DNA of 64,000 nucleotides from the NCBI RefSeq assembly GCF_005166025.1, contig NZ_CP028923.1, positions 2,730,001 through 2,794,000 on the forward strand. Reading direction: 5' to 3'. The stretch is from Mangrovivirga cuniculi. Lineage in GTDB: Bacteria; Bacteroidota; Bacteroidia; Cytophagales; Cyclobacteriaceae. Each line of letters opens with the position of its first letter. The first letter of the stretch is position 1. A model generated the notes under the pieces. It made no database searches. It was not told the origin of the DNA and saw nothing but the letters and a program-made list of their open reading frames with translations. Below are positions 1 through 64,000 of this stretch, in pieces. The position numbers and the translations under genes are program-made.

Positions 1-51
1 ATGTTGTAGAAGGTTTTTTAGTTTTACTTTCAATTTTGCAACAATCCTTCA

Positions 52-1779
52 TTAGTGTATCTTGCTTTTTACTTCTCCACAAGTAAGCATCGCATCTCCA
101 AAATACGGATTCCTGATTTCTTCATCTGCACTTAACCAATCAGCCCCATTATTACTATCGGCCATTGGGCAATGCTGAATATAATATTCGACGGATCCAG
201 AGTTAAATATCTCGGCGACTTCAATTATTTGATTGGATATAGTAATAAACGTATCCCTTGCACTTTCGATATCATCAGCACTCGTGAATATAGTTAGTGA
301 TTTAGACAGGTTGTCCTTGTATTCATCAAACATGGTTTTAGCTTCTCCTGAAAAGTTGTTCAGATTGATCGCATTTAGATTAGTCAATAACTTATCTGCA
401 GATGTATTAGCTGAGTTCAGGTTATCATTAACAAGGCTGTTTTTTAAATCTAAATATTGATCTATTAAATTTTCAATTTGTTCTTTACCATTTATATTAA
501 TTTCATCCTCAAGGTTTAATCCTGAAACATTTCTGTTCATCATACTTGGTTTATCAGCTAATTGTGCTGCAGCATCGACACTAAAAGTACCATTAACAAC
601 GATTTCTTCACCCGGACTCAATCCATCTAAAACAATATATTGATCATTAGCCTGAGGGCCAAGAGTTACTTCCCGGAGTTGAAAACCGGTTTTAGTTTCG
701 CTGTCAGATCTAACATAAACCACAGAACGTGTCCCTGTCCATAATACAGATGATTCGGGAATCATAATTGATTCATCAATATTTTCAACTTTTGCATCAA
801 CTATTCCTGTTGCAAACATTTCCGGCTTAAGCCTGTCGTCGGGGTTTTTTACAGTGACTCTGGCAGATGCTACCCTTGTTTGGGGATCAATGACCGGATC
901 AATATAATCTATGACCGACTCATAAGTTTTGCCTGGAATGGATCTGATCGTAAATGTAATAGAATCACCTTCGTCCACCCAGGGCAGATCGCTTTCATAA
1001 AGGTCAAACATAACCCAGACTGTAGAAAGGTCTGCTATTTCGTATAATGATTCTCCTTGCTTTACATGATCACCTATGTTTACTGTCTTTTCTACCACAT
1101 AACCAGAAACATCCGCAGTAATTGGAAATTCTGTTCTTACCCTTCCCGATTCTGCGATGTTTTCGATCTGCCTTTCACTTAGTTTCCAGTTTCGTAGTTT
1201 TCTTTTTGCAGATTCATACAAAGAGGGTTGAGTTTCCCTGATTTTCTTTGCTTCAAAAAGCTCTTCCTGGGCAGTGACAAGCTCCGGAGAATAGATATAA
1301 GCTATCACCTGTCCCCTTTTAACTCTTTCACCGGTGAAATTTACATTCAACCGTTCTATTCTTCCAGGGATATGGGCAGTTTGTAAGAATACTTTTCTTT
1401 CGTCCTGCTTTACTTTTCCAGTAAGTCTCAACACTTTACCGGCATTTCCCCTGGCCACGGTCATCGTTTGTATTTTGGCTAGCTGCATGGCCGTTTCAGA
1501 CATGGTTACGACATCCGGATCAAGCCCTTCATCGCCACCATCTTCAACAGGTATAAGGTCCATGCCACAGATTGGGCAATCACCCGGTTCGTTTTGTCTG
1601 ATCTGAGGGTGCATCGAACAAGTATAGATTGTTTCTTCAGAATGATCATGTTGTTCGGTAGCCGATTCTTGTTCCTTACCATCAGAACCACCGATGAATA
1701 ATCCTGATAGTACACCAATTAACAGCATAAAAATGCCGTACATTATTAATTTATATTTATTTGAAAGTTTCATTTTCAT
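52..1779 (-). CDS. cusB: CusB/CzcB-type efflux adaptor with HMBD and DUF3347
   Basis: Periplasmic membrane-fusion subunit of a tripartite heavy-metal (Cu/Ag or Zn/Co type) RND pump, bridging the inner-membrane pump and the outer-membrane channel. Residues 10-30 form a hydrophobic anchor. A His-rich stretch precedes a heavy-metal-binding domain at about 52-77, with YTCSMHP and CPICGMDLIP. The barrel-sandwich and beta-barrel adaptor core covers about 100-400. The C-terminal 150 residues resemble DUF3347, ending in HCPMAD, WLS, NPYFG and MLTCG. At 575 residues it is longer than E. coli CusB because of these two extra modules. It is the last gene of the minus-strand pump operon, 22 bases after the TolC-like gene. 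Metal specificity cannot be read from sequence; Cu/Ag is favoured by the Met/Cys/His-rich modules. Confidence 0.93.
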   Translation of the reverse strand: MKMKLSNKYKLIMYGIFMLLIGVLSGLFIGGSDGKEQESATEQHDHSEETIYTCSMHPQIRQNEPGDCPICGMDLIPVEDGGDEGLDPDVVTMSETAMQLAKIQTMTVARGNAGKVLRLTGKVKQDERKVFLQTAHIPGRIERLNVNFTGERVKRGQVIAYIYSPELVTAQEELFEAKKIRETQPSLYESAKRKLRNWKLSERQIENIAESGRVRTEFPITADVSGYVVEKTVNIGDHVKQGESLYEIADLSTVWVMFDLYESDLPWVDEGDSITFTIRSIPGKTYESVIDYIDPVIDPQTRVASARVTVKNPDDRLKPEMFATGIVDAKVENIDESIMIPESSVLWTGTRSVVYVRSDSETKTGFQLREVTLGPQANDQYIVLDGLSPGEEIVVNGTFSVDAAAQLADKPSMMNRNVSGLNLEDEININGKEQIENLIDQYLDLKNSLVNDNLNSANTSADKLLTNLNAINLNNFSGEAKTMFDEYKDNLSKSLTIFTSADDIESARDTFITISNQIIEVAEIFNSGSVEYYIQHCPMADSNNGADWLSADEEIRNPYFGDAMLTCGEVKSKIH

Positions 1780-1801
1780 CTATCGTTTTCTAAATGAATT
1801 C

Positions 1802-3046
1802 TTATTCGGTTGCTGTATCCAAATTATTACCTAAATAGTAATCAAGTTCAGCTTCAGCGATCTTATATTCTTTAATAACTTCTAATTGCAGAATCTGATA
1901 ATCCAGCAATTCTTGTTGTATCCTTAATAGTTCCTCGAAATTCTCGCTATTATTGGCATAAGACCTGTATTGTAGGTTAAGCATTTGTTTTAAATGACTT
2001 ATTTGCTTTTGATACAAGTCCAGTTTATCCTGTACTTTCGTCAATTCAAATTTTGACATATAATATGCTGACTGAAAGTCGTTTATTGCCTGTTGTCTCA
2101 TTTCTTTATACGAATTTGACATGGCCCTGGCTTCGTTTTTAGCTGCCTTATATTTTCCTCCAAAAATTGGTAGAGAAATACTGACCATCGGCATAATGAC
2201 ATCCTTTCCACTATCTTCTACCGGCATAGAGGCTTTATCAACTATAACATAGTCGAGCCCGACTCCAAAACCAGGCTTACTTTGAGCTTCAATCGCTGCA
2301 ATTTCCGCTTCAGATGCTGCAGCCTGTAATTCTAGTGATTTAATTTTGGAATGATTGTAGAAAGTTGAATCAGAAATCAGCTTTACATCATTTTCAGATA
2401 TAATAACGGTATCAGAAACCTGGAAAGTAGTGTCTACCGGCCAGTCCATTATTGAATTAAATCCCGCTCTCAATGGTGCTTCCTGGTTTTTGAGAATCTC
2501 GATTTCAGTTTCAGATTTATTTATTAAAAGATCTGTTCTTAAAACATCTACCAAAGGGACTTTTCCATTCTCAAATTTTATTTGAGCTATTTTCTTGTAT
2601 GACTTCAAAAGACTAATGTTCTCTTCAAGCAAAGAGATTTTTTTGTCGAGTTCATATATTGGATAATAGTAAACTGCCAGTTTTTGATACAGTAGGCTTT
2701 TTGCATTTTGAAATTCTAAGAATTGAGCATCAGCAGCAATGGCAGCAGCATCTCCTTTCGCCTTTAAAGTACCAAACCAGGGAAACATCTGGCTAAGAGA
2801 AATCTTAGCTCTTTGAGGACCAACCCTTGTTTCTACAGGAGATATAAAATAACCAAAAGAAAGTGTCGGATCCGGAAGACTATTAACCTTGTTTACTCTT
2901 TCTAAGGCAGCCTCAAATTGATAATACTTAGCTTTTACTTCCGGATTATTCTCCAGAGCAATTTTATAATACTCATCAAATGTCTGACTATATACTGAAA
3001 TACTGCTTATTACCAGTAATAGCAGAGATATGGCCACACGATGCAT
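1802..3046 (-). CDS. TolC-family outer-membrane channel of the metal efflux pump
   Basis: Outer-membrane factor (CusC/CzcC role) completing the tripartite pump with the neighbouring CusA and CusB. The protein is mostly long alpha-helical, with two TolC-type repeats and many Glu/Lys/Gln heptads, and about 414 residues is normal for the family. I chose the internal ATG at 3046 because a signal peptide (MHRVAISLLLLV to SVYSQ) begins there. An in-frame ATG at 3079 would overlap the cusA stop by 11 bases and put eleven extra polar residues before the signal. No lipobox cysteine is visible, unlike E. coli CusC. Co-transcribed with cusA upstream and cusB downstream. Confidence 0.9.
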   Translation of the reverse strand: MHRVAISLLLLVISSISVYSQTFDEYYKIALENNPEVKAKYYQFEAALERVNKVNSLPDPTLSFGYFISPVETRVGPQRAKISLSQMFPWFGTLKAKGDAAAIAADAQFLEFQNAKSLLYQKLAVYYYPIYELDKKISLLEENISLLKSYKKIAQIKFENGKVPLVDVLRTDLLINKSETEIEILKNQEAPLRAGFNSIMDWPVDTTFQVSDTVIISENDVKLISDSTFYNHSKIKSLELQAAASEAEIAAIEAQSKPGFGVGLDYVIVDKASMPVEDSGKDVIMPMVSISLPIFGGKYKAAKNEARAMSNSYKEMRQQAINDFQSAYYMSKFELTKVQDKLDLYQKQISHLKQMLNLQYRSYANNSENFEELLRIQQELLDYQILQLEVIKEYKIAEAELDYYLGNNLDTATE

Positions 3047-3068
3047 CGATATATAATTAGTTGTTATT

Positions 3069-6000
3069 TCAGGCCTCATCTTCTTTTGTATTTAATTTTC
3101 TTTCTTCTCTCCAGCTATAAATAACCGGAACAATAAAATAAGAAATTGCAGATACCAGCATTCCGCCAAAGGCTGGAATAGCCATTGGTATCATAATATC
3201 TGACCCTCTTCCTGAAGAAGTCAGAATCGGTAAAAGAGCTATAATAGTTGTAGCTGATGTCATTACAGCCGGAGTAATTCGTTTCTTTCCGGCTTCTATT
3301 ACCGCTTGACGAATAGATTGTCTGGTGTTTGTTTTATTTCTGTCAAAACTTTGATCCAGGTAAGTTGCCATTAATACACCGTCATCGGTTGCAATACCAA
3401 ATAAAGCGATAAATCCAACCCATACAGCTACACTTAGATTGATAGTATGTATCTGGAATACATCTCGGAAATTAACTCCAAGGAGGTCTATGTTGGCAAA
3501 CCACTCATATCCATATAGCCAGATTAGTATAAAACCACCACTAAAAGCCATAGCTATACCACTAAACACCATTAAAGTTGTGGAGACTGATCTGAATTGG
3601 AAATAAAGAATCAGAAATACAACACCAAGTACTACAGGAACAATTATGGAAAGCCTCTTTTCTGCCCTGACCTGGTTTTCATAAGTGCCGGAAAACTTGT
3701 AGCTAACTCCTTGAGGAACTTTTAAGTCACCTGAATTAATTGCATTTTCAATAGCAACCTGAGCATCATTAATAACCTGAATTTCACTAAAATCAGCTCG
3801 TCGATCAAACAAAACATACCCGGTAAGGAAAGTCTCCTCACTTTTGATTGCCTGGGGACCTTTTACATATTCAATATCAGCAACCTGATTTAACGGTATT
3901 TGGGTTCCGGTTGGCGTTGGTAGTAAGATGTTACTTAACGAAGTAGGATCGTCTCTTAACTCCCTTGGATACCTTACTCTTACAGGAAACCGTTCTCTTC
4001 CTTCAACAGTTGTGGTTACTTGCAACCCACCAACTGCAGTTTCAAGTGCTGCCCTGATACTTTCTATGGTTAATCCGAATCTGGCAGCCTCATCTCTTTT
4101 AATATCAAATTGCAGATAAGGCTTACCAACAATCCTATCTGCAAATACAGCTTCCTTTTTGACAGATGGAACATTTTTAAGTATTTCTTCCAGCTTCATG
4201 CCGAAGCGTTCAATAGTTTTCAGATCAGGACCGTATACTTTGATTCCCATAGGAGCTCTCATCCCTGTCTGTAGCATAACTAACCTTGTTTCAATTGGTT
4301 GAAGCTTTGGTGCTGATGTTACTCCTGGAATTTTAGTGACTTTAACTATTTCTTCCCATATGTCATCCGGTGATTTTATGTGATCTCGCCAGTTTCTGAA
4401 ATAGTCTCCATTTGCATCCTTGATCAGGAATTTTTGAATATTATCTTTTATTTGTTTATTCAACCGATGTTGAAGGCTGGATTCGAGTGATTCATTATCA
4501 CTATTGTAAAAAACACCTTCAGATTTATCGTAGTGAATATTTCCTTTAATACCTGTAAGGCCATTTAAGATAAACCTTCCCTTCTTATCAGTTTTATACC
4601 TGATCTTATGACCATCTTCGTTGGTTATATATTCTGTCTTATAATTTATGACATTTTCGAACATGGAAATTGGTGCAGGATCTAATGCTGATTCTACCCT
4701 TCCCAATTTTCCAACAGTAAGGGAAACTTCCGGAATACTAGTTACCAGCATATCCATTTGAGCTAACACCTCTTTGTTATATTCAATACCGGAATGAGGC
4801 ATAGAAGTTGGCATTAGCAGAAAGCTTCCTTCGTCAAGTGCGGGCATGAATTCTTCACCAATTCCAGGGAATGTATGTGTTAATGAAGACCATACTTCTG
4901 TTTTACGGATATCCATGCCTATCTTTTCAAATCCTGTACCGATAAAACCAAATATCGTATTAAATCCAAGCCAGATATTTAATGCGAGAATTATTAAAAT
5001 GAAAGGTATTGATAAGAACAGCTTTTTATTTTCCAGACAAAATGTAAGTATGGTTGAGTAATATTTTTCCAGTAGCAGGAAAGCTCCTAAAATCAGAGTG
5101 ACCAAAACACTGACGAAAAGTATATTCCCAAACAAATTAATTCCTGCACCCAGAGGAAGCCAATAGTAACTAAGGAAAATAACAACAATAAGAATGCTTA
5201 AAATCAACTCAAAATTGGAATAAACTTTCTTAATTATATATTTTCCTTCAAGTTTATCTTCAGGAAGTACAGTTGCTTTTAGTAGTCCGGATAATCCAAA
5301 TAACAGCAAAGCAATTCCAGCCCAGAGATAGCCATAAATCCCTATTGTTATTGCTAAAACAATCAATACAGAGTTTATGATAATACTTGTTCTTTTTGAC
5401 TTAATTCTTATTCCAAATACAAAGTGAGCCAGTGACGGAAGAAGGAAAAGAGCAACAAGTAAGGCCGCGACCAGCGCAAATGATTTAGTCCATGCTAAAG
5501 GGCGAAATAATTTACCTTCAGCCGCCTGCATGGCAAAAACAGGGATGAAACTGACTATAGTAGTTGAGACAGCAGTTAAAATTGCCGAACTTACTTCAGC
5601 TGCACCATCATAAACTGCTTCTTTTACTTTTATAAAGTAATTTTTAGATTTCCTCTTTTCCGGTTCATTTAATCCATATTCATTGACCTTTTTAATAATG
5701 TTCTCTGAAAGAATCACTCCGAGGTCAATCATCGTACCAATTGCAATTGCAATACCTGATAGAGCCACAATATTAGCTGTGACACCAAAATAGCGCATAG
5801 CAATGAAAACCATCAGAACAGCTATTGGTAACAATACTGAAATTAGTAATGACGCTCTCAGATTTAGAATCATTACAATAACAACCAGAATTGTTATAAG
5901 AACCTCAAGTGATAGTGCTTCTTCTAAAGTTCCTAAAGTTTCGTGGATCAGTTCAGTCCTGTCGTAAAAAGGAACGATTGTCAGTTGACTTATTGTGCCA

Positions 6001-7016
6001 TCCTTTAGTGTTTTTGAAGGAAGTCCCGGTGATATCTCATTGATCTTATCTTTGACATGATTAATTACTGCCAGAGGATTGGAACCATACCTGGCTACAA
6101 CTACTCCACCAACTACTTCCGCACCATCTTTGTCGAGAATCCCTCTCCTTTGTGCAGGCCCCAGGGTTACCCTGGCTATATCTTTAACTCTGATTGGAAT
6201 GTTGTTTTGTACATCTACCACGGCCAATTCAAGATCTTCCAGGGATTTTATATATCCAAGCCCCCTTACAAGATATTCAGCCTTATTAATTTCCACTGTT
6301 TTGGCTCCGAAATCCTTATTGGACTCCTGAACAGCCTTCATTACTTCGGTAAGAGGAATGTTATAAGCTTTTAATGCATCCGGATTTACGTCTATCTGAT
6401 ATTCTTTTACGAAACCACCGATAGATGCTACTTCTGATACACCTTCAGCTGAATTGAGTGAGTATTTAACATAGAAATCCTGAACAGTTCTTATTTCTTG
6501 TAAATCCCAGCCACCGGTTGGGTTTCCATCTTTATCCCTGCCTTCAATTGTATACCAGAAAATTTGTCCTAATGCTGTGGCATCCGGTCCCAAAGAGGGC
6601 TGTACATTTTCAGGTAAAAGTCCGGACGGGAGTGAATTGAGTTTCTCTAGTATTCTGGATCTCGACCAATAGAACTCAACATCCTCATCAAAAATTATGT
6701 AGATACTTGAAAAACCAAAAATCGAAGTGCTTCGAATTGATTTAACTCCCGGAATACCCAGTAAATAGGTTGTCAGAGGATAAGAAATCTGATCTTCAAT
6801 ATCCTGGGGAGATCTTCCCGGCCATTTGGTAAATACGATTTGTTGATTCTCACCTATGTCGGGTATAGCATCGACCGGAACCGGATCAGATGGGAGGAAG
6901 TCTGTTTCCCATCCAAAGGGAGCAGTTACAATTCCCCAGGCAACAAGACCTGAAAAAACAAGTGTTGTTACTAATTTATTATCTATAAAATATTTTATTA
7001 CTTTATTAAGCATCAT
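3069..7016 (-). CDS. cusA: CusA/CzcA heavy-metal RND efflux pump
   Basis: Inner-membrane proton-driven pump that moves metal ions from periplasm or cytoplasm into the adaptor and channel. HME-RND hallmarks are visible: an N-terminal transmembrane helix followed by a PVDAIPDIGENQ segment, large periplasmic porter loops, the GIAIAIGTMIDLGVI helix, RVESALDPAPISMFE, and TGMRAPMGIKVYGP. The second half repeats the membrane bundle and ends ATDDGVLMATYLDQSF...TTIIALLPIL. At 1315 residues it is about 250 longer than E. coli CusA. The extra length sits in extra hydrophobic segments near residues 540-690 and an inserted Lys/Asp-rich soluble stretch near 800-880. It is preceded by a small HYC_CC_PP gene and followed directly by the channel gene. 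Confidence 0.95.
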   Translation of the reverse strand: MMLNKVIKYFIDNKLVTTLVFSGLVAWGIVTAPFGWETDFLPSDPVPVDAIPDIGENQQIVFTKWPGRSPQDIEDQISYPLTTYLLGIPGVKSIRSTSIFGFSSIYIIFDEDVEFYWSRSRILEKLNSLPSGLLPENVQPSLGPDATALGQIFWYTIEGRDKDGNPTGGWDLQEIRTVQDFYVKYSLNSAEGVSEVASIGGFVKEYQIDVNPDALKAYNIPLTEVMKAVQESNKDFGAKTVEINKAEYLVRGLGYIKSLEDLELAVVDVQNNIPIRVKDIARVTLGPAQRRGILDKDGAEVVGGVVVARYGSNPLAVINHVKDKINEISPGLPSKTLKDGTISQLTIVPFYDRTELIHETLGTLEEALSLEVLITILVVIVMILNLRASLLISVLLPIAVLMVFIAMRYFGVTANIVALSGIAIAIGTMIDLGVILSENIIKKVNEYGLNEPEKRKSKNYFIKVKEAVYDGAAEVSSAILTAVSTTIVSFIPVFAMQAAEGKLFRPLAWTKSFALVAALLVALFLLPSLAHFVFGIRIKSKRTSIIINSVLIVLAITIGIYGYLWAGIALLLFGLSGLLKATVLPEDKLEGKYIIKKVYSNFELILSILIVVIFLSYYWLPLGAGINLFGNILFVSVLVTLILGAFLLLEKYYSTILTFCLENKKLFLSIPFILIILALNIWLGFNTIFGFIGTGFEKIGMDIRKTEVWSSLTHTFPGIGEEFMPALDEGSFLLMPTSMPHSGIEYNKEVLAQMDMLVTSIPEVSLTVGKLGRVESALDPAPISMFENVINYKTEYITNEDGHKIRYKTDKKGRFILNGLTGIKGNIHYDKSEGVFYNSDNESLESSLQHRLNKQIKDNIQKFLIKDANGDYFRNWRDHIKSPDDIWEEIVKVTKIPGVTSAPKLQPIETRLVMLQTGMRAPMGIKVYGPDLKTIERFGMKLEEILKNVPSVKKEAVFADRIVGKPYLQFDIKRDEAARFGLTIESIRAALETAVGGLQVTTTVEGRERFPVRVRYPRELRDDPTSLSNILLPTPTGTQIPLNQVADIEYVKGPQAIKSEETFLTGYVLFDRRADFSEIQVINDAQVAIENAINSGDLKVPQGVSYKFSGTYENQVRAEKRLSIIVPVVLGVVFLILYFQFRSVSTTLMVFSGIAMAFSGGFILIWLYGYEWFANIDLLGVNFRDVFQIHTINLSVAVWVGFIALFGIATDDGVLMATYLDQSFDRNKTNTRQSIRQAVIEAGKKRITPAVMTSATTIIALLPILTSSGRGSDIMIPMAIPAFGGMLVSAISYFIVPVIYSWREERKLNTKEDEA

Positions 7017-7092
7017 GAATATGATTTACCATACAATTAACTTTTGTTAAAGATCTTATAATATCTTTAAATGTATTGTTGGTGAATCGATA

Positions 7093-7521
7093 CTATAAAA
7101 GAAAGGCCTCATGTATGACGATAAGGTCATTAATTACAGGAGGTAAAAGTGGTTTTCTGAGGTTTGAATTAAGATAATCTAAAGTTATTACTTCAGGAGA
7201 AAAGGCAACTATAAAAGATGCAATAAATGTGAAATTGAAACTATCTATTGAAATCTTTGAGGGTACAGTTATATCATCTGTTTCAATAGATTGATAGTGA
7301 TTATCACAGCACTTTGGCCCTTTCAAAATTGTTTGATTTGAATTATGGTCATGCTTACCTTCACGATCATTATCCATTTCCATCCCGCAATCAAGATTCT
7401 TCGTTCCAAATGTAATTTCAGAAAGCATTGGAATGCCACCGCAAATATGAGTTGCCATGGTAATGCTACTATTACCAAGTAACAATATTAAAATTAGCGA
7501 TATGGAAATTACTCGTTTCAA
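7093..7521 (-). CDS. HYC_CC_PP-family small secreted protein
   Basis: A 142-residue exported protein with a cleavable-looking signal (MKRVISISLILILLLG) and the spaced motifs that name the HYC_CC_PP family: THICGG near residue 26, KCCDNH near 93, and LLPPV near 127. A His/Asp/Glu-rich stretch (DNDREGKHDHNSN) lies between them. The Cys/His content suggests metal binding. In Bacteroidota such proteins commonly sit directly upstream of CusA-type pumps, as here (76 bases to cusA). I infer a periplasmic metal-binding accessory for the pump; the actual function is unknown. A TATATTTG -7-like box lies at 7540-7547 on the minus strand, without a convincing -33 element. Confidence 0.8.
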   Translation of the reverse strand: MKRVISISLILILLLGNSSITMATHICGGIPMLSEITFGTKNLDCGMEMDNDREGKHDHNSNQTILKGPKCCDNHYQSIETDDITVPSKISIDSFNFTFIASFIVAFSPEVITLDYLNSNLRKPLLPPVINDLIVIHEAFLL

Positions 7522-7590
7522 ATCAAACTTTTAACGATTCAAATATATGATTAGTTGTGATAAATTAAAATATAAGCACATTAATATTTG

Positions 7591-8157
7591 TTAATCGATT
7601 TTACTTTTAAGCTTTTTCAAATTAAAAGAAAGAATGATCTCAAATATTCCGATAGCTATAAATGTTATTGCTGTCCAGATAACAACAGTCGCCCCGGCAA
7701 TAATAGGATTCCATAGAAGAATAAATGCAAGAATTACACCTATTATCCCTAAGAAAAGCATCCAGCCCCAATTCGGGTTTTGGTATTTTCTGATTTCCAT
7801 TGACCAGCTAACTGAAAGCATGGATCTGAACAACAAAGCAAAGCCTACTATAAAAGCTAAAACAATCATTCCTATTTCGGGTCTTGAAAGAATTATAATA
7901 CCAATCAGGACTTCCAGGATTCCACCACCTAAAGACCAGCCCCAGCTATCCAATTCGTTGCGATTAGCAATTGCGTAGATGATCTCAATGGCTCCTGTAA
8001 ATAAAAATGTAATACCGAAAATAAATGCCAGGGTGACATAAGCATCAACAGGATTGGTAAATACATAGGCTCCTACTAATATCAATAATATCCCAATGAT
8101 TAAATGTAAATACCAATGCTTGATAGTCGATCTAACAGATTTAGTAAATTCAGACAT
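7591..8157 (-). CDS. HdeD/DUF308 family membrane protein
   Basis: A 188-residue integral membrane protein with six evenly spaced hydrophobic helices and the DUF308 repeat pattern (two or three copies of a two-helix unit rich in Gly/Ile, such as GGGILEVLIGIIIL and WTAITFIAIGIFEII). HdeD of E. coli is linked to acid resistance, but the molecular role of the family is unknown. It stands alone between the metal-efflux operon and a terminator that closes the upstream dioxygenase gene, so it probably has its own promoter. Family assignment is firm; function is not. Confidence 0.85.
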   Translation of the reverse strand: MSEFTKSVRSTIKHWYLHLIIGILLILVGAYVFTNPVDAYVTLAFIFGITFLFTGAIEIIYAIANRNELDSWGWSLGGGILEVLIGIIILSRPEIGMIVLAFIVGFALLFRSMLSVSWSMEIRKYQNPNWGWMLFLGIIGVILAFILLWNPIIAGATVVIWTAITFIAIGIFEIILSFNLKKLKSKID

Positions 8158-8203
8158 AACTAGTTTGTTTTTTGATAATATAAGTCATGTCATTTATAAA
8201 AAC

Positions 8204-8233
8204 AAACGGACTAACCTTAATGGCAGTCCGTTT
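8204..8233 (-). terminator. Rho-independent terminator of the CstB-like gene
   Basis: Perfect 9-bp arms (AAACGGACT at 8204-8212, AGTCCGTTT at 8225-8233) around a 12-base loop. On the minus strand the hairpin is followed by a T-rich run. It lies 22 bases past the stop of the dioxygenase gene. Confidence 0.8.
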
Positions 8234-8254
8234 TTTATAAAACTTAAAACAATA

Positions 8255-9595
8255 CTATTTAAACTTTTCTACATCATCGCTGAGATCATAAACTGTAGTC
8301 TCAGGGATTTCTTTCTGTAGCAGACTGGATCCAATCGCAGATCTGTAACCACCTGCACAATGAACTACTATTGGCTTATCTGTCGGTATTTCATTAACCC
8401 GATCTTTCAATTCCGGAAGTGGAATTGCAATGGCATTATTAAAGAATAAGCCTTCTTCAGTTTCAGAGTTATTCCTGATATCTACTATTGTATAATTATC
8501 TGTATTGTTTTTAAAATCATCCAGATCAAGTTGTTTATCAGACACATCTTTTTCACCATTAACTGAATATGTTCCTAATAATCTTCCTTCATATCCAATT
8601 TTGGAAACCCGTTTTTTGGTCTTTTCAATCTGATCAGAATTAGCTCCTATAAGGTAAAAAGGACTTTTCGGATTAACTATCGACCCCAACCAGGTTTCGA
8701 ATTTATCTTCTTCACCTGCTTGAATATTAATTGCGCCTTTAAGATGTCCTTCTTTGAAACTATCTTCATCTCTGACATCAACTAACACCGCATCTTTATT
8801 TATTTCTGAAGTATTTTTAACTACAGGTATTTTACTCAATGTTTCTTCTATCGAACCGGCTCCACTCCTGTTCATGTCCACATCAAATGGAAAATACATC
8901 GGTATGAATGGTTGCCCTTCCAGAAAAGCCTCAATAAACTTATCTTTATCTTCCACCTTAAATGCCCAGTTAGTTTGCTTTTGCTTACCTATGGTTGAAT
9001 CAAGTTCATCACTCATATTCTTGCCACATAATGAGCCTGCCCCATGTGCCGGATAAACTATAACGTCATCATTCAGATTCTTAAATACGTTGTTTATCGT
9101 ATCATACATCAACCCAGCTAATTCTTTTCGGCTTAACTGAATATTTCCAGCACCTTCTCTAAGATCGGGACGACCTACATCACCTATAAATAGTGAATCA
9201 CCTGTAAAAACTGCATGTTCCTTCCCTTTGTTATCTATTAACAGGTAAGAGTTATGATCTGGTGAATGCCCGGGAGTAAATAATGCCCTGATTACCAGAT
9301 CACCTATGAGTACCTCTTCATTATGTCTTAAGGGCTCAAATTTATAATCCACACCAACATCCGGGTTAATATATATACGAGCTCCTGTTTTTTCTTTTAG
9401 TTCGAGGTGACTACTAACGAAATCCGCATGGGGATGGGTTTCAAATATAGCAGTTAGCTTAGCATCTTTTTTTCTTAAATAATCAAGATATGGCTGTGGA
9501 TCTCTTGCCGGATCGACAACAGCAGCTTCATTATTATCAATTATAAGGTATGATGCCTGTGCTAATGGTTTGTCGTAAAATCTTTTAATTTCCAT
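8255..9595 (-). CDS. CstB-like persulfide dioxygenase-rhodanese fusion
   Basis: Three-domain enzyme of 446 residues. The N-terminal metallo-beta-lactamase-fold persulfide dioxygenase (about 1-250) carries HPHAD (H54, H56, D58), TPGH (H110), TGD (D133) and PAHG (H184), the mononuclear iron ligands of the ETHE1 type. A degenerate rhodanese domain (about 265-350, VLVDVRDEDSF) has no active-site cysteine. The C-terminal rhodanese (about 365-446) has the active loop HCAGGYRS with C413. Length and domain order match Staphylococcus CstB, which oxidises low-molecular-weight persulfides and yields thiosulfate; C190 in GSLCGKN may match its second reactive cysteine. A Crp/Fnr-like palindrome lies 69 bases upstream, and the next upstream genes include a TsdA-like cytochrome. 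Cytoplasmic sulfide detoxification is inferred. Confidence 0.88.
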   Translation of the reverse strand: MEIKRFYDKPLAQASYLIIDNNEAAVVDPARDPQPYLDYLRKKDAKLTAIFETHPHADFVSSHLELKEKTGARIYINPDVGVDYKFEPLRHNEEVLIGDLVIRALFTPGHSPDHNSYLLIDNKGKEHAVFTGDSLFIGDVGRPDLREGAGNIQLSRKELAGLMYDTINNVFKNLNDDVIVYPAHGAGSLCGKNMSDELDSTIGKQKQTNWAFKVEDKDKFIEAFLEGQPFIPMYFPFDVDMNRSGAGSIEETLSKIPVVKNTSEINKDAVLVDVRDEDSFKEGHLKGAINIQAGEEDKFETWLGSIVNPKSPFYLIGANSDQIEKTKKRVSKIGYEGRLLGTYSVNGEKDVSDKQLDLDDFKNNTDNYTIVDIRNNSETEEGLFFNNAIAIPLPELKDRVNEIPTDKPIVVHCAGGYRSAIGSSLLQKEIPETTVYDLSDDVEKFK

Positions 9596-9663
9596 GTCTT
9601 TAATTGTATAGTTGGTTTTAAATTGATTCTACTTATTATAACGATAACTAATAGTAGATGTTG

Positions 9664-9677
9664 GTGACCTTAGTCAC
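9664..9677. promoter_or_regulatory. Crp/Fnr-type palindrome upstream of the CstB-like gene
   Basis: GTGAC-CTTA-GTCAC, flanked so that the minus strand reads AATGTGAC-N4-GTCACC. The layout resembles the TGTGA-N6-TCACA site of Crp/Fnr-family regulators. It sits 69 bases before the dioxygenase ATG. A near copy is at 12283-12296 upstream of the TsdA-like gene. No regulator of this family is in the window. Confidence 0.55.
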
Positions 9678-9736
9678 ATTAATTGTCATTACTGTAGCTT
9701 TAAGTAAATAATTACAAGTGCCTAATTTTCAATTAA

Positions 9737-11086
9737 TTAAAAGTTGTAATTAAGAACAAAGTTAACTTGAAACATATCTACTTTATTTATTATGTAATTA
9801 GGATTGTCGGGATAATTACCACTTCCCGGTTTCCATGTTAATAACATTTCAGGCTTAAAGCCCTTTAAGGATTTGTTTGAATAAAATACATCCAGATTTA
9901 CATGGGTATAATCGGGCATTGCGTATTTATTCAATTCAGGATCGGTAACGGTCGGTCTTATATGACGACCCGCACTTATTGTCGTATTGAATACATTTTT
10001 ACCTGATACGATCTTTCTTTGATAAGTAAGAACAATGGCATGATTATTAGCAAATCCCTCAGTTCTCTCACGTTTTTGAAAACTAAATAAAAACTCTCTA
10101 CCCCATTCTCTTGGAAATAGAAACCTTCCATCCGGGAAGATGTAATCATAAGCGATCGAAAATTTACCTTTCCCTATTTTATGACTGATTTGCAGCCCGA
10201 CAATATTTGATTTTGATGGGGTGAAATATCGGAGTGAGTCAATTGGATTACCTCCTTCTCCTACTCTCAACTGGTTTAACCACTCGAAACTTATTGCTGT
10301 TTTATTATTCTTAAATTCATAGGTTGGTTTAAAATAAAAGGCATTGAATACATTATCTGTGTAATAATTCCATATTTCAAATTTCAGAGATTCTGTTAAC
10401 TTGTGATCGACATTAAATACAATCAGGTAATCAGACTCTGTATTATCTTTGTAACCGCTTTTACTTCCATTTTCATTTCTTCCTGTAGGATATTTTCCGA
10501 TAGATTTACCAATAGAATAAAATCCACTTGTTGATCTAGGTGATATTTCATTTAAAACTCCAACCTCAATCTGAGTTCTTTTTATAGATTTATTCTTATA
10601 CCAGATTCCCTGTATCAAAGTAGGGATCATTCGCCCATCCTGTCCATTTAAAAACGGGGTTTTAACTTTCATTCTTCCTAATTTCACATCATGACTATTC
10701 TTGTGATATCTGATATATAATTCTCCTAATATTGGAATGAAGTTATCTGATGGATCATTTAAGTCATAAAGTCCAAGTTCATATCTACTGAATTTACCAG
10801 TAGTCGGATCAGGTTTGCTCAGGTCCTGAACATTTGTATTTACAGATAGATACCCTGCAATTCCAGCTTCAATAGATTCATTAAATTGATAAGTGTATTT
10901 CAGGTATCCTCCCACTGCGAGAGAATGGAAATCTTTAAGACTGTCTTTATTGAAAGTACTCATGTAGAATGTTCGGAACTGTCCGGAAACTCCAGATTCT
11001 TCAAGACTATCTGTTTTCTGTCCTGATACATTTAAACTTATTAGCAGTAATAGTAATAATGGATATAAAAGCCTGTTTAACCTCAT
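9737..11086 (-). CDS. OprD-like outer-membrane porin
   Basis: A 449-residue outer-membrane beta-barrel with a signal peptide (to about residue 22, LNVSGQ) and a C-terminal aromatic residue (VLNYNF). The segment GRMKVKTPFLNGQDGRMIP matches the pattern GR...TP..N..D.RM.P typical of the OprD family of small-solute porins. Its ATG overlaps the stop of the upstream TsdA-like cytochrome gene by four bases, so the two are translationally coupled and probably function together, for example in uptake or release of small sulfur oxyanions. Substrate is not deducible. An OprD assignment is favoured over a generic porin but rests on the one motif and length. Confidence 0.72.
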   Translation of the reverse strand: MRLNRLLYPLLLLLLISLNVSGQKTDSLEESGVSGQFRTFYMSTFNKDSLKDFHSLAVGGYLKYTYQFNESIEAGIAGYLSVNTNVQDLSKPDPTTGKFSRYELGLYDLNDPSDNFIPILGELYIRYHKNSHDVKLGRMKVKTPFLNGQDGRMIPTLIQGIWYKNKSIKRTQIEVGVLNEISPRSTSGFYSIGKSIGKYPTGRNENGSKSGYKDNTESDYLIVFNVDHKLTESLKFEIWNYYTDNVFNAFYFKPTYEFKNNKTAISFEWLNQLRVGEGGNPIDSLRYFTPSKSNIVGLQISHKIGKGKFSIAYDYIFPDGRFLFPREWGREFLFSFQKRERTEGFANNHAIVLTYQRKIVSGKNVFNTTISAGRHIRPTVTDPELNKYAMPDYTHVNLDVFYSNKSLKGFKPEMLLTWKPGSGNYPDNPNYIINKVDMFQVNFVLNYNF

Positions 11087-12111
11087 TTTTTCTTTTTTAA
11101 TCCGTACTGTTGATAATAATAATCAGCAATAGGTTTGAAAGGACCATATTTATGCTGAATAGAATCAAATTCATCTTCCCAGGGGCCATAAGGTGTTGAG
11201 ATAGGTTTTAATTTCCTGTCAGGAAAGTCCTTTTGAGAATTACTTTTTATCGGTCTCTTAAATTTATTTATATATGCAGCAACGTGAATTGCTTCTTCAT
11301 CACTAAGTTTTGGTTTTTCGACTGTCGCCTGGCCAAATGGCATATTCCCTTTTATAAAAGCAGCAGCTGTTAATACTCTGTGCATACCAGCTCCATTATT
11401 ATAAGTATCGTATCCCCAAAGAGGTGGATATTGATAAACTTTATTTTTGTTATCTATTTTAATTCCCTCACCATCACTGCCATGGCAGAGAGCGCATTCC
11501 TTTTCATAAATAGTTTCGCCAATTAAAGTGTCTGCTCGAAAAGACGGGATTTCAATATTTGTAAAACCAGCATGTTTTTGAACTATCTGTTCTGTAGCTC
11601 CTTCACTTAACCACTCCATATAGCTTATAATGGCTTCCATTTGAGGTGAATCTTTTGGAAGTGGTTTGCCATCCATACTTCTTTCCATGCATCCATTTAC
11701 ACGGTCTTCCAGGGTAGATACTTTATTTTCCCTGCCTCTGAATTTAGGATATCTTTTCGTAACACCCACCCATGATGCTGCACCTGGTTTTGTACCATTA
11801 TCCAGGTGGCAACTGGTGCATGAAAGGTTATTACCAGTATATCTTAAATCTTCACTTGATGTCTGTGAACCCATGTAACCGGGAGATTGACTTATTAATA
11901 AATATCCATATTTTATTTCTTTACCCTTACGGCCGGAAGGTAGATGTTTTTCGATAGTTTTATTTTCGATAAAGGAAACTTCTCTATTATTGTCAGATAA
12001 AAATTCGGGGTAAAAATTCATAAGGCTTACCAAAATAAAAAAAATCGACAATCCAAATACCAATAAGGACAACACGAGAGCTAATTTCCCGATAGTTTTT
12101 TCAATGTTCAT
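11083..12111 (-). CDS. TsdA-like dihaem cytochrome c (thiosulfate dehydrogenase family)
   Basis: Membrane-anchored dihaem cytochrome. A single N-terminal helix is followed by two CxxCH sites: CTSCH (residues 106-110 counted from the upstream ATG at 12135) and CALCH (214-218). The surroundings match TsdA: NLSCTSCHLDNGT, SWVGVTKRYPKFRGR, TLEDRVNGCMERSMDG and YPPLWG...NNGAGM, then NMPFG with a candidate axial Met. C149 in NGCMERS corresponds in context to the unusual Cys haem ligand of Allochromatium TsdA. TsdA interconverts thiosulfate and tetrathionate in the periplasm. The first Met (12135) adds eight residues before MNIEKTIGK; I prefer the start at 12111, where the anchor begins. It is coupled by a 4-base overlap to the porin. 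Direction of reaction and electron acceptor are unknown. Confidence 0.83.
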   Translation of the reverse strand: MNIEKTIGKLALVLSLLVFGLSIFFILVSLMNFYPEFLSDNNREVSFIENKTIEKHLPSGRKGKEIKYGYLLISQSPGYMGSQTSSEDLRYTGNNLSCTSCHLDNGTKPGAASWVGVTKRYPKFRGRENKVSTLEDRVNGCMERSMDGKPLPKDSPQMEAIISYMEWLSEGATEQIVQKHAGFTNIEIPSFRADTLIGETIYEKECALCHGSDGEGIKIDNKNKVYQYPPLWGYDTYNNGAGMHRVLTAAAFIKGNMPFGQATVEKPKLSDEEAIHVAAYINKFKRPIKSNSQKDFPDRKLKPISTPYGPWEDEFDSIQHKYGPFKPIADYYYQQYGLKKKK

Positions 12112-12138
12112 TTGAATAGATCTGATGGTTAACAATTA

Positions 12139-12182
12139 TACAGGTGAAGCTGTTTTTATGAAACCACTATACTTCACCTGTA
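12139..12182. promoter_or_regulatory. 11-bp inverted repeat upstream of the TsdA-like gene
   Basis: Perfect arms TACAGGTGAAG (12139-12149) and CTTCACCTGTA (12172-12182) separated by 22 bases, so the half-site centres lie about 33 bases (three helical turns) apart. It lies 28 bases before the preferred ATG at 12111. It could be an operator pair or a leader hairpin; there is no T-run, so a terminator is unlikely. Confidence 0.5.
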
Positions 12183-12282
12183 ATCATCGGAAAACAAGTA
12201 ATGAAAATACGATTACAGAAATGTTCACTAACGTTTTACCGAATGACTGTTACAAAATTACTTCGGCAATCATTCAAAAAAA

Positions 12283-12296
12283 GTAACTAATGTCAC
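12283..12296. promoter_or_regulatory. Second Crp/Fnr-type box, upstream of the TsdA-like gene
   Basis: GTAAC-TAAT-GTCAC on the plus strand; the minus strand reads AGTGTGAC-ATTA-GTTAC, one mismatch from a perfect palindrome and close to the box at 9664-9677. It lies about 170 bases before the TsdA-like start and next to the terminator of the DUF1328 gene. Confidence 0.45.
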
Positions 12297-12312
12297 ACTA
12301 GAACATAAAAAA

Positions 12313-12330
12313 AGCCGCTCAATGGCGGCT
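12313..12330 (-). terminator. Terminator of the DUF1328 gene
   Basis: Arms AGCCGC and GCGGCT with a 6-base loop. On the minus strand it is followed by a run of seven T. It lies 23 bases after the stop of the small membrane-protein gene. Confidence 0.85.
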
Positions 12331-12352
12331 CTTTATAATATCAATTTCACAT

Positions 12353-12514
12353 TTACTTCTTGACTAACCTTGCTATCAAGGAGATGACAAACAGCACAAT
12401 AAAGATGAAGAAAATAATTTTTGCGATAGATGCTGCACCGGCGGCTATACCTCCAAATCCAAATAGTGCGGCGATAATGGCGATTACTAAGAAAATTATT
12501 GTCCAACGTAACAT
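12353..12514 (-). CDS. DUF1328 (YtjA-type) small membrane protein
   Basis: A 53-residue, two-helix membrane protein starting [20 protein letters not shown], with the [13 protein letters not shown] turn and a basic C-terminus (ARLVKK). This is the complete DUF1328 pattern. An in-frame ATG at 12565 would add 17 polar residues not seen in the family, so the internal ATG is the better start. In other bacteria these proteins are stress-induced; the role is unknown. The gene is monocistronic, with its own terminator. Confidence 0.88.
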
Positions 12515-12662
12515 AATAGATTGATTATTTGTTTTTTGGCTTTTAAACAACCAAAATTCTGCCAACTATTGTTAAAGCCATTTTAATGGGATTATGTTAG
12601 TTTATATATAATCTGAGGGGAAAATATTCTACAAGAATCGTAGTTTTTTCGGTACAACAATA

Positions 12663-14636
12663 TTAGCTAATAGCCTTGCTAAAGTTTACAATATCATCGG
12701 GTTTGCCACAAACATAAATTACATCTCCCCTTCTGATTACTTCCTCGGGCCCTGATTGAATAAATTCATTTTGTCGGTTTATCCCTAAAATATTGATCCT
12801 GAATTTTTTCCTTATATCAGAATCTGCCAGAGATTTTCCAATTACTGAACCGGAGTCTGAAATTATCCTGATTGCCTCAATATTAATCTCAGGGATACTC
12901 AAAGGTCTGATTTTCTTACTTTCTTTTTTCCTGGTTAACAATTCGTAATTATCAGACCGGAATAGTTTGGCTATATTTTCTAAGCGATGTGCCGGAATTA
13001 AATATCTGTGAAGAGCTCTTGAAAATATCTCAATCGAAGTTTCAAATTCTTCAGGTATTACCTCATCAGCTCCCAGCAATAGTAATTCGTCTGTTTCAGA
13101 AATAAATCTTGTTCTTACTATCAGATGAACTGACTGAGTAAGTGTTCGAATGTTAGATACAATTCGTTTGGTTGCACCTGGATCTGAAATAGCAACGATA
13201 GCTACTCTTGCCTTCTCTATATTAGCTTTATGAAGAATAAAATCATTGGAAGCATCACCATAAAATATCTTTTCACCTTTGCCTCGCTCTGCTTTTACGG
13301 TTTTAGCGTTAAATTCAATTATTATATAAGGAATATCAGTTAGTCGAGCTGCTTTGGCTACATTTTTCCCATTCAAACCAAAGCCTATTATAACAAGGTG
13401 GTCTTGTAAATCTTCAGTTCCAACAATTTTTTCCTCTCTTAAATCATCCAGTCTACGCCTTTTCTGGCTTCTTTTCCCTGACAAGAAATTAGACAAGTTG
13501 CCAGAAAAACCCATGATAAAAGGAGTTGATATCATTGATAAAATAGAAATAGATAAAAAGTACTGGTTCAATTCCGGAGTTAGAAGTCCATTTTCTATAC
13601 CTACCTGCGATAAAATAAAAGAAAACTCACCTACCTGGAATAATGCCAGTCCACTTACTACACTAGATCTGAATGGATATTTTAATAAGCTCGATGCAAA
13701 AAAGACTATTAATGATTTCAGTAGAAAGACCAATACCAATACGGGCAAAACAATGGCGATGTTTTCCCACAGAAAGCCAAGATTCAAAAGCATGCCGATT
13801 GAAATAAAGAAAAAGCCGGTAAAGAGCTCTCTAAAAGGCAGTACCAGGCTGACAGCCCTGTGACTGTATTCAGATTCTGAAATAATCAGCCCGGCGATGA
13901 AAGCTCCAAATGCCAGTGAAAGACCGGCTTGCTCCGTTAAAACTGCTACTCCAAGACAAATAGTTAGTGTGGTGAAAATAAAAATCTCATTACTCCTTGT
14001 CTTAGCGACCAAGTGCATCAGTTTAGGCACTACATATCTTGCACTTAACAAAGTAAAAACAACGATTACCAGTGTTTTTATTGCTAATTCAGCAACACTT
14101 TCAAATACATTATCTGTATTACCTGCCATAATTGGAGTAATCAGCATCATTGGAACAACGATCACATCCTGAAATATCAATATACCCAGTGAAAATCGAC
14201 CATGAGGCATGTCCATCTCATTTCTATCCTGAAGCATTTTAAAAACGAGGGCAGAACTGGATAGAGAAAATAAGAAACCAATAAAAACAGCTACCATCAA
14301 ATTGTCTACAAAAAAATAAACTACCAGGGTTACAATTATGATAGTGGCGATTACCTGCAAGCTCCCTCCCAGTAGCACTGTTTTACGAATTGAAGCCAGT
14401 TTTTTAATTGAAAATTCAAGCCCTATAACGAAAAGCAGGAATATAACCCCAATTTCTGCCAGCATTTCGACTTCTTCATTGGCAGCAACAAGACTTAAAC
14501 CAGAAGGTCCTATTATGACACCCGAGGCAAGAAAGCCTATTACCGTGGGTAATTTCAGGCTTTGAAAAATCAGTACTACCAATACTGATATACCAAGCAG
14601 GTAAAGTATGTCAATGAGAAGAGGTGCTGCGTGCAT
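12663..14636 (-). CDS. CPA2-family cation:proton antiporter with TrkA domains (KefB/C-like)
   Basis: A 657-residue inner-membrane transporter. About twelve hydrophobic helices (residues 5-385) form the Na+/H+-exchanger fold of the CPA2 family, including LGILIFQDVIVVP and LSLAFGAFIAGLIISES. A RCK/TrkA-N Rossmann domain follows (DHLVIIGFGLNGKNVAK, about 410-530), then a TrkA-C domain (about 570-657). This layout is that of KefB/KefC-type K+ efflux or K+/H+ antiporters gated by nucleotide ligands. The KefC glutathione-site details cannot be judged by eye. It is transcribed alone, close to a K+ channel gene, which suggests local grouping of ion-homeostasis functions. Confidence 0.9.
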   Translation of the reverse strand: MHAAPLLIDILYLLGISVLVVLIFQSLKLPTVIGFLASGVIIGPSGLSLVAANEEVEMLAEIGVIFLLFVIGLEFSIKKLASIRKTVLLGGSLQVIATIIIVTLVVYFFVDNLMVAVFIGFLFSLSSSALVFKMLQDRNEMDMPHGRFSLGILIFQDVIVVPMMLITPIMAGNTDNVFESVAELAIKTLVIVVFTLLSARYVVPKLMHLVAKTRSNEIFIFTTLTICLGVAVLTEQAGLSLAFGAFIAGLIISESEYSHRAVSLVLPFRELFTGFFFISIGMLLNLGFLWENIAIVLPVLVLVFLLKSLIVFFASSLLKYPFRSSVVSGLALFQVGEFSFILSQVGIENGLLTPELNQYFLSISILSMISTPFIMGFSGNLSNFLSGKRSQKRRRLDDLREEKIVGTEDLQDHLVIIGFGLNGKNVAKAARLTDIPYIIIEFNAKTVKAERGKGEKIFYGDASNDFILHKANIEKARVAIVAISDPGATKRIVSNIRTLTQSVHLIVRTRFISETDELLLLGADEVIPEEFETSIEIFSRALHRYLIPAHRLENIAKLFRSDNYELLTRKKESKKIRPLSIPEINIEAIRIISDSGSVIGKSLADSDIRKKFRINILGINRQNEFIQSGPEEVIRRGDVIYVCGKPDDIVNFSKAIS

Positions 14637-14700
14637 TGGTTATAGGTAATTACTAATTAATTACCATGAAGATAATCAATGTTGCTTATCTGAAAAGTGT

Positions 14701-15336
14701 TTAAGCTTCGTTATTTAATAATTTTTCAAGTTTAGTAAAAAACTTCCCAACATCGTACCCATCTACTAAGGCATGGTTAGCATGAGCTGATACAGGAATT
14801 GTATATTTCCCATTCTCATTAGTTAGTTTACCAACGGATAGCTTTGGACAACTATCTTTATATTTAAAAGATCTGGCATGACTGATTGAAGAAAATTTAA
14901 TCCAGGGAATACTTGAGAAATGAATTGCTTCAGGCCCTGCCCTTTCAGTATCTAAACCGGAAGATTTTTTTACCACATTCATTTCTTTTTGAGCATTAAT
15001 AAAAAAGTCTTCAAAATCCGGATAATACTTAAGCGAGGTAAAGCCAAAAGTCTTATCATCTCTTAATACAGTTGATGACAGGCTCAAAACTTCATACTTA
15101 TAGACTCTATTATCTAAAATTCGAAGTTTAAATGCATCTATTGAGTTTGCAACTTTAAGAATGCAATGCATATAATATAAAGAAAAGGACCAGTCTTTTG
15201 ATTTACATAAATTATAAGAACCTGTACAATCTATATCTGTTGTAAATCCGAAATAGGGTTCTTCAAATGAATTGAAAAAATTAAAATGTTCACGTCTATT
15301 CCATGTGGAAATATCCAATTCAGATCTCTTACTCAT
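14701..15336 (-). CDS. Type-A chloramphenicol acetyltransferase-like protein
   Basis: A 211-residue acyltransferase of the CAT fold. The C-terminal catalytic motif is present as ANHALVDGYDVGKF, with H188 as the general base and D192-G193 in the HxxxDG pattern. Size and N-terminal block (TWNRREHFNFF) match trimeric CAT enzymes, which use acetyl-CoA. Many Bacteroidota carry chromosomal CAT-like genes whose substrate is not chloramphenicol, so resistance should not be assumed. The start overlaps the end of the K+ channel gene by eight bases, so the two are co-translated. No mobile element is adjacent. Confidence 0.85.
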   Translation of the reverse strand: MSKRSELDISTWNRREHFNFFNSFEEPYFGFTTDIDCTGSYNLCKSKDWSFSLYYMHCILKVANSIDAFKLRILDNRVYKYEVLSLSSTVLRDDKTFGFTSLKYYPDFEDFFINAQKEMNVVKKSSGLDTERAGPEAIHFSSIPWIKFSSISHARSFKYKDSCPKLSVGKLTNENGKYTIPVSAHANHALVDGYDVGKFFTKLEKLLNNEA

Positions 15337-16027
15337 TAATACCGGGTTTTCTGGAATTTAACTTTCCAATCAAAAATGCTAAAATTACTGCCAGATAAAG
15401 TTGTCCGGCTATTCCTGTGAAAATAGCAATTGACCTACCAAAATTTGATGTTGGGACAAGATCTCCATAACCGACTGTTGTTAAAGTCACAAAGCCATAA
15501 TAAAGAAATATACCTGTTCTTGACCCACGGCCTCTTTCCATTATATCAAAACTGGAGGAAAAGTCAAAAGAATTATTATCGTACCAATAACCTATTCCGA
15601 TGGCTAATGATATAACTATGCCCAATAATAAGTATCCGTTTATAGCCTCAATAATAACGGATGAACTGACTTTTTTAGCCGCCGCAATGATAAAGATCAA
15701 TCTGAATACTACGTAAAAAAAGAATATTAATTCTAATAGTGAAATTATTGAAAAGAATATCGATCCAGGCAGGTAACTTCCTATAAACCGCGCTATAAAA
15801 AGGGTTATTCCGGTAATGAAAACCAGCGATTTGCCAGTTTTATTCTGTTCTTTGGTTTTAATAAATACAACGTAACTACATAATAGAATTATAAAAGCAT
15901 AAGAGTGACCATATATTTTCTGTTTGTTTTCCTCAGGCAGGAGATTTATGATAAAAATAGTGAATACTAATAGAGCTGTCAGGAGGATATTAATCCAAAG
16001 GTTTATATTTTTCTTATTTTTATTCAA
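15329..16027 (-). CDS. Two-pore-helix type K+ channel (Ion_trans_2)
   Basis: A 232-residue membrane protein with about six hydrophobic segments and the K+ selectivity filter TLTTVGYGDLVP (TVGYGD at 184-189) followed by a final helix (LYLAVILAFLIGKL). No cytoplasmic RCK domain is present. This identifies a potassium-selective channel of the Ion_trans_2 class. It lies six bases after the nuclease/phosphatase gene and overlaps the acetyltransferase gene by eight, forming a three-gene transcription unit of unclear logic. Confidence 0.87.
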   Translation of the reverse strand: MNKNKKNINLWINILLTALLVFTIFIINLLPEENKQKIYGHSYAFIILLCSYVVFIKTKEQNKTGKSLVFITGITLFIARFIGSYLPGSIFFSIISLLELIFFFYVVFRLIFIIAAAKKVSSSVIIEAINGYLLLGIVISLAIGIGYWYDNNSFDFSSSFDIMERGRGSRTGIFLYYGFVTLTTVGYGDLVPTSNFGRSIAIFTGIAGQLYLAVILAFLIGKLNSRKPGINE

Positions 16028-16033
16028 GGTGTT

Positions 16034-17089
16034 TTACTCTGCTTTTTCTATTTTTTCTTCTACTTCAACTTTTTCCTCATTATCCATCTCCAGGTTTTTA
16101 TGCTCATCATGTTTAAAGGTAAGAGCAAGATCAACCATCACAGGAAAATGATCCGAATTTATTGAAGGTAAAGTTGTTAGTTTAATCAGTTGAAAATGAT
16201 GACTACAAAATATATGATCAAGCGGCCATCTTAGTAATGGGTATTTAGCATTAAATGTATTATAAAACCCCCTTCCTCGTCGAGGATCAAGTAAATCGCT
16301 TGTTTTAAGAAATAATTCTGTCGTATGACTCCAGGCGACATCATTAAGGTCTCCGGCTACGATAACTGGTAAGGATTCTTCGGCAGCTTTTTTTCCAACG
16401 ATCAAAATTTCTGCATCTCGGTCTGTAGCCCAGGCGTTTTCACTTGGAACCGGAGGTTCGGGATGAAGACAAAATAATTTAATTCGGTTATACCCTAAAA
16501 CAATATTTGTTTCTATAGATGGTATTTCCTTCTTTATTAAGTAGTTAACATGAGTGTTTTCAAGTTTTAATTTAGAGAATAGTAACATCCCGTACGTATT
16601 TTCCTGATCTTCTAAGACACGCTCAGTATATTGATCTCCTATCGCTTTATCCATTGTTTCTCTCCAGTCAGCACTGGTTTCAACTAATAAAATGATATCC
16701 GGATCATTTTTGGAGATTAATTTAATGAGCTTTCCATATTGCTTATTATACTGATATACATTTGATATTAGAAGACGAATATTATTTTTGGAATCAGTTT
16801 TTACTCTACTCAATTGAATAGGCGAAAAAACAGTGTAGGGATAAATCTGATAGGACAAAAACAAGATACTTCCTGAAAGTAAAACCAGAAGAATTATGTC
16901 TATTACCTGAAAATCATCAAAATAAGCAAAGAAGATGGAGATGATGACAAGATTAATGACCCACTTTTGTAGCCTGGGAAATTCAAATACTCTAAAAGTC
17001 CAGAAATCATGTCTTAATAATGGTAATAAGGTAGCAAAAACCATAAGTATGGCTAATACCCTAATAACGATGGTCAATATTATATCCAA
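16034..17089 (-). CDS. Membrane-anchored endonuclease/exonuclease/phosphatase family protein
   Basis: A 351-residue protein. Three N-terminal transmembrane helices (about 5-85) are followed by an EEP-fold domain (about 100-325) with the usual acidic/His sites: VETSADW, VIVAGDLNDVAW, LDHIFCS and INSDHFPVMVDL. The C-terminus is a charged Glu/Lys tail (EEKVEVEEKIEKAE). The fold covers phosphodiesterases, DNases and phosphatases acting on nucleic acids, lipids or sugars; the membrane anchor places the domain outside or at the membrane. First gene of the unit with the K+ channel and CAT-like genes. Substrate unknown. Confidence 0.85.
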   Translation of the reverse strand: MDIILTIVIRVLAILMVFATLLPLLRHDFWTFRVFEFPRLQKWVINLVIISIFFAYFDDFQVIDIILLVLLSGSILFLSYQIYPYTVFSPIQLSRVKTDSKNNIRLLISNVYQYNKQYGKLIKLISKNDPDIILLVETSADWRETMDKAIGDQYTERVLEDQENTYGMLLFSKLKLENTHVNYLIKKEIPSIETNIVLGYNRIKLFCLHPEPPVPSENAWATDRDAEILIVGKKAAEESLPVIVAGDLNDVAWSHTTELFLKTSDLLDPRRGRGFYNTFNAKYPLLRWPLDHIFCSHHFQLIKLTTLPSINSDHFPVMVDLALTFKHDEHKNLEMDNEEKVEVEEKIEKAE

Positions 17090-17357
17090 AATGATTATAA
17101 TTTTATTGCTATAATTTCAGCAGAATTTTTCTATTTTAAAAATAAATAATAAAATAGACTGAAATGTCGATATTGTGTTTTGGAGAACAACTGTCTTTCC
17201 CTTTAACCAATTATTTTCTATTCAATAGTTAGAATTGCTCAATTGCAAAATTGGCTATAAAAAAAGTAAGTCCCTTATTAAAAGGAACTTATAGCATGAG
17301 TCATTTATTTAATCGTATTTTGACAAAAAAGTTTAGGCATCATTCATCTAAAAAAAG

Positions 17358-17387
17358 TTTGATTTTATTTTCTGAAACATATATTTG
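17358..17387 (+). promoter_or_regulatory. Bacteroidota-type promoter for the beta-propeller gene
   Basis: TTTG at 17358-17361, an 18-base spacer, and TATATTTG at 17380-17387. This matches the TTTG / TAnnTTTG elements of the primary sigma factor of this phylum. The start codon follows 34 bases after the -7 box. Confidence 0.75.
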
Positions 17388-17421
17388 CGGCTTTAATTTT
17401 TTATAAACTTTTTAATTAACT

Positions 17422-19287
17422 ATGAATAGGATTTTATTTTTTGTATTTGCGCTGCTTTTTATAGCGACAGGTACAATTCAAGCACAGGAAAAACTATGGA
17501 GTAAAGATTTAAAGGAAGTTCTTTATGAAGTTGGTTGGGTAGAGCAAGCAAACAATGGATATATTATAGCTTCCGGAGCTAAGGGACTTTTAGCTCTTGA
17601 CCATTCAACAGGTAAAATTGTCTGGCATAATAAAGAGCTAAAAGCTGTTGATCGAAATTCTTTTAGAAATATCGATGGGTTACCATTGTTTATGGCTGAG
17701 TATGCACCCATAGCAGGCAAGAAAAGAGGTATTATTATCAATGCTATAGACGGTTCTATTGTATTTGATACCAAAGATGGGAACTACAGCATTAAGGAAT
17801 ATTACCTTGTTCCTGAAAAGGCTTGTATTCTTTTTGAATTAATGGGTGAAGGCAATCGACAGGTGATGAAATTTAGTCTGAAAACCTGGAAAGAAGAATG
17901 GGTTGCTGACCTTGGTGAATTAAAAGGATTAAAAGCAAAAGTAAATAATGTAATGGGAATGGGATTCATTAAACACGGTCCTATTTTTACAGAAAATGAA
18001 TTAATCATTGGTCTTAAAGAGGAGATCTTTGCTTTTAACCTTAAAGATGGTTCTACTAAATGGCAAATGGAGGCTGATAAAAACATCAAAGCCTTAGTTT
18101 ATTCAGATCTTAATAACAGCTTGTACCTTGGCGTTAAGGGAAGTAAAAAACTCCAGGTATTCGAGCCGGGTACTGGCAAAGATATTACACCTGGTAAATT
18201 GAAATTAAGAGGTACTTTGATCGATATTATAGATGATGGAAAAGGAAATCTTGTATTAGTCGAATCAGAAGGATTTAATCTAATTGATCCTAATAGTGGT
18301 GAGTTTAAATGGAAGAAATCTTTTAAGATAGATTACCTTGATGAAGTAATACCTTACGAAGGTGGATATATTGCAATTGGGAAAGATGAGAAAAAGAGTC
18401 CGATCGCAATCGTTGATGCTAATGGAGACAAGGTTTGGGATACTGATGTAAAAGGATACATTTACTATGCATTACCAACTAAAAAAGGAGTTCTTTACCT
18501 TTCTACTGAGCGTTCTAATATTCTTGGATATGATAAGGGTAAGGATGTATGGGATAAAGACATCAAATTTAAATCAATCCCAGCTGTTACTTTTGATAGC
18601 AAGTTAAATAAGATCGTTTTCTATGAAGGTGGTGATGCTTTCAAATTAGATCCGGAAACAGGTGCATTGGATCAAATTGCAGAAGATGTGGAATTCGCAG
18701 AGGTAAATAAAAAGACTGAATTAAAGGCTGAGTATGTAAACGACGGATATTTCTTTTATACAGCCAATCACCTTTCTTTCATGAATACTGATGGTCAGGT
18801 TGTTTATACTAAATTCTTCAAAGCACCTTATACTATTGAAGGGCTTTACCAAATAGCTGAAATAGGTTTAGCAGCTTATGGCATTGATGTTGATATTCAG
18901 GGTTCAATTGACAACCTTAAAACACTGGAGGCAATATCAAATGGAACATTGTATACAAACCTTGATCAGGCAGAGGGTTCTTCTTCTTCCAGTCTCGTAG
19001 TAGGTTTATACTCAGGTACCAGCTCCGGAACATGGGAGCCTGTGTTTGAAGTAACTAAAAAGAGATATATGAACTCTAAGCTTACTAAAGACCATCAGTT
19101 TGTAGTGACACAAATGCAGTCTGAAGGTGCTGACCCAGTATTTATTTATAGAATCAATAAAGCAACAGGTGAGATCGATCAAAAAATTCCATTGATGGAC
19201 AAGTCTCCTAATTACGTGATTGATAATGTAGATGACAGAGTATTCGTAAACGAAAAGAACAAAATTATTACTGGTTACCAGTTGTAA
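17422..19287 (+). CDS. Secreted PQQ-like beta-propeller repeat protein
   Basis: A 621-residue exported protein. A signal peptide (MNRILFFVFALLFIATG to QAQ) is followed by repeated beta-propeller blades with the PQQ/BamB-type pattern of a hydrophobic strand, D..TG and a W strand (for example LLALDHSTGKIVWHNK, FAFNLKDGSTKWQ, IDPNSGEFKWKKS). No quinoprotein catalytic ligands were recognised, so a structural or binding role in the periplasm or outer membrane is more likely than a dehydrogenase. It is monocistronic, with a recognisable promoter and a strong terminator. Function unknown. Confidence 0.8.
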   Translation: MNRILFFVFALLFIATGTIQAQEKLWSKDLKEVLYEVGWVEQANNGYIIASGAKGLLALDHSTGKIVWHNKELKAVDRNSFRNIDGLPLFMAEYAPIAGKKRGIIINAIDGSIVFDTKDGNYSIKEYYLVPEKACILFELMGEGNRQVMKFSLKTWKEEWVADLGELKGLKAKVNNVMGMGFIKHGPIFTENELIIGLKEEIFAFNLKDGSTKWQMEADKNIKALVYSDLNNSLYLGVKGSKKLQVFEPGTGKDITPGKLKLRGTLIDIIDDGKGNLVLVESEGFNLIDPNSGEFKWKKSFKIDYLDEVIPYEGGYIAIGKDEKKSPIAIVDANGDKVWDTDVKGYIYYALPTKKGVLYLSTERSNILGYDKGKDVWDKDIKFKSIPAVTFDSKLNKIVFYEGGDAFKLDPETGALDQIAEDVEFAEVNKKTELKAEYVNDGYFFYTANHLSFMNTDGQVVYTKFFKAPYTIEGLYQIAEIGLAAYGIDVDIQGSIDNLKTLEAISNGTLYTNLDQAEGSSSSSLVVGLYSGTSSGTWEPVFEVTKKRYMNSKLTKDHQFVVTQMQSEGADPVFIYRINKATGEIDQKIPLMDKSPNYVIDNVDDRVFVNEKNKIITGYQL

Positions 19288-19307
19288 TTTTTAATGGTAT
19301 CAATTTT

Positions 19308-19337
19308 AAAGCGTGGCCTTCTGGTCACGCTTTTTTT
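19308..19337 (+). terminator. Terminator of the beta-propeller gene
   Basis: An 11-bp stem (AAAGCGTGGCC with GGTCACGCTTT, one G-U pair), a TTCT loop and a run of seven T, 21 bases after the stop codon. Confidence 0.9.
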
Positions 19338-19427
19338 GTTTTTGCTGATTTTAGGAGATTTTAATTAATTTGAACTAATACCAAATTATCTAATATTTAT
19401 TATTATACCAGATTCATTTGATGTCGG

Positions 19428-19496
19428 TAAAAGTGTCTATCCACATAATAAATATTAACTTCTGACTATATCATATACCCGATATAGTCACTTTTA
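19428..19496. repeat. Nested inverted repeats ahead of the sulfatase cluster
   Basis: An inner perfect 10-bp pair, TGACTATATC (19463-19472) and GATATAGTCA (19481-19490), with an 8-base spacer. An outer near-perfect pair is TAAAAGTGTCTAT (19428-19440) with ATAGTCACTTTTA (19484-19496), one mismatch in 13. The downstream arm is shared, so the two hairpins could be alternatives. It lies 77 bases before the first sulfatase and may be an operator or leader structure. Confidence 0.5.
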
Positions 19497-19572
19497 TTAT
19501 ATAAACATATGAATAAATAATATAAATATTTTATCTTAATAAAGGTTTCCTTAAACTTTAATCTTTATTACT

Positions 19573-21126
19573 ATGAAATTTCTATTAACCACTTTTCTAT
19601 CTTTTGTCATTCTCAATATTATGAATGCCCAGGATAAACCAAATATCCTTGTGATATGGGGAGACGATGTCGGACAGTCAAACATCTCAAATTACACAAA
19701 GGGTGTTATGGGTTACCAGACACCCAATATTGATCGAATTGGCAAAGAAGGAATTACCTTTACTGATTATTACGGAGAACAATCTTGTACAGCCGGTCGA
19801 TCCTCGTTTATTATGGGGCAAAGTGTATTTAGAACCGGATTATCAAAAGTCGGATTACCCGGAGCAAAAGAAGGGATGAATGAAGCTGATCCAACTATTG
19901 CAGTTATTTTGAAAGACCAGGGTTATTCCACCGGGCAATTTGGAAAAAACCATCTGGGTGATCGTGATGAGCACCTACCTACCAATCATGGTTTTGATGT
20001 GTTTTTCGGTAATCTCTACCATCTAAATGCCGAAGAAGAACCAGAAAATGAAGATTACCCGAAAGATCCGGAATTCAGGAAAAACTTTGGACCAAGAGGA
20101 GTAATTAAATCTACAGCAGATGGTAAAATCGAAGATACTGGTCCACTTACAAAGAAAAGAATGGAAAGTATCGATGATGAAACTTCAGATGCTGCAATTG
20201 AATTTATTCGTGAACAACATGAGGCAGGCAACCCATGGTTTGTCTGGTGGAATGGAACAAGGATGCATTTTCGTACTCATGTCAGTGAAGAACGCATGGC
20301 CAAATTCAAAGAAAAATATCCCCACGCCGACGAATATACTGTGGGAATGTTAGAACATGATATGCATATTGGGAAATTCCTCGATCTATTGGATGAATTA
20401 GGTATTGCAGAAAACACTATCGTACATTATTCTACAGATAATGGTCCTCATTATAATACCTGGCCTGATGCTGCTGCAACTCCCTTTAGAGGAGAAAAGA
20501 ACACAAACTGGGAAGGAGGCTGGAGAGTTCCAGCCATGGTAAGATGGCCAGGTGTTGTAAAACCCGGAACTGTATCCAATGGTATCGTTCATCACATGGA
20601 TTGGTTACCTACTTTTGCTGCCGCAGCTGGAAAAGAAAATATTAAAGAAGATCTTCTCGATGGGTATACTTCCAGTGCATTAGGGAGAAACTATAAAATT
20701 CACCTTGATGGATATGACCTTAGAGAACATCTTAAAGATCCTCAAAATGTAGAAAGTCCAAGAGAAGAAATATTCTATTTTTCAGACGATGGCGATCTGA
20801 CCGCATTAAGATATAAAGACTGGAAGGTGATTTTCATGGAACAAAAAACACAAGGAACTTTCCGGGTGTGGATGGAGCCGTTTGTTCCTTTACGAGTACC
20901 GTTAATTTTTAATTTAAGAAGAGATCCTTACGAAAGAGCAGAAGAAACCTCTAATGTTTATTATAATTGGCTACTTGATCGCGCATATATTTTAGTGCCT
21001 GCTCAGGCTTATGTAGGTAAATTCTTAGAAACTTTTAAAGAATATCCTCCAAGACAAAAAGCCGCAAGCTTTTCATTGGATAAAGTGATGGAAACAATGG
21101 CCGATGGAGCTACCGGAGCCAGATAA
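19573..21126 (+). CDS. Secreted S1-family sulfatase 1
   Basis: A 517-residue exported arylsulfatase-type enzyme that hydrolyses sulfate esters in the periplasm or outside. A signal peptide (to NAQ, residue 20) is followed by the N-terminal metal-binding [14 protein letters not shown]. The active-site signature is CTAGR with C72, which must be converted to formylglycine, then GKNHLGD and YSTDNGPH (second metal-site and catalytic residues). The form is C-x-A-x-R rather than the more common C-x-P-x-R. First gene of the 14-kb sulfatase/DUF3604 cluster. No formylglycine-generating or radical-SAM maturase gene is in the window. Natural substrate unknown. Confidence 0.93.
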   Translation: MKFLLTTFLSFVILNIMNAQDKPNILVIWGDDVGQSNISNYTKGVMGYQTPNIDRIGKEGITFTDYYGEQSCTAGRSSFIMGQSVFRTGLSKVGLPGAKEGMNEADPTIAVILKDQGYSTGQFGKNHLGDRDEHLPTNHGFDVFFGNLYHLNAEEEPENEDYPKDPEFRKNFGPRGVIKSTADGKIEDTGPLTKKRMESIDDETSDAAIEFIREQHEAGNPWFVWWNGTRMHFRTHVSEERMAKFKEKYPHADEYTVGMLEHDMHIGKFLDLLDELGIAENTIVHYSTDNGPHYNTWPDAAATPFRGEKNTNWEGGWRVPAMVRWPGVVKPGTVSNGIVHHMDWLPTFAAAAGKENIKEDLLDGYTSSALGRNYKIHLDGYDLREHLKDPQNVESPREEIFYFSDDGDLTALRYKDWKVIFMEQKTQGTFRVWMEPFVPLRVPLIFNLRRDPYERAEETSNVYYNWLLDRAYILVPAQAYVGKFLETFKEYPPRQKAASFSLDKVMETMADGATGAR

Positions 21127-21192
21127 GAATATTTTTGACATTTAATCGAGGGGTGATTTGATTCATCCCTCTTCATAATATTTTTAAAGAAA

Positions 21193-22209
21193 TTGAAAAA
21201 GAAAATAATAATTTTATCCATTACAATTTTATTTCATTATTGTAGTTATTCACAATCAACCCGCAGATATGACAACGAAATATATAACAGGTATTTTGAT
21301 AGCCTGGAGCAAATGGAGTACAACAAAATTTTGCCTGTTTTGGGTAAACAAGCTTATAAAAGAGGATATGATATTCAATATGCTTACGGAATCAGTGGGG
21401 TTTATTTTACGCAAACACAGGAAATACAAATTGACCGTACATTAATTGGATTTAACGATGGAGAATTGGTTGACCTGAGTGACTTTGTAGTTTTTGCTCC
21501 TACAGTGGCAACAACTAATGCTTATACAATCAGACCAGATATCTGGATTTTACCATTTCTAAATGTTTATGCAATAATCGGGGGTGGTACCACAGAAACA
21601 GATGTTACTTTATTAAATCCTGTTGGAATTCGAACCACTCAGAGATTTGGAGCGTCATCTTTTGGTTTAGGCGTAACAATTGCCGGGGCAATAGGGCCTG
21701 TCTGGCTAGCGCTGGATAATAATTATAACTGGGCAGATGTCGAAGTAGTTGTTGAACCGGTGCCTGCATACAATGGCAGCCTGAGAGTCGGTCATACATT
21801 CTTTAATCCCAATAACCCACAAAGCAACCTGGCTATATGGGGAGGTTTCTTTTACCAGGTAATACAAAGTGATACAGAAGGAAGCATACCTCTACAGAAT
21901 GTGTTTCCTAATGTCGGAAGCGGGCAGACCATAGATAATTTAAGAGACTGGGCTGCTACTCTCCCACCACCACAAAGATTAGTCGCTAATCAAATCATTA
22001 ACAAACTTGAGGATATCAGTAACGGAATTGATCCCGGAAATGCGACGATAAATTATAAACTTGATAAAAAAGTAGCGAAACCAATAAACCTGATTTTTGG
22101 TGCTCAATATCAATTTAATAAACGATGGATACTCAGAACTGAGTTGGGAGTGTTTGGTAAAAGAAGTCAGTTTATGCTAAACTTAAATTACCGGTTTATC
22201 GGATTTTAG
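21193..22209 (+). CDS. Putative outer-membrane beta-barrel protein between sulfatases
   Basis: A 338-residue exported protein I do not recognise. It begins with a TTG codon (no suitable ATG upstream) and a signal peptide (MKKKIIILSITILF to SYSQ). The body alternates polar and aromatic residues in amphipathic strands (FGLGVTIAGAIGPVWLALD, LAIWGGFFYQVIQ, WILRTELGVFG) and ends in an aromatic residue (NYRFIGF), as expected for an outer-membrane barrel. Its place between sulfatases 1 and 2, 66 bases after the first, suggests passage of sulfated substrate or product. The family is unknown. Confidence 0.65.
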   Translation: MKKKIIILSITILFHYCSYSQSTRRYDNEIYNRYFDSLEQMEYNKILPVLGKQAYKRGYDIQYAYGISGVYFTQTQEIQIDRTLIGFNDGELVDLSDFVVFAPTVATTNAYTIRPDIWILPFLNVYAIIGGGTTETDVTLLNPVGIRTTQRFGASSFGLGVTIAGAIGPVWLALDNNYNWADVEVVVEPVPAYNGSLRVGHTFFNPNNPQSNLAIWGGFFYQVIQSDTEGSIPLQNVFPNVGSGQTIDNLRDWAATLPPPQRLVANQIINKLEDISNGIDPGNATINYKLDKKVAKPINLIFGAQYQFNKRWILRTELGVFGKRSQFMLNLNYRFIGF

Positions 22210-22343
22210 AACATTATATACCCGGGAAAGTTATAAAATTTTATATTACACTACTAACTGAAAATTAAACTTCAGGCTAAAATGTAATTGTATGGAAAAA
22301 AAGCACATTTAAAATTATTTATCAATCAATAATACCAAATGTT

Positions 22344-23915
22344 ATGAGAAGCAAATTAATATTTTCAATTTTCCTGTTAAGCCTTCCACTGATGCTGAAT
22401 GCTCAGGACAAACCCAATATTTTAGTAATCTGGGGAGATGATATTGGATGGTCAAATTTAAGTGCATACGAACATGGAGTTATGGCTTATAGAACTCCTA
22501 ATATTGACCGAATAGGTCTGGAAGGAATTATATTTACTGACCATTATGCCCAGCCGTCATGTACAGCTGGAAGAGCTGCTTTTATTACTGGTCAGTATCC
22601 GATAAGATCTGGAATGACCACGGTAGGACAACCAGGAGATGCATTAGGTCTTCAAAAAGAGTCTCCAAGCCTTGCAGAAGTACTTTTAGCACAAGGCTAT
22701 AGTACCGGGCATTTTGGCAAAAATCACCTGGGAGATCGAAATGAGCATTTGCCAACTGTTCATGGATTCGAAGAATTTTTCGGAAATCTTTATCACCTAA
22801 ATACACAGGAAGAAGCAGAGCAAAGAGATTATCAAAATTTTGCAAGAGCATATGAAGGATCTTTAGAGGAATATGAAAAGAAATTTGGCACCCGGGGAGT
22901 AATCCATTCGTTCGCCACCGATGAATATGATGATACGACAGATCCCAGATTTGGAGAAGTTGGGAAACAACGAATCACTGATACCGGTCCTCTAACCCAG
23001 GAGAGAATGAAAAATTTTGACCGGGAAGAAGTTATACCAAAAGCACTTGATTTTATAAAACAGTCTAAAGAAGATGATGAGCCTTTCTTTGTATGGTTAA
23101 ATACCTCCAGAATGCACCTATACACCCGAATTGAAGATAAATGGTTAAATAAGGTAGAAAAATACACGAGTGAGGCGGATTACTACGGTGCAGGAATGTT
23201 ACAACATGATTCAGATATTGGATATGTATTAGATCAACTTGAAGAAATGGGATTATTAGACAATACCATCATTTTGTATTCTACAGATAATGGTCCGGAG
23301 CATGCTTCATGGCCTCATGGAGGTACAACACCCTTCCGGGGAGAGAAAATGACAACATACGAAGGAGGCATCAGGGTTCCCTGTATGGTTAGATGGCCCG
23401 GTAAAATCCCAGAACGACAACTACTAAATGGAATTCAGGGACATCAGGATCTATTTACAACATTGGCAGCTGCTGCAGGTGTAGATAATGTTGCAGAAAT
23501 GATTATGGAAGAAAAGAATCAATATATTGATGGAGTCAACAACCTGGATTACTGGATGGGTAAAACAGATAAGTCTGCCCGTAATCATATATTTCATTAT
23601 TATGAAAGTAAGTTAACAGCAATAAGAATGGGGCCCTGGAAGTTTCATTTCTCCACTAAGGAAGATTACTATGCTAACCTGGAACCCCGGACTGTACCAT
23701 TGGTATTCAACATTCGAATGGATCCATATGAAAGCTATGATAACACAGATTCTTATGGGCATCTGATGCAAAAAGTATCCTGGCTTATTCAACCAATGGG
23801 TGAATTAATGGGACATCATTTGAATACGCTAAAAGAATATCCACCGGTACAGGGTGGTAAATCATTTGATATGTCAAATGTTGTACAAGAGTTTATTAAT
23901 AAAGCGAAGCAGTAA
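22344..23915 (+). CDS. Secreted S1-family sulfatase 2
   Basis: A 523-residue paralogue of the first sulfatase, with signal peptide (to NAQ), [14 protein letters not shown], active-site CTAGR (C73), GKNHLGD and YSTDNGPEH. Relative to sulfatase 1 it has an insert near residues 165-215 (around [12 protein letters not shown]). Both metal-site Asp pairs and the basic catalytic residues are kept, so it should be active if matured. It follows the barrel gene by 134 bases and precedes sulfatase 3 by 38. Divergence between the three copies suggests different substrates or positions on one substrate. Confidence 0.93.
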
Positions 23916-23953
23916 TGTAACTATAGAGTATTAACTATTAACCATTAACCAAT

Positions 23954-25498
23954 ATGAATAAAATTAAATCCTTTAAACAATGTTTATTACTTGGGTTATT
24001 TATGTTTTCGTCAATAGTGATGGCCCAGGATAAAGAAAAACCCAATATTCTTATAATCTGGGGAGATGATATCGGCATGTGGAATATCAGTGCCTATCAC
24101 AGAGGAATGATGGGAGGATCTACTCCTAACATTGATAAAATAGCACTTGAAGGAATGATCTTTATGGATCATTTAGCTCAGGCGTCATGTACAGCAGGAA
24201 GAGCAGCTTTTATCACCGGGCAGTATCCTATTCGTACCGGACTGACTACTGTAGGGCTTCCCGGAGCAAAAGAAGGAATTCAGGATAGTGATCCTACCCT
24301 GGCATCTATGCTCAAGGACCATGGTTATGTTACCGGGCAGTTTGGTAAAAACCACCTGGGTGATCGGGATGAACACCTTCCTACTGCTCATGGATTTGAT
24401 GAGTTTTATGGTATTCTTTACCATCTTAATGCCGGTGAATATCCTGAACAATACGATTTTCCGAAGGATGAAAAAACGCTGGAAAAGTGGAATCTCGATC
24501 AACGCGGGATCATCCATTCTAAAGCACTCGCTGACGGGTCCCAGGAAATCGAAGACCTGGGTCCATGGGGGCGTGAAGTACAGAGAACTCTTGATCAGCA
24601 GGTAATGGAGCAGTCAAAGCGATTTATCAGGGATGCAGTTGAAGATGACAAGCCTTTTTTCGTATGGCACAATACGACACGCATGCACTATCGTACGAAC
24701 CTGAGTGATGAATACGAAGGAAAGAGCGGTTATGGTCTTTATGCAGACGGTATGATGGAGCTGGATGATGATGTTGGGGAATTACTGGCTCTTCTTGAAG
24801 AACTTGGTGTAGATGAAAACACTATTGTTATGTTCTCTACTGACAACGGAGCACCATCTAATTCATGGCCGGATGGCGGAAATCACCCATTTCATGGCGA
24901 GAAAGGTGTAGGAGGCTGGGAAGGCGGTTTTAAAGTTCCAATGATGGTTAAGTGGGATGGTAAAATACCTGCCGGCACTCATACTGGTGAATTTATGACT
25001 ATGGAGGATTGGGTGCCTACACTCATGTCATGGGTTGGTGATGATGATATCAAAGAAGATCTACTTGATGGCATGGTTATCAATGGCAAAGAATATAAAG
25101 TACACCTTGATGGATATGATCAAAGCGATATTTTGCTAAATAATGGTAAAACTAACCGGAAAGAATTTTTCTACTTTACAGAAACCGTTTTTCACGGTAT
25201 GCGTTTCACAGACTGGAAATTACTTTTCATCGACCAGGAAGAATGGTTCCGTGCCGAACAGGTACCGCTTTCCACTCCTATTCTTATCAACCTGAAGCTG
25301 GATCCATTTGAAAGATTTATCGAAGCCCGCGGATATGATGAGTGGGCCGAAAACAGGAGCTGGATTCTTGGACAGGCCGGTAAAATTATTGGGAGATTCG
25401 TGCAAAGTTTTGAAGAATATCCACCCAGTCAGAAAGGTATGTCTGTTCAGGTCACTAATTTAAGTGAGAAAATTAATAACATGCCGGGATCGCGTTAA
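23954..25498 (+). CDS. Secreted S1-family sulfatase 3
   Basis: A 514-residue third sulfatase. The signal peptide ends near MAQ (residue 25); then KPNILIIWGDDIG, active-site CTAGR (C79), [13 protein letters not shown] and FSTDNGAPS follow. It shares the CTAGR form and the GQYPIR.G extension with its neighbours, pointing to local duplication. Base composition in this gene looks slightly richer in GC than in sulfatases 1 and 2. A 14-bp inverted repeat follows its stop codon. Confidence 0.93.
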   Translation: MNKIKSFKQCLLLGLFMFSSIVMAQDKEKPNILIIWGDDIGMWNISAYHRGMMGGSTPNIDKIALEGMIFMDHLAQASCTAGRAAFITGQYPIRTGLTTVGLPGAKEGIQDSDPTLASMLKDHGYVTGQFGKNHLGDRDEHLPTAHGFDEFYGILYHLNAGEYPEQYDFPKDEKTLEKWNLDQRGIIHSKALADGSQEIEDLGPWGREVQRTLDQQVMEQSKRFIRDAVEDDKPFFVWHNTTRMHYRTNLSDEYEGKSGYGLYADGMMELDDDVGELLALLEELGVDENTIVMFSTDNGAPSNSWPDGGNHPFHGEKGVGGWEGGFKVPMMVKWDGKIPAGTHTGEFMTMEDWVPTLMSWVGDDDIKEDLLDGMVINGKEYKVHLDGYDQSDILLNNGKTNRKEFFYFTETVFHGMRFTDWKLLFIDQEEWFRAEQVPLSTPILINLKLDPFERFIEARGYDEWAENRSWILGQAGKIIGRFVQSFEEYPPSQKGMSVQVTNLSEKINNMPGSR

Positions 25499-25528
25499 AA
25501 TTTTTAATTCGATTTATAAATATATCCG

Positions 25529-25575
25529 ATTTTATAAAAGTCTTTTTCGAAACTTGAAATGGACTTTTATAAAAT
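25529..25575. repeat. 14-bp perfect inverted repeat after sulfatase 3
   Basis: ATTTTATAAAAGTC (25529-25542) and GACTTTTATAAAAT (25562-25575) with a 19-base spacer, 31 bases after the sulfatase stop and about 190 before the DUF3604 start. There is no following T-run. The inner TAAAAGTC/GACTTTTA arms echo TAAAAGTG/CACTTTTA ahead of sulfatase 1. The rest of the 263-base gap shows nothing else I can name. Confidence 0.55.
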
Positions 25576-25761
25576 TTCTATAATAATACACTTTGAATTA
25601 ATATTTATAAACAAATATTATCAGCATACTCAAAACCGTTACTATTGTTGTTTTTTCATTATCTTAATATAATAATCAAAATAATAGTCTATTTAAGTGG
25701 TTTCTATAGTTAAATCAAGGCTTTGAAATCATAAATTATTTATGCCAAACTCACATGATCT

Positions 25762-27660
25762 ATGAAAAATTTCAACTACCAATTACTGGTCTTGTTGGGA
25801 GTCCTGGTAATCATTTCCTGTTCGGGTAATCAGGAAAATGAAAATGTGACTGAAACCACTGAGACAGATAAAACAGAAACAGAGATAAAAAACAATCCCC
25901 TTAAAGACGTCTATTGGGGTGATACTCATAATCATACCGGAAATTCATTCGATGTATTTTTATTTGGAACACCAAATTCTACTCCTGAAACAGCTTATAG
26001 ATTTGCCAAAGGTGAAGAAGTAGAAAGTCCCACTTCTGGAAGACCAATGAAACTGACTGAGCCACTGGATTTTCTGGTCGTTGCAGATCATGCAGAAATG
26101 CTTGGTGCATTTACTTTGCTTTATGATAATAATCCTGAAGTAGCAAATACGAAATCCGGAAAAAAATTCCTTGAAATCAATCCGGATAAAAATAATGAGG
26201 AAGGACTTCAGAAAATCTACGACATCCTCAATTATGCAGGTTTTGATGAACCAAATGAGGCTGATTTAGGTAGTAAAGACTTGATGAATGACCTTGGGGG
26301 TGAAAATAGAAAGGAAGCATGGTACCGATATATTGAAACTGCTGAAAGGCATAATAATCCTGGAACATTCACAACCTTAATTGGATGGGAATGGAGTTCT
26401 AACGCGGGAGGAGCTAATCTTCATCGGGTGATTTTTATGCCACAGGATGGTGGTGTTGGAAAACAATTTTTACCATATAGTGCATTATACAGTGAAGATC
26501 CCGAAGACTTATGGAAGTTTCTTGAAGAAACGAGTTCCCGTGTCGGGGCAGAATTTGTTGCAATTCCCCACAACCCTAATATTAGTCTCGGCTTAATGTT
26601 TCCTGAAACCAGGCTAAATGGTGAGCCTGTTAATGAAGAATATGCCAGGACAAGAATGAAATGGGAAAAAAATGTAGAAGTAACCCAAATAAAGGGCGAT
26701 TCAGAAACTCACCCCGCTCTTTCTCCCAACGATGAATTTGCAGATTATGAAACCTATGACTTTGCCCTTACACCTGACGGAAGAAGAGCTGAGCCAACTA
26801 AGGCAGATTACGTGCGATCCGGATTAAAAAGAGGTCTTGCATTAGAAGAAAAAATTGGCGTTAATCCATATAAAGTAGGAATGGTTGGAAGTAGTGATTC
26901 GCATACGGGGATGTCGGCAATTGAAGAAACAAATTTCGCTGGCAAAGGGCAACACGATGCCACTCCTGAAAAACGCCCACATCCTACAGGTATAGGATCG
27001 TCTAAAGGCTGGGATATGGGCGCTGCCGGTTGGGTGGCTGTATGGTCTGAAAGTAATACGCGTCAGAGTATTGTCGATGCCTTTCAACGAAAAGAAGTAT
27101 ATGCTACTACCGGACCGAGGATCAAACTCAGGTTTTTTGGAGGGTTTGATTTTTCAGACAGTGATCTGGGAACCGATATGGTTGAAACCGGCTATGACCG
27201 CGGTGTGCCAATGGGCGGTGATCTGAGCCCGAGTGGAGATAATGCACCTACGTTTATGATTTCTGCAATCAAAGATCCTAACGCGGCCAACCTGGATAGA
27301 ATACAGGTAATCAAAGGCTGGCTTGAAGCGGATGGAAGTACTAAAGAAATGGTCTATGATGTAGCTTTATCTGATGACAGAACAGACGGAAGTGAACCTG
27401 TTGGAAATACAGTTGATCTGGCGACAGGAAAATATACTAATACAATTGGTGATGCTGAATTAAAAGTTGTCTGGACAGATCCTGATTTTGATCCGACAAA
27501 AAATGCTTTTTATTATGTCAGAGTACTTGAAATTCCAACTCCGAGATATTCTCTTCTCGATGCCATAGAACTGGGAATTGACGTAAAAGAAACAAATCAC
27601 CCGGCTACGATTCAGGAAAGAGTATATAGTTCACCGATTTGGTATACCCCCTCTAATTAG
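25762..27660 (+). CDS. DUF3604 lipoprotein, copy 1 (PHP-like motifs)
   Basis: A 632-residue lipoprotein (lipobox with C20, VLVIISCSG) of the DUF3604 family, function unknown. Four spaced motifs resemble the metal-binding motifs of PHP-fold phosphoesterases: YWGDTHNHTG (H56, H58), VADHAEML (D109, H110, E112), AIPHNPN, and GSSDSHTG. The C-terminal third (about 460-632) contains conserved blocks shared with the second copy, such as RIQVIKGW, VWTDPDFDP and FYYVRVLEIPTPR. A metal-dependent hydrolase outside the cytoplasm is my inference. It follows the three sulfatases and leads a tight run of four more genes, so it may act on the desulfated product or a related compound. Confidence 0.85.
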   Translation: MKNFNYQLLVLLGVLVIISCSGNQENENVTETTETDKTETEIKNNPLKDVYWGDTHNHTGNSFDVFLFGTPNSTPETAYRFAKGEEVESPTSGRPMKLTEPLDFLVVADHAEMLGAFTLLYDNNPEVANTKSGKKFLEINPDKNNEEGLQKIYDILNYAGFDEPNEADLGSKDLMNDLGGENRKEAWYRYIETAERHNNPGTFTTLIGWEWSSNAGGANLHRVIFMPQDGGVGKQFLPYSALYSEDPEDLWKFLEETSSRVGAEFVAIPHNPNISLGLMFPETRLNGEPVNEEYARTRMKWEKNVEVTQIKGDSETHPALSPNDEFADYETYDFALTPDGRRAEPTKADYVRSGLKRGLALEEKIGVNPYKVGMVGSSDSHTGMSAIEETNFAGKGQHDATPEKRPHPTGIGSSKGWDMGAAGWVAVWSESNTRQSIVDAFQRKEVYATTGPRIKLRFFGGFDFSDSDLGTDMVETGYDRGVPMGGDLSPSGDNAPTFMISAIKDPNAANLDRIQVIKGWLEADGSTKEMVYDVALSDDRTDGSEPVGNTVDLATGKYTNTIGDAELKVVWTDPDFDPTKNAFYYVRVLEIPTPRYSLLDAIELGIDVKETNHPATIQERVYSSPIWYTPSN

Positions 27661-27731
27661 GATAAAGCTATCTATTTCCTGAATTATAAGATTTTTCGTA
27701 TTGATTCAAGAACTAGTAACCGATCAGTAAT

Positions 27732-28559
27732 ATGAAACATTATATTCTAAACATAAGGCTAATTGCGATCTTTTTCTTCGTTCAAACAGGGTTTATCGGA
27801 TTTTCGCAGGAAGATGCCGCTAAACCTGCAAGCTCTGAAGCCGAAGAACTTGCAAAGAAACTGGCTAACCCAATTGCTTCTCTAATTTCAGTTCCCTTTC
27901 AAAATAATACGGATTTTGGTATTGGAGAATTTGAAGGGACAAGAAATACATTGAATATCCAGCCTGTGGTACCCATTAAGCTATCTGAAAATTTAAATCT
28001 GATAACAAGATATATTTTCCCGGTTATTACTCAATATAATATAACCGAACCCGGTAGTAAGCAAAGTGGCTTAAGTGATGCGGTAGTATCTGCATTTTTC
28101 TCTCCCAGTAATTCAGAAAAGTTTACCTGGGGTGTTGGGCCTGTGTTTCTATTACCTATTGGGTCTAATGACTTTCTTACAACTGATCAATTTGGAGTGG
28201 GGCCAACTGCAGTCGCCCTTACCCAAACGAATGGATGGACCTTCGGAGGATTGATAAACCAGATATGGTCAGTATCCGGAGATGAAGATCGACAGGATGT
28301 CAGCCAGATGTTTTTTCAACCTTTTATCGTTTATAACTGGAAATCAGGATCCGGCATTGGAGCAAACATAGAGTGGACTCAAAACTGGGAAACCTCGGAA
28401 GGAACTATTTGGTTTAATCCTACTTTTAGTGCAGTTAGTGCCATGGGGAAACAAAAATTTCAATTGGTTATCGGCCCAAGATTCAACCTGGATGCACCTG
28501 ATGGAGCCAGAGCAGACCTTGGTGGAAGAGCAGTTCTTATCTTTCTTTTCCCTAAATAG
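27732..28559 (+). CDS. Outer-membrane transporter-like protein (MetA-pathway/phenol-degradation type)
   Basis: A 275-residue exported protein with signal peptide (to FSQ) and a small beta-barrel body. The segment LANPIASLISVPFQNN followed by NIQPVVPIKL is characteristic of proteins annotated as transporters of the Phenol_MetA_deg type (sometimes misnamed neuromedin U). It ends ...AVLIFLFPK. These are thought to form small channels for hydrophobic or aromatic compounds, though evidence is thin. It lies 71 bases after DUF3604 and 52 before the isomerase gene. It could admit the substrate of the sulfatase/DUF3604 pathway. Confidence 0.72.
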   Translation: MKHYILNIRLIAIFFFVQTGFIGFSQEDAAKPASSEAEELAKKLANPIASLISVPFQNNTDFGIGEFEGTRNTLNIQPVVPIKLSENLNLITRYIFPVITQYNITEPGSKQSGLSDAVVSAFFSPSNSEKFTWGVGPVFLLPIGSNDFLTTDQFGVGPTAVALTQTNGWTFGGLINQIWSVSGDEDRQDVSQMFFQPFIVYNWKSGSGIGANIEWTQNWETSEGTIWFNPTFSAVSAMGKQKFQLVIGPRFNLDAPDGARADLGGRAVLIFLFPK

Positions 28560-28611
28560 GAAACAAATAAACTAATTAATATTTTAATATCAATCAAACC
28601 AATTTGTATCT

Positions 28612-29484
28612 ATGAAGAAGCTTTTAAAAGAGCCATTTCTCCATTTCGTATTAATAGGGCTGCTTATATTTATGGTGTATTCATTAACCACTGACGAATA
28701 TGATTCTGATAAGGACATCATTATTGATGATAGTGATATCAGTCACCTGGTGTCTATCTGGGAATTACAATGGCAGCGCGAACCCACTACTGAAGAACTA
28801 ACCGGATTAATTAAGAAAACAGTTAAACAAGAGGTGATGTACCGGGAGGCATTAAAGATGAATCTCGACCATAACGACGAGATAATTAAAAGAAGACTGG
28901 CTCAGAAAATGGACTTTCTTACTAATGATGTTTCTGCCTTGGTTAATAAACCAAGTGATGAAGATCTTGAATCTTATTACAAAGAAAATTCAGGCCGGTA
29001 TCTTCGACCACATCAGTTTAGTTTTTACCAGGTATGTTTCACTTATGATAATCATTCAGACCCGGTGAATCAGGCTAAACTAATTTTAAATGACAATAGT
29101 GATCTTTCTCCCGAACAGTTTATGAAATTTGGTGACCCTCTTCCGTTCCCCTATTATTATGAGAGTATTTATGCCAATAAACTAAATTCGGAACTCGGTG
29201 GTAAAATAGCCGAATCACTTCAAGAGCTTCCGCTAAACCAATGGACCGGTCCTGTGGAATCCGGTTTTGGAACACATTTGATTTATTTAACCGACAGAAC
29301 AGAACCCAAACTACCCTCATTTGCTCAAATGAAAGATGTAATCAGGAGAGATTACGATTATGATATGGAAATAGAAAGCCGCAAGAAGATCTATGACAAT
29401 ATAAAATCTGGATATGAGCTTAAGCTGAAAGCTAATCTGGATAAAGAATTGAAAGATAAAATTATGTCGGAATTTGGGAGTTAA
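28612..29484 (+). CDS. Membrane-anchored parvulin-like peptidyl-prolyl isomerase
   Basis: A 290-residue protein. An N-terminal anchor (LHFVLIGLLIFMVYSL, about residues 10-26) is followed by a SurA-like helical domain and a rotamase region (about 120-265) with the parvulin-type end GPVESGFGTHLIYLTDR. Such isomerases fold exported or outer-membrane proteins. Its end nearly abuts the HupE/UreJ gene, so the two are co-translated. In this cluster it probably serves folding of the secreted enzymes or barrels. The rotamase domain is divergent, so catalytic activity is uncertain. Confidence 0.8.
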   Translation: MKKLLKEPFLHFVLIGLLIFMVYSLTTDEYDSDKDIIIDDSDISHLVSIWELQWQREPTTEELTGLIKKTVKQEVMYREALKMNLDHNDEIIKRRLAQKMDFLTNDVSALVNKPSDEDLESYYKENSGRYLRPHQFSFYQVCFTYDNHSDPVNQAKLILNDNSDLSPEQFMKFGDPLPFPYYYESIYANKLNSELGGKIAESLQELPLNQWTGPVESGFGTHLIYLTDRTEPKLPSFAQMKDVIRRDYDYDMEIESRKKIYDNIKSGYELKLKANLDKELKDKIMSEFGS

Positions 29485-29488
29485 TATA

Positions 29489-30487
29489 ATGATCAAAACA
29501 ATGAAAAATTTATTCTTTTTGTTGATCACGATGATATTACTGCCGCTTCACATCGCAGCCCATGAAATGAGACCGGCTTATCTTCATATCAAACAAGTTG
29601 ATGAAAATACTTATAATGTATTCTGGAAGATCCCCAGAAGAGGTGATATGGTTCTCCGGCTTCACCCTGTTTTTCCTGAATCAGATAACCTAAGAGAGCT
29701 AACCATCCCAAAAGTAATGGAGGGTGCCATGTTATATTCATATTCCCTTACTACCCAGTCACCGTTAGAAGGTCAGAATCTTACCATTGATGGTCTGCAA
29801 AAGACAATGATTGATGTATTAGTCAACGTTGATTATTTGAATGGAGAAAAAGTATCCTTCATGTTAAAACCGGATGAACCTGAAAAGGTCATCCCGGGTA
29901 GAATAAGTACTTTCCAGGTTATCAAAAGTTATACGGTACTTGGAGTAGAACATATTTGGTTTGGAATCGACCATTTACTATTCGTATTGGCACTTATTAT
30001 CATCACAAAAGGATTTAAAAAGATTGTTAAAACGATCACCGCTTTTACTATTGCCCATAGTATTACGTTGAGCATGGCTGTATTGGGCTTTGCCAATCTA
30101 CCGGGACCACCCGTTGAAGCAGTAATTGCGCTAAGTATTATTTTTCTGGCGGTTGAAATAGTAAAAAATATAAATGGCCAGGAAACGATCACCAGTAAAA
30201 AAACCTGGCTGGTTGCCTTTACATTTGGCCTGTTGCATGGCTTTGGATTTGCCGGAGCGCTGGCTGAAGTTGGTCTTCCTCAATCTGATATTCCCCTGGC
30301 ATTAGCTTTTTTCAATATCGGTGTTGAAATAGGACAGATTGCCTTCGTTGTGGTTGTGCTTGCAGTGATCAGAGGTTTAGCACTAAAAAAGGACTGGCCG
30401 GTTATCCTCAAAAAGGTACCAGCCTATGCAATCGGATCTATTGCCGCTTTCTGGACTATCGAACGAATTGCCGGTTTCTGGATTTAA
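29489..30487 (+). CDS. HupE/UreJ family membrane protein
   Basis: About 332 residues. A signal or first helix (LFFLLITMILLPLHIAA) is followed by a periplasmic beta domain (HEMRPAYLHI, about 25-145), then six or seven helices with the HupE/UreJ signature HIWFGIDH (the HX5DH pattern) and FTIAHSITL, plus LLHGFGFAGAL. HupE and UreJ transport Ni or Co for hydrogenase and urease; the larger two-domain form seen here has unknown cargo. I chose ATG 29489, just after the isomerase stop, over an in-frame TTG at 29474. No hydrogenase or urease is present, so a metal supply for the DUF3604 or sulfatase enzymes is a possible role. Confidence 0.82.
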   Translation: MIKTMKNLFFLLITMILLPLHIAAHEMRPAYLHIKQVDENTYNVFWKIPRRGDMVLRLHPVFPESDNLRELTIPKVMEGAMLYSYSLTTQSPLEGQNLTIDGLQKTMIDVLVNVDYLNGEKVSFMLKPDEPEKVIPGRISTFQVIKSYTVLGVEHIWFGIDHLLFVLALIIITKGFKKIVKTITAFTIAHSITLSMAVLGFANLPGPPVEAVIALSIIFLAVEIVKNINGQETITSKKTWLVAFTFGLLHGFGFAGALAEVGLPQSDIPLALAFFNIGVEIGQIAFVVVVLAVIRGLALKKDWPVILKKVPAYAIGSIAAFWTIERIAGFWI

Positions 30488-30516
30488 GAATAATTTTATG
30501 ACATCCATCTTTATAA

Positions 30517-31578
30517 ATGGTAAAATCAAAGTTACTTTACTTACTCTTAATCAGCTTTTTATGCTTGTTTAATCCCGATATAAATGCCCAGGAGAGGCCT
30601 GAGAAAGAAAAGAAATTCAGAATTATTGGTCTGCCGACAATTGATTATAATCGGTCTATCGGATTTAAGATCGGTGCAATGGGCATGGGATTTTTTGACA
30701 TGAGTGAAAAGGATACCCTCTCTCCCATCTCATCAGTTGGCGTTATGGGATTCTGGTCAACTAACAAATCCTGGATGACTTTGGCGTATACTCAGTTATT
30801 CTTTGCTCAAAATAAAATGAGAATTAAGGCTGCGGCGGGTTTAGTTGATTTCAATTTTCAATATTATGAAGATACTTTTTTTCCGGGAGGTGTATTCATT
30901 GATTTTAATACGGCATCAGATTTCGCTTACATGAATATCGGCTTCCGGTTAAGAGAAAATTTGTACTTCGGACCTCAGTTAATTTTTTCAAAAAGGGAAA
31001 CACTCTTTGATATTCCTGTAGATATCGAAAATGGAACACAATCTTTTAATGGAATTGGCGGAGTGCTGGAATGGGATAACCGTTCGAATGTATATAATTC
31101 GCATTATGGCTTATTTGCGAAGTTATCTACATTCAATTACCGCGACTGGCTGGGATCAGATGTGAAGTTCAACAATATCCAATTAGAAGTGAATAAATAT
31201 TTCCCGATAGACTCATTGCGAACAGTAGCTACCCGATTATACGGTTATTTTGCCGTTGGTGATGAAATACCTTTTGAAGGACAGCGAACGATTGGCAGAA
31301 CTGATATCCGAGGCTATACTCAGGGAGAATTCCGTGGAGAACAAAATATAGCTTTACAAGCAGAATACCGATGGACTTTTCATAACAAATGGGGAATGGT
31401 GGCTTTTACCGGAATGGCTATTTCACATGCACCGGATGGCTGGAGTCAGCTACTGCCGGGTGGTGGCGCCGGGTTGCGATATATGATGATCCCGGATAAG
31501 AGGATAAATGCCGGGATTGATCTGGCTGGAGGAGTCCGTGATTGGGGGATTTATTTCAGAATAACAGAGGCATTCTGA
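30517..31578 (+). CDS. BamA/TamA-like outer-membrane barrel without POTRA domains
   Basis: A 353-residue exported barrel. A signal peptide (to NAQ) is followed by about 16 predicted strands and the Omp85-type signature near the C-terminus: TIGRTDIRGYTQGEFRGEQ followed by LQAEYRW, where RGY-x-G is the lid-lock region of BamA-like barrels. The length leaves no room for POTRA domains, so it is a short surface-antigen-type member rather than a true assembly factor. Last plus-strand gene of the cluster; its stop codon lies inside a 16-bp inverted repeat. Possible role: secretion or uptake pore for the cluster. Confidence 0.78.
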   Translation: MVKSKLLYLLLISFLCLFNPDINAQERPEKEKKFRIIGLPTIDYNRSIGFKIGAMGMGFFDMSEKDTLSPISSVGVMGFWSTNKSWMTLAYTQLFFAQNKMRIKAAAGLVDFNFQYYEDTFFPGGVFIDFNTASDFAYMNIGFRLRENLYFGPQLIFSKRETLFDIPVDIENGTQSFNGIGGVLEWDNRSNVYNSHYGLFAKLSTFNYRDWLGSDVKFNNIQLEVNKYFPIDSLRTVATRLYGYFAVGDEIPFEGQRTIGRTDIRGYTQGEFRGEQNIALQAEYRWTFHNKWGMVAFTGMAISHAPDGWSQLLPGGGAGLRYMMIPDKRINAGIDLAGGVRDWGIYFRITEAF

Positions 31579-31607
31579 TTTCTAAAACTTTAATCAGAAT
31601 GCCTCTG
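31565..31607. terminator. 16-bp perfect hairpin at the convergent end of the cluster
   Basis: CAGAGGCATTCTGATT (31565-31580) and its exact complement AATCAGAATGCCTCTG (31592-31607), with an 11-base loop. The first arm contains the last codons and TGA of the BamA-like gene; the second lies just before the stop of the opposing DUF3604 gene (31625). It is probably a bidirectional terminator, although T-runs are weak on both strands. Confidence 0.65.
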
Positions 31608-31624
31608 CTATATCAAACTAAATA

Positions 31625-33481
31625 TTAATTAGAAGGCTCATACCATATAGGTGAACCCCATGCCCTTTCAACAATCTGTTTTGGAATACGATCGGGGAAA
31701 TCTACTCCTTCACGGATTTCATCATATAAATTCCACCTGGCAGTAGGCAATTGTAAAACTCTTATGTAATAATATGCATATTCATTCGGGTCAAAATCAG
31801 GATCAGTCCATACACCCATTAACTCCGCACTTCCTTTTTCTTTATTATACTCACCGGTTTCAAGATCTACAGGAGCATCTATCGGAGTTACGGATCCATC
31901 AGAATTCATTCTGTCTCCAGAAGCTACAACATTGTATACTTTATCTTTCATTTCACCATTTTCAACCCATCCCTTTATGATCTGAATTCTATCAAGTCCT
32001 GGTCCGATTGGGTCTTTTATTGCCCAAACCAAAATTTGAGGTGCAGATTCTCCATTATAATTTCCTCCCATCGGAACTCCATTTGCATATCCTGCTTCAA
32101 CTAGAGCATTATTTGATTCGTAGCTATCCTCATAGTCCTGACCGGCAAAAGCCCTGACTTTCATTCTTGGTCCACTGGTGGCAAAAGTCTCTTTGGCATA
32201 CATAGCATCCCAGATAGCCTCACGGGTATTGGATGTTGCCCACACACCTGTTATAGCTCCCGTACTCATGTCAGCTACAGTTAGCTCACCATCCATATCC
32301 CTGGTAGCCCTGTCTTCAGCGGTCTTATCTACTACCCCATGGCTACCTACCATATAATTATCTTCAGCTACATTGCTGGGGCTACCATTATGACTATCAG
32401 TACCACCAACGAAACCATATTTAAATGGGTTAGTCCCAAATTCCTCCTGATATTTTAATCCTCTGGTCAGACCATACCTTACAAAATCTTGCTTGGTAAA
32501 GATTCGATCATTGAATTTTTGTATAGAAACCGCATTTTCAAAATCTGCAAACTCATCATTTGGCCAGAACTTTGGAAATACCTCTGAATTACCTTTGATC
32601 TGCATCATTTCAATCAATGGTTCCATACTATTTCTTAATTCAACATATTCTCTAGTAATCGGATCTCCGCTTAGTGTTTGTTCAGCAAATTCCATTTGCT
32701 TTCCTTCATTTGAGTTATGCGGTACACAAAATACTCTCATTCCTTTATCACGCTGCTCCTGTAACCACTCCCAGAGTTTGATTGGATCGGGACTTTCATT
32801 AGAAGAAAAGGGTATTTCCGGAAGATTTGTATCTCTAAAGAATACATTTCTATGAAGATTCGCTTCATCTGGTGCAGCAGACCACTCATAGGCGTGAATG
32901 GTAGTGAAAGTTCCAGGATCGTAATGCTTTTCTGTTGCCTCGATATTTCGTTGCCAGGCTGATTTAATTGATTCTTCACCTTGGAAAAACGGTGGATGAG
33001 GACTTCCTCCCCCTGCTAATGCATCCAGAACATATTTTTTATAGAGGCCTAAAGCCTTTTGATAGTCTGTCGTTTCTCTGAATTCTTTGGCAACCGGATG
33101 ATCATACCCCGGGGCTCCGGAAGTTAGCAAAGACATCGATTCACCCATGAATTCTGAGTGGTCTGTCACCGCACACCAATCCAAAGGTCTTTTGATGCTG
33201 TGCATACTTCCATTTACCATGACTTCTTCGCCTTTGGCAAATCGATATGCTTCGTCCGGGGTGAGTCGGGTTCCAGCTATGAAAGCATCCATCGAAACAC
33301 CGGTATGCAAATGTGTTTCTCCAAAATAGGCTTCCTTTAATGGATTTTCTTCAACTTCTCTTGAAGTTTCAGTGTCTGTAGTCATTTCGGCATTCTGATC
33401 ATCAGAATCCTCATTAATATTACCACAACTCACCAATACCAAGATAAAGATTGTGTACAATAGGTATATTATTTTTTTCAT
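31625..33481 (-). CDS. DUF3604 lipoprotein, copy 2 (PHP-like motifs)
   Basis: A 618-residue lipoprotein (lipobox VLVSCG, C19), a diverged paralogue of the 632-residue DUF3604 protein at 25762, and convergent with the cluster. It keeps all four candidate metal motifs: FGETHLHTG (H57, H59), VTDHSEFMG (D107, H108, E110), CVPHNSNEG, and GGTDSHNGS. The C-terminal blocks RIQIIKGW, VWTDPDFDPNE and YYYIRVLQLPTARW are also shared. Keeping the same putative catalytic residues in both copies supports an enzymatic role. Upstream lies a 292-base gap holding an AT-rich hairpin. Substrate unknown. Confidence 0.85.
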   Translation of the reverse strand: MKKIIYLLYTIFILVLVSCGNINEDSDDQNAEMTTDTETSREVEENPLKEAYFGETHLHTGVSMDAFIAGTRLTPDEAYRFAKGEEVMVNGSMHSIKRPLDWCAVTDHSEFMGESMSLLTSGAPGYDHPVAKEFRETTDYQKALGLYKKYVLDALAGGGSPHPPFFQGEESIKSAWQRNIEATEKHYDPGTFTTIHAYEWSAAPDEANLHRNVFFRDTNLPEIPFSSNESPDPIKLWEWLQEQRDKGMRVFCVPHNSNEGKQMEFAEQTLSGDPITREYVELRNSMEPLIEMMQIKGNSEVFPKFWPNDEFADFENAVSIQKFNDRIFTKQDFVRYGLTRGLKYQEEFGTNPFKYGFVGGTDSHNGSPSNVAEDNYMVGSHGVVDKTAEDRATRDMDGELTVADMSTGAITGVWATSNTREAIWDAMYAKETFATSGPRMKVRAFAGQDYEDSYESNNALVEAGYANGVPMGGNYNGESAPQILVWAIKDPIGPGLDRIQIIKGWVENGEMKDKVYNVVASGDRMNSDGSVTPIDAPVDLETGEYNKEKGSAELMGVWTDPDFDPNEYAYYYIRVLQLPTARWNLYDEIREGVDFPDRIPKQIVERAWGSPIWYEPSN

Positions 33482-33561
33482 AATTAATTAAGAGGCGTTT
33501 TGCTTATATAATTTAAAAAAAATAATATTAATCACTGATTTAATATGATTTTTTTATAAAT

Positions 33562-33598
33562 ACTTATATATGAAAATTAATGATTTTCATATATAAGT
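33562..33598. repeat. 16-bp perfect AT-rich hairpin upstream of DUF3604 copy 2
   Basis: ACTTATATATGAAAAT (33562-33577) and ATTTTCATATATAAGT (33583-33598) with a 5-base loop. It lies 81 bases before the DUF3604 start and about 175 past the kinase stop. On the minus strand it is followed by A rather than T residues, so an operator or RNA structure is more likely than a terminator. Confidence 0.5.
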
Positions 33599-33773
33599 GA
33601 AGCTATTTACAACGGCTATAAATTTTCTTTTTATAAAAGCTATAATAAGAAATGCTAAACACCTATAATACTAACGGTATAGAATATATTAAGCATTTAA
33701 TCTCCGGCATGAATTCCTAAATAATTTACTGCAAGTTTTGGTTAACCTTACTGCAATAAAATTATTACTAAAA

Positions 33774-34679
33774 TCATTTTACAGCACCCATAATCAATTC
33801 AATATCTTCTTCTTTGTATGCAGGATTTGCACCAGGTTTAGAACAAACATAAGCACCCATGGCACTGGCAAAATCAAGTGCATTTTGTGGGGATTCTCCT
33901 TCGTAAATTTTAAAAACTAATGAACCTAAGAAAGAATCACCTGCTCCTACTGTATCAACTACCTCAATATCATAACCGGAATTATAATAGAACTCCCTAT
34001 CAGAATAAAATACAGCCCCTCTATCTCCCTTTGTTACACAGATCTTATCAATCCCGGAATATTGTGATATGCATTTCATGGCATCTTCAATCCCTTCAAA
34101 AGGCTGACCATAAACTAACTTAATGATCTCTTCTATCTCCTGATCATTGAATTTCACGAAATCTGCTTTATTGATAAGACCTAATAGATTTTCATTGGTA
34201 TAATAAGGTGCGCGAAGATTAATATCCAATACATTTAGAGCATTATTATCCAGCAGTTTTATAAGGGTTTCCCTGCTTATTTCATTTCTTGAAGCCAGAG
34301 AACCATAAATAAAAATGTCGCTGCTATCTACCACATTTCTTAAATCTTCGGAATACTGGATTTCATCCCAGGCAACAGGTTGATTTATTTTATATGTCGC
34401 AGTTTTATTGTCATCCAGGATGACATCAACCGTACTTGTGGGAAGTGTTGAATGCTTAAAAATTGATGAAGTATCAATTTTCTTTGCAATTTCATTTAAT
34501 AATAAATCCCCGTTTTTATCCTCTCCTACAGCGCTAATCAAGCTGACACTGGCACCAAGGTCATTCATTGTAAGGGCTACATTTAAAGGGCCCCCGCCTA
34601 TTTTTTTATCTTCATTAAAGACATCCCAAAGTATTTCTCCAAATGCAACAACATTAATTCCTGTCTTTTCCTCGTTCAT
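33774..34679 (-). CDS. PfkB-family carbohydrate kinase (fructokinase-like)
   Basis: About 301 residues of the ribokinase/PfkB fold. The N-terminal VAFGEILWDVF and IGGGPLNVALTMNDLG blocks resemble fructokinases, and the C-terminal signature VDTVGAGDSFLGSLVF holds the catalytic Asp and anion hole. The likely reaction is ATP-dependent phosphorylation of fructose or a related ketose or uronate intermediate in the cytoplasm. The start at 34679 (MNEEKTGINVV) fits the family; an in-frame ATG at 34721 adds 14 residues of basic sequence. It is near, but separated from, the hexuronate genes, so a link to 2-keto-3-deoxygluconate cannot be excluded. Confidence 0.85.
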   Translation of the reverse strand: MNEEKTGINVVAFGEILWDVFNEDKKIGGGPLNVALTMNDLGASVSLISAVGEDKNGDLLLNEIAKKIDTSSIFKHSTLPTSTVDVILDDNKTATYKINQPVAWDEIQYSEDLRNVVDSSDIFIYGSLASRNEISRETLIKLLDNNALNVLDINLRAPYYTNENLLGLINKADFVKFNDQEIEEIIKLVYGQPFEGIEDAMKCISQYSGIDKICVTKGDRGAVFYSDREFYYNSGYDIEVVDTVGAGDSFLGSLVFKIYEGESPQNALDFASAMGAYVCSKPGANPAYKEEDIELIMGAVK

Positions 34680-34858
34680 TTCAGTTTTTATTTTAACAAA
34701 AAATAAACGAATTCCTGCCAAAACAAAATTTAGTAAGATGTTTAAGGATCAATTTTTCTCATATTGTTTTCTGATTTGAATATCTCTCTGACTGTACCTA
34801 AAGTCACAATATAGAATAACTCAAATAGCTAAATTGATATCAAATAATATCATTAGCC

Positions 34859-35521
34859 ATGGAAAATACAGAATTAAACAAAGTAACGCAAATGCCCAGA
34901 ATTGGTGACCTTGCTCCGGATTTTGAGGCTATGACGACGAAAGGAATTATTAAGTTTTCTGAATATGCTAAAGATAATTGGGTTGTTTTATTTTCGCATC
35001 CAGCTGATTTCACCCCAGTATGTACAACGGAAATGAGTGGATTTGCTCAAAGAAAAGCTGAATTTGATAAATTAAATACCCGGTTAATCGGATTAAGTAT
35101 TGACAGCATTCATTCTCACCTTGCATGGGTCAATAATGTAAGGGAAAATACAGGAGTATATTTTGACTTCCCTATTATAGCCGATCTGGATATGAAAGTA
35201 TCTAAACTTTATGGTATGCTGCAGCCTAACGAGCATGAAACAGCCGCCGTAAGGGCAGTATTCTTCATTGATCCTGAAAGAAAGGTAAGATTAATCATGT
35301 ACTACCCTCTTAATGTTGGTAGAAATATGAATGAAATACTAAGGGTGTTAGAAGCATTACAGATTTCAGATAAACATAAAGTAGCCTTACCTCTCGATTG
35401 GCAAAAAGGTGATAAAGTGATTATACCACCACCAAAAACTCTCGAAGAAATGGATGAAAGACTGGCAGATGATTCAGTTGAGAAAACGGACTTCTACCTC
35501 GCTAAAAAAGAATTGGTCTAG
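34859..35521 (+). CDS. 1-Cys peroxiredoxin (Prx6/AhpC-like)
   Basis: A 220-residue cytoplasmic peroxiredoxin reducing H2O2 and organic hydroperoxides. The peroxidatic cysteine lies in HPADFTPVCTTEMSGFA (C55), with the Prx6-type extended C-terminal domain (DWQKGDKVIIPPP). No resolving cysteine is evident, which is the 1-Cys form. Length is typical. Monocistronic, with a strong terminator 20 bases downstream. No clear promoter box could be found in the 137 bases upstream. Confidence 0.92.
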   Translation: MENTELNKVTQMPRIGDLAPDFEAMTTKGIIKFSEYAKDNWVVLFSHPADFTPVCTTEMSGFAQRKAEFDKLNTRLIGLSIDSIHSHLAWVNNVRENTGVYFDFPIIADLDMKVSKLYGMLQPNEHETAAVRAVFFIDPERKVRLIMYYPLNVGRNMNEILRVLEALQISDKHKVALPLDWQKGDKVIIPPPKTLEEMDERLADDSVEKTDFYLAKKELV

Positions 35522-35540
35522 TCTTTTTTAGCTTAATGAT

Positions 35541-35569
35541 AAGTGGCGCTTAACCGGCGTCACTTTTTT
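35541..35569 (+). terminator. Terminator of the peroxiredoxin gene
   Basis: AAGTGGCGC paired with GCGTCACTT (9 bp, one G-U), a 7-base loop and a run of six T. Confidence 0.85.
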
Positions 35570-35581
35570 ATTTTCCTTGTT

Positions 35582-35752
35582 TCAGCTTTTTTTACTGATT
35601 TCAAACTCCTGAATTGCCCAAATAATGAGAATAAACCCAACCCCGGTCAAAGCAGGTGGGGCTATATCGTTTTTAACACCTAAATAGATCATTATTACGG
35701 CAATTATTAATAGCAAAATACTGATCAGGTTAATTTTGTTTTTCTTAGTCAT
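35582..35752 (-). CDS. 56-residue two-helix membrane protein
   Basis: A small open frame filling the gap after the peroxiredoxin terminator. It starts MTKKNKINLISILLLIIAV, has a second hydrophobic stretch (ALTGVGFILIIWAI) and ends EFEISKKS. Two helices flanked by Lys residues, with a short loop (YLGVKNDIAPP), make a plausible inner-membrane miniprotein. No family is recognised. It stops 12 bases from the terminator stem of the convergent gene. Support is the complete frame, its hydrophobic pattern and the lack of another gene here. Confidence 0.55.
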   Translation of the reverse strand: MTKKNKINLISILLLIIAVIMIYLGVKNDIAPPALTGVGFILIIWAIQEFEISKKS

Positions 35753-35815
35753 AAGCAACACATTTAAATAAATACTTTAACGATATTTGGCTTGACATAT
35801 AAAAAATAGAATTAA

Positions 35816-36748
35816 TTATAGGTCAATATCAACAACAACCGCATTATGGTCGGAAATAAAATCATCTCTCGTTGGTATGATCATCGTATCGAATTTCCTC
35901 AGGCTGTGTGATAGTAAAATATGATCGAGCTGCTCTTGCGTTCCAAGGTATGTATAAGTATTTCGAGTTGTCTTATCTTCAAAATATTCATCATCTCCTG
36001 ATTGGATCAATTCTTCATAAATATCATCGAATCCCCTTATCCTCAATATTACCGGGTGTCGTTTTTCACTATTCAAATCCCCCATTACGATAACATTTTT
36101 ATTTTCAGCCAGTGATTCAAGTACATATCTTCGTACAATTGAGGCTTGCCCTAATCGCTGGTAATCAGATTCCGCCCCACCCCTTTCTGATTTCAGATGA
36201 AGCACATAAAAATCTATTGTATCACCATCAATATCGATTGTTGCTTTTAATCCTTTACTCACACCGGTATCATCAGTTTGATCTCTGTCTGGCTCTGTAA
36301 AATAATAAGATCTGCCATCTAATTGATCTTTGCTTTCAATGATTGGGAATTTAGAAAGTATTGCAGCTCTTTGTCCGGTAATATTATCTCTGGAAAAACA
36401 AACTACTGAGTGGGAGTAATTAGTCCCCAGGCTATCGAGCTTATCGATAAGTAAACTCACTTCTTCCTCCTGGCCTACCTCCTGTAATCCAATAATATCA
36501 GCATCTAAGGTGTGAATATATTTTGCCACCTCAATTGTCGCCTCATTAAATTTCTTGCTTCTGAACTGATCAGTCCACTGGTCACGAATATCCTGACTAG
36601 TGTCACTTAATCTGAATGGTAGACTGTATTTTACATGAATCGTCTTTTCTACCAGGAATTCGCAATTGAACGTTGCTATTCGAACCTGTGAAAACAGGTA
36701 ATTGGTGGCAAGTATAAATACAGTCAATATTAATCCTAAGGCCTTCAT
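35816..36748 (-). CDS. Secreted endonuclease/exonuclease/phosphatase family protein
   Basis: A 310-residue exported EEP-fold enzyme. A signal peptide (MKALGLILTVFILATNYLFS) is followed by the fold's catalytic landmarks: RIATFNCEFLV, DIIGLQEVGQ (metal-binding Glu), VLHLKSERGG, VIVMGDLNSEKRH and a terminal ISDHNAVVVDI. The last is the Asp-His pair of DNase I-like enzymes. It probably acts in the periplasm on DNA or phosphoesters, with a role in phosphate or nucleic-acid scavenging. It sits alone between the small membrane protein and uxuA. Confidence 0.87.
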   Translation of the reverse strand: MKALGLILTVFILATNYLFSQVRIATFNCEFLVEKTIHVKYSLPFRLSDTSQDIRDQWTDQFRSKKFNEATIEVAKYIHTLDADIIGLQEVGQEEEVSLLIDKLDSLGTNYSHSVVCFSRDNITGQRAAILSKFPIIESKDQLDGRSYYFTEPDRDQTDDTGVSKGLKATIDIDGDTIDFYVLHLKSERGGAESDYQRLGQASIVRRYVLESLAENKNVIVMGDLNSEKRHPVILRIRGFDDIYEELIQSGDDEYFEDKTTRNTYTYLGTQEQLDHILLSHSLRKFDTMIIPTRDDFISDHNAVVVDIDL

Positions 36749-36815
36749 GTACTTATAATTTAATGAAAATCAACCAATTAAAGAATGATTTTTCTATAAT
36801 TATAAGTCTTAGGTA

Positions 36816-37993
36816 TTAATTTTTCATCATACCGATAATACCAGATTCCAGTCCTCTCAATTCTGCCAGACCTCTTAATCTTCCTATTGCTGAATATCCG
36901 GGATTTGTTTTTTTGGTAAGGTCATCTAACATCTGATGCCCGTGATCAGGTCGCATCGGGATGGGATGTGATCGTTTTTGTTGTTCTATAACAAGTTCTT
37001 TCATCACATTAAACATATCCACATCGCCTCCAAGGTGATCAGACTCATAAAATGAGCCTTCTAAATCACGTTTTGTGCTTCTCAAGTGAATAAAGTTGAT
37101 CTTATTTCCTAGTTTTCTAACCATCCCTGGCAGGTCGTTATGCATCATGACACCAAAAGAACCGGTACAAAAACATACTCCATTACTTGGGCTATTTATA
37201 GCATTTAAAATACCCGTAATATCCTTTTCGGAGCATACCACCCTGGGTAGCCCCAGAATCTGATATGGTGGATCATCGGGATGAAGAGCCATTTTTATGT
37301 TATTCTTTTCAGCTACAGGGATAATTTCTTTCAGAAACTGAATTAAATTATTATGAATATCCACATTTGATAAACCTTCATAAGTTTTGAGAATCTTTTT
37401 GAAATCATTAATTGAATTCACACCTGCAGTCATTCCACCAGGTAATCCTGCTATAATATTTTTTGTGAGAGTTTTAATTCCTGAATTACTTAACTGTTTA
37501 AAATAGGCTTCTGCCTTCTTGATTAATTTTCATTATAATCTTCAAATGCGCCTTTTCTCCTTAAAATAAAAAGTTCAAAAGCAGCGAAAGCAATCTTATC
37601 AAATTTCAATGCCGTAGATCCATCAGGCATTACAAAATTGAGATGGGTACGAGTCCAGTCAACTACAGGCATGAAATTATAGGTGACGATATTTATCCCA
37701 CATTTACCAAGATTTTCTATCGTTAAATTATAATTATAGATATACCGATCAAATTCTCCTGATCTTCGCTTAATATCTTCATGAACAGGAATGCTTTCTA
37801 CTACGGACCAGGTTAGCCCAGCCTTTTCTATTACCCTTTTTCTTTCTTTTATTGCTTCAACTGGCCATATCTCTCCTATTGGAATTTGATGTAATGCCGT
37901 AACTATACCAGTTGCTCCTGTCATTTTAATATCTTTCAAGGTAACAGGATCTGAGGGACCATACCATCTGAATGTTTGTTCTAATCTTTTCAT
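36816..37993 (-). pseudogene. uxuA: Mannonate dehydratase, broken by a 1-base frameshift
   Basis: D-mannonate dehydratase (D-mannonate to 2-keto-3-deoxygluconate) of glucuronate catabolism. The N-terminal part ([17 protein letters not shown], start 37993) reads to a stop just after DYNEN. The rest (GGMTAGVNS, ALHPDDPP, MRPDHGHQ) is one frame away. Adding one A to the coding-strand A4 run at 37527-37530 restores continuous sequence ([12 protein letters not shown], then NIIAGLPGGMTAG) and a 392-residue protein, the usual UxuA length. The ATG begins one base after the stop of the upstream SDR gene. Either a true pseudogene or a homopolymer sequencing error; the intact catalytic motifs favour recent loss or error. 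Confidence 0.88.
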
Positions 37994-37994
37994 G

Positions 37995-38809
37995 TTATAT
38001 TCCCGAATATGCAGTGAATCCGCCATCTACAGGTACGGTAATTCCGGTTACCAGGCTACTCGAATCACTACACAACCATAAAACTGTGCTGATCAATTCT
38101 TCAGGTCTTCCAAATCGTCTAATTGGAATATGTTCTATAATTTTCTCTCCTCTTTCTGTGAGTGAACCATCATCTTTCAGAAGTAAATTTCTATTTTGCT
38201 CCCCGATAAAGAAACCAGGTGCTATTGCATTTACACGAATTTCAGCAGAATATTTTTGGGCCATTTCAACTGCCATCCATTTAGTGAAATTTTCGATGGA
38301 AGCTTTTGCTGCAGCATAACCTACCACCCTTGTAAGCGGTTTGTGAGCAGCTACTGATGAAATATTTATTATACACCCTGAATTTTGCTTTGCCATTTGC
38401 TGGCCAAATATTAAAGATGGCAAAACCGATCCCTGTAAATTCAAGTCAGTTACTTTACTAAAGTCATCAATATTCATTTTAAAAAAATCATCATCAGGCC
38501 CTATAGTTGCTCCTGATACATTTCCTCCTGCTGCATTGATTAAGATGTCTACCTTTCCCCATTTTTCCAGAATTTCATCACTGGCATCAGTCAAGGAGGC
38601 TTTATCTAATACATTTGCAGCAATAGTAATAACCTCAGTTGATGTTTTTTTTATTATTTCATTTTTGCTTTATCTAGCTTTGTACTAGTTCTCCCTAAAA
38701 GAACAATTTTTGCTCCACGAGAGGCTAAACCTGAGGCCATTGCACTCCCAAGCACACCACCACCTCCTGTTATTATAGCTATTTTATTTTTAATATTATC
38801 TTCGTACAT
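37995..38809 (-). pseudogene. SDR oxidoreductase (probable mannonate oxidoreductase), frameshifted
   Basis: Short-chain dehydrogenase of 271 residues when repaired. The N-terminal NAD(P) motif IITGGGGVLG lies in the frame starting at ATG 38809 (MYEDNIKNK), which stops after LDKAK. The rest (NAAGG, ISSVAAHK, catalytic [17 protein letters not shown]) is one frame off. One extra A in the A5 run at 38662-38666 joins them as KAKNEIIKKTSTEV. The position immediately before uxuA suggests fructuronate/mannonate interconversion, as in other Bacteroidota uxu loci; this is inferred from context. A conventional start at the TTG near 38594 would lack the NAD-binding motif, so the reading as a shorter gene is rejected. 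Confidence 0.85.
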
Positions 38810-39009
38810 AAGATTCTAATTTGAAGGGGATTTTTGCAAAAAACAATTTAGTGATTTGAATAATTCATACTCAAAAACGGATTTATATCGACACAAATCA
38901 CAACTGTCTTTAATTTAAAAAATCTATATAGTAAATTATAGTACATAATTAAAATACAGTTCAAATAAATGAAGGACTAAAATAAAGTAACTCCATTCAC
39001 CTCTGATAT

Positions 39010-40263
39010 ATGCACATAAAATATATACCAGGTTTTTTAATTTTCTTTCTCCTGTCTTCACACTATAGTTTTAGTCAGGATGAATCGGATAGTTTAAGTA
39101 GAAATATATCCGGTAAAGTGATTAGTTCCGGAGATAGCATAATTACAGATACAACCCGAATTATTGAAGATGCTCCTCTGGATATCGGACAGGATCGGGG
39201 ATTGTTTATTATTAGCGATGATAAGAAATTACAATTAAGGATACTCGGGTCCGTTAGGTATCATGTGGTAATGGATCAGAATAATTTAGAGTCTGAAAAT
39301 TCTTTTAACACTCATGAAATCCCAACAGGTGATGATAATGATCCGATTTTTAATTATTCAAATCAAATCAGTCAGACCAGACTCGGATTTGAAGTAACAC
39401 AAAGCACAAATCTGGGCAATATTTTTGTGAGACTGGAAACTGATTTTGCCGGACCTAACGGGTTTAGGATACGTCATGCCTATGGTCAATTTAAACGAGT
39501 TCTTTTCGGGCAGACATGGAGTTTATTCTCTCATGTGACATCCGTCCCAGCCACAGTAGATTTTGCCGGACCAACATCGTCAATCAATTTACGTACGCCA
39601 CAAATAAGATACAGCATACCAAATATTGGAAAAGGCTTCAGCCTGGATATTGGATTAGAGTATTTAATTCCAAACATAAATATACCCGATAGCATCGACG
39701 CAGAAGTATTTCAATTATTACCTGATTTTACGGCAAGGATCAAAAGAGAATATAAGTGGGGGCAGTTCCAATTATCCGGTATTTTACCAGTATTATCAGC
39801 ACGAGGTCCTAAAGATAATGTATTTATAAAATATGGTTTTGGTGCAGCAGGATCTATTGTGGTAAATTCATGGAAAGAAGGGAAATGGTATTTTCAAACA
39901 GTGGTAGGTAGAGGAATATCAAGGTATTTTAATGATTTAGATAATAATGTTTTAGATGTATTGGTTAACGATAGTAATCAATTGGTTCTACCTTTAAATT
40001 ATGGATTCAACGCAACCTACGAGCATGCATGGAATGATAAATGGCAAACGAGTTTCACATATGGTGTATTACAAGTTGAAAGGTATGCCGTTAATCCTCC
40101 AGACTGGTATTTCAGGGGGCAAACTATTAGGTCTAATACTTTCTGGAATATATCAGATGGAGCAAGAATCGGCGGAGAAATTATCTGGGGTCAACGCACA
40201 AATAGAGACTTTACAACAGGAAACGCTGTCAGATTAAATGTCTTAGTTTATTATGACTTTTGA
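39010..40263 (+). CDS. DcaP-like outer-membrane porin
   Basis: A 417-residue exported barrel with signal peptide (to FSQ). The region GQTWSLFSHVTSVPATVDFAG followed by LRTPQIRYS is characteristic of DcaP-type trimeric porins, which take up small anionic or dicarboxylic compounds. It ends in a terminal aromatic residue (VLVYYDF). It is divergent from the uxuA/SDR pair across a 200-base gap, so uptake of uronates or related acids is plausible but unproven. The gap holds no promoter I can recognise. Confidence 0.78.
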   Translation: MHIKYIPGFLIFFLLSSHYSFSQDESDSLSRNISGKVISSGDSIITDTTRIIEDAPLDIGQDRGLFIISDDKKLQLRILGSVRYHVVMDQNNLESENSFNTHEIPTGDDNDPIFNYSNQISQTRLGFEVTQSTNLGNIFVRLETDFAGPNGFRIRHAYGQFKRVLFGQTWSLFSHVTSVPATVDFAGPTSSINLRTPQIRYSIPNIGKGFSLDIGLEYLIPNINIPDSIDAEVFQLLPDFTARIKREYKWGQFQLSGILPVLSARGPKDNVFIKYGFGAAGSIVVNSWKEGKWYFQTVVGRGISRYFNDLDNNVLDVLVNDSNQLVLPLNYGFNATYEHAWNDKWQTSFTYGVLQVERYAVNPPDWYFRGQTIRSNTFWNISDGARIGGEIIWGQRTNRDFTTGNAVRLNVLVYYDF

Positions 40264-40274
40264 TCCTTCAGATT

Positions 40275-40855
40275 TTAACTGTTAGATTTTGCATATCTCG
40301 ATCTGAAATGATCATTATCCTTAAAAACGCATTCATTAATCTCATTGATCTTATTCCCTTCTTCTTTGTCTACTTCTAATATATCGATTAAGGAAACTCC
40401 TACTTTTGGCATTACCTTGTCTCGCATCATGAAATATACCTTATCTATTTCAGGATGAAGCAATAAGCTTTGAGTTGTTGGAGTAACACTTGAATATTTT
40501 TTCTGTAAAAATCACACATATCCTGAAGCATGTGATAAGGATGAGAAAAGTCAAATTCATAATTTTCTCTGACTTTATCTATGAGACTATCTGGCATTTT
40601 TCCCTTTTCATAAGACTTAGCTACTTCATGTGTTTTATAATCAACCTCATCAAAATTTGAATTGCCATAATTCAGTAATTCAGACTCTTTTTGAAGAAGT
40701 AATATTTTCATTAACTGTTCCAGGGATAACCATAATAGGTTGCTCCCGCCAACAGTGCCACCGCGTATCCACAGGTATCTACCTTGAATATAATTCCTGT
40801 CAGCGGTAGATAACCAGTTGTTTAATACCTTGATAAAATGTTTGTTTTCAGCCAT
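40275..40855 (-). pseudogene. Unknown conserved-looking protein, frameshifted
   Basis: Two overlapping frames form one gene of 193 residues if one A is added to the A6 run at 40497-40502. The first frame starts MAENKHFIKVLNNWLST (ATG 40855) and reaches CDFYRK. The join then reads RKKYSSVTPTTQSLLLHPEIDKVYFMMRD and continues to the stop at 40275. An upstream in-frame ATG (40927) would add 24 hydrophobic residues and is less likely. The content is helical and charged, with no recognised family. A weak Crp/Fnr-like box (GAGAC-TCAA-GTCAC, 40889-40902) lies 34 bases upstream. Convergent with the porin gene, 11 bases apart. Confidence 0.65.
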
Positions 40856-41082
40856 ATATAAATTTAAGAAAAAGAGGCCTAAAATAATGAGACTCAAGTC
40901 ACATATATGAATTATTAAATCATTCATTAATAAAATGCTTAGAGTGGTAACCTATATCATTATTCATTCACTAAACTATAAAAGCAAGAATTAATTTATT
41001 AGCTTATATTATGATAAGGACAGAAAATCTAATTTTATACTTGAATAAATACTGAATCATTAAAGACCAAAACCACCCAGCC

Positions 41083-42039
41083 ATGAAAAAAAATATACTT
41101 TATTCTTTATCAATAATTTTATTCTCAATAGTTATCTGGGGTTGTAAATCCTCAGGATCTACATCCAGTGGAGATAAAGATTTTACAAAAATGCCATTGG
41201 CAGAACTCGATATAAATTCAAGACCTCTCGAACTAGGTAATATTGGGCAAATATATCGAATTCAGGATCCACCTGCTGCTGAAATGCGCTTACCTGTCAC
41301 TTCGGACATAGCAAAGCAGCTTTTACCAAAAACCATAAGGCTTTTTCGTTATGAGGAAAACGATAATTTATGGGTAGAGATTAAAGATTCATATTATGAT
41401 ATTGAAAACAATGAAATAATAGCAAGTAATTTCAAACCCGGACTGTATACTGCCAGTGGATGGTCCGCCAATCCTGCAGCCAATGCCATGCAACGATTGA
41501 TCTATGATATGAGTAAGGGGTTTGAACCTGTTTTTAATGATGAGCAGCTCTACCAGGATCGGGATAATAATATGAATATTGATTTCAGAACGACAATCGT
41601 TCAAAATTGGATTAGTTATAGTGTGAATCTTGAACGAATTACCTGTGAAACTATTGATAGTGAAGATTGTAATGAAAACTGTCAAAGACTAGCCGGAAGA
41701 ACAAAATTGAGTTCCTGTCCGGAGGATTGCCCTGAACCTCAATGTTGCGAGTGTATAAAATTTACCTGGCCGGAAAAAATATTAATACCGGTTAGCTTTT
41801 TAGATATTCCCGATATCCCATTACCACGACCAATTTGTCCTTATGGATTAAGTTGCCCGACAAATTCGGATAATACGATCATCGCTCCAACATTGGATGT
41901 TCCTGATTATTCTTTTATGAAAGACCTTGGAATGGATAGATTGATAAGCGATCCGGCGTTAAGAGATAATTTACATCAGCTTACCGAATTAATCATTGGT
42001 AAGGAATATCCAGTTCCACCGCCCTGGCCGGCGAACTAA
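41083..42039 (+). CDS. Hypothetical lipoprotein with Cys-rich segment
   Basis: A 318-residue lipoprotein (MKKNILYSLSIILFSIVIWGC, lipobox Cys at 21) of unknown family. The first half (about 30-190) looks like a beta-rich domain (EMRLPVTSDIAKQLLPKTIRLFRYEEN). It is followed by a Cys-rich stretch (about 197-233, with CETID, CNENC, SSCPEDC and CCECIKF) that could bind metal or form disulfides, then a Pro-rich tail (PDIPLPRPICPYG, PVPPPWPAN). Located beside gene remnants and a PCMD lipoprotein. Function not deducible. Confidence 0.6.
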   Translation: MKKNILYSLSIILFSIVIWGCKSSGSTSSGDKDFTKMPLAELDINSRPLELGNIGQIYRIQDPPAAEMRLPVTSDIAKQLLPKTIRLFRYEENDNLWVEIKDSYYDIENNEIIASNFKPGLYTASGWSANPAANAMQRLIYDMSKGFEPVFNDEQLYQDRDNNMNIDFRTTIVQNWISYSVNLERITCETIDSEDCNENCQRLAGRTKLSSCPEDCPEPQCCECIKFTWPEKILIPVSFLDIPDIPLPRPICPYGLSCPTNSDNTIIAPTLDVPDYSFMKDLGMDRLISDPALRDNLHQLTELIIGKEYPVPPPWPAN

Positions 42040-42116
42040 GTAAATCTAGATAAGGTGAGCTAAGCCTTGAAACTATTTATAAGAAAGAATCCTTATCTAT
42101 TGAAATTAAAGTTTAA

Positions 42117-42569
42117 GATGCTGACTATTTCAAGCTTCAAAACAAAATTACAGCACGAAAAATCAAAGAACAAAAATCTACTTTAGATATTTCCATTTCA
42201 TCAACAGAAGGCATTCAGCATCCTGAAGAGATTCGCCCGGGAAAACACACAGTAGCTGTTCATTTCTTAGATCAAACTACTTACTCTAACCTTGTAGGAC
42301 ATAATGTACAATTAGTTCGATTTGATAATGGCTACGATGCTGCCTTACTAAATGATTTAGGAAATTATATGAATTGGGTACTACCCGAAGGACTAACTTC
42401 TCATTCACCTGAAGGAACTACATTTATAGGAGGAGCAATGGAAATGATGCCAGGAGTATCCTACTATTATGTAAACCTCAAACCCGGCACATATGCATGG
42501 ATCGCAGAAGTTCCGGACCCCGCCTCTAAAGGTATGTTAAAAGTATTTACCGTTGGTCCACCACAATAG
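42117..42569 (+). pseudogene. 5'-truncated gene remnant
   Basis: An open frame of 150 codons without a usable start for its first 84 codons (first ATG at 42369). It is bounded upstream by a TAA at 42114, and the encoded sequence clearly continues upstream of that ATG (HTVAVHFLDQTTYSNLVGH, NVQLVRFDNGYD, VNLKPGTYAWIAEVPDP). No signal peptide or N-terminus is found in any frame of the 77 bases after the previous gene. It reads as the C-terminal domain of a larger secreted protein whose 5' end was lost. Followed by a good terminator, so transcription may persist. Confidence 0.6.
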
Positions 42570-42593
42570 AGAAAACTTAGATGTAGAGCAATA

Positions 42594-42625
42594 AATGGCC
42601 ATGATTATTCATGGTCATTTTTTTT
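42594..42625 (+). terminator. Terminator after the truncated gene
   Basis: AATGGCCATG paired with CATGGTCATT (10 bp, one G-U), a 6-base loop and a run of eight T. Confidence 0.87.
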
Positions 42626-42944
42626 GATTAAAATTTATTTTTGACTGAGCGTTTGAAACGCTTCTTTCAATGCCATTGTATATCAGGATCTTTCACCTTA
42701 AAACAATAATCATTTAACATATCCAAAATTCAAACAGTGGTAAAATTTATAACTTAAAATGCTTATATTATTAATAGAATTATATTCGTTCCGATTTCAT
42801 TTTCAATAAGTGAATTATTGGTAATAGGTAAATAATTTGCTCTATTAAATCTGTTTGAAAATTAATAATCTACTAATAAACACCACCTAAATAATTATCT
42901 ATATGGGTATTTATCTTGTTTCATAAACTCAACTCTAGACTAAT
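42626..42944. other. 319-base gap without a recognisable gene
   Basis: AT-rich spacer between a terminator and the barrel gene. Only very short frames occur, and I see no promoter matching TTTG/TAnnTTTG, no strong hairpin and no RNA gene. It presumably holds the promoter of the following gene. Confidence 0.5.
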
Positions 42945-43745
42945 ATGATGCTTTACAATATTCCCTACTCCAAATCCAAAGGCCTATTTTCCATTCTTTT
43001 ATTACTAACCATTGTGACAAATCCTGTTTTAGCTCAGCAAAAGGATCAAGATGAGAAATATACTCCTTACGAACTACTATCTAGTTATTACAATAAAGAC
43101 TTTAAGCCTTTTGGTAAAAGAAATGTGTACATTGGATTATCTTTTTCTCTGGAAGACAGGAATTTGTCGAACACAGATTTTTTATTACAAAGAGTAATTG
43201 ATGGTGAACGTTTGGATTATAATATTGTTCTAAAGAGTGGTTATTATACGGGTAATTATGGTATGGTTGGTTTGAATGTTAATTATTACCAAAGTAAATT
43301 TGATGGTGATGTATTTCGCGATCCGGATACACTCCGATCTAACAGGATAACCAGAGGATTTGCTATAACTCCTAATTTCAGGTCGTCAGTGCCGCTTACC
43401 AATAATGAGCGATTGAGCTTTTTCACAGAACTTGGATTTACAATCGGTAGAAGTAACTCATTAACCAGGGAGACCATGAATTTAGACGAAATAAATAAAA
43501 TCTACAGTACAGATTATAATTTTCGACTGGGTTTAAGTCCAGGAATCACTTTTTTCGTCATGGAAGCGTTTGCTTTTGAGGTGCAGTTGGATGTTTTAGG
43601 ATATGAGCTTAAGATTGAAGAAAAGACGACTAACAATGAAGATTCTTCCAGGGAATTAAGACAAAACGTTGATTTCAATATTAATCTTCTATCTCTAAGA
43701 TTTGGATTGGCTTATTATTTCGGTGCAAAAAACATTAAAAATTAA
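42945..43745 (+). CDS. Outer-membrane beta-barrel protein
   Basis: A 266-residue exported protein with signal peptide (FSILLLLTIVTNPVLAQ) and an eight-strand-like body with amphipathic repeats (YIGLSFSLEDRN, YGMVGLNVNYYQSK, RLSFFTELGFTIGRS, LSLRFGLAYYFG). It resembles the OmpA-barrel/OMP_b-brl class common in Bacteroidota. The next gene, a PCMD lipoprotein, starts four bases later, so they form one unit. Role unknown. Confidence 0.68.
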   Translation: MMLYNIPYSKSKGLFSILLLLTIVTNPVLAQQKDQDEKYTPYELLSSYYNKDFKPFGKRNVYIGLSFSLEDRNLSNTDFLLQRVIDGERLDYNIVLKSGYYTGNYGMVGLNVNYYQSKFDGDVFRDPDTLRSNRITRGFAITPNFRSSVPLTNNERLSFFTELGFTIGRSNSLTRETMNLDEINKIYSTDYNFRLGLSPGITFFVMEAFAFEVQLDVLGYELKIEEKTTNNEDSSRELRQNVDFNINLLSLRFGLAYYFGAKNIKN

Positions 43746-43749
43746 GAAT

Positions 43750-44822
43750 ATGAGAATATTTAGTTATTTGTTCATTTGCCTGTGTTTGGTTTCATGTGTA
43801 GAGGAAGATTACTTTGGTTTATCTAATATTGGTAACATAAAGAATATTGTAGTCAGCAATCAGGCAAAGAATGCCAGTATTAATACTCAAGATAAACAGT
43901 CCGAGTTGAAATACCCGGTGGAGTTGATCTTTCAACGATTACAATAGAAACATTGGAAATTTCATCATTCGCGACTTCTGATAAACAAGTTGGAGATGTA
44001 CTTGATCTGAATTCACCTCAGGAAATTCAGATCACAGCAGAAGATGGGAGCACTTATGTATGGACAATTACTTCATTTGTCGCTTCTGCTACACCCCAAC
44101 TCGATAACGGAGATCTCAATCTATGGTACCAAACCCCTTCTAATTATTATGAACCAGGAGAAAGTGCTTCTAATACCATATGGGGGACCGGTAACCAGGG
44201 TACACAGATATTAAATAAACTAGCCACTATACCAGAAGATCTGGGTAATGAAAACCTGGCTGCAAATATGACTACTTTGGATAATGGGTCTTTAGCGGGC
44301 ACATTTGGAGCCCCAATAGCTGCCGGATCTATTTTTACGGGGAGGTTTAATCCCGACGAAATTGACATCTCAGATCCAGAGGCAGCAATCGAATTTGGCA
44401 CTCCTTTTACTGGAAGGCCGGTAAAAGTGCGTTTTAAATACCAATATATACCCGGAGATGTTAATAAAAATAAAGTCGGTGAGGTATTAGAGTACCCCGA
44501 TATGCTTGATATCTATGCTCTATTAGAAGTACGACTGGGAGGGAAAACTGAACGTTTGGCAACAGCATGGTTTAGAAGCAGCGATGTTGTTGAGGAATTA
44601 ATTACGAAAGAGATTGAATTTACTTATGGCGAATTAGACGCGAGTTTTCCGGATTACATGAGACCAACAGATCATGGTTTTGTAAGTGAAGATTCTGCAA
44701 GTTTTATACTACCAACTCATATTACTTTTGTTGCTTCCAGTAGTTTCGATGGAGCTAATTTTGCAGGAGCAATAGGTAGTGAACTTATCATCGATGATAT
44801 CGAAATGGTATATGAGGAATGA
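43750..44822 (+). pseudogene. PCMD-domain lipoprotein, frameshifted
   Basis: The N-terminal lipoprotein signal (MRIFSYLFICLCLVSC, ATG 43750) lies in one frame that stops at 43947. The PCMD (putative carbohydrate metabolism) domain is in the next frame (EDGSTYVWTI, NTIWGTGNQG, KVRFKYQYIPGD, LIIDDIEMVYEE). Adding one A to the A3 run at 43894-43896 gives DKTVRVEIPGGVDLSTITI and a continuous 357-residue protein with the usual order: signal, Ig-like linker, PCMD. PCMD proteins are surface lipoproteins near glycan loci in Bacteroidota. The two-frame state is a mutation or a sequencing error. Confidence 0.8.
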
Positions 44823-44885
44823 GATTCTCTGTGATTTCTTATATGATAATAGCTAATGTCCTCACGAAACAGTTTTGACATTAAG

Positions 44886-45641
44886 TTAGATATTGATATC
44901 AAATCCATGGATCAAAATAAGTCTGAGTCCGACAAAGAAAATTAATATGGCTGTTAGAATTCCTATAATTCTCAGATTTAATCTTTTAGTCGATATATAA
45001 GACCCCAGCATACCTCCAAGTACTACTGCAATAACCAGGTTAATCAACAATTCATAATCTATTATAAATGTTCCTGCTACATTTAATCCAATAATGCCAG
45101 CTATAGAATTGACTAAAATAAATACTGAGGCCAGTGAAGCAATGACACGGGCATTTTTCCAGTTAAGTAAATTGAGTGTTGGAGATAAAAAGATCCCACC
45201 TCCTATACCTGATAATCCAGAAATAAATCCAATTACACCTCCAAGTATAAATTTCTTAGGCTTAGATAACTCTGTCGAATTCAGATCTGTCCTTACAAAT
45301 TTCAACACCATAAACAAACCGGCTAGTAATAATGCTCCTCCCAGAATGATAAAAAATAATGTTTCAGCAAATTCTACGGTCGCTCCCAGGTAGGCCATCG
45401 GGATACTCAGCACAAAAAATGGCCAGACGAGCTTTAATTTTAGAATTCCGCTTCTGATGAACATAATAGTTCCGATCGAAACGACACATACATTTAAAAC
45501 TAAAGCAGTAGATCGGATCTCGTAAAAATCGGTTAGAACCAGGCTTAATAAAGCCAGGTAACTGGATCCACCACCAAAGCCTATAGAACTATAAAATAAA
45601 GCAATGAAAAAGAATATAAAGGGCAGGTATTCTAAAGACAT
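44886..45641 (-). CDS. TSUP (TauE/SafE) family permease
   Basis: A 251-residue membrane protein with eight hydrophobic helices in two repeats (FIFFFIALFYSSIGFGGGSSYLA; ILGGVIGFISGLSGIGGGIFLSP), the SGxxGxGGG hallmark of the TauE/SafE sulfite/sulfonate exporter family. It is the last gene of the molybdenum-cofactor operon, starting two bases past the MoeA stop. This suggests movement of a sulfur or oxyanion species (sulfite, sulfonate or possibly molybdate) linked to the pathway. Substrate not deducible. Confidence 0.83.
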   Translation of the reverse strand: MSLEYLPFIFFFIALFYSSIGFGGGSSYLALLSLVLTDFYEIRSTALVLNVCVVSIGTIMFIRSGILKLKLVWPFFVLSIPMAYLGATVEFAETLFFIILGGALLLAGLFMVLKFVRTDLNSTELSKPKKFILGGVIGFISGLSGIGGGIFLSPTLNLLNWKNARVIASLASVFILVNSIAGIIGLNVAGTFIIDYELLINLVIAVVLGGMLGSYISTKRLNLRIIGILTAILIFFVGLRLILIHGFDINI

Positions 45642-45642
45642 C

Positions 45643-46806
45643 TTAAATCAAATAGCATTCAATTTTATCACCTTTTTTTAATGTGGTATTTGCATCGATA
45701 AAGGCTAATGCATTACCCAAAGCCATTGAATGAATCATTGAAGAACTTTGCGCATTTAATATTTCTACTGATTCATATTCTACCCTGGCTTTTAAAAATG
45801 AAGGCCGATCTGATTTATTGGAAAAGTCATGACTGATGGAAAAAGGAAATCGGCTCAATCCGATGGTATTAGAACCACTCAATTTTCGTAAAAACGGAAG
45901 AACATAAATATAAAAACAGCTTAATGAAGATGCCGGGTTACCGGGTAAAGCAAATACAAACTTTTCTCCTCTACGACCAAAATAAAGTGGCTTACCTGGT
46001 TTTTGGAATACTTTATAAAAGAGTTCCTCTACCCCATTTTCCTCCAACCCTTCTTTTACATAATCATAGTCACCAACTGATATACCACCACATAAAATCA
46101 GCACATCAGAAGATTCCAGGAGTTCTTTAATACCCCTTTTTACAGCATCAAATTCATCTTTAATATGTTTCTTTTCCCGACATGAAAATCCATATTGTTC
46201 ACATGCAGAAGCTAATGCATAACTATTTGATTCGTATATCTGCCCTTCTTCTTTTTCATCTCCTAATTTAGCCAGCTCGTTACCAGTAGTAATTAGGTTG
46301 ATTACCGGTTTTTTATATACTTCCAGCTTTTCAACACCCAGGCTTCCAATAAGTCCTGTCCCGGCTGGAGTAATTGTATAGCCCTTTTCAAATACTATCT
46401 GGCCTTTGGTTAGCTCTCCTCCTTTTCTCCGGATACTTTGGCCTTCTTTAGGCAATTCTTCTAAAATCAATTTAGATCCTTCCACCTTAGTTTTTTCCTG
46501 CATCATTACAGCATCGGCACATTCCGGAACTCGTGCACCTGTAAATATTCGGACTGCTTCACCAGGATTTAAATTCATTTCCTGATTGTCACCAGCCGCA
46601 ATTTCACCGACTAAAGTATATTCTTTTTGAATACCACAAAGAGCATAGCCATCCATAGCGGAATTATCAAAGGAGGGAATATCAAAAGATGCAGTGATAT
46701 TTTCAGCAATGGAATATCCTGTAGATTCAGCTAAATTCCTTTTTTCCTTTTTTAGAACTGGGGTTTGATCGTTAATTAACTTTAATGCTTCTTCTATGGT
46801 TACCAT
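45643..46806 (-). CDS. moeA: Molybdopterin molybdenumtransferase MoeA
   Basis: A 387-residue cytoplasmic enzyme that inserts molybdate into adenylylated molybdopterin. MoeA landmarks include SFDIPSFDNSAMDGYAL, IFTGARVPECADAVMMQE, GTGLIGSLG, the ISVGDYDYVKEGL block and FALPGNPASSLSCF. Length is close to the usual 400. The ATG overlaps the moaA stop by one base (TAATG). It takes adenylylated cofactor from the MogA-like domain of the MoaC-MoaB fusion two genes upstream. Confidence 0.95.
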   Translation of the reverse strand: MVTIEEALKLINDQTPVLKKEKRNLAESTGYSIAENITASFDIPSFDNSAMDGYALCGIQKEYTLVGEIAAGDNQEMNLNPGEAVRIFTGARVPECADAVMMQEKTKVEGSKLILEELPKEGQSIRRKGGELTKGQIVFEKGYTITPAGTGLIGSLGVEKLEVYKKPVINLITTGNELAKLGDEKEEGQIYESNSYALASACEQYGFSCREKKHIKDEFDAVKRGIKELLESSDVLILCGGISVGDYDYVKEGLEENGVEELFYKVFQKPGKPLYFGRRGEKFVFALPGNPASSLSCFYIYVLPFLRKLSGSNTIGLSRFPFSISHDFSNKSDRPSFLKARVEYESVEILNAQSSSMIHSMALGNALAFIDANTTLKKGDKIECYLI

Positions 46807-47795
46807 TAGCCTCCAATTGAAATCATTGATCGATTTTTTTCAAAATGATCCGCATCCATCTTCACATCCATGCCATCACGGGAATATTTCTTTTTCTTTA
46901 TAGCGTTTAATATTATATCATCTAATTCTACTCCATTTCTCATTGGTGTTAGCAGATCGGTTTCTGAATTTGCGAAAAGACAATTCTTCATTTTACCATC
47001 AGCAGTTAGCCTTAAGCGGTTACAATCACTGCAAAATGGATTTGTTATCGTACTTACAATCGCAAAACTCCCTTTATGATCCGGAATTTTATAGTTTACT
47101 GAAGTACTGTGCTTTGGATTTTCAAGTTCTTCTATTTTACCATATTTCTCTGAAACCATATCGAGAATCTCCTGTTTTCCTACTCCATTACTCCAATCCC
47201 ACTTATTACCTTTAAAAGGCATGAATTCAATGAATTTAACTGTCAGATTTTTGTGCCTGGTCATTTCTACAAAATCATTGATCTCCTTGTCATTAACACT
47301 CTTTATCAACACAATATTCAGCTTGACTTCCATATCCATTGCTAAGGCCTTTTCCAGGTTTTGCATGATCCGGTCAAAATAATCTCGCTTCGTAATGAAG
47401 GCCGATCTGGCTTTATCAAGGGTATCCAGGCTTAGATTGATCTTTTTCAATCCGATTCGTTTGAACAGATCCAGGTATTTATCCAGAAGAATCCCATTGG
47501 TAGTGATTTTTAATGTCATACCCAGTTTCGATAATTCTTCAACAAGGTAACCGAAGTTTTTTCTAACTAACGGTTCACCACCGGTTAACCGAATTGTATC
47601 TACTCCAAGATTTTTAAAAATGGTAGTGAGCTTAATGATCTCCTCCAGGCTCATGATGCTCTCCTTCTCAGCTAGCTGAACACCCTCTTCCGGCATACAA
47701 TAGAAACATCGAAGATTACACCTGTCCGTCAGGGAGATCCTGAGATATGTATGTGGTCTTCCGAAATTATCTATTATTTTCGGCTTGTTAATCAT
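46806..47795 (-). CDS. moaA: GTP 3',8-cyclase MoaA
   Basis: Radical-SAM enzyme for the first step of Moco synthesis: GTP to 3',8-cyclo-7,8-dihydro-GTP. The N-terminal cluster motif is CNLRCFYC (C26, C30, C33), with RLTGGEPLVRKNFG. The second cluster is NPFCSDCNRLRL...KNCLF. The C-terminus ends in the required Gly-Gly (ISIGG). At 329 residues it is complete. It overlaps the MoaC-MoaB fusion stop by eight bases. Confidence 0.96.
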   Translation of the reverse strand: MINKPKIIDNFGRPHTYLRISLTDRCNLRCFYCMPEEGVQLAEKESIMSLEEIIKLTTIFKNLGVDTIRLTGGEPLVRKNFGYLVEELSKLGMTLKITTNGILLDKYLDLFKRIGLKKINLSLDTLDKARSAFITKRDYFDRIMQNLEKALAMDMEVKLNIVLIKSVNDKEINDFVEMTRHKNLTVKFIEFMPFKGNKWDWSNGVGKQEILDMVSEKYGKIEELENPKHSTSVNYKIPDHKGSFAIVSTITNPFCSDCNRLRLTADGKMKNCLFANSETDLLTPMRNGVELDDIILNAIKKKKYSRDGMDVKMDADHFEKNRSMISIGG

Positions 47796-48684
47796 GTCTT
47801 TTCCCTTCTATCACTTTAAAAACGTGTAAAATATGTGGGAATATCGCATCCATACACTCTGCAGCTCCTTTACTGGAACCTGGCAATGAAAGTATCACTT
47901 TCCCATCTTTAATTCCTGCAACCGATCTTGAAAGCATAGCATAAGGCATTCGCTGCTGACCGTAATTTCTCATGTGCTCTTCCACTCCTTTCAGGTGGAA
48001 ATCCAGCAAGGGTTCGATAGTATTTGGTGTAACATCCCTGGGACCAACTCCTGTTCCTCCCGTAAAAATGACCATATCCGTATCATTTTCTTCAACAGCT
48101 GTTTTGATCTTTTCAGGATCATCAGGAATAACCAATTTATCTGCCTTTACTCCAAGTTCACCTAGCTTCGTAATTATGATCTCTCCGGCTTTATCTTTTC
48201 CTTCACCTTTAGAAATAGTATCTGAGCAAACAACTACTTTTGCCGTCAACTCATCGATATCGAGATTAAATGATGATTTACCGCCTTTTTTCTGCTCAAG
48301 TTTTATGGTACTGATTTCAATATTCTTGTCGATTGGTTTAAGCATGTCATACATGTTTAAAGCCACAATACTTGCCCCATGCATCGCTTCTACTTCTACA
48401 CCGGTTTTATAGATAGTCTTTACAGTAAATGATATTACTATATCCAATCCGTTGATCTTATACTCAATCCCGGTAAACTCAATAGGCATCGGATGGCAAT
48501 CAGGTAATAGCTCCGGTGTTTTCTTTACGCCCAGTAATCCTGCTGCTTTTGACATCTCGAATACATTTCCTTTCGGGACTTTGTTTTCTTTGATCCTTTG
48601 AATCGTTTCAGCACTACTCGTTTTCACTATAGCGGTGGCTGTAGCTTCTCTAAGGGTTGTTATTTTATGGGTTATATCGATCAT
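47788..48684 (-). CDS. MoaC-MoaB/MogA fusion protein
   Basis: A 298-residue fusion joining two steps. The N-terminal MoaC-type domain (about 1-145) makes cPMP and has LLPDCHPMPI and VEVEAMHGASIVALNMYDMLK. The C-terminal MoaB/MogA-type domain (about 150-298) adenylylates molybdopterin and has VVCSDTISKGEGKDKAG, FTGGTGVGPRDVTP and LSLPGSSKGA. Such MoaCB fusions are known in some bacteria. It removes the need for separate moaC and mogA genes, and none is seen here. Overlaps moaE by four bases. Confidence 0.93.
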   Translation of the reverse strand: MIDITHKITTLREATATAIVKTSSAETIQRIKENKVPKGNVFEMSKAAGLLGVKKTPELLPDCHPMPIEFTGIEYKINGLDIVISFTVKTIYKTGVEVEAMHGASIVALNMYDMLKPIDKNIEISTIKLEQKKGGKSSFNLDIDELTAKVVVCSDTISKGEGKDKAGEIIITKLGELGVKADKLVIPDDPEKIKTAVEENDTDMVIFTGGTGVGPRDVTPNTIEPLLDFHLKGVEEHMRNYGQQRMPYAMLSRSVAGIKDGKVILSLPGSSKGAAECMDAIFPHILHVFKVIEGKRHD

Positions 48685-49124
48685 TTATTTACTTTCCATT
48701 GATGGGTTTCATCTTCGAAAATCTCTTTGCCGAAAATGGGCACTTTAGCCTTAATTTCTTCTACAAAATAATTTGTTGCTTTAATTGCGATTTTTCTACG
48801 AGCGGAAGAAGTGAATACAAACAAGCACAATTCGCCTTTATTGACTTTTCCCAGGCTGTGGTAGATATGAGCACAGGTGATGTCAAATTTTAAAAAAGCA
48901 GATTCTCTTATTTCGTGAAAAACCTGTTCCGCCATATCTTTGTATGCGGTATACTCAATAGCGTATACCGTTTTGCCATCAATCTCATCTGCACGCACCT
49001 GGCCGAGAAAAATGCTATGCGCACCAATATTGGTTTTAGATTGATGATTTGCCACCGACTGGGCAATTTTTTCGGGTGGTATAGCACCTTCAACAAATAC
49101 TTTCTTTGGTTTTTTCTTATCCAT
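48681..49124 (-). CDS. moaE: Molybdopterin synthase large subunit MoaE
   Basis: A 147-residue catalytic subunit converting cPMP to molybdopterin with sulfur from MoaD thiocarboxylate. It contains GAHSIFLGQVRADEIDGKTV, IEYTAYKDMAEQ and HIYHSLGKVNKGEL. The essential Lys pair near the C-terminus is seen in KVPIFGKEIF. Overlaps moeB by eight bases. Confidence 0.94.
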   Translation of the reverse strand: MDKKKPKKVFVEGAIPPEKIAQSVANHQSKTNIGAHSIFLGQVRADEIDGKTVYAIEYTAYKDMAEQVFHEIRESAFLKFDITCAHIYHSLGKVNKGELCLFVFTSSARRKIAIKATNYFVEEIKAKVPIFGKEIFEDETHQWKVNK

Positions 49125-50130
49125 TTATAATTGTTTCTAATCCTCCTTCAACATTCTTTAAGTTTTGTAATCCAAAATCCCTTTTTAGTAAGTCAATAGC
49201 TTTTGCACTACGGACTCCTGATCGACAGAAAACCCACACTTCATCCTTAACAGGTATTTCATTAAATCGATCTCTCAAATTACTAAGAGGGATATGAATT
49301 ACATTTTCTGAGTGTACTTCGGGTTGTTCAAACTCTTCGCGTACATCCAGATATACCTTGGTTTTTATTTTTAACTCACAGTTTAATCTTTCAGGAATGA
49401 TACCCTGTAACTTTACTTTCTCTATTTCTTCAGGTCTTTTCTGAATAGTCAAGATCTGCTCAGTTCCCTGCATTACATTGATTAACTTTAGTTTACCTGA
49501 AAGTACTGATCCTCTACCCAGAATCATTTTGATTATCTCTGTAGCCTGGAGTATTCCAAGTAATCCAGGTGTCACTCCTAACACACCGGTAGATTCGCAA
49601 CTTATATTTTGCTTTGTTGTTATGGGGAAAAGGCACCGATATGAAGGTCCATCCTCGTAATTAAAGACAGATATCTGACCTTCATTCTTGTAAACAGAAG
49701 CATATACCCACGGCTTGTCTGTTAAAACACACGCATCATTGATCAGGTATTTGGTTTCAAAGTTGTCTGTACCATCGAGAATAATATCAAAATCTAAAAA
49801 AATCTTTTGAGCATTCTCATGACCTAATGCTTCATCAATGGCAATAAGTTCTATCTCAGCGTTTAACTGCTGTAATTTTTCTTTCGCTACGAAGACTTTT
49901 GATTTTCCTACATCTAATTCACCAAATAAAACCTGCCTGTGTAAGTTTGTAATTGATACTCTGTCGTGATCCATTAACCCGATTTTTCCGATACCAGCAC
50001 CAACAAGGTATTGAGCAGCAGGACACCCTAAACCTCCAACACCAACGATCAATACGCTGGCGTTTTTAAGTTTCTCCTGTCCTGAAGATCCTACTTCACT
50101 TAGTTTTATTTGACGGTCATATCTCATCAT
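49117..50130 (-). CDS. moeB: MoeB/ThiF-type adenylyltransferase with C-terminal rhodanese
   Basis: A 337-residue E1-like enzyme that adenylates the C-terminal glycine of MoaD. The N-terminal nucleotide-binding motif GVGGLGCPAAQYL, the R73-type DHDRVSITNLHRQ region and a catalytic CESTGVLG segment are present. A C-terminal rhodanese domain (about 250-337) carries the active loop WVFCRSGVRSA, so sulfur transfer and activation are in one chain, as in eukaryotic MOCS3. Overlaps moaD by four bases. Confidence 0.93.
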   Translation of the reverse strand: MMRYDRQIKLSEVGSSGQEKLKNASVLIVGVGGLGCPAAQYLVGAGIGKIGLMDHDRVSITNLHRQVLFGELDVGKSKVFVAKEKLQQLNAEIELIAIDEALGHENAQKIFLDFDIILDGTDNFETKYLINDACVLTDKPWVYASVYKNEGQISVFNYEDGPSYRCLFPITTKQNISCESTGVLGVTPGLLGILQATEIIKMILGRGSVLSGKLKLINVMQGTEQILTIQKRPEEIEKVKLQGIIPERLNCELKIKTKVYLDVREEFEQPEVHSENVIHIPLSNLRDRFNEIPVKDEVWVFCRSGVRSAKAIDLLKRDFGLQNLKNVEGGLETIING

Positions 50131-50363
50131 CCTCCCGCGAAAGGTGGTAAAAAGGCTACCTCATCCCCTTCTTTTAATTCACTTTCTAATTCTAAATTCT
50201 GGTTAACAGCCAGTTGAACTGACTCGGGATCTGCAATCTGGTATTTCCTGATTTGCTGATCTTTAAATTCAGCTACTGATATAGCTTCATTTACTTCCAG
50301 AAGCTCTTCACTTTTCCCGACTGCCTCGGCGATCATCCCAAAATATTTAACATTTATCTTCAT
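50127..50363 (-). CDS. moaD: Molybdopterin synthase sulfur carrier MoaD
   Basis: A 78-residue ubiquitin-like sulfur carrier ending FLPPFAGG; the terminal Gly-Gly is thiocarboxylated by the MoeB-rhodanese protein and donates sulfur to MoaE. The ATG overlaps the repaired end of the preceding mocA gene by four bases (ATGA), which supports the view that mocA normally reads through to this point. Confidence 0.93.
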   Translation of the reverse strand: MKINVKYFGMIAEAVGKSEELLEVNEAISVAEFKDQQIRKYQIADPESVQLAVNQNLELESELKEGDEVAFLPPFAGG

Positions 50364-50967
50364 TGCTTTTCCAACTGTTTTAATAATTCAACATCTTCAG
50401 TAGTGTCGATGTCAATATTGCCTCTTTCAAATTCAACTATATTATAACTAAAGTCCTCCTGGTAGATTAATTTCTTCGCTCCCTGGTCTCCTCTTAGATT
50501 TATAACTTGAGAAAACACTTCTTTTGAAAAATTGCAGGAACTCCTGGTTCATTCTCATAACTGGAATAAGTAGCATTCCCTTTTTGATTTAATTGTACTT
50601 CCACCAGTTTACTAATTAAGCTTTTTGAAATAAATGGTTGGTCTGAAAGTAGAAAAAGAATATGAGAAAGAGCAGGTTCTTTCTCTATTGATTCTACCAC
50701 ACCTTTTCTGATACTTGATGCAATTCCTTCCTTCCAATTTTCATTGAGCAGAATTGTAAAGTTCTTTTCATCGATCTCATTTTTAATATTGTCAGCTTCG
50801 GCTCCCAGAACAACAATTTTAGTGTCAAAATCGAATGATTCTGATTTATCAATTGCTAGTTGAAGTAAAGTTTTACCCTGAAACTGAACCAATTGTTTAG
50901 GATGTCCAAGTCTACTGGATGAACCTGCAGCCAATATCACTACCCCTATTTTATTGTTTTTGATCAA
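50360..50967 (-). pseudogene. mocA: MocA-like molybdenum cofactor cytidylyltransferase, frameshifted
   Basis: Nucleotidyltransferase of the MobA/MocA fold that would attach CMP to Moco to form the MCD cofactor used by XDH/IorB-type enzymes. The N-terminal motif ILAAGSSSRLGHPKQLV and LLSDQPFIS are intact. The frame stops early, after AIFQKK. Adding one A to the A4 run of CAAAAG at 50522-50528 gives AIFQKEVFSQVINLRGDQGAKKL and continues through FERGNIDIDTTED to a stop at 50360. The result is 202 residues, the normal length, and restores a 4-base overlap with moaD. The tight overlap at both ends argues that the gene was recently functional, or that the sequence is wrong. Confidence 0.88.
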
Positions 50968-52115
50968 ATCTTTACTTCTTTAAATTTCTCTATTCGTTTA
51001 TCGTGAATGGGACCTTCCTTTTCTTTTAAAGGTTTTGCCAGGGTATTGGTAAGCACAGACTGTATTTCTGCCAATATTGAAAGACCGATCTCTGCAGGTG
51101 TTTCAGCCCCGATTTCAAGCCCTACAGGAGCATGAATTTTATCGAGAAACTTTGTTGAAAGCTCAATAACCTCATTTTTTATCTCCTCGAGCATTCGGTT
51201 GTATTTTTTAAAAGGGCCAAGAATACCTATGTATGGTATTTGATGTAAGTCCTTCAATAACTTAAATACGGCAAGGTCATAATTGTAATTATGGCTCATT
51301 AATACAATGCAAGTTCTTTCATCCACATCAATATTATCGAGTGTTTCTTCAGGTCTTGCAACAATCACCTGGCAATTAGCAAATCTATGTTCAGTAGCAT
51401 GCGTTGGCCTGCCATCTGCTACGATCACCGTCCATCCCAGCAGTTCTGCCTGTTGAGCTAATATCTGAGCATCATTACCTGCTCCGACTAAGATCAGTTT
51501 TACAGGGGGTTGGAAATACTGAATAAAAAGATGTTCTTTTTTTCCATTTATTGAAGTTTCCATGAACTGTGAATGCTTTTGAAGCAATACTTCGTGTGCT
51601 TTTTCCTCAATTAAATCATTCAATACGGCTTCCGGAACTGAGCCAATAACCTGCTGATCTTCATTGATCAACATAGAAGTGCCGGATTGTAACTCCTTTT
51701 TATTCAGGTTAAACCTGACAACTATTGCAAGTACCTCATTTAATTCGGTAGCCTTTTTCAATAACTCACACGGATTTTCTTCATCTTCATAATCAAGTGG
51801 CTCAAACAATACCTGGATAATGCCATTACACCCTAATTGAGCGCCAATTACAGCATCATCCTCGTTATTGGTATCGTAAGTCACCAGTTTATTCTTTTGT
51901 TGATTTAAAGCATTCAAAGCTTTTCTTAATGCATCACCTTCGAGGCATCCTCCGCTAATTGCACCTGTAATGTTTCCAAAAGCATCCACTAGCATTCTGG
52001 CCCCTGCTCTTCTATAAGAAGAACCTTCAACATGAACTACAGTAGCCAAAACGCATCCAGTTTCATCTGACTTTAGTGTTTCATATTGCGCTAGTATGTC
52101 CTCAAGCTCTCTCAT
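50964..52115 (-). CDS. xdhC: XdhC-family Moco maturation protein
   Basis: A 383-residue chaperone that binds Moco and helps its sulfuration and insertion into xanthine-dehydrogenase-type enzymes. The N-terminal XdhC/CoxI block is VLATVVHVEGSSYRRAGARML and AISGGCLEGD; the C-terminal Rossmann-type domain contains LILVGAGNDAQILAQQAELLG and IGLEIGAETPAEIGLSI. Placement between mocA and a cysteine desulfurase matches its role in handing sulfurated MCD to the IorB-type enzyme. Overlaps both neighbours by four bases. Confidence 0.92.
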   Translation of the reverse strand: MRELEDILAQYETLKSDETGCVLATVVHVEGSSYRRAGARMLVDAFGNITGAISGGCLEGDALRKALNALNQQKNKLVTYDTNNEDDAVIGAQLGCNGIIQVLFEPLDYEDEENPCELLKKATELNEVLAIVVRFNLNKKELQSGTSMLINEDQQVIGSVPEAVLNDLIEEKAHEVLLQKHSQFMETSINGKKEHLFIQYFQPPVKLILVGAGNDAQILAQQAELLGWTVIVADGRPTHATEHRFANCQVIVARPEETLDNIDVDERTCIVLMSHNYNYDLAVFKLLKDLHQIPYIGILGPFKKYNRMLEEIKNEVIELSTKFLDKIHAPVGLEIGAETPAEIGLSILAEIQSVLTNTLAKPLKEKEGPIHDKRIEKFKEVKI

Positions 52116-53266
52116 ACTGCAGTAGCTTTTAACTGATTTACTGCTTTGGATATCTCAGCAGCTGCTAATTCTATCTCTCCTATTGTGGTATTTCTGCCCA
52201 GGCTAATTCGAATTGAAGCGAGGGCAAGCTCATCACTCAAACCCATTGCTTTTAAAACATGCGATGGCTTAATTGTATTCGCACTGCATGCCGACCCTCT
52301 CGATAAGGCGAGCATATTAAGTTTTCTCAATAAATCCACACCACTTATATTGCTAAAGGAAATATTGATTGTATTTGGAAGTCTTTCGGATGATCCTGAA
52401 TTTATCTTTGAACCATCAATTTGCAATAATAACTTTTCGAGGTAGCTTCTTAGCGATATTAGTCTATTATACTCTTCATCAAGACACGATAAAGAAATAT
52501 CTATCGCTTTACTAAAACCTACAATTCCAGGAACATTCAATGTACCGGGCCGCAATCCATATTCCTGGCCACCACCATATAAATGGGGTTCAATATTTAT
52601 CTTGTTTTGCTTGTTTATGAATAACGCACCAACTCCCTTAGGTCCATAGATCTTATGTGAAGAAAAAACAGCGATATCCGGATTCAATTCTTGAAGGTCT
52701 ATTGGTATCTTTCCGATTGCCTGGGTCAGATCACTCATCAATTTAGCTCCTTTACTATGAACAATATCCCGGATTTTCTCCATGGGATAAATAACGCCGG
52801 TTTCATTATTTGCCATCATAAGGCAAACGAATATTGTTTCTGAGGTGATAGACTTTTCAAGCTCATCAAGATCGATCATTCCTTCGTTATCCACCTCAAG
52901 GTAGGTAACATCAAAACCCTCATTCTCTAGATTTGCAATTGTATCTAAAACCGCTTTATGCTCTGTTTTACAAGTTATTATATGATTACCTTCTGATTTA
53001 TGCTTTTTACAAAATCCATTAATCGCAAGGTTTGCTGCTTCTGTTGCACCCGAAGTAAAAATGATCTCAGTTGGATTACAATTCAATAGATCTGCTATTT
53101 CCTCTCGCGCTAGTTCCACAGCTTCATCTGCTTCCCAGCCATATGCATGATCGCTATTAGGATTACCGAATACATTGGTAAAAAAGGGCATCATTTCATC
53201 TACTACCCTTTGATCAACAGGTGTTGTAGCATTATAATCCAGGTATATTTTTTCGTTTATTGACAT
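52112..53266 (-). CDS. Cysteine desulfurase (NifS/IscS class)
   Basis: A 384-residue PLP enzyme that removes sulfur from cysteine. It contains YLDYNATTPVDQRV, TSGATEAANLAI, the PLP lysine in SSHKIYGPKGVGAL and the active-site cysteine in SRGSACSANTIKPSHVL. First gene of the coupled block (overlaps xdhC by four bases). In this context it probably supplies sulfur for the terminal sulfido ligand of the Mo cofactor and/or the MoeB rhodanese, rather than general Fe-S assembly. No iscU or suf genes are adjacent. Confidence 0.93.
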   Translation of the reverse strand: MSINEKIYLDYNATTPVDQRVVDEMMPFFTNVFGNPNSDHAYGWEADEAVELAREEIADLLNCNPTEIIFTSGATEAANLAINGFCKKHKSEGNHIITCKTEHKAVLDTIANLENEGFDVTYLEVDNEGMIDLDELEKSITSETIFVCLMMANNETGVIYPMEKIRDIVHSKGAKLMSDLTQAIGKIPIDLQELNPDIAVFSSHKIYGPKGVGALFINKQNKINIEPHLYGGGQEYGLRPGTLNVPGIVGFSKAIDISLSCLDEEYNRLISLRSYLEKLLLQIDGSKINSGSSERLPNTINISFSNISGVDLLRKLNMLALSRGSACSANTIKPSHVLKAMGLSDELALASIRISLGRNTTIGEIELAAAEISKAVNQLKATAV

Positions 53267-53309
53267 TTAGAGCGTTATATTTCTTTGTATATATCGGTAA
53301 TCATAATAA

Positions 53310-53335
53310 AAGGCTCAAGACTAATCTTAAGCCTT
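53310..53335 (-). terminator. Terminator after the ModE-like gene
   Basis: AAGGCTCAAGA paired with TCTTAAGCCTT (10 of 11 bp), a 4-base loop and T-rich sequence after it on the minus strand. It lies between the HTH gene stop and the desulfurase start and would partly separate the hydroxylase genes from the Moco block. Confidence 0.65.
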
Positions 53336-53340
53336 TATAT

Positions 53341-53682
53341 TTATCTAAGAATCTTGGTTAGCTCATGATGTTTACCAACTAATTCATTAATCTTTTTCTG
53401 AAGACTTTCATATTCTTCTATTACTTTTAAGCCATGGTTAGTCACTTCGGCTCCTCCGCCATCCTGACCACCTTTTTTCATTACCACTAATGGCTGTTCA
53501 CAGTGATTATTCAGCCTCTGAATTATGTCCCAGGCCTTTTTATAAGACATATTCATTTGACCGGCAGCTTTTGATAATGAACCCAGGCTCAAAATACCTT
53601 TTAGTAGTTCATTAGGACCCGGACCGTAAAACCGTTCGCGATCTTCTTCTATCCAGCATTTGAATTTAATCACCTTCTCCAT
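53341..53682 (-). CDS. ModE-type winged-helix protein lacking the molybdate-binding domain
   Basis: A 113-residue LysR-like winged HTH of the ModE N-terminal class: KGILSLGSLSKAAGQMNMSYKKAWDIIQRLN, then the GGQDGGGAEVT wing. Full ModE has two additional MOP domains that sense molybdate; these are absent. It may use another signal or act as a dimerising DNA binder controlling the adjacent hydroxylase and cofactor genes. It lies 12 bases after the IorB-like gene. Confidence 0.88.
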   Translation of the reverse strand: MEKVIKFKCWIEEDRERFYGPGPNELLKGILSLGSLSKAAGQMNMSYKKAWDIIQRLNNHCEQPLVVMKKGGQDGGGAEVTNHGLKVIEEYESLQKKINELVGKHHELTKILR

Positions 53683-53694
53683 TACAGAAAACTC

Positions 53695-55983
53695 TTAACC
53701 TTTAACTGTTTTTGTTCCGGAATTTAACTCATTAATAAATGGCTGATTATAAAACCGCTTACCGGTTGCTTTATACAAAGCATTGGCGAGTGCTCCCATT
53801 ATTGGCGGGAATGGCGGCTCACCCAACCCAGTCGGATCTATTCCATTTTCTACAAAATACACATCGATAGATTTGGGTGCCTCAGAATGACGGATCAATC
53901 TGTAGGTATCAAAATTTTCCTGCTGTGGAATTCCTTCGCTGAATGTCATCTGGCTATACATTGCATGGCCAATGCCATCAACAGTTCCGCCCTCTACCAT
54001 ATTTTTAGCAGCGTCAGGATTTACAACAATACCACAATCTACAGCACAGGTTACTTTATCTATTACAGGTTCATTATCATCCATACTCATGTCCAGAATT
54101 TGAGCCACATAAGAGTTATGGCAATAATAGGCTGATACCCCTCTGGCTTTACCTGCACTTTGATCAGACCAGTTGGACTTATCTCTTACCAGCTCTAAAA
54201 CTACGGCATATCTGGACGGATCATAATCGTTTTTTTCACCGACCGGATCATTTTCTGCTCGTTTTAACATATCTAATCGCATCTGTATAGGATCCTGCCC
54301 CATTTCTTCAGCGAGTTCGTCGAGAAATGACTGCTCAGCACCGGCAATAAAATTAGATCTTGGTGCTCTGAAGGCTCCGACAGAAATATTTGTATCAAGT
54401 GCCCAGCTTTCAGCGAGGTAATTATCGACAGCTCCTGCAGGAAAACGATTAGCAAATAAAGGACTTTCAGGAATACCTCCTGCATTTACATGGAATCCGG
54501 TAAGGTTATTGTTTTCATCTAATGCAGCACGATAAGTAACATGATATGCAGGACGATAAACTCCATTAGTCATATCATCTTCACGAGAATATACAAGCTT
54601 TATCGGCTTACCCATTTTTTTTGAAATCACGGCTGCTTCAACCAGAAAGTGACCATAAAGTCTTCTGCCAAATCCACCACCCATACGGGTCATCTGAATA
54701 TCAATGTCTTCAAGTTTATATCCAAGACGTTTATTTATACTTTTCTCAGCATATTCAGGTGTCTGAATTGGTCCCAATAGCTCTACTTTTTCATCAGTTA
54801 CATTAGCGAAAAAGTTCATCGGCTCCATACAATTATGAGCCAGAAAAGGACAAGTATAAGACCGTTCAATTACTTTAGCTGCATTCTTAAATGCTTTTTC
54901 CGGATCACCATCACGTCTGACAACTTCAGCCTTTTTAGCTCCTATGTCTGCCATTAAAGATTTGTGCCTGTCAGTACTTTCCATGCCCGTAGCGTCATTC
55001 ATCCCAGCGGATTTCTCGAGTATCTGAATCTTTTTAACAAGGTCAGGTTTAAGATCATATTCTACTTCTAATGCCTTTTTGGCCTGCATTACCTCCCAGG
55101 TAGTGTTTCCAACTATTACTGCCAGCTTTGAAAAGGCTGCAGTATCACTCCACTCCTTCTCCATATCTTCCGGATACGTGTCTATCGTGAATACATCGAC
55201 TATGCCTGGCATATTCTTAACTTTATCGGCATTCATGGATTTAAATTGCATGCCAAAAGCCGCAGGTTGAGCGATCATAGCGATTAACATATCATCTCTG
55301 TCTACATCCAGGCCATAAAGTGGCTGTCCGGTAACAATCTTTCGGCCATCAACATTCTTACGGGATGTACCTATAATTTTAAAGTTATCATTTTTCTTAA
55401 GCTCAACTTCTTCGGGAACTTCAAGTTCAGATGCAGCTTTGGCAATATCTCCATAATTGACAGTTCGATCGCTGGCTTTATGTTTTATGATGCCTTTATC
55501 AACAGTCAATTCAGACTCTGAAACTTCCAGTTGTTTTGCCGCAGCAATAAGAAGCATTTGCCTGGCTGTCGCTCCTGCCATTCTTAATCCTTCCCAACCC
55601 TGACGTATCGATTGACTTCCACCGGCAAGTTGCCTTGTGAAAATATCAGTATTTAGAGGTGCCTGTTCAACTACCACATTATTCCAGTCAACGTCGAGCT
55701 CTTCTGCCACAATCATAGGCATGGATGTTTTTACATTTTGTCCTATTTCCGGGTTTGGTGAATAAATCGTTACAACTCCATTTTCACCGACTTTTAAATA
55801 TCCGTTAAGCTCGAACCATTCTTCGGGCATTTCTAATTCAACGTATTCTTCTTCCTCAACACCGGCATTTTCTACTTCGCGCTTACATGCAAGCCAGTTA
55901 AAACCGATTATCAGTCCACTACCGGCCATGGAAACACTCTTTATAAAAGATCTTCTTCCTATTCCTGTTTTTAACTTAGTCAT
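53695..55983 (-). CDS. IorB-type molybdopterin-binding oxidoreductase subunit (xanthine dehydrogenase family)
   Basis: A 762-residue large catalytic subunit of a two-subunit molybdenum hydroxylase. The N-terminus has a Tat-type signal (GRRSFIKSVSMAGSG) and a cysteine right after the hydrophobic stretch (NWLAC), so it is exported, possibly as a lipoprotein. Catalytic landmarks include GGSQSIRQGWEGLRMAGA, MTRMGGGFGRRLYGHF, SVGAFRAPRSNF and, near the C-terminus, GLGEPPFPPIMGALANAL with the active-site Glu. The family oxidises aldehydes or N-heterocycles (isoquinoline 1-oxidoreductase is the named member). Substrate unknown. It pairs with the 2Fe-2S subunit upstream, and the MocA/XdhC genes downstream would make its cofactor. 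Confidence 0.93.
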   Translation of the reverse strand: MTKLKTGIGRRSFIKSVSMAGSGLIIGFNWLACKREVENAGVEEEEYVELEMPEEWFELNGYLKVGENGVVTIYSPNPEIGQNVKTSMPMIVAEELDVDWNNVVVEQAPLNTDIFTRQLAGGSQSIRQGWEGLRMAGATARQMLLIAAAKQLEVSESELTVDKGIIKHKASDRTVNYGDIAKAASELEVPEEVELKKNDNFKIIGTSRKNVDGRKIVTGQPLYGLDVDRDDMLIAMIAQPAAFGMQFKSMNADKVKNMPGIVDVFTIDTYPEDMEKEWSDTAAFSKLAVIVGNTTWEVMQAKKALEVEYDLKPDLVKKIQILEKSAGMNDATGMESTDRHKSLMADIGAKKAEVVRRDGDPEKAFKNAAKVIERSYTCPFLAHNCMEPMNFFANVTDEKVELLGPIQTPEYAEKSINKRLGYKLEDIDIQMTRMGGGFGRRLYGHFLVEAAVISKKMGKPIKLVYSREDDMTNGVYRPAYHVTYRAALDENNNLTGFHVNAGGIPESPLFANRFPAGAVDNYLAESWALDTNISVGAFRAPRSNFIAGAEQSFLDELAEEMGQDPIQMRLDMLKRAENDPVGEKNDYDPSRYAVVLELVRDKSNWSDQSAGKARGVSAYYCHNSYVAQILDMSMDDNEPVIDKVTCAVDCGIVVNPDAAKNMVEGGTVDGIGHAMYSQMTFSEGIPQQENFDTYRLIRHSEAPKSIDVYFVENGIDPTGLGEPPFPPIMGALANALYKATGKRFYNQPFINELNSGTKTVKG

Positions 55984-56011
55984 CTTTCATGGGGTTAAAA
56001 TAAACTGACAA

Positions 56012-56476
56012 TTATGCTGATTGAGATTTAGCGGCGGTTTTTATTGCAGCTTTTATACGAGTATAAGTCCCACAACGACATATATTACCATACATCGCAT
56101 TTTCTATGTCTTTATCACTCGGATTAGGGTTACGCTTTAATAAAGCAGTAGCAGTCATTATCTGTCCCGCCTGGCAATAACCACATTGTGGAACATCGTG
56201 TTCCAGCCAGGCTTTTTGCACAGGGTGATCTCCTTTTTCAGAAAGGCCTTCAATCGTTACAATTTCATTATTCGCAACTGTAGATATAGGTAACTGACAG
56301 GATCTTACTGCACTTCCATCCATATGAACAGTACATGCTCCACATTGAGCAATTCCACATCCATATTTAGTCCCTACGAGTTTTAAGTGATCCCTTAAAA
56401 CCCAAAGTAGAGGAGTATTAGGATCTGCATCAACAGTAAGGTCCTTTCCATTAATATTAATATTGAATTCTGCCAT
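56012..56476 (-). CDS. IorA-type 2Fe-2S subunit
   Basis: A 154-residue electron-transfer subunit with two [2Fe-2S] clusters. The plant-type N-terminal site is [20 protein letters not shown] with a later RSC; the C-terminal four-helix site is QCGYCQAGQ and [12 protein letters not shown]. Size and pattern match the small subunit of IorAB-like enzymes. No FAD subunit is present, so electrons probably go to a cytochrome or quinone. Starts 28 bases upstream of iorB. It has no signal, so it would be co-exported with the Tat-bearing large subunit. Confidence 0.94.
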
Positions 56477-56628
56477 GGATTACGATTTTTTATAAATTAA
56501 TAAAATAATTTATTATATCCGATTGAAGACTCTATATAGTAAGCATTAAAGTGTTAAAAAATTATAAAGAGACTTTTAACACTAATAATGCAATTATATG
56601 TATCCACATGCTTAAAAAAATCAATAAG

Positions 56629-56654
56629 AAAGCGCAAGAAAGTTCTTGCGCTTT
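56629..56654 (-). terminator. Terminator of the 84-residue protein gene
   Basis: Perfect 12-bp arms AAAGCGCAAGAA and TTCTTGCGCTTT with a 2-base loop, 25 bases after the stop; T-rich sequence follows on the minus strand. The rest of the 203-base gap up to the 2Fe-2S gene shows nothing further, and no promoter was recognised. Confidence 0.8.
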
Positions 56655-56679
56655 TACTATACGAACATAAAGGCTTTTT

Positions 56680-56934
56680 TTAAGTTTCTTCCTCTCCTTT
56701 TTCTTCTGTCGCTGTGGTAACAGAACCAGTAGTTGAATTTCCATAAACAGGTTTTTCATTTCGCAAAATATCAATAACCCTGGCAAAATTTTCTGCAGTC
56801 ATATAAGGTGTCTCTTCTCCTTTACCCTGAAAAGTGGTAAAATAATATTTACCAAGATCAATCTTTGGATCCCATAAAGCCTGGTATCCTTTAAGTTTAG
56901 TCCATCCGGTTGTCCCTTGAGCATAGTGTGGCAT
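56680..56934 (-). CDS. Hypothetical 84-residue protein
   Basis: A short cytoplasmic-looking protein: MPHYAQGTTGWTKLKGYQAL, a central DLGKYYFTTFQGKGEETPY segment, and an acidic Thr-rich tail ending EEKGEEET. No family is recognised and no signal is seen. Its own terminator follows, so it is transcribed alone. Codon content looks like that of the neighbours. Confidence 0.55.
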   Translation of the reverse strand: MPHYAQGTTGWTKLKGYQALWDPKIDLGKYYFTTFQGKGEETPYMTAENFARVIDILRNEKPVYGNSTTGSVTTATEEKGEEET

Positions 56935-57130
56935 GATAGTAAGATTTAGTTAATAATTTTAGATTAGAATACTGATTAGCCCTTATGTAACAATAAATTC
57001 ACTTATCAGGATGGCATTTGTAAATAATCCTGTTTGGGTATATTTAGAGTTTTCTAATTCTTTATAATACCAAATCTAAAATTGGTTGCATTATCCACTA
57101 TTATATTGGGTCTATTTTACAGTTATAAAA

Positions 57131-57160
57131 AAACCGAAGAAGATAAACTCCTTCGGGTTT
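57131..57160 (-). terminator. Terminator of the BspA-type gene
   Basis: AAACCGAAG paired with CTTCGGGTTT (one bulged base), an 11-base loop and a T-run on the minus strand, 58 bases past the stop. Other parts of the 283-base gap (56935-57217) show no gene. Confidence 0.75.
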
Positions 57161-57217
57161 TAAAATTTTGTTTTAATTAATCAAAATACTCACTAATAAA
57201 ATATTCTGTGATTATTT

Positions 57218-58507
57218 TTACTGCTCACAGGTAAGATTTGGCTTAGGTAGAGACCAACTAGATGCATTATCCGAAAAAAGCACACAGGTATTTACATTAC
57301 CAACATTCCATGATGACAAATCTTGGTTGAACATAAATGCAGCATAAAACATTTTAGTCATATTAGTAACATTTCCTACATTCCATTTAGATAAATCTTG
57401 ATTGAAAGCTTTAGCCAATTGAAACATAGAAATCATACTTTTTACTTTTTCAACGTTCCAATTTGAAATGTCACCATTAAATTCAATAGCTTGTGTAAAC
57501 ATATATCCCATATTTTCTACGTTGCTAACATCCCATGAAGATATATTTCCATTAAAAGATTCAGCCATATTAAACATAGCTCCCATATTGGTTACATTGC
57601 TGACGTCCCAATAATTTAAATCTTGATTGAATGAAACAGCCTCAGAAAACATTAAACTCATATCTGTAACATTACTAACATCCCAATTGGCTATATATTG
57701 ATTAAAATCATTATTGTCTTGAAAAAGAGATCTCATACTCGTAACAAATGTTGTGATTACTCGTAGAGGTCCTGAACTATACCTAACTCTGGTTTTAAGG
57801 AGGGTATTATCTACTATTTCATACATTTGACCTTGATACTCCTATTTTTCCCCGATTTCTGCTGTAGGCATGCAATAAAGAGTGACTCCGTTTTCAGCTA
57901 ATTGTATCATTTTAGCACAACCATTTTCATCAACTGTTAACCCAGCTTCTGTATTCTCACATTGATCTAAATAATCAGGCACACTATCTCCATCAGAATC
58001 AATAGTTTTATCAATGAAAGTAGCAGTTATTTTAATATTCTTATCCATTTTTACCAACAAGGGATTATCAGTTGAAATAATATCTCCTGTCCAGCCTTCA
58101 AATTCATACCCTTCTTCAGGAGTTGCAATAACCTCAATGGTTTCTCCTTCTACGACTTTTTTTGTTTCAGGTGTAACAGAACCAGGACCTTGAACCTGAG
58201 TTATTAATGTAAAAGAATTTGTTTTTGATTTAAAATTAGCAGTAATATTGTAATCATTGTCCATTTTAATAGACAGTGGATTGTCTGTAGAAACAAGGTC
58301 GCCTGACCAACTTTCAAATTCAAATCCCTCATCAGAAATAGCAGTCACCTCAATGGTTTCTCCTGCTTTAACATTTGCTGTTGCTGGTGAAACGGATCCG
58401 GAACCTTCTATTTGTGTCGTTAAATTATAAGAAGTAACTACCTCATCTTCTTTACAGCTCGATACGCCCAAAATAAGGGCAAATAAAAAAATGTAATACT
58501 TGTTCAT
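57218..58507 (-). pseudogene. BspA/DUF285 repeat lipoprotein interrupted by an in-frame TAG
   Basis: A surface lipoprotein gene of about 429 codons. The signal and lipobox (FALILGVSSCKEDE) are followed by two beta repeats (about 30-175, each with the pattern GSGSVSPAT...GFEFESWSGDL) and a thrombospondin-3-like Asp-rich segment (DSDGDSVPDYLDQCENTEAG). The frame stops at TAG 57842-57844 (EIGEK*) and resumes in the same frame (EYQGQMYEIVDNTLL), followed by six or so DUF285 repeats (WDVSNVTNM, WNVGNVTNM). The expected ancestral codon is TAC or AAG. A start at 58507 (MNKYYIFLF) is preferred over the longer ATG at 58579. Such proteins mediate adhesion; the truncated half alone would be a short lipoprotein. 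Confidence 0.82.
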
Positions 58508-58645
58508 TAAAGTGTTTGTTTTGGTTTTTATATAGTTGAATATGAATAGGCAATAGCAGCGAATAGACACATTAATCATATCGCCTTATTGCTTTTGATT
58601 TTATTTTACTTTGGTTGATAGATATCCTTTTAAAAAATATGCTGC

Positions 58646-58676
58646 CAAATGTAATGCTTAATCTTTATAAGGCAAA
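58646..58676 (-). promoter_or_regulatory. Possible promoter of the BspA-type gene
   Basis: On the minus strand TTTG (58676-58673), a 19-base spacer and TACATTTG (58653-58646), matching the phylum consensus. It implies a leader of about 130 bases before the ATG at 58507. Confidence 0.5.
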
Positions 58677-58809
58677 AAATAAGTCCATTAAAAATTACAG
58701 CTATTTGAATTTTCACAGAGTGTTCTAACCTCATAAAATAGTTAACAAACAAATAATTGATTCCCTATTTGATTTAAATCCGATCCAAATGAATTTTGAA
58801 AACTCGTAA

Positions 58810-60054
58810 TTAATTATTAGGCAAATCAATCTCAAAAATTGTCCCTTTATTAATTGAACTATAAATATTAACCCCACCATTATTTAATTTCAATAGATGA
58901 AGACAAAATGTAAGTCCTACCCCTTTCCCTTCCTCTCCTTTGGTTCCTGTGGTATCAAAAGATATTTCCTGGTTCAAAATTTTATGTATCTGTTCTTCGG
59001 TCATTCCCCTACCCTCATCAGTTACTGTTATTATAGCTTTAGATCCGTTTTCTATTGACCTTATCTTTATTGTCGAATGCTCTGGTGAATATTTGATTGA
59101 ATTATGGATTATGTTTCTGATAATAATCTTAAAATGATTTGGATCCATAAATACATTTCTTCCCAGGACTTCTTTTTCTATTTTTATATTCTTGGATGAA
59201 ACGTCAAATTTTAATTGATCGATTAGGTTATCAATCTCTTTATCAACATTAATCTGAGATGGATTACATTTTAAACCTTTCAGTTGGTGTAAAGACCAAT
59301 ACAATAGCTCATCTATCATGTTCTTTAATGGAACAAGCTTGGTTTTAATTGTCTTTGAATTTTCCAGAAATTCTTCTTTCGTTATGTATCCCTTGAGAAA
59401 GGCATTCAATAGTGATTCAAAGCTTCCTATGGGTCCTCTAACATCATGAGAGATAATATTAATCAATCGGTTTTTTTCTTCATTTGCCTTATTGAGCTTG
59501 ATTATGATTGCCTCCAGTAATTTTTTTAACAGAATCATCACCAAATAGGATATCAAAATGACTCCTATAGAATTAATGATTAATAAAAATTCCGGGCTAT
59601 TATAATCCTCTGGTTGCAGTGTGTATTTTATATGTTTAAAATATATAAAAAATATTACTGAGACGAAGCAAACAATCTTTTCAGCTTTGCCGTCTAAAAG
59701 AAAAACAGCTACCACCATTACTACAAATAAAAAATTCTCAGTGTCTGTAAATCTTTGGTCATTAAAAGCTAACTGAATACCGATTACAACCAAAGGCAAC
59801 AAGGTAGCTAATAATATAAATTTTGCTAATGCACCTTTATGAGTGCTGCATAAATAGATAGTGAGTAAACTAATTATTACGATAATGGCATTCAGTAATG
59901 CCATATCATATATTTCATATATCAGGCAGCTAACAAATAGCAAAAAGCATAGAATGATCAGAATTAATGATATATAAATAGTGGCAACAATTCGGGTTCG
60001 TTCAAATTGATCTTCAATTCCATTTACACTTTGCTTTATAATAACAGATAACAT
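58810..60054 (-). CDS. Membrane histidine kinase 1
   Basis: A 414-residue sensor kinase. About six hydrophobic helices fill residues 20-180 without a clear periplasmic domain. A HisKA-like dimerisation region follows with ISHDVRGP (phospho-acceptor H203), then an HATPase_c domain with IIHNSIKYSPEHS (N box), VTDEGRGMTEEQI (G1) and GKGVGLTFCLHLLK (G2). No response regulator gene is adjacent. It is a clear paralogue of the kinase at 62439, sharing the unusual SHD-x-R-x-P H-box and near-identical ATPase motifs. Confidence 0.88.
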   Translation of the reverse strand: MLSVIIKQSVNGIEDQFERTRIVATIYISLILIILCFLLFVSCLIYEIYDMALLNAIIVIISLLTIYLCSTHKGALAKFILLATLLPLVVIGIQLAFNDQRFTDTENFLFVVMVVAVFLLDGKAEKIVCFVSVIFFIYFKHIKYTLQPEDYNSPEFLLIINSIGVILISYLVMILLKKLLEAIIIKLNKANEEKNRLINIISHDVRGPIGSFESLLNAFLKGYITKEEFLENSKTIKTKLVPLKNMIDELLYWSLHQLKGLKCNPSQINVDKEIDNLIDQLKFDVSSKNIKIEKEVLGRNVFMDPNHFKIIIRNIIHNSIKYSPEHSTIKIRSIENGSKAIITVTDEGRGMTEEQIHKILNQEISFDTTGTKGEEGKGVGLTFCLHLLKLNNGGVNIYSSINKGTIFEIDLPNN

Positions 60055-60422
60055 GAATCTCTGAAAATTCGGCTCCTTGGAATTTAATACTTTATCTCTT
60101 TATATTCGCTATTAAACCTACTTTTATAGTGAATTTGGTCTTCTTTAATTCGATTTTGGTTAAAAATCCATTTTGGCAATAAAATCATCGATCGGCCAAG
60201 TATTGCTTCTGATTTTCATTATTCTTTCATCTGACCGAAATCATTGATAAAAACCTGACAACCAAATACTTTACCGATATAATAAATTAAAATCCTAATA
60301 GAAAAATGAATTCATATAAAAGATTCATTAAAGAGAAATTCCGTTCAAGTCTTTAAGTTTAAAAACACCATTATATTGACTAAAATCTAGAAACTGATTT
60401 AAAAAAATAAAAATATTATAAT
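60055..60422. other. 368-base gap between divergent genes
   Basis: Spacer between the divergent histidine kinase and DUF2267 genes. Very AT-rich. I see no frame of note, no strong hairpin and no box matching TTTG/TAnnTTTG on either strand. It must contain both promoters. Confidence 0.5.
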
Positions 60423-60869
60423 ATGAATTTTGATAAATATGCTTCTAAAGGAAACCGAATTTTAAACGAAATAGCATCAGAATTTGGGCCTCCCGAAAAT
60501 TCTGATCTATCAGCCCGATTGCTTAGATCTACGTTGCATACTCTTCGGGAAAGATTAACAGTGGAAGAATCCTTTCATCTACTGGCTCAATTACCATTTG
60601 TTTTAAAAGCTATGTACGTAGACGGATGGAAATACAACAACAAACCTGAACGCATTAAGACGATCAAGGATTTTGTCAGGAAAGTAATCCATGAGGACAG
60701 ACCAGTGGCCCACCATGATATCCAAACTGCTAAGGATGGTGAAAACGCTGTGAAAGCTGTACTAAAAATTTTACAAAAACATGTGTCTCAGGGGGAATTT
60801 GAGGATATCCTTTTAACGATACCTGGAGATTTACATCCTCTTTTTGGAAAAGAACCCGTTAAAAGTTAA
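60423..60869 (+). CDS. DUF2267 family protein
   Basis: A 148-residue cytoplasmic, all-helical protein with two DUF2267 repeats: LLRSTLHTLRERLTVEESFHLLAQLPFVLKAMYVDGW in the first (residues about 30-70), and AVKAVLKILQKHVSQGEFEDILLTIPGDLHPLF in the second. The family is widespread and of unknown function, often stress-associated. Stands alone. Its ATG lies in a run of A/T without an obvious ribosome-binding site, as usual in this phylum. Confidence 0.85.
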   Translation: MNFDKYASKGNRILNEIASEFGPPENSDLSARLLRSTLHTLRERLTVEESFHLLAQLPFVLKAMYVDGWKYNNKPERIKTIKDFVRKVIHEDRPVAHHDIQTAKDGENAVKAVLKILQKHVSQGEFEDILLTIPGDLHPLFGKEPVKS

Positions 60870-60881
60870 AATGGACATTTA

Positions 60882-60898
60882 CTTTCCCCAGGGGAAAG
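60882..60898. repeat. 17-bp near-perfect palindrome after the DUF2267 gene
   Basis: CTTTCCCC-A-GGGGAAAG, 13 bases past the stop. It is GC-rich within an AT-rich gap and has no following T-run. It could be a transcription end point or a protein-binding site. The remainder of the 304-base gap (60870-61173) shows no gene. Confidence 0.45.
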
Positions 60899-61173
60899 CT
60901 TCAGGCATTTGATTTCCGTCCGACTCAATATGTAATGGGTGAAGTGCTTTGGATTCATCGATGTAAAAAAAGACATCGTATCGAAAAGGGATTACACTAG
61001 GAACGGAATTGCCATATAATATATATCATTTTCCGAATGATATCCCATGCCTATACTATCAATATTATTGTGCTTTATTTAATAGTTTAGTTTTCAACAA
61101 AAAAAGGCCTGTATTTTTAAAAAATGCTTTTTACATTCCGGATATTAGCATGACTGGAAGAAATAGGATTTAA

Positions 61174-61524
61174 TCAGATCATAAAAGTACCCAAATCGAC
61201 ATCCAACCCACCGGAAGCTGAATAATTTGACACTTCTTTAACTTTGATGTTTTTAAACACCGGACTTTTATAAATTTCCTTTTCGCTTTTATAAACCTTA
61301 AAAAAAATGTCAGGGTCCTTTTCAGCAGGGGAATCCAGAGATCTAAACTTTTTTCTATAGATACTTATTGAGGCATGACCGAAATTATCTAATCCGGTTT
61401 CACCAAGAAAATCATCTTTGATTAAATCTTCATCATAAAACTCAACACGATAGTCATCACCGCTTAACGGTTCTTTGTTATCCTTTCTGATTAAATCCAA
61501 CCGAATATTTAGTTTATCATCCAT
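61174..61524 (-). CDS. Hypothetical 116-residue beta-rich protein
   Basis: A cytoplasmic-looking protein with an alternating strand pattern: LNIRLDLIRKDNKEPLSGDD, YRVEFYDEDLIKDDFLGE, GHASISIYRKKFRS, FFKVYKSEKEIYKSP. The layout resembles a C2-like or transthyretin-like small beta-sandwich. No family is assigned. Charged residues are high and there is no signal peptide. Transcribed alone. Confidence 0.5.
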   Translation of the reverse strand: MDDKLNIRLDLIRKDNKEPLSGDDYRVEFYDEDLIKDDFLGETGLDNFGHASISIYRKKFRSLDSPAEKDPDIFFKVYKSEKEIYKSPVFKNIKVKEVSNYSASGGLDVDLGTFMI

Positions 61525-61670
61525 GACCTTATCCTTACTATAAATTTAGTAAGAATATTAATAATATTTAATGATGTAAATAATTATATGTAATTCAGGA
61601 ATCTCCACCTGGATTTTGTGATGTGAGGAATAAAATAAGCGTTTTATATTGATAAAAAAATTGTAAAAAA

Positions 61671-61695
61671 AGCCTTCAGTTTACTACTGAAAGCT
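61671..61695 (-). terminator. Terminator of the 192-residue lipoprotein gene
   Basis: AGCCTTCAGT paired with ACTGAAAGCT (9 of 10 bp), a 5-base loop and a run of seven T on the minus strand, 43 bases past the stop. Confidence 0.8.
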
Positions 61696-61738
61696 TATAA
61701 AATTGTGGATAAGAAATGAATTTATTAGATATAATCTT

Positions 61739-62317
61739 TCAATTGGTAGTATAATCTATAAAATCCAATTCCCCTTTATAATATACCGTAATTGGCTTTT
61801 TATCTATATTCAATCCCTCGAATGATATTTCATATTCCCCACCATTCCTTGTAACCTTTGCTGTACCGCTATATAAGTTGGAATAGTGTATAAATTGTCC
61901 ATTAATTAATACCTGGACTTCTCCGTAGTGATAATAGCCCGTTGGAACAAAGTTTTCATGGTTTAGAGTATAATCACCAGGGGCAATTCCATTATCTGAT
62001 GAAGAAAACATTTCTAAATAAAGAGCAAACCCTGTACCTTCTAGATATTTCTTACCACTACCTTGTGTGAAATGAAGCCCTTCTGAAATAATTCTAAGAT
62101 CCATCCAGTTTCCTTCAAAATTTAACCCTGAACTGGGATTAGAATCAGTACCAAAGTTTTCAATAAGACCAGATGTCATATGGTAATTATTACCGTCAAA
62201 TGACGATTCTCCCCGATTAACATTATTAGGTGCAGGATCCTCTTTAGGATCTTTACAGCCGGTAATTGATAAAAGAATTATCAGAGAGGCTATAGATAAT
62301 TGTTTAAAAAATCTCAT
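61739..62317 (-). CDS. Hypothetical lipoprotein
   Basis: A 192-residue lipoprotein (SIASLIILLSITGCKDP, lipobox Cys near 21) with a beta-rich body: SSFDGNNYHMTSGLIENFG, NWMDLRIISEGLHFTQGSG, IAPGDYTLNHENFVPTGYY. It ends YYKGELDFIDYT. This pattern of small secreted lipoproteins is common in Bacteroidota, but I cannot name a family. Monocistronic with its own terminator. Confidence 0.6.
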   Translation of the reverse strand: MRFFKQLSIASLIILLSITGCKDPKEDPAPNNVNRGESSFDGNNYHMTSGLIENFGTDSNPSSGLNFEGNWMDLRIISEGLHFTQGSGKKYLEGTGFALYLEMFSSSDNGIAPGDYTLNHENFVPTGYYHYGEVQVLINGQFIHYSNLYSGTAKVTRNGGEYEISFEGLNIDKKPITVYYKGELDFIDYTTN

Positions 62318-62438
62318 TTTCTTAGTGATTAAAGTTTTAGTTATTCATTAGTTGATTACTTTCAGGGGCTAAAATAAATGATTTCTTATCTAAAGAGAAA
62401 ATATGAGATGATTTTACATCCGATTATTTGTTATTTTA

Positions 62439-63377
62439 TTAATCAACTTGTCCAGGCCTTATGGGAAAATAGATCCGAAAATTAGTCCCCTCCCCTTTCC
62501 TGCTATTTATTTTTACTTGCCCATTATTCATTTTTAACAAATGCATACAAAAAGCCAGTCCAACACCTTTACCAACTTCACCATCAGTACCAACAGTATC
62601 AAACGATACATCCCGATTGAAAATCTTTTGAATTTGATCCTCAGTCATTCCCTGACCGAAATCTAATACAGATATGTTAACCTTATTACCTTCAATTTGA
62701 CTGTTAATATGTACAATTGAATTTTCTCGAGAATATTTAATCGAATTATGAATAATATTTCTCATGATTATCTTAAAATGGTTCGGATCAAGGTAGGCAT
62801 TTTTACTTTCAAAATTTTTGATAATCTTAATCCTTTTATCCTTATAAGTTTGTTCTAATTGAAATAAAATTTGGTCAATTTCCCGTTCAATATTTACTGG
62901 AAAAGGGTTGCTCTTTAGACCTCCTAATTGATCCATTGACCAATACAATAATTCATCGACCATAACCTGGACAGGCCCAAGTCTTTCTTTTACATATTTA
63001 GAGTGATTGATAAACTCAGATTTATTTATATATCCTTTTTCACTGGCATTTAAAATAGTTTCAAAGGTTTTAATTGGTTCCCGGATATCGTGAGATAAAA
63101 TATTTATCAACCTACTTTTATCATCGTTTGCTTTATTTAGTCTTTCCAGACTTTGATTAAATACTTTGTTCTTTCTGATTTTAAAAAAACAGCAAACAAA
63201 AAGGCTTCCAAAGACAAAAAATATCACTATCAAGACACTAACCATTCTTTCAGTATCCAAAAAATCAGATAATCCAAATAGATCATATTTACGATCTATG
63301 AACAAAAATGCGATTACAGAAGTAATCAGTAGGAATATTACTATCAGTAGTAAAATCCTGAAGATTTTATTTTTCAT
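62439..63377 (-). CDS. Membrane histidine kinase 2
   Basis: A 312-residue sensor kinase paralogous to the one at 58810. Only two transmembrane helices (about 5-27 and 45-65) remain, so it has little or no sensor domain. The H-box LSHDIREP has H96; the ATPase has IIHNSIKYSRENS, VLDFGQGMTEDQI and GKGVGLAFCMHLLK. It is divergent from a TetR gene 77 bases away. No response regulator is nearby. Confidence 0.86.
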   Translation of the reverse strand: MKNKIFRILLLIVIFLLITSVIAFLFIDRKYDLFGLSDFLDTERMVSVLIVIFFVFGSLFVCCFFKIRKNKVFNQSLERLNKANDDKSRLINILSHDIREPIKTFETILNASEKGYINKSEFINHSKYVKERLGPVQVMVDELLYWSMDQLGGLKSNPFPVNIEREIDQILFQLEQTYKDKRIKIIKNFESKNAYLDPNHFKIIMRNIIHNSIKYSRENSIVHINSQIEGNKVNISVLDFGQGMTEDQIQKIFNRDVSFDTVGTDGEVGKGVGLAFCMHLLKMNNGQVKINSRKGEGTNFRIYFPIRPGQVD

Positions 63378-63454
63378 TATCTTTTTTTACAAAAACAGAG
63401 ACAAAATTAACAAGAAAATATAAAAACTAATATATTTTCCATAATTTTATATCA

Positions 63455-64000
63455 ATGAAAAACAGAATACTTAATAAAGCAATCGAGTTATTTACTATAT
63501 ATGGATTCAGGGCTATTTCTATGGGAAGGATAGCCAGAGAATTAGGGTGTTCCACAAAAACCCTCTATCAGCACTATCCCAATAAGACTTTAATCATTAA
63601 AAACATGGTTGAACAAGGGATACTAATTGACCAACAATTTATTAATGAAATCGATAAACAAGATATTTTATCAATTGAAAAATTATTGAAATTTAAGGGC
63701 TTTATTTATAGTCGGCATCTTCAAAATCTATATCCGGGAATGACTGACGATCTTAAGAAGTATGAGCCGGATATATATACTTTAATAGAAATATTTTTTC
63801 AGGAAACACTTTCAATTTGGTTTATTAAAACACTAGAAAAAGGAAAAAATGAAGGTTTTTTCAGGGAAAACATAAATTCTGATATTCTTTCCAAATACCT
63901 TATAGAATTATCTATGAAATCTTTATCCTCTCAAATATTCCCTGCTTATGAACTTAGAGCCAGTAAAGCTTATGCGGAATTAACAGAAAATTTCTTATAT
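63455..64000 (+). CDS. TetR/AcrR-family regulator, cut by the window end
   Basis: An open frame of 182 codons with no stop before the window edge. It starts MKNRILNKAIELFTIYGFRA; the TetR N-terminal HTH (about 1-50) is evident as ISMGRIARELGCSTKTLYQHYPNKTLII. The rest is the helical ligand/dimer domain, incomplete. Divergently placed from kinase 2 with a 77-base shared control region that probably includes its operator. Ligand and targets unknown. Confidence 0.88.
   Translation, partial: MKNRILNKAIELFTIYGFRAISMGRIARELGCSTKTLYQHYPNKTLIIKNMVEQGILIDQQFINEIDKQDILSIEKLLKFKGFIYSRHLQNLYPGMTDDLKKYEPDIYTLIEIFFQETLSIWFIKTLEKGKNEGFFRENINSDILSKYLIELSMKSLSSQIFPAYELRASKAYAELTENFLY

Follow-up and report, generated by a model that had tools for sequence, protein, structure and literature searches.

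The conserved core of the sulfatase cluster in Mangrovivirga cuniculi is a trio of genes, for a DUF3604 protein, a parvulin-type peptidyl-prolyl isomerase and a HupE/UreJ-2 protein, and the sulfatases are its accessory part. The trio is found as a neighbourhood across several phyla, and we put the probability that it is one functional unit at about 0.85. The best reading of the locus is that the trio is a horizontally spread three-gene cassette, and that the cluster is its elaboration at the level of the genus. The first-pass annotation had proposed an uncharacterised sulfatase pathway; sulfatases do recur near DUF3604 genes, within 8 kb in 9 of 80 loci, but they are not the core. In keeping with the word uncharacterised, no description of the neighbourhood was found in the searched open literature.

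Layout of the locus

The window, by which we mean the whole stretch of 64,000 nucleotides that was analysed, contains all ten genes named in the first-pass annotation as open reading frames, and profile searches returned the families that it had given them. Nine genes occupy the + strand between 19573 and 31578, none more than 263 bases from the next, and the second DUF3604 gene is convergent to them:

19573..21126, +, SULF1, secreted S1 sulfatase of 517 aa (PF00884, E 7e-48; CTAGR at residue 72; best PDB relative 7AJ0, 191 bits)
21193..22209, +, OMP338, probable outer-membrane barrel of no known family (homologues in L054, L058, L065)
22344..23915, +, SULF2, secreted S1 sulfatase of 523 aa (PF00884, E 2.8e-53; CTAGR at residue 73)
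23954..25498, +, SULF3, secreted S1 sulfatase of 514 aa (PF00884, E 2.7e-52; CTAGR at residue 79; best PDB relative 7AJ0, 207 bits)
25762..27660, +, DUF3604a, lipoprotein with a putative PHP-like metallohydrolase domain and a C-terminal beta part (PF12228, 773 bits; AF2 model with pLDDT 92.6; PHP-type ligand positions; weak PHP fold matches)
27732..28559, +, OMP275, probable outer-membrane barrel of no known family (homologues in L054, L058, L059, L065, weakly L130)
28612..29484, +, parvulin-type peptidyl-prolyl isomerase (Rotamase_2) with an N-terminal membrane anchor read from the sequence (PF13145, E 4.8e-14; alignment)
29489..30487, +, two-domain HupE/UreJ-2 protein (HupE_UreJ_2, PF13795, E 1.9e-47, residues 153-300, behind a separate N-terminal part; ZrgA match of the model)
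30517..31578, +, Omp85-type barrel without POTRA (PF01103, E 2e-6 over 158-298; kept in L058, L062)
31625..33481, -, DUF3604b, lipoprotein (PF12228, 685 bits; 71% identity to the DUF3604 protein of a Pseudoalteromonas trio, L048; placed by tree)

The HupE gene probably starts at ATG 29489, the reading frame being listed from TTG 29474. At E 0.1 neither OMP338 nor OMP275 had a match in Pfam or in NCBIfam, and the profile search found no POTRA domain in the Omp85-type protein. When the intergenic regions of the cluster were scanned with what we take to be the Bacteroidota promoter motifs there was no strict match, and a single -7-like octamer was seen at 21130.

Secreted sulfatases next to outer-membrane proteins are also seen in the polysaccharide utilisation loci of Bacteroidota, but here there is no SusD in the window, the 11 SusD matches of the genome all lying elsewhere, and no glycoside hydrolase or lyase was named among the scanned ORFs, which are part of the window's ORFs. 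A polysaccharide locus was set aside on these grounds, in agreement with the first-pass annotation, which had seen neither a SusC/D pair nor a glycoside hydrolase.

Conservation of the trio

A gene-neighbourhood search, proposed with the first-pass annotation, was run and brought out DUF3604, parvulin and HupE together in several phyla. All three genes lie close together on one strand in 33 of the 101 loci examined, and these strict loci have the order DUF3604-parvulin-HupE in 30 cases and a four-base overlap of the parvulin and HupE genes in 19. Both partners are found within 6 kb of DUF3604 in 33 of 80 genome-contig loci, and in 20 of the 41 loci having 5 kb of room on both sides. Neither partner lies within 6 kb in 18 of the 41 well-flanked loci, and DUF3604 can therefore work without them.

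The coupling is also reflected in the phyletic distribution. PF13795 is nearly universal, present in 137 of 148 family genomes, and occurs in longer frames (254-429 codons) also in genomes without DUF3604 (G248, G259, G333, G355, G365). The N-terminal domain of the window HupE was found in only 9 of the 148, all of them among the 11 genomes with a large DUF3604 match (hypergeometric p 7.5e-13); this search used one query sequence and misses diverged N-domains, such as that of the HupE beside DUF3604 in G386. Across 34 trios the divergence patterns of the proteins are correlated, with r 0.74 for parvulin/HupE, 0.55 for DUF3604/parvulin and 0.39 for DUF3604/HupE, where the maxima of 2000 permutations were 0.27, 0.21 and 0.24.

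DUF3604 proteins occur in many phyla, sometimes with several copies per locus. In their tree the phyla interleave, and DUF3604a and DUF3604b fall into clades far apart. Two relatives were also observed on viral contigs. In 5.39 million open papers DUF3604 is named once, in a table of a Chlamydia transposon study. Searches of the same kind for HupE and UreJ with sulfatase, and for DUF1254 with arylsulfatase, gave nothing, and HupE with peptidylprolyl isomerase gave only off-topic work, judged by title and the start of the abstract.

The DUF3604 and HupE proteins

DUF3604 is best read as a putative PHP-fold hydrolase. His56, His58, Asp64, Asp109, His110, Glu210, His270, Asp379 and His381 are identical in 60 of 60 proteins, a set of 58 chosen from 97 listed together with both window copies. 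In a second set of 21 proteins eight of the nine are invariant, and His381 is lost in one, the second copy of L059. These are the positions that we take to be metal ligands from the PHP family, and the full PHP-type set is thus present. The HxH, DH, E, H and DxH pattern is shared with the metal-dependent phosphoesterases of the PHP superfamily, but DUF3604 differs from these in being secreted, in its long insertions and extra C-terminal beta part, and in weak structural scores. The AF2 model of DUF3604a matched 3o0f, 3e0f and 9etk (RNase AM), presumably all PHP proteins, over about 400 columns, and the PHP-type entries came at ranks 3, 33 and 35 with E 0.01-0.04 and a low TMt of about 0.35. 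The top rows of this comparison were beta-sandwich proteins, none of the matches reached E <= 0.001, and no PDB chain matched DUF3604 by sequence.

The window HupE begins with an apparent signal peptide followed by HEMRPAYL, the cleavage site being read by eye. The residue after the signal peptide is His in 19 of 25 relatives and Asp in the other 6, and it is His in 13 of 13 members of a second set. In the fold comparison, which scored the model as a whole, the best match was V. cholerae ZrgA (8ezw, E 8e-4, TMt 0.58). This recalls the Ang-1-HupE/UreJ-2 proteins, copper- and nickel-binding "anglerases" described in 2025 (PDB 9GCE), whose crystallised Ang-1 domain is closest in fold to 8F1B, a protein of V. 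cholerae that binds zinc (PMC12537917). Judged from the model, the window HupE is a candidate Ang-1-type anglerase. It has the same architecture, in which an apparent signal peptide and a separate domain precede the PF13795 membrane part, and it shares the His right after the signal peptide and the ZrgA/Ang-1-type fold with a V. cholerae zinc-binding protein as the nearest. By analogy its N-terminal domain would bind a transition metal. It differs from the described anglerases in the Asp of some relatives and in its neighbours, the frequent ones named being DUF4198, indigoidine A-like and PfkB proteins and not DUF3604 or isomerases (PMC12537917). No PDB chain matched it by sequence, and 9GCE was not among the best 50 rows of the fold comparison.

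The sulfatases and their setting

The grouping of these genes is not due to chance, because three of the eight PF00884 matches in the 4.66 Mb genome (two of the eight probably being one broken gene) are found in the cluster, and because both other genomes of the genus examined keep it, G308 without SULF3. Christiangramia has the same grouping, rearranged, and in both congeners and Christiangramia DUF3604 is accompanied by sulfatases, OMP338, OMP275 and Omp85-type barrels, whose order varies. A copy of the DUF3604b type is absent from the loci of both congeners. In L054, L058 and L065 sulfatases surround DUF3604, and in L125, L139 and L144 they share the strand of the trio and lie within it or next to it. 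Those near DUF3604 in other phyla belong to more than one branch, judged by score, and 26 of 33 trio loci are free of sulfatases out to 10 kb.

Each of the three sulfatases combines a PF00884 domain with CTAGR, which agrees with what we take to be the S1 catalytic motif, C/S-x-P/A-x-R. Among solved structures 7AJ0 is the nearest to each of the three, 41-61 bits ahead of the next molecule. This is PsFucS1, an S1_13 enzyme acting on fucoidan oligosaccharides, with His491 as a proposed specificity residue (PMC8484680). SULF1 and SULF3, the two compared, align with it over nearly the whole length, but similarity is modest, the motif is CTSSR there, the equivalent of His491 is changed in both (with a derived numbering offset of 9), and no fucoidan-degrading setting was found. 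The resemblance leans towards carbohydrate, yet it is too slight to assign the three clearly to a carbohydrate subfamily, which the first-pass annotation had named as an outcome that would speak against its proposal. The equivalog cut-offs for choline-sulfatase and arylsulfatase were reached by none of the three, and GH29, the fucosidase family, had no match in the genome. Proteins encoded on plasmids of Vibrio pelagius and Cupriavidus share 67% identity with SULF2; 615 plasmid records match it, and in the four annotated ones examined the related sulfatases have quite different gene settings and no consistent partner.

A true-looking formylglycine-generating enzyme, recognised by what we take to be its two-cysteine motif, is encoded at G000:C1 1156470-1157395 and is split over two frames. 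A copper link from HupE to this enzyme was considered and dropped, in view of the split gene and the many trio loci without a nearby sulfatase.

The genes downstream of the cluster code for a PfkB kinase, a DcaP-type porin and, in broken form, a D-mannonate dehydratase and an SDR; further on, at 43953-44822, is a protein with a 'putative carbohydrate metabolism domain' (PCMD). The uronate genes among these were rejected as part of the locus, because G308 (L058) lacks them between the same neighbours.

Possible function

As a whole explanation, which we hold tentatively and at somewhat less than even odds, the trio would combine a secreted metallohydrolase with a foldase and a metal permease of its own, and this genus would have added sulfatases and barrels to it. 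DUF3604 would be a PHP-fold hydrolase, periplasmic or attached by a lipid anchor, that depends on two or three bound metal ions, and the parvulin would act at the inner membrane as foldase for DUF3604 or for a partner. The periplasmic ZrgA/Ang-1-like domain of HupE may catch a transition metal that the membrane part passes through, so that the metal supply of the metalloenzyme system is kept in hand. HupE-type permeases have been proposed to import metal into the cytoplasm, which gives no direct explanation for the metallation of a periplasmic enzyme. The added genes, for the three S1 sulfatases, the pair of small porin-like barrels and the Omp85-type barrel, could allow a single class of compounds to be attacked outside the inner membrane, both at its sulfate esters and at another bond, a (phospho)ester or something similar, with the barrels letting the products in. 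The fold class of DUF3604, the metal, the direction of transport, the client of the foldase and a substrate common to the sulfatases and DUF3604 are what we infer here.

It is conceivable, though rather unlikely, that the cluster is a side locus for sulfated carbohydrates, where S1_13-like sulfatases trim oligosaccharides from algae that enter through porins, and the trio next to them is unrelated. The lead of 7AJ0 agrees with this, as do the kinase, dehydratase, SDR, porin and PCMD genes downstream and the SusD proteins elsewhere in the genome, but the lack of glycoside hydrolases and lyases among the scanned ORFs, of SusD in the locus and of GH29 matches in the genome, the changed His491 in SULF1 and SULF3, the several sulfatase branches near DUF3604 in other phyla and the uronate genes missing in G308 all argue against it. 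The first-pass annotation had favoured a small sulfated aromatic, sterol or lipid, and a catabolic pathway for such a compound seems unlikely to us; the best solved relative leans towards carbohydrate. Profile searches named no TonB-type receptor in the cluster, which suits small substrates, Phenol_MetA-type barrels lie near DUF3604 in L125 and L130, DUF1254/DUF1214 proteins in 3 of 80 loci, and SULF2-like proteins with 67% identity are shared between phyla. Against these points, the searches named no ring-cleaving, oxygenase or beta-oxidation genes in the cluster, the Pfam name Phenol_MetA_deg says little on substrate, and the sulfatases fall short of the equivalog models.

Quite improbable is a loose pile-up of independent mobile cassettes, namely the sulfatases, the trio and the second DUF3604, side by side with no shared function. 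The interleaved phyla and distant window copies in the DUF3604 tree, the varying contexts of the sulfatases, and the likeness of DUF3604b to the Pseudoalteromonas protein without a close copy in the congeners' loci would fit, but drift alone would hardly maintain the set of genes shared by the congeners and Christiangramia. We regard as a long shot that the trio scavenges metal, with nutrient and metal acquisition as one process, in which the secreted PHP hydrolase would cleave an organic, metal-chelating ester bearing phosphate or sulfate, the sulfatases would desulfate it, and the N-domain of HupE would capture the freed metal for uptake.

For the trio as a unit, the coupling of DUF3604 to a single kind of HupE N-domain means that two unknowns can be tested together, and predicts that the metal of DUF3604 is the cargo of HupE. 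It would also suggest a function for one branch of the newly described anglerase family. Three sulfatase genes around such a widespread trio suggest that a nutrient or metal scavenging function may be linked to it.

Gene content of the cluster

The cluster is real and conserved. All ten genes that the first-pass annotation had listed for 19573-33481 are present there, in the families it gave them. Besides the three sulfatases (SULF1, SULF2 and SULF3) and the first DUF3604 gene (DUF3604a) they are:

OMP338: probable barrel between SULF1 and SULF2, no family assigned
OMP275: probable barrel between DUF3604a and the parvulin gene, no family assigned
After OMP275: parvulin, then HupE/UreJ-2 (HupE below), then an Omp85-type barrel without POTRA
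DUF3604b: second DUF3604 gene, facing the parvulin, HupE and Omp85 genes

The sulfatases are secreted S1 enzymes with pairwise identities of 44-49%, and all carry the motif CTAGR. The genome is a single contig of 4.66 Mb, and three of its eight PF00884 matches fall in the cluster. The absence of a SusC/D pair, also claimed earlier, holds for its SusD part, with 11 SusD matches in the genome and none in the window; GH29 has no match in the whole genome.

Several genes outside the cluster look broken. A D-mannonate dehydratase is spread across two frames at 36816-38594 beside an SDR without its N-terminal part, and both are missing between the same neighbours in the congener G308 (L058); they are either pseudogenes or assembly indels. 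Elsewhere in the genome (G000:C1), an FGE-like gene that carries the two-cysteine motif is divided between two frames (1156470-1157395), and another sulfatase has an in-frame stop (2054239-2055251). With several genes disrupted in this way, the assembly may contain indel errors. The window also holds an RND efflux system whose CusB-like adaptor has a heavy-metal-binding domain (52-7016), a protein with PCMD, a 'putative carbohydrate metabolism domain' (43953-44822), and, at 44886-55983, molybdenum cofactor synthesis genes with XdhC, a molybdopterin-binding oxidoreductase subunit and a TauE/SafE (sulfite exporter family) protein.

The cluster in related genomes

Both other genomes of the genus examined have DUF3604 (loci L054, L058 and L062). 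G308 carries SULF1, OMP338, SULF2, two DUF3604 genes, one of them broken across two frames, OMP275, parvulin, HupE and Omp85, and keeps the downstream kinase, peroxiredoxin, exonuclease-phosphatase and porin; SULF3 is missing. G363 has SULF1, OMP338, SULF2, four consecutive DUF3604 genes, SULF3, OMP275, parvulin, HupE and Omp85, and no kinase or porin was found within 10 kb after the cluster. Neither congener's loci contain a close copy of DUF3604b. Outside the family, Christiangramia gaetbulicola (Flavobacteriaceae; L065) has two related sulfatases, three DUF3604 proteins, Omp85-type proteins, a parvulin, relatives of OMP338 and OMP275, and a 708-aa protein with only distant likeness to HupE. 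G372 groups two DUF3604 proteins with one sulfatase, a relative of OMP275 and a pair of DUF1254/DUF1214 proteins, with parvulin and HupE absent. DUF1254/DUF1214 proteins also lie close to DUF3604 genes in L047, L059, L062 (a congener, about 8 kb after the trio), L121, L139 and L142, and this secreted family may belong to the same pool as DUF3604.

DUF3604, parvulin and HupE as a conserved trio

DUF3604 is scarce both in the phylum (3/247 genomes) and in the family, where 14 of the 148 genomes have any match, 11 large and 3 weak and partial. The DUF3604, parvulin and HupE genes occur together in 9 of the 11 non-window genomes whose loci were fetched, the exceptions being G372 and the fragmented G303; G320 has an additional DUF3604 standing alone. 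Among plasmid records, 79 match DUF3604 and 130 match HupE. Of five plasmids inspected, the four from Ruegeria, Sinorhizobium, Rhizobium leguminosarum and Pseudoalteromonas carry the trio; the Pseudoalteromonas plasmid was reached through its HupE match. The fifth, from Salipiger, has DUF3604 without the partners.

A species-genome collection was scanned with a DUF3604 alignment. In the best 80 of 593 confirmed loci, a sample biased to close relatives, parvulin lay within 6 kb of DUF3604 in 37, HupE in 34 and both in 33; the 41 of these loci with 5 kb on both sides had both partners in 20, either in 23 and neither in 18. The trio was close and on one strand in 33 of 101 loci (L046 onward); the gene order was DUF3604-parvulin-HupE in 30 of these, and parvulin and HupE had a four-base overlap in 19. 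The labels on the trio records include Bacteroidota, Pseudomonadota, Thermodesulfobacteriota, Krumholzibacteriota and Verrucomicrobiota; several of these records are MAGs and may be mislabelled. Phyla are intermixed in a tree of 79 DUF3604 proteins, which implies that the family moves between lineages.

PF13795 is found in 137/148 family genomes, and the frames among the matches listed are mostly some 200 codons long. The window's HupE has a periplasmic N-domain that was found in nine of the 148. All nine belong to the 11 genomes where the DUF3604 match is large, and in each the N-domain shares a contig with a DUF3604 match (overlap p 7.5e-13, a figure that ignores relatedness, the nine representing six genera). 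The N-domain count comes from a single query sequence, which missed a diverged HupE adjoining DUF3604 in G386; longer PF13795 frames, which may include diverged N-domains, also occur in the DUF3604-less G248, G259, G333, G355 and G365. Distances between the trio proteins correlate beyond all 2000 permutations, most weakly for DUF3604/HupE, and shared host ancestry may add to this.

Predicted properties of DUF3604 and HupE

The DUF3604 structure model (mean pLDDT 92.6) had no Foldseek match in the PDB at E <= 0.001. Above that threshold, the PHP proteins 3o0f, 3e0f and RNase AM 9etk came at ranks 3, 33 and 35, with alignments of about 400 columns; the remaining rows were mostly beta-sandwich proteins, presumably matching the C-terminal part. 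Nine ligand-type residues with PHP-like spacing are the same in 60/60 DUF3604 proteins (58 chosen from 97 listed, and the window's two); in a separate set, His381 is lost in 1/21. Given these residues and the PHP fold entries, DUF3604 is predicted to be a divergent secreted PHP hydrolase.

For the HupE model (score 89.3), ZrgA of Vibrio cholerae was the sole match below 0.001. PMC12537917 describes proteins of this same architecture, the anglerases, whose His1 binds copper at 74 nM and nickel at 220 nM. The paper gives a V. cholerae zinc-binding protein as their nearest fold, and its main text mentions neither DUF3604, sulfatase nor isomerase. Like the anglerases, the window's HupE has a His directly after the apparent signal peptide. 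That residue is His in 19 and Asp in 6 of 25 HupE proteins (the window's and 24 passing a length and score filter), and His in 13/13 of a second set.

The sulfatases

Among solved structures PsFucS1 (7AJ0) is the best match for SULF1 (191 bits vs 130 for the next), SULF2 (196 vs 155) and SULF3 (207 vs 155). PsFucS1 belongs to S1_13 and acts on fucoidan oligosaccharides, with His491 and Glu495 together proposed as specificity residues (PMC8484680). In SULF1 and SULF3, the two alignments read by eye, His491 is replaced by Asn and Arg, respectively; Glu495 is Asn in SULF1 and retained in SULF3.

A sulfatase lies within 8 kb of DUF3604 in 9 of the best 80 of 593 loci, and within 10 kb in 7/33 trio loci vs 2/47 others, many of the 47 on short contigs; both rates are without a matched background. 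Twelve genomes had 4 to 83 sulfatase matches each, so in sulfatase-rich genomes some neighbours of DUF3604 may be there by chance. Proteins like SULF2 are also seen singly or in different surroundings. A same-branch sulfatase adjoins an annotated MoxR-DUF58-VWA (Bat-type) operon in Persicobacter (L151:9944-18781), and perhaps also in Marinobacterium (L131:406-8881), there guessed from ORFs.

The first-pass annotation had grouped sulfatases, DUF3604 and HupE into one candidate pathway. The gene neighbourhoods support a grouping of DUF3604, parvulin and HupE, which is conserved across genomes, while any pathway stays a candidate; the trio is the better-founded result, and the sulfatases are an addition specific to the lineage.
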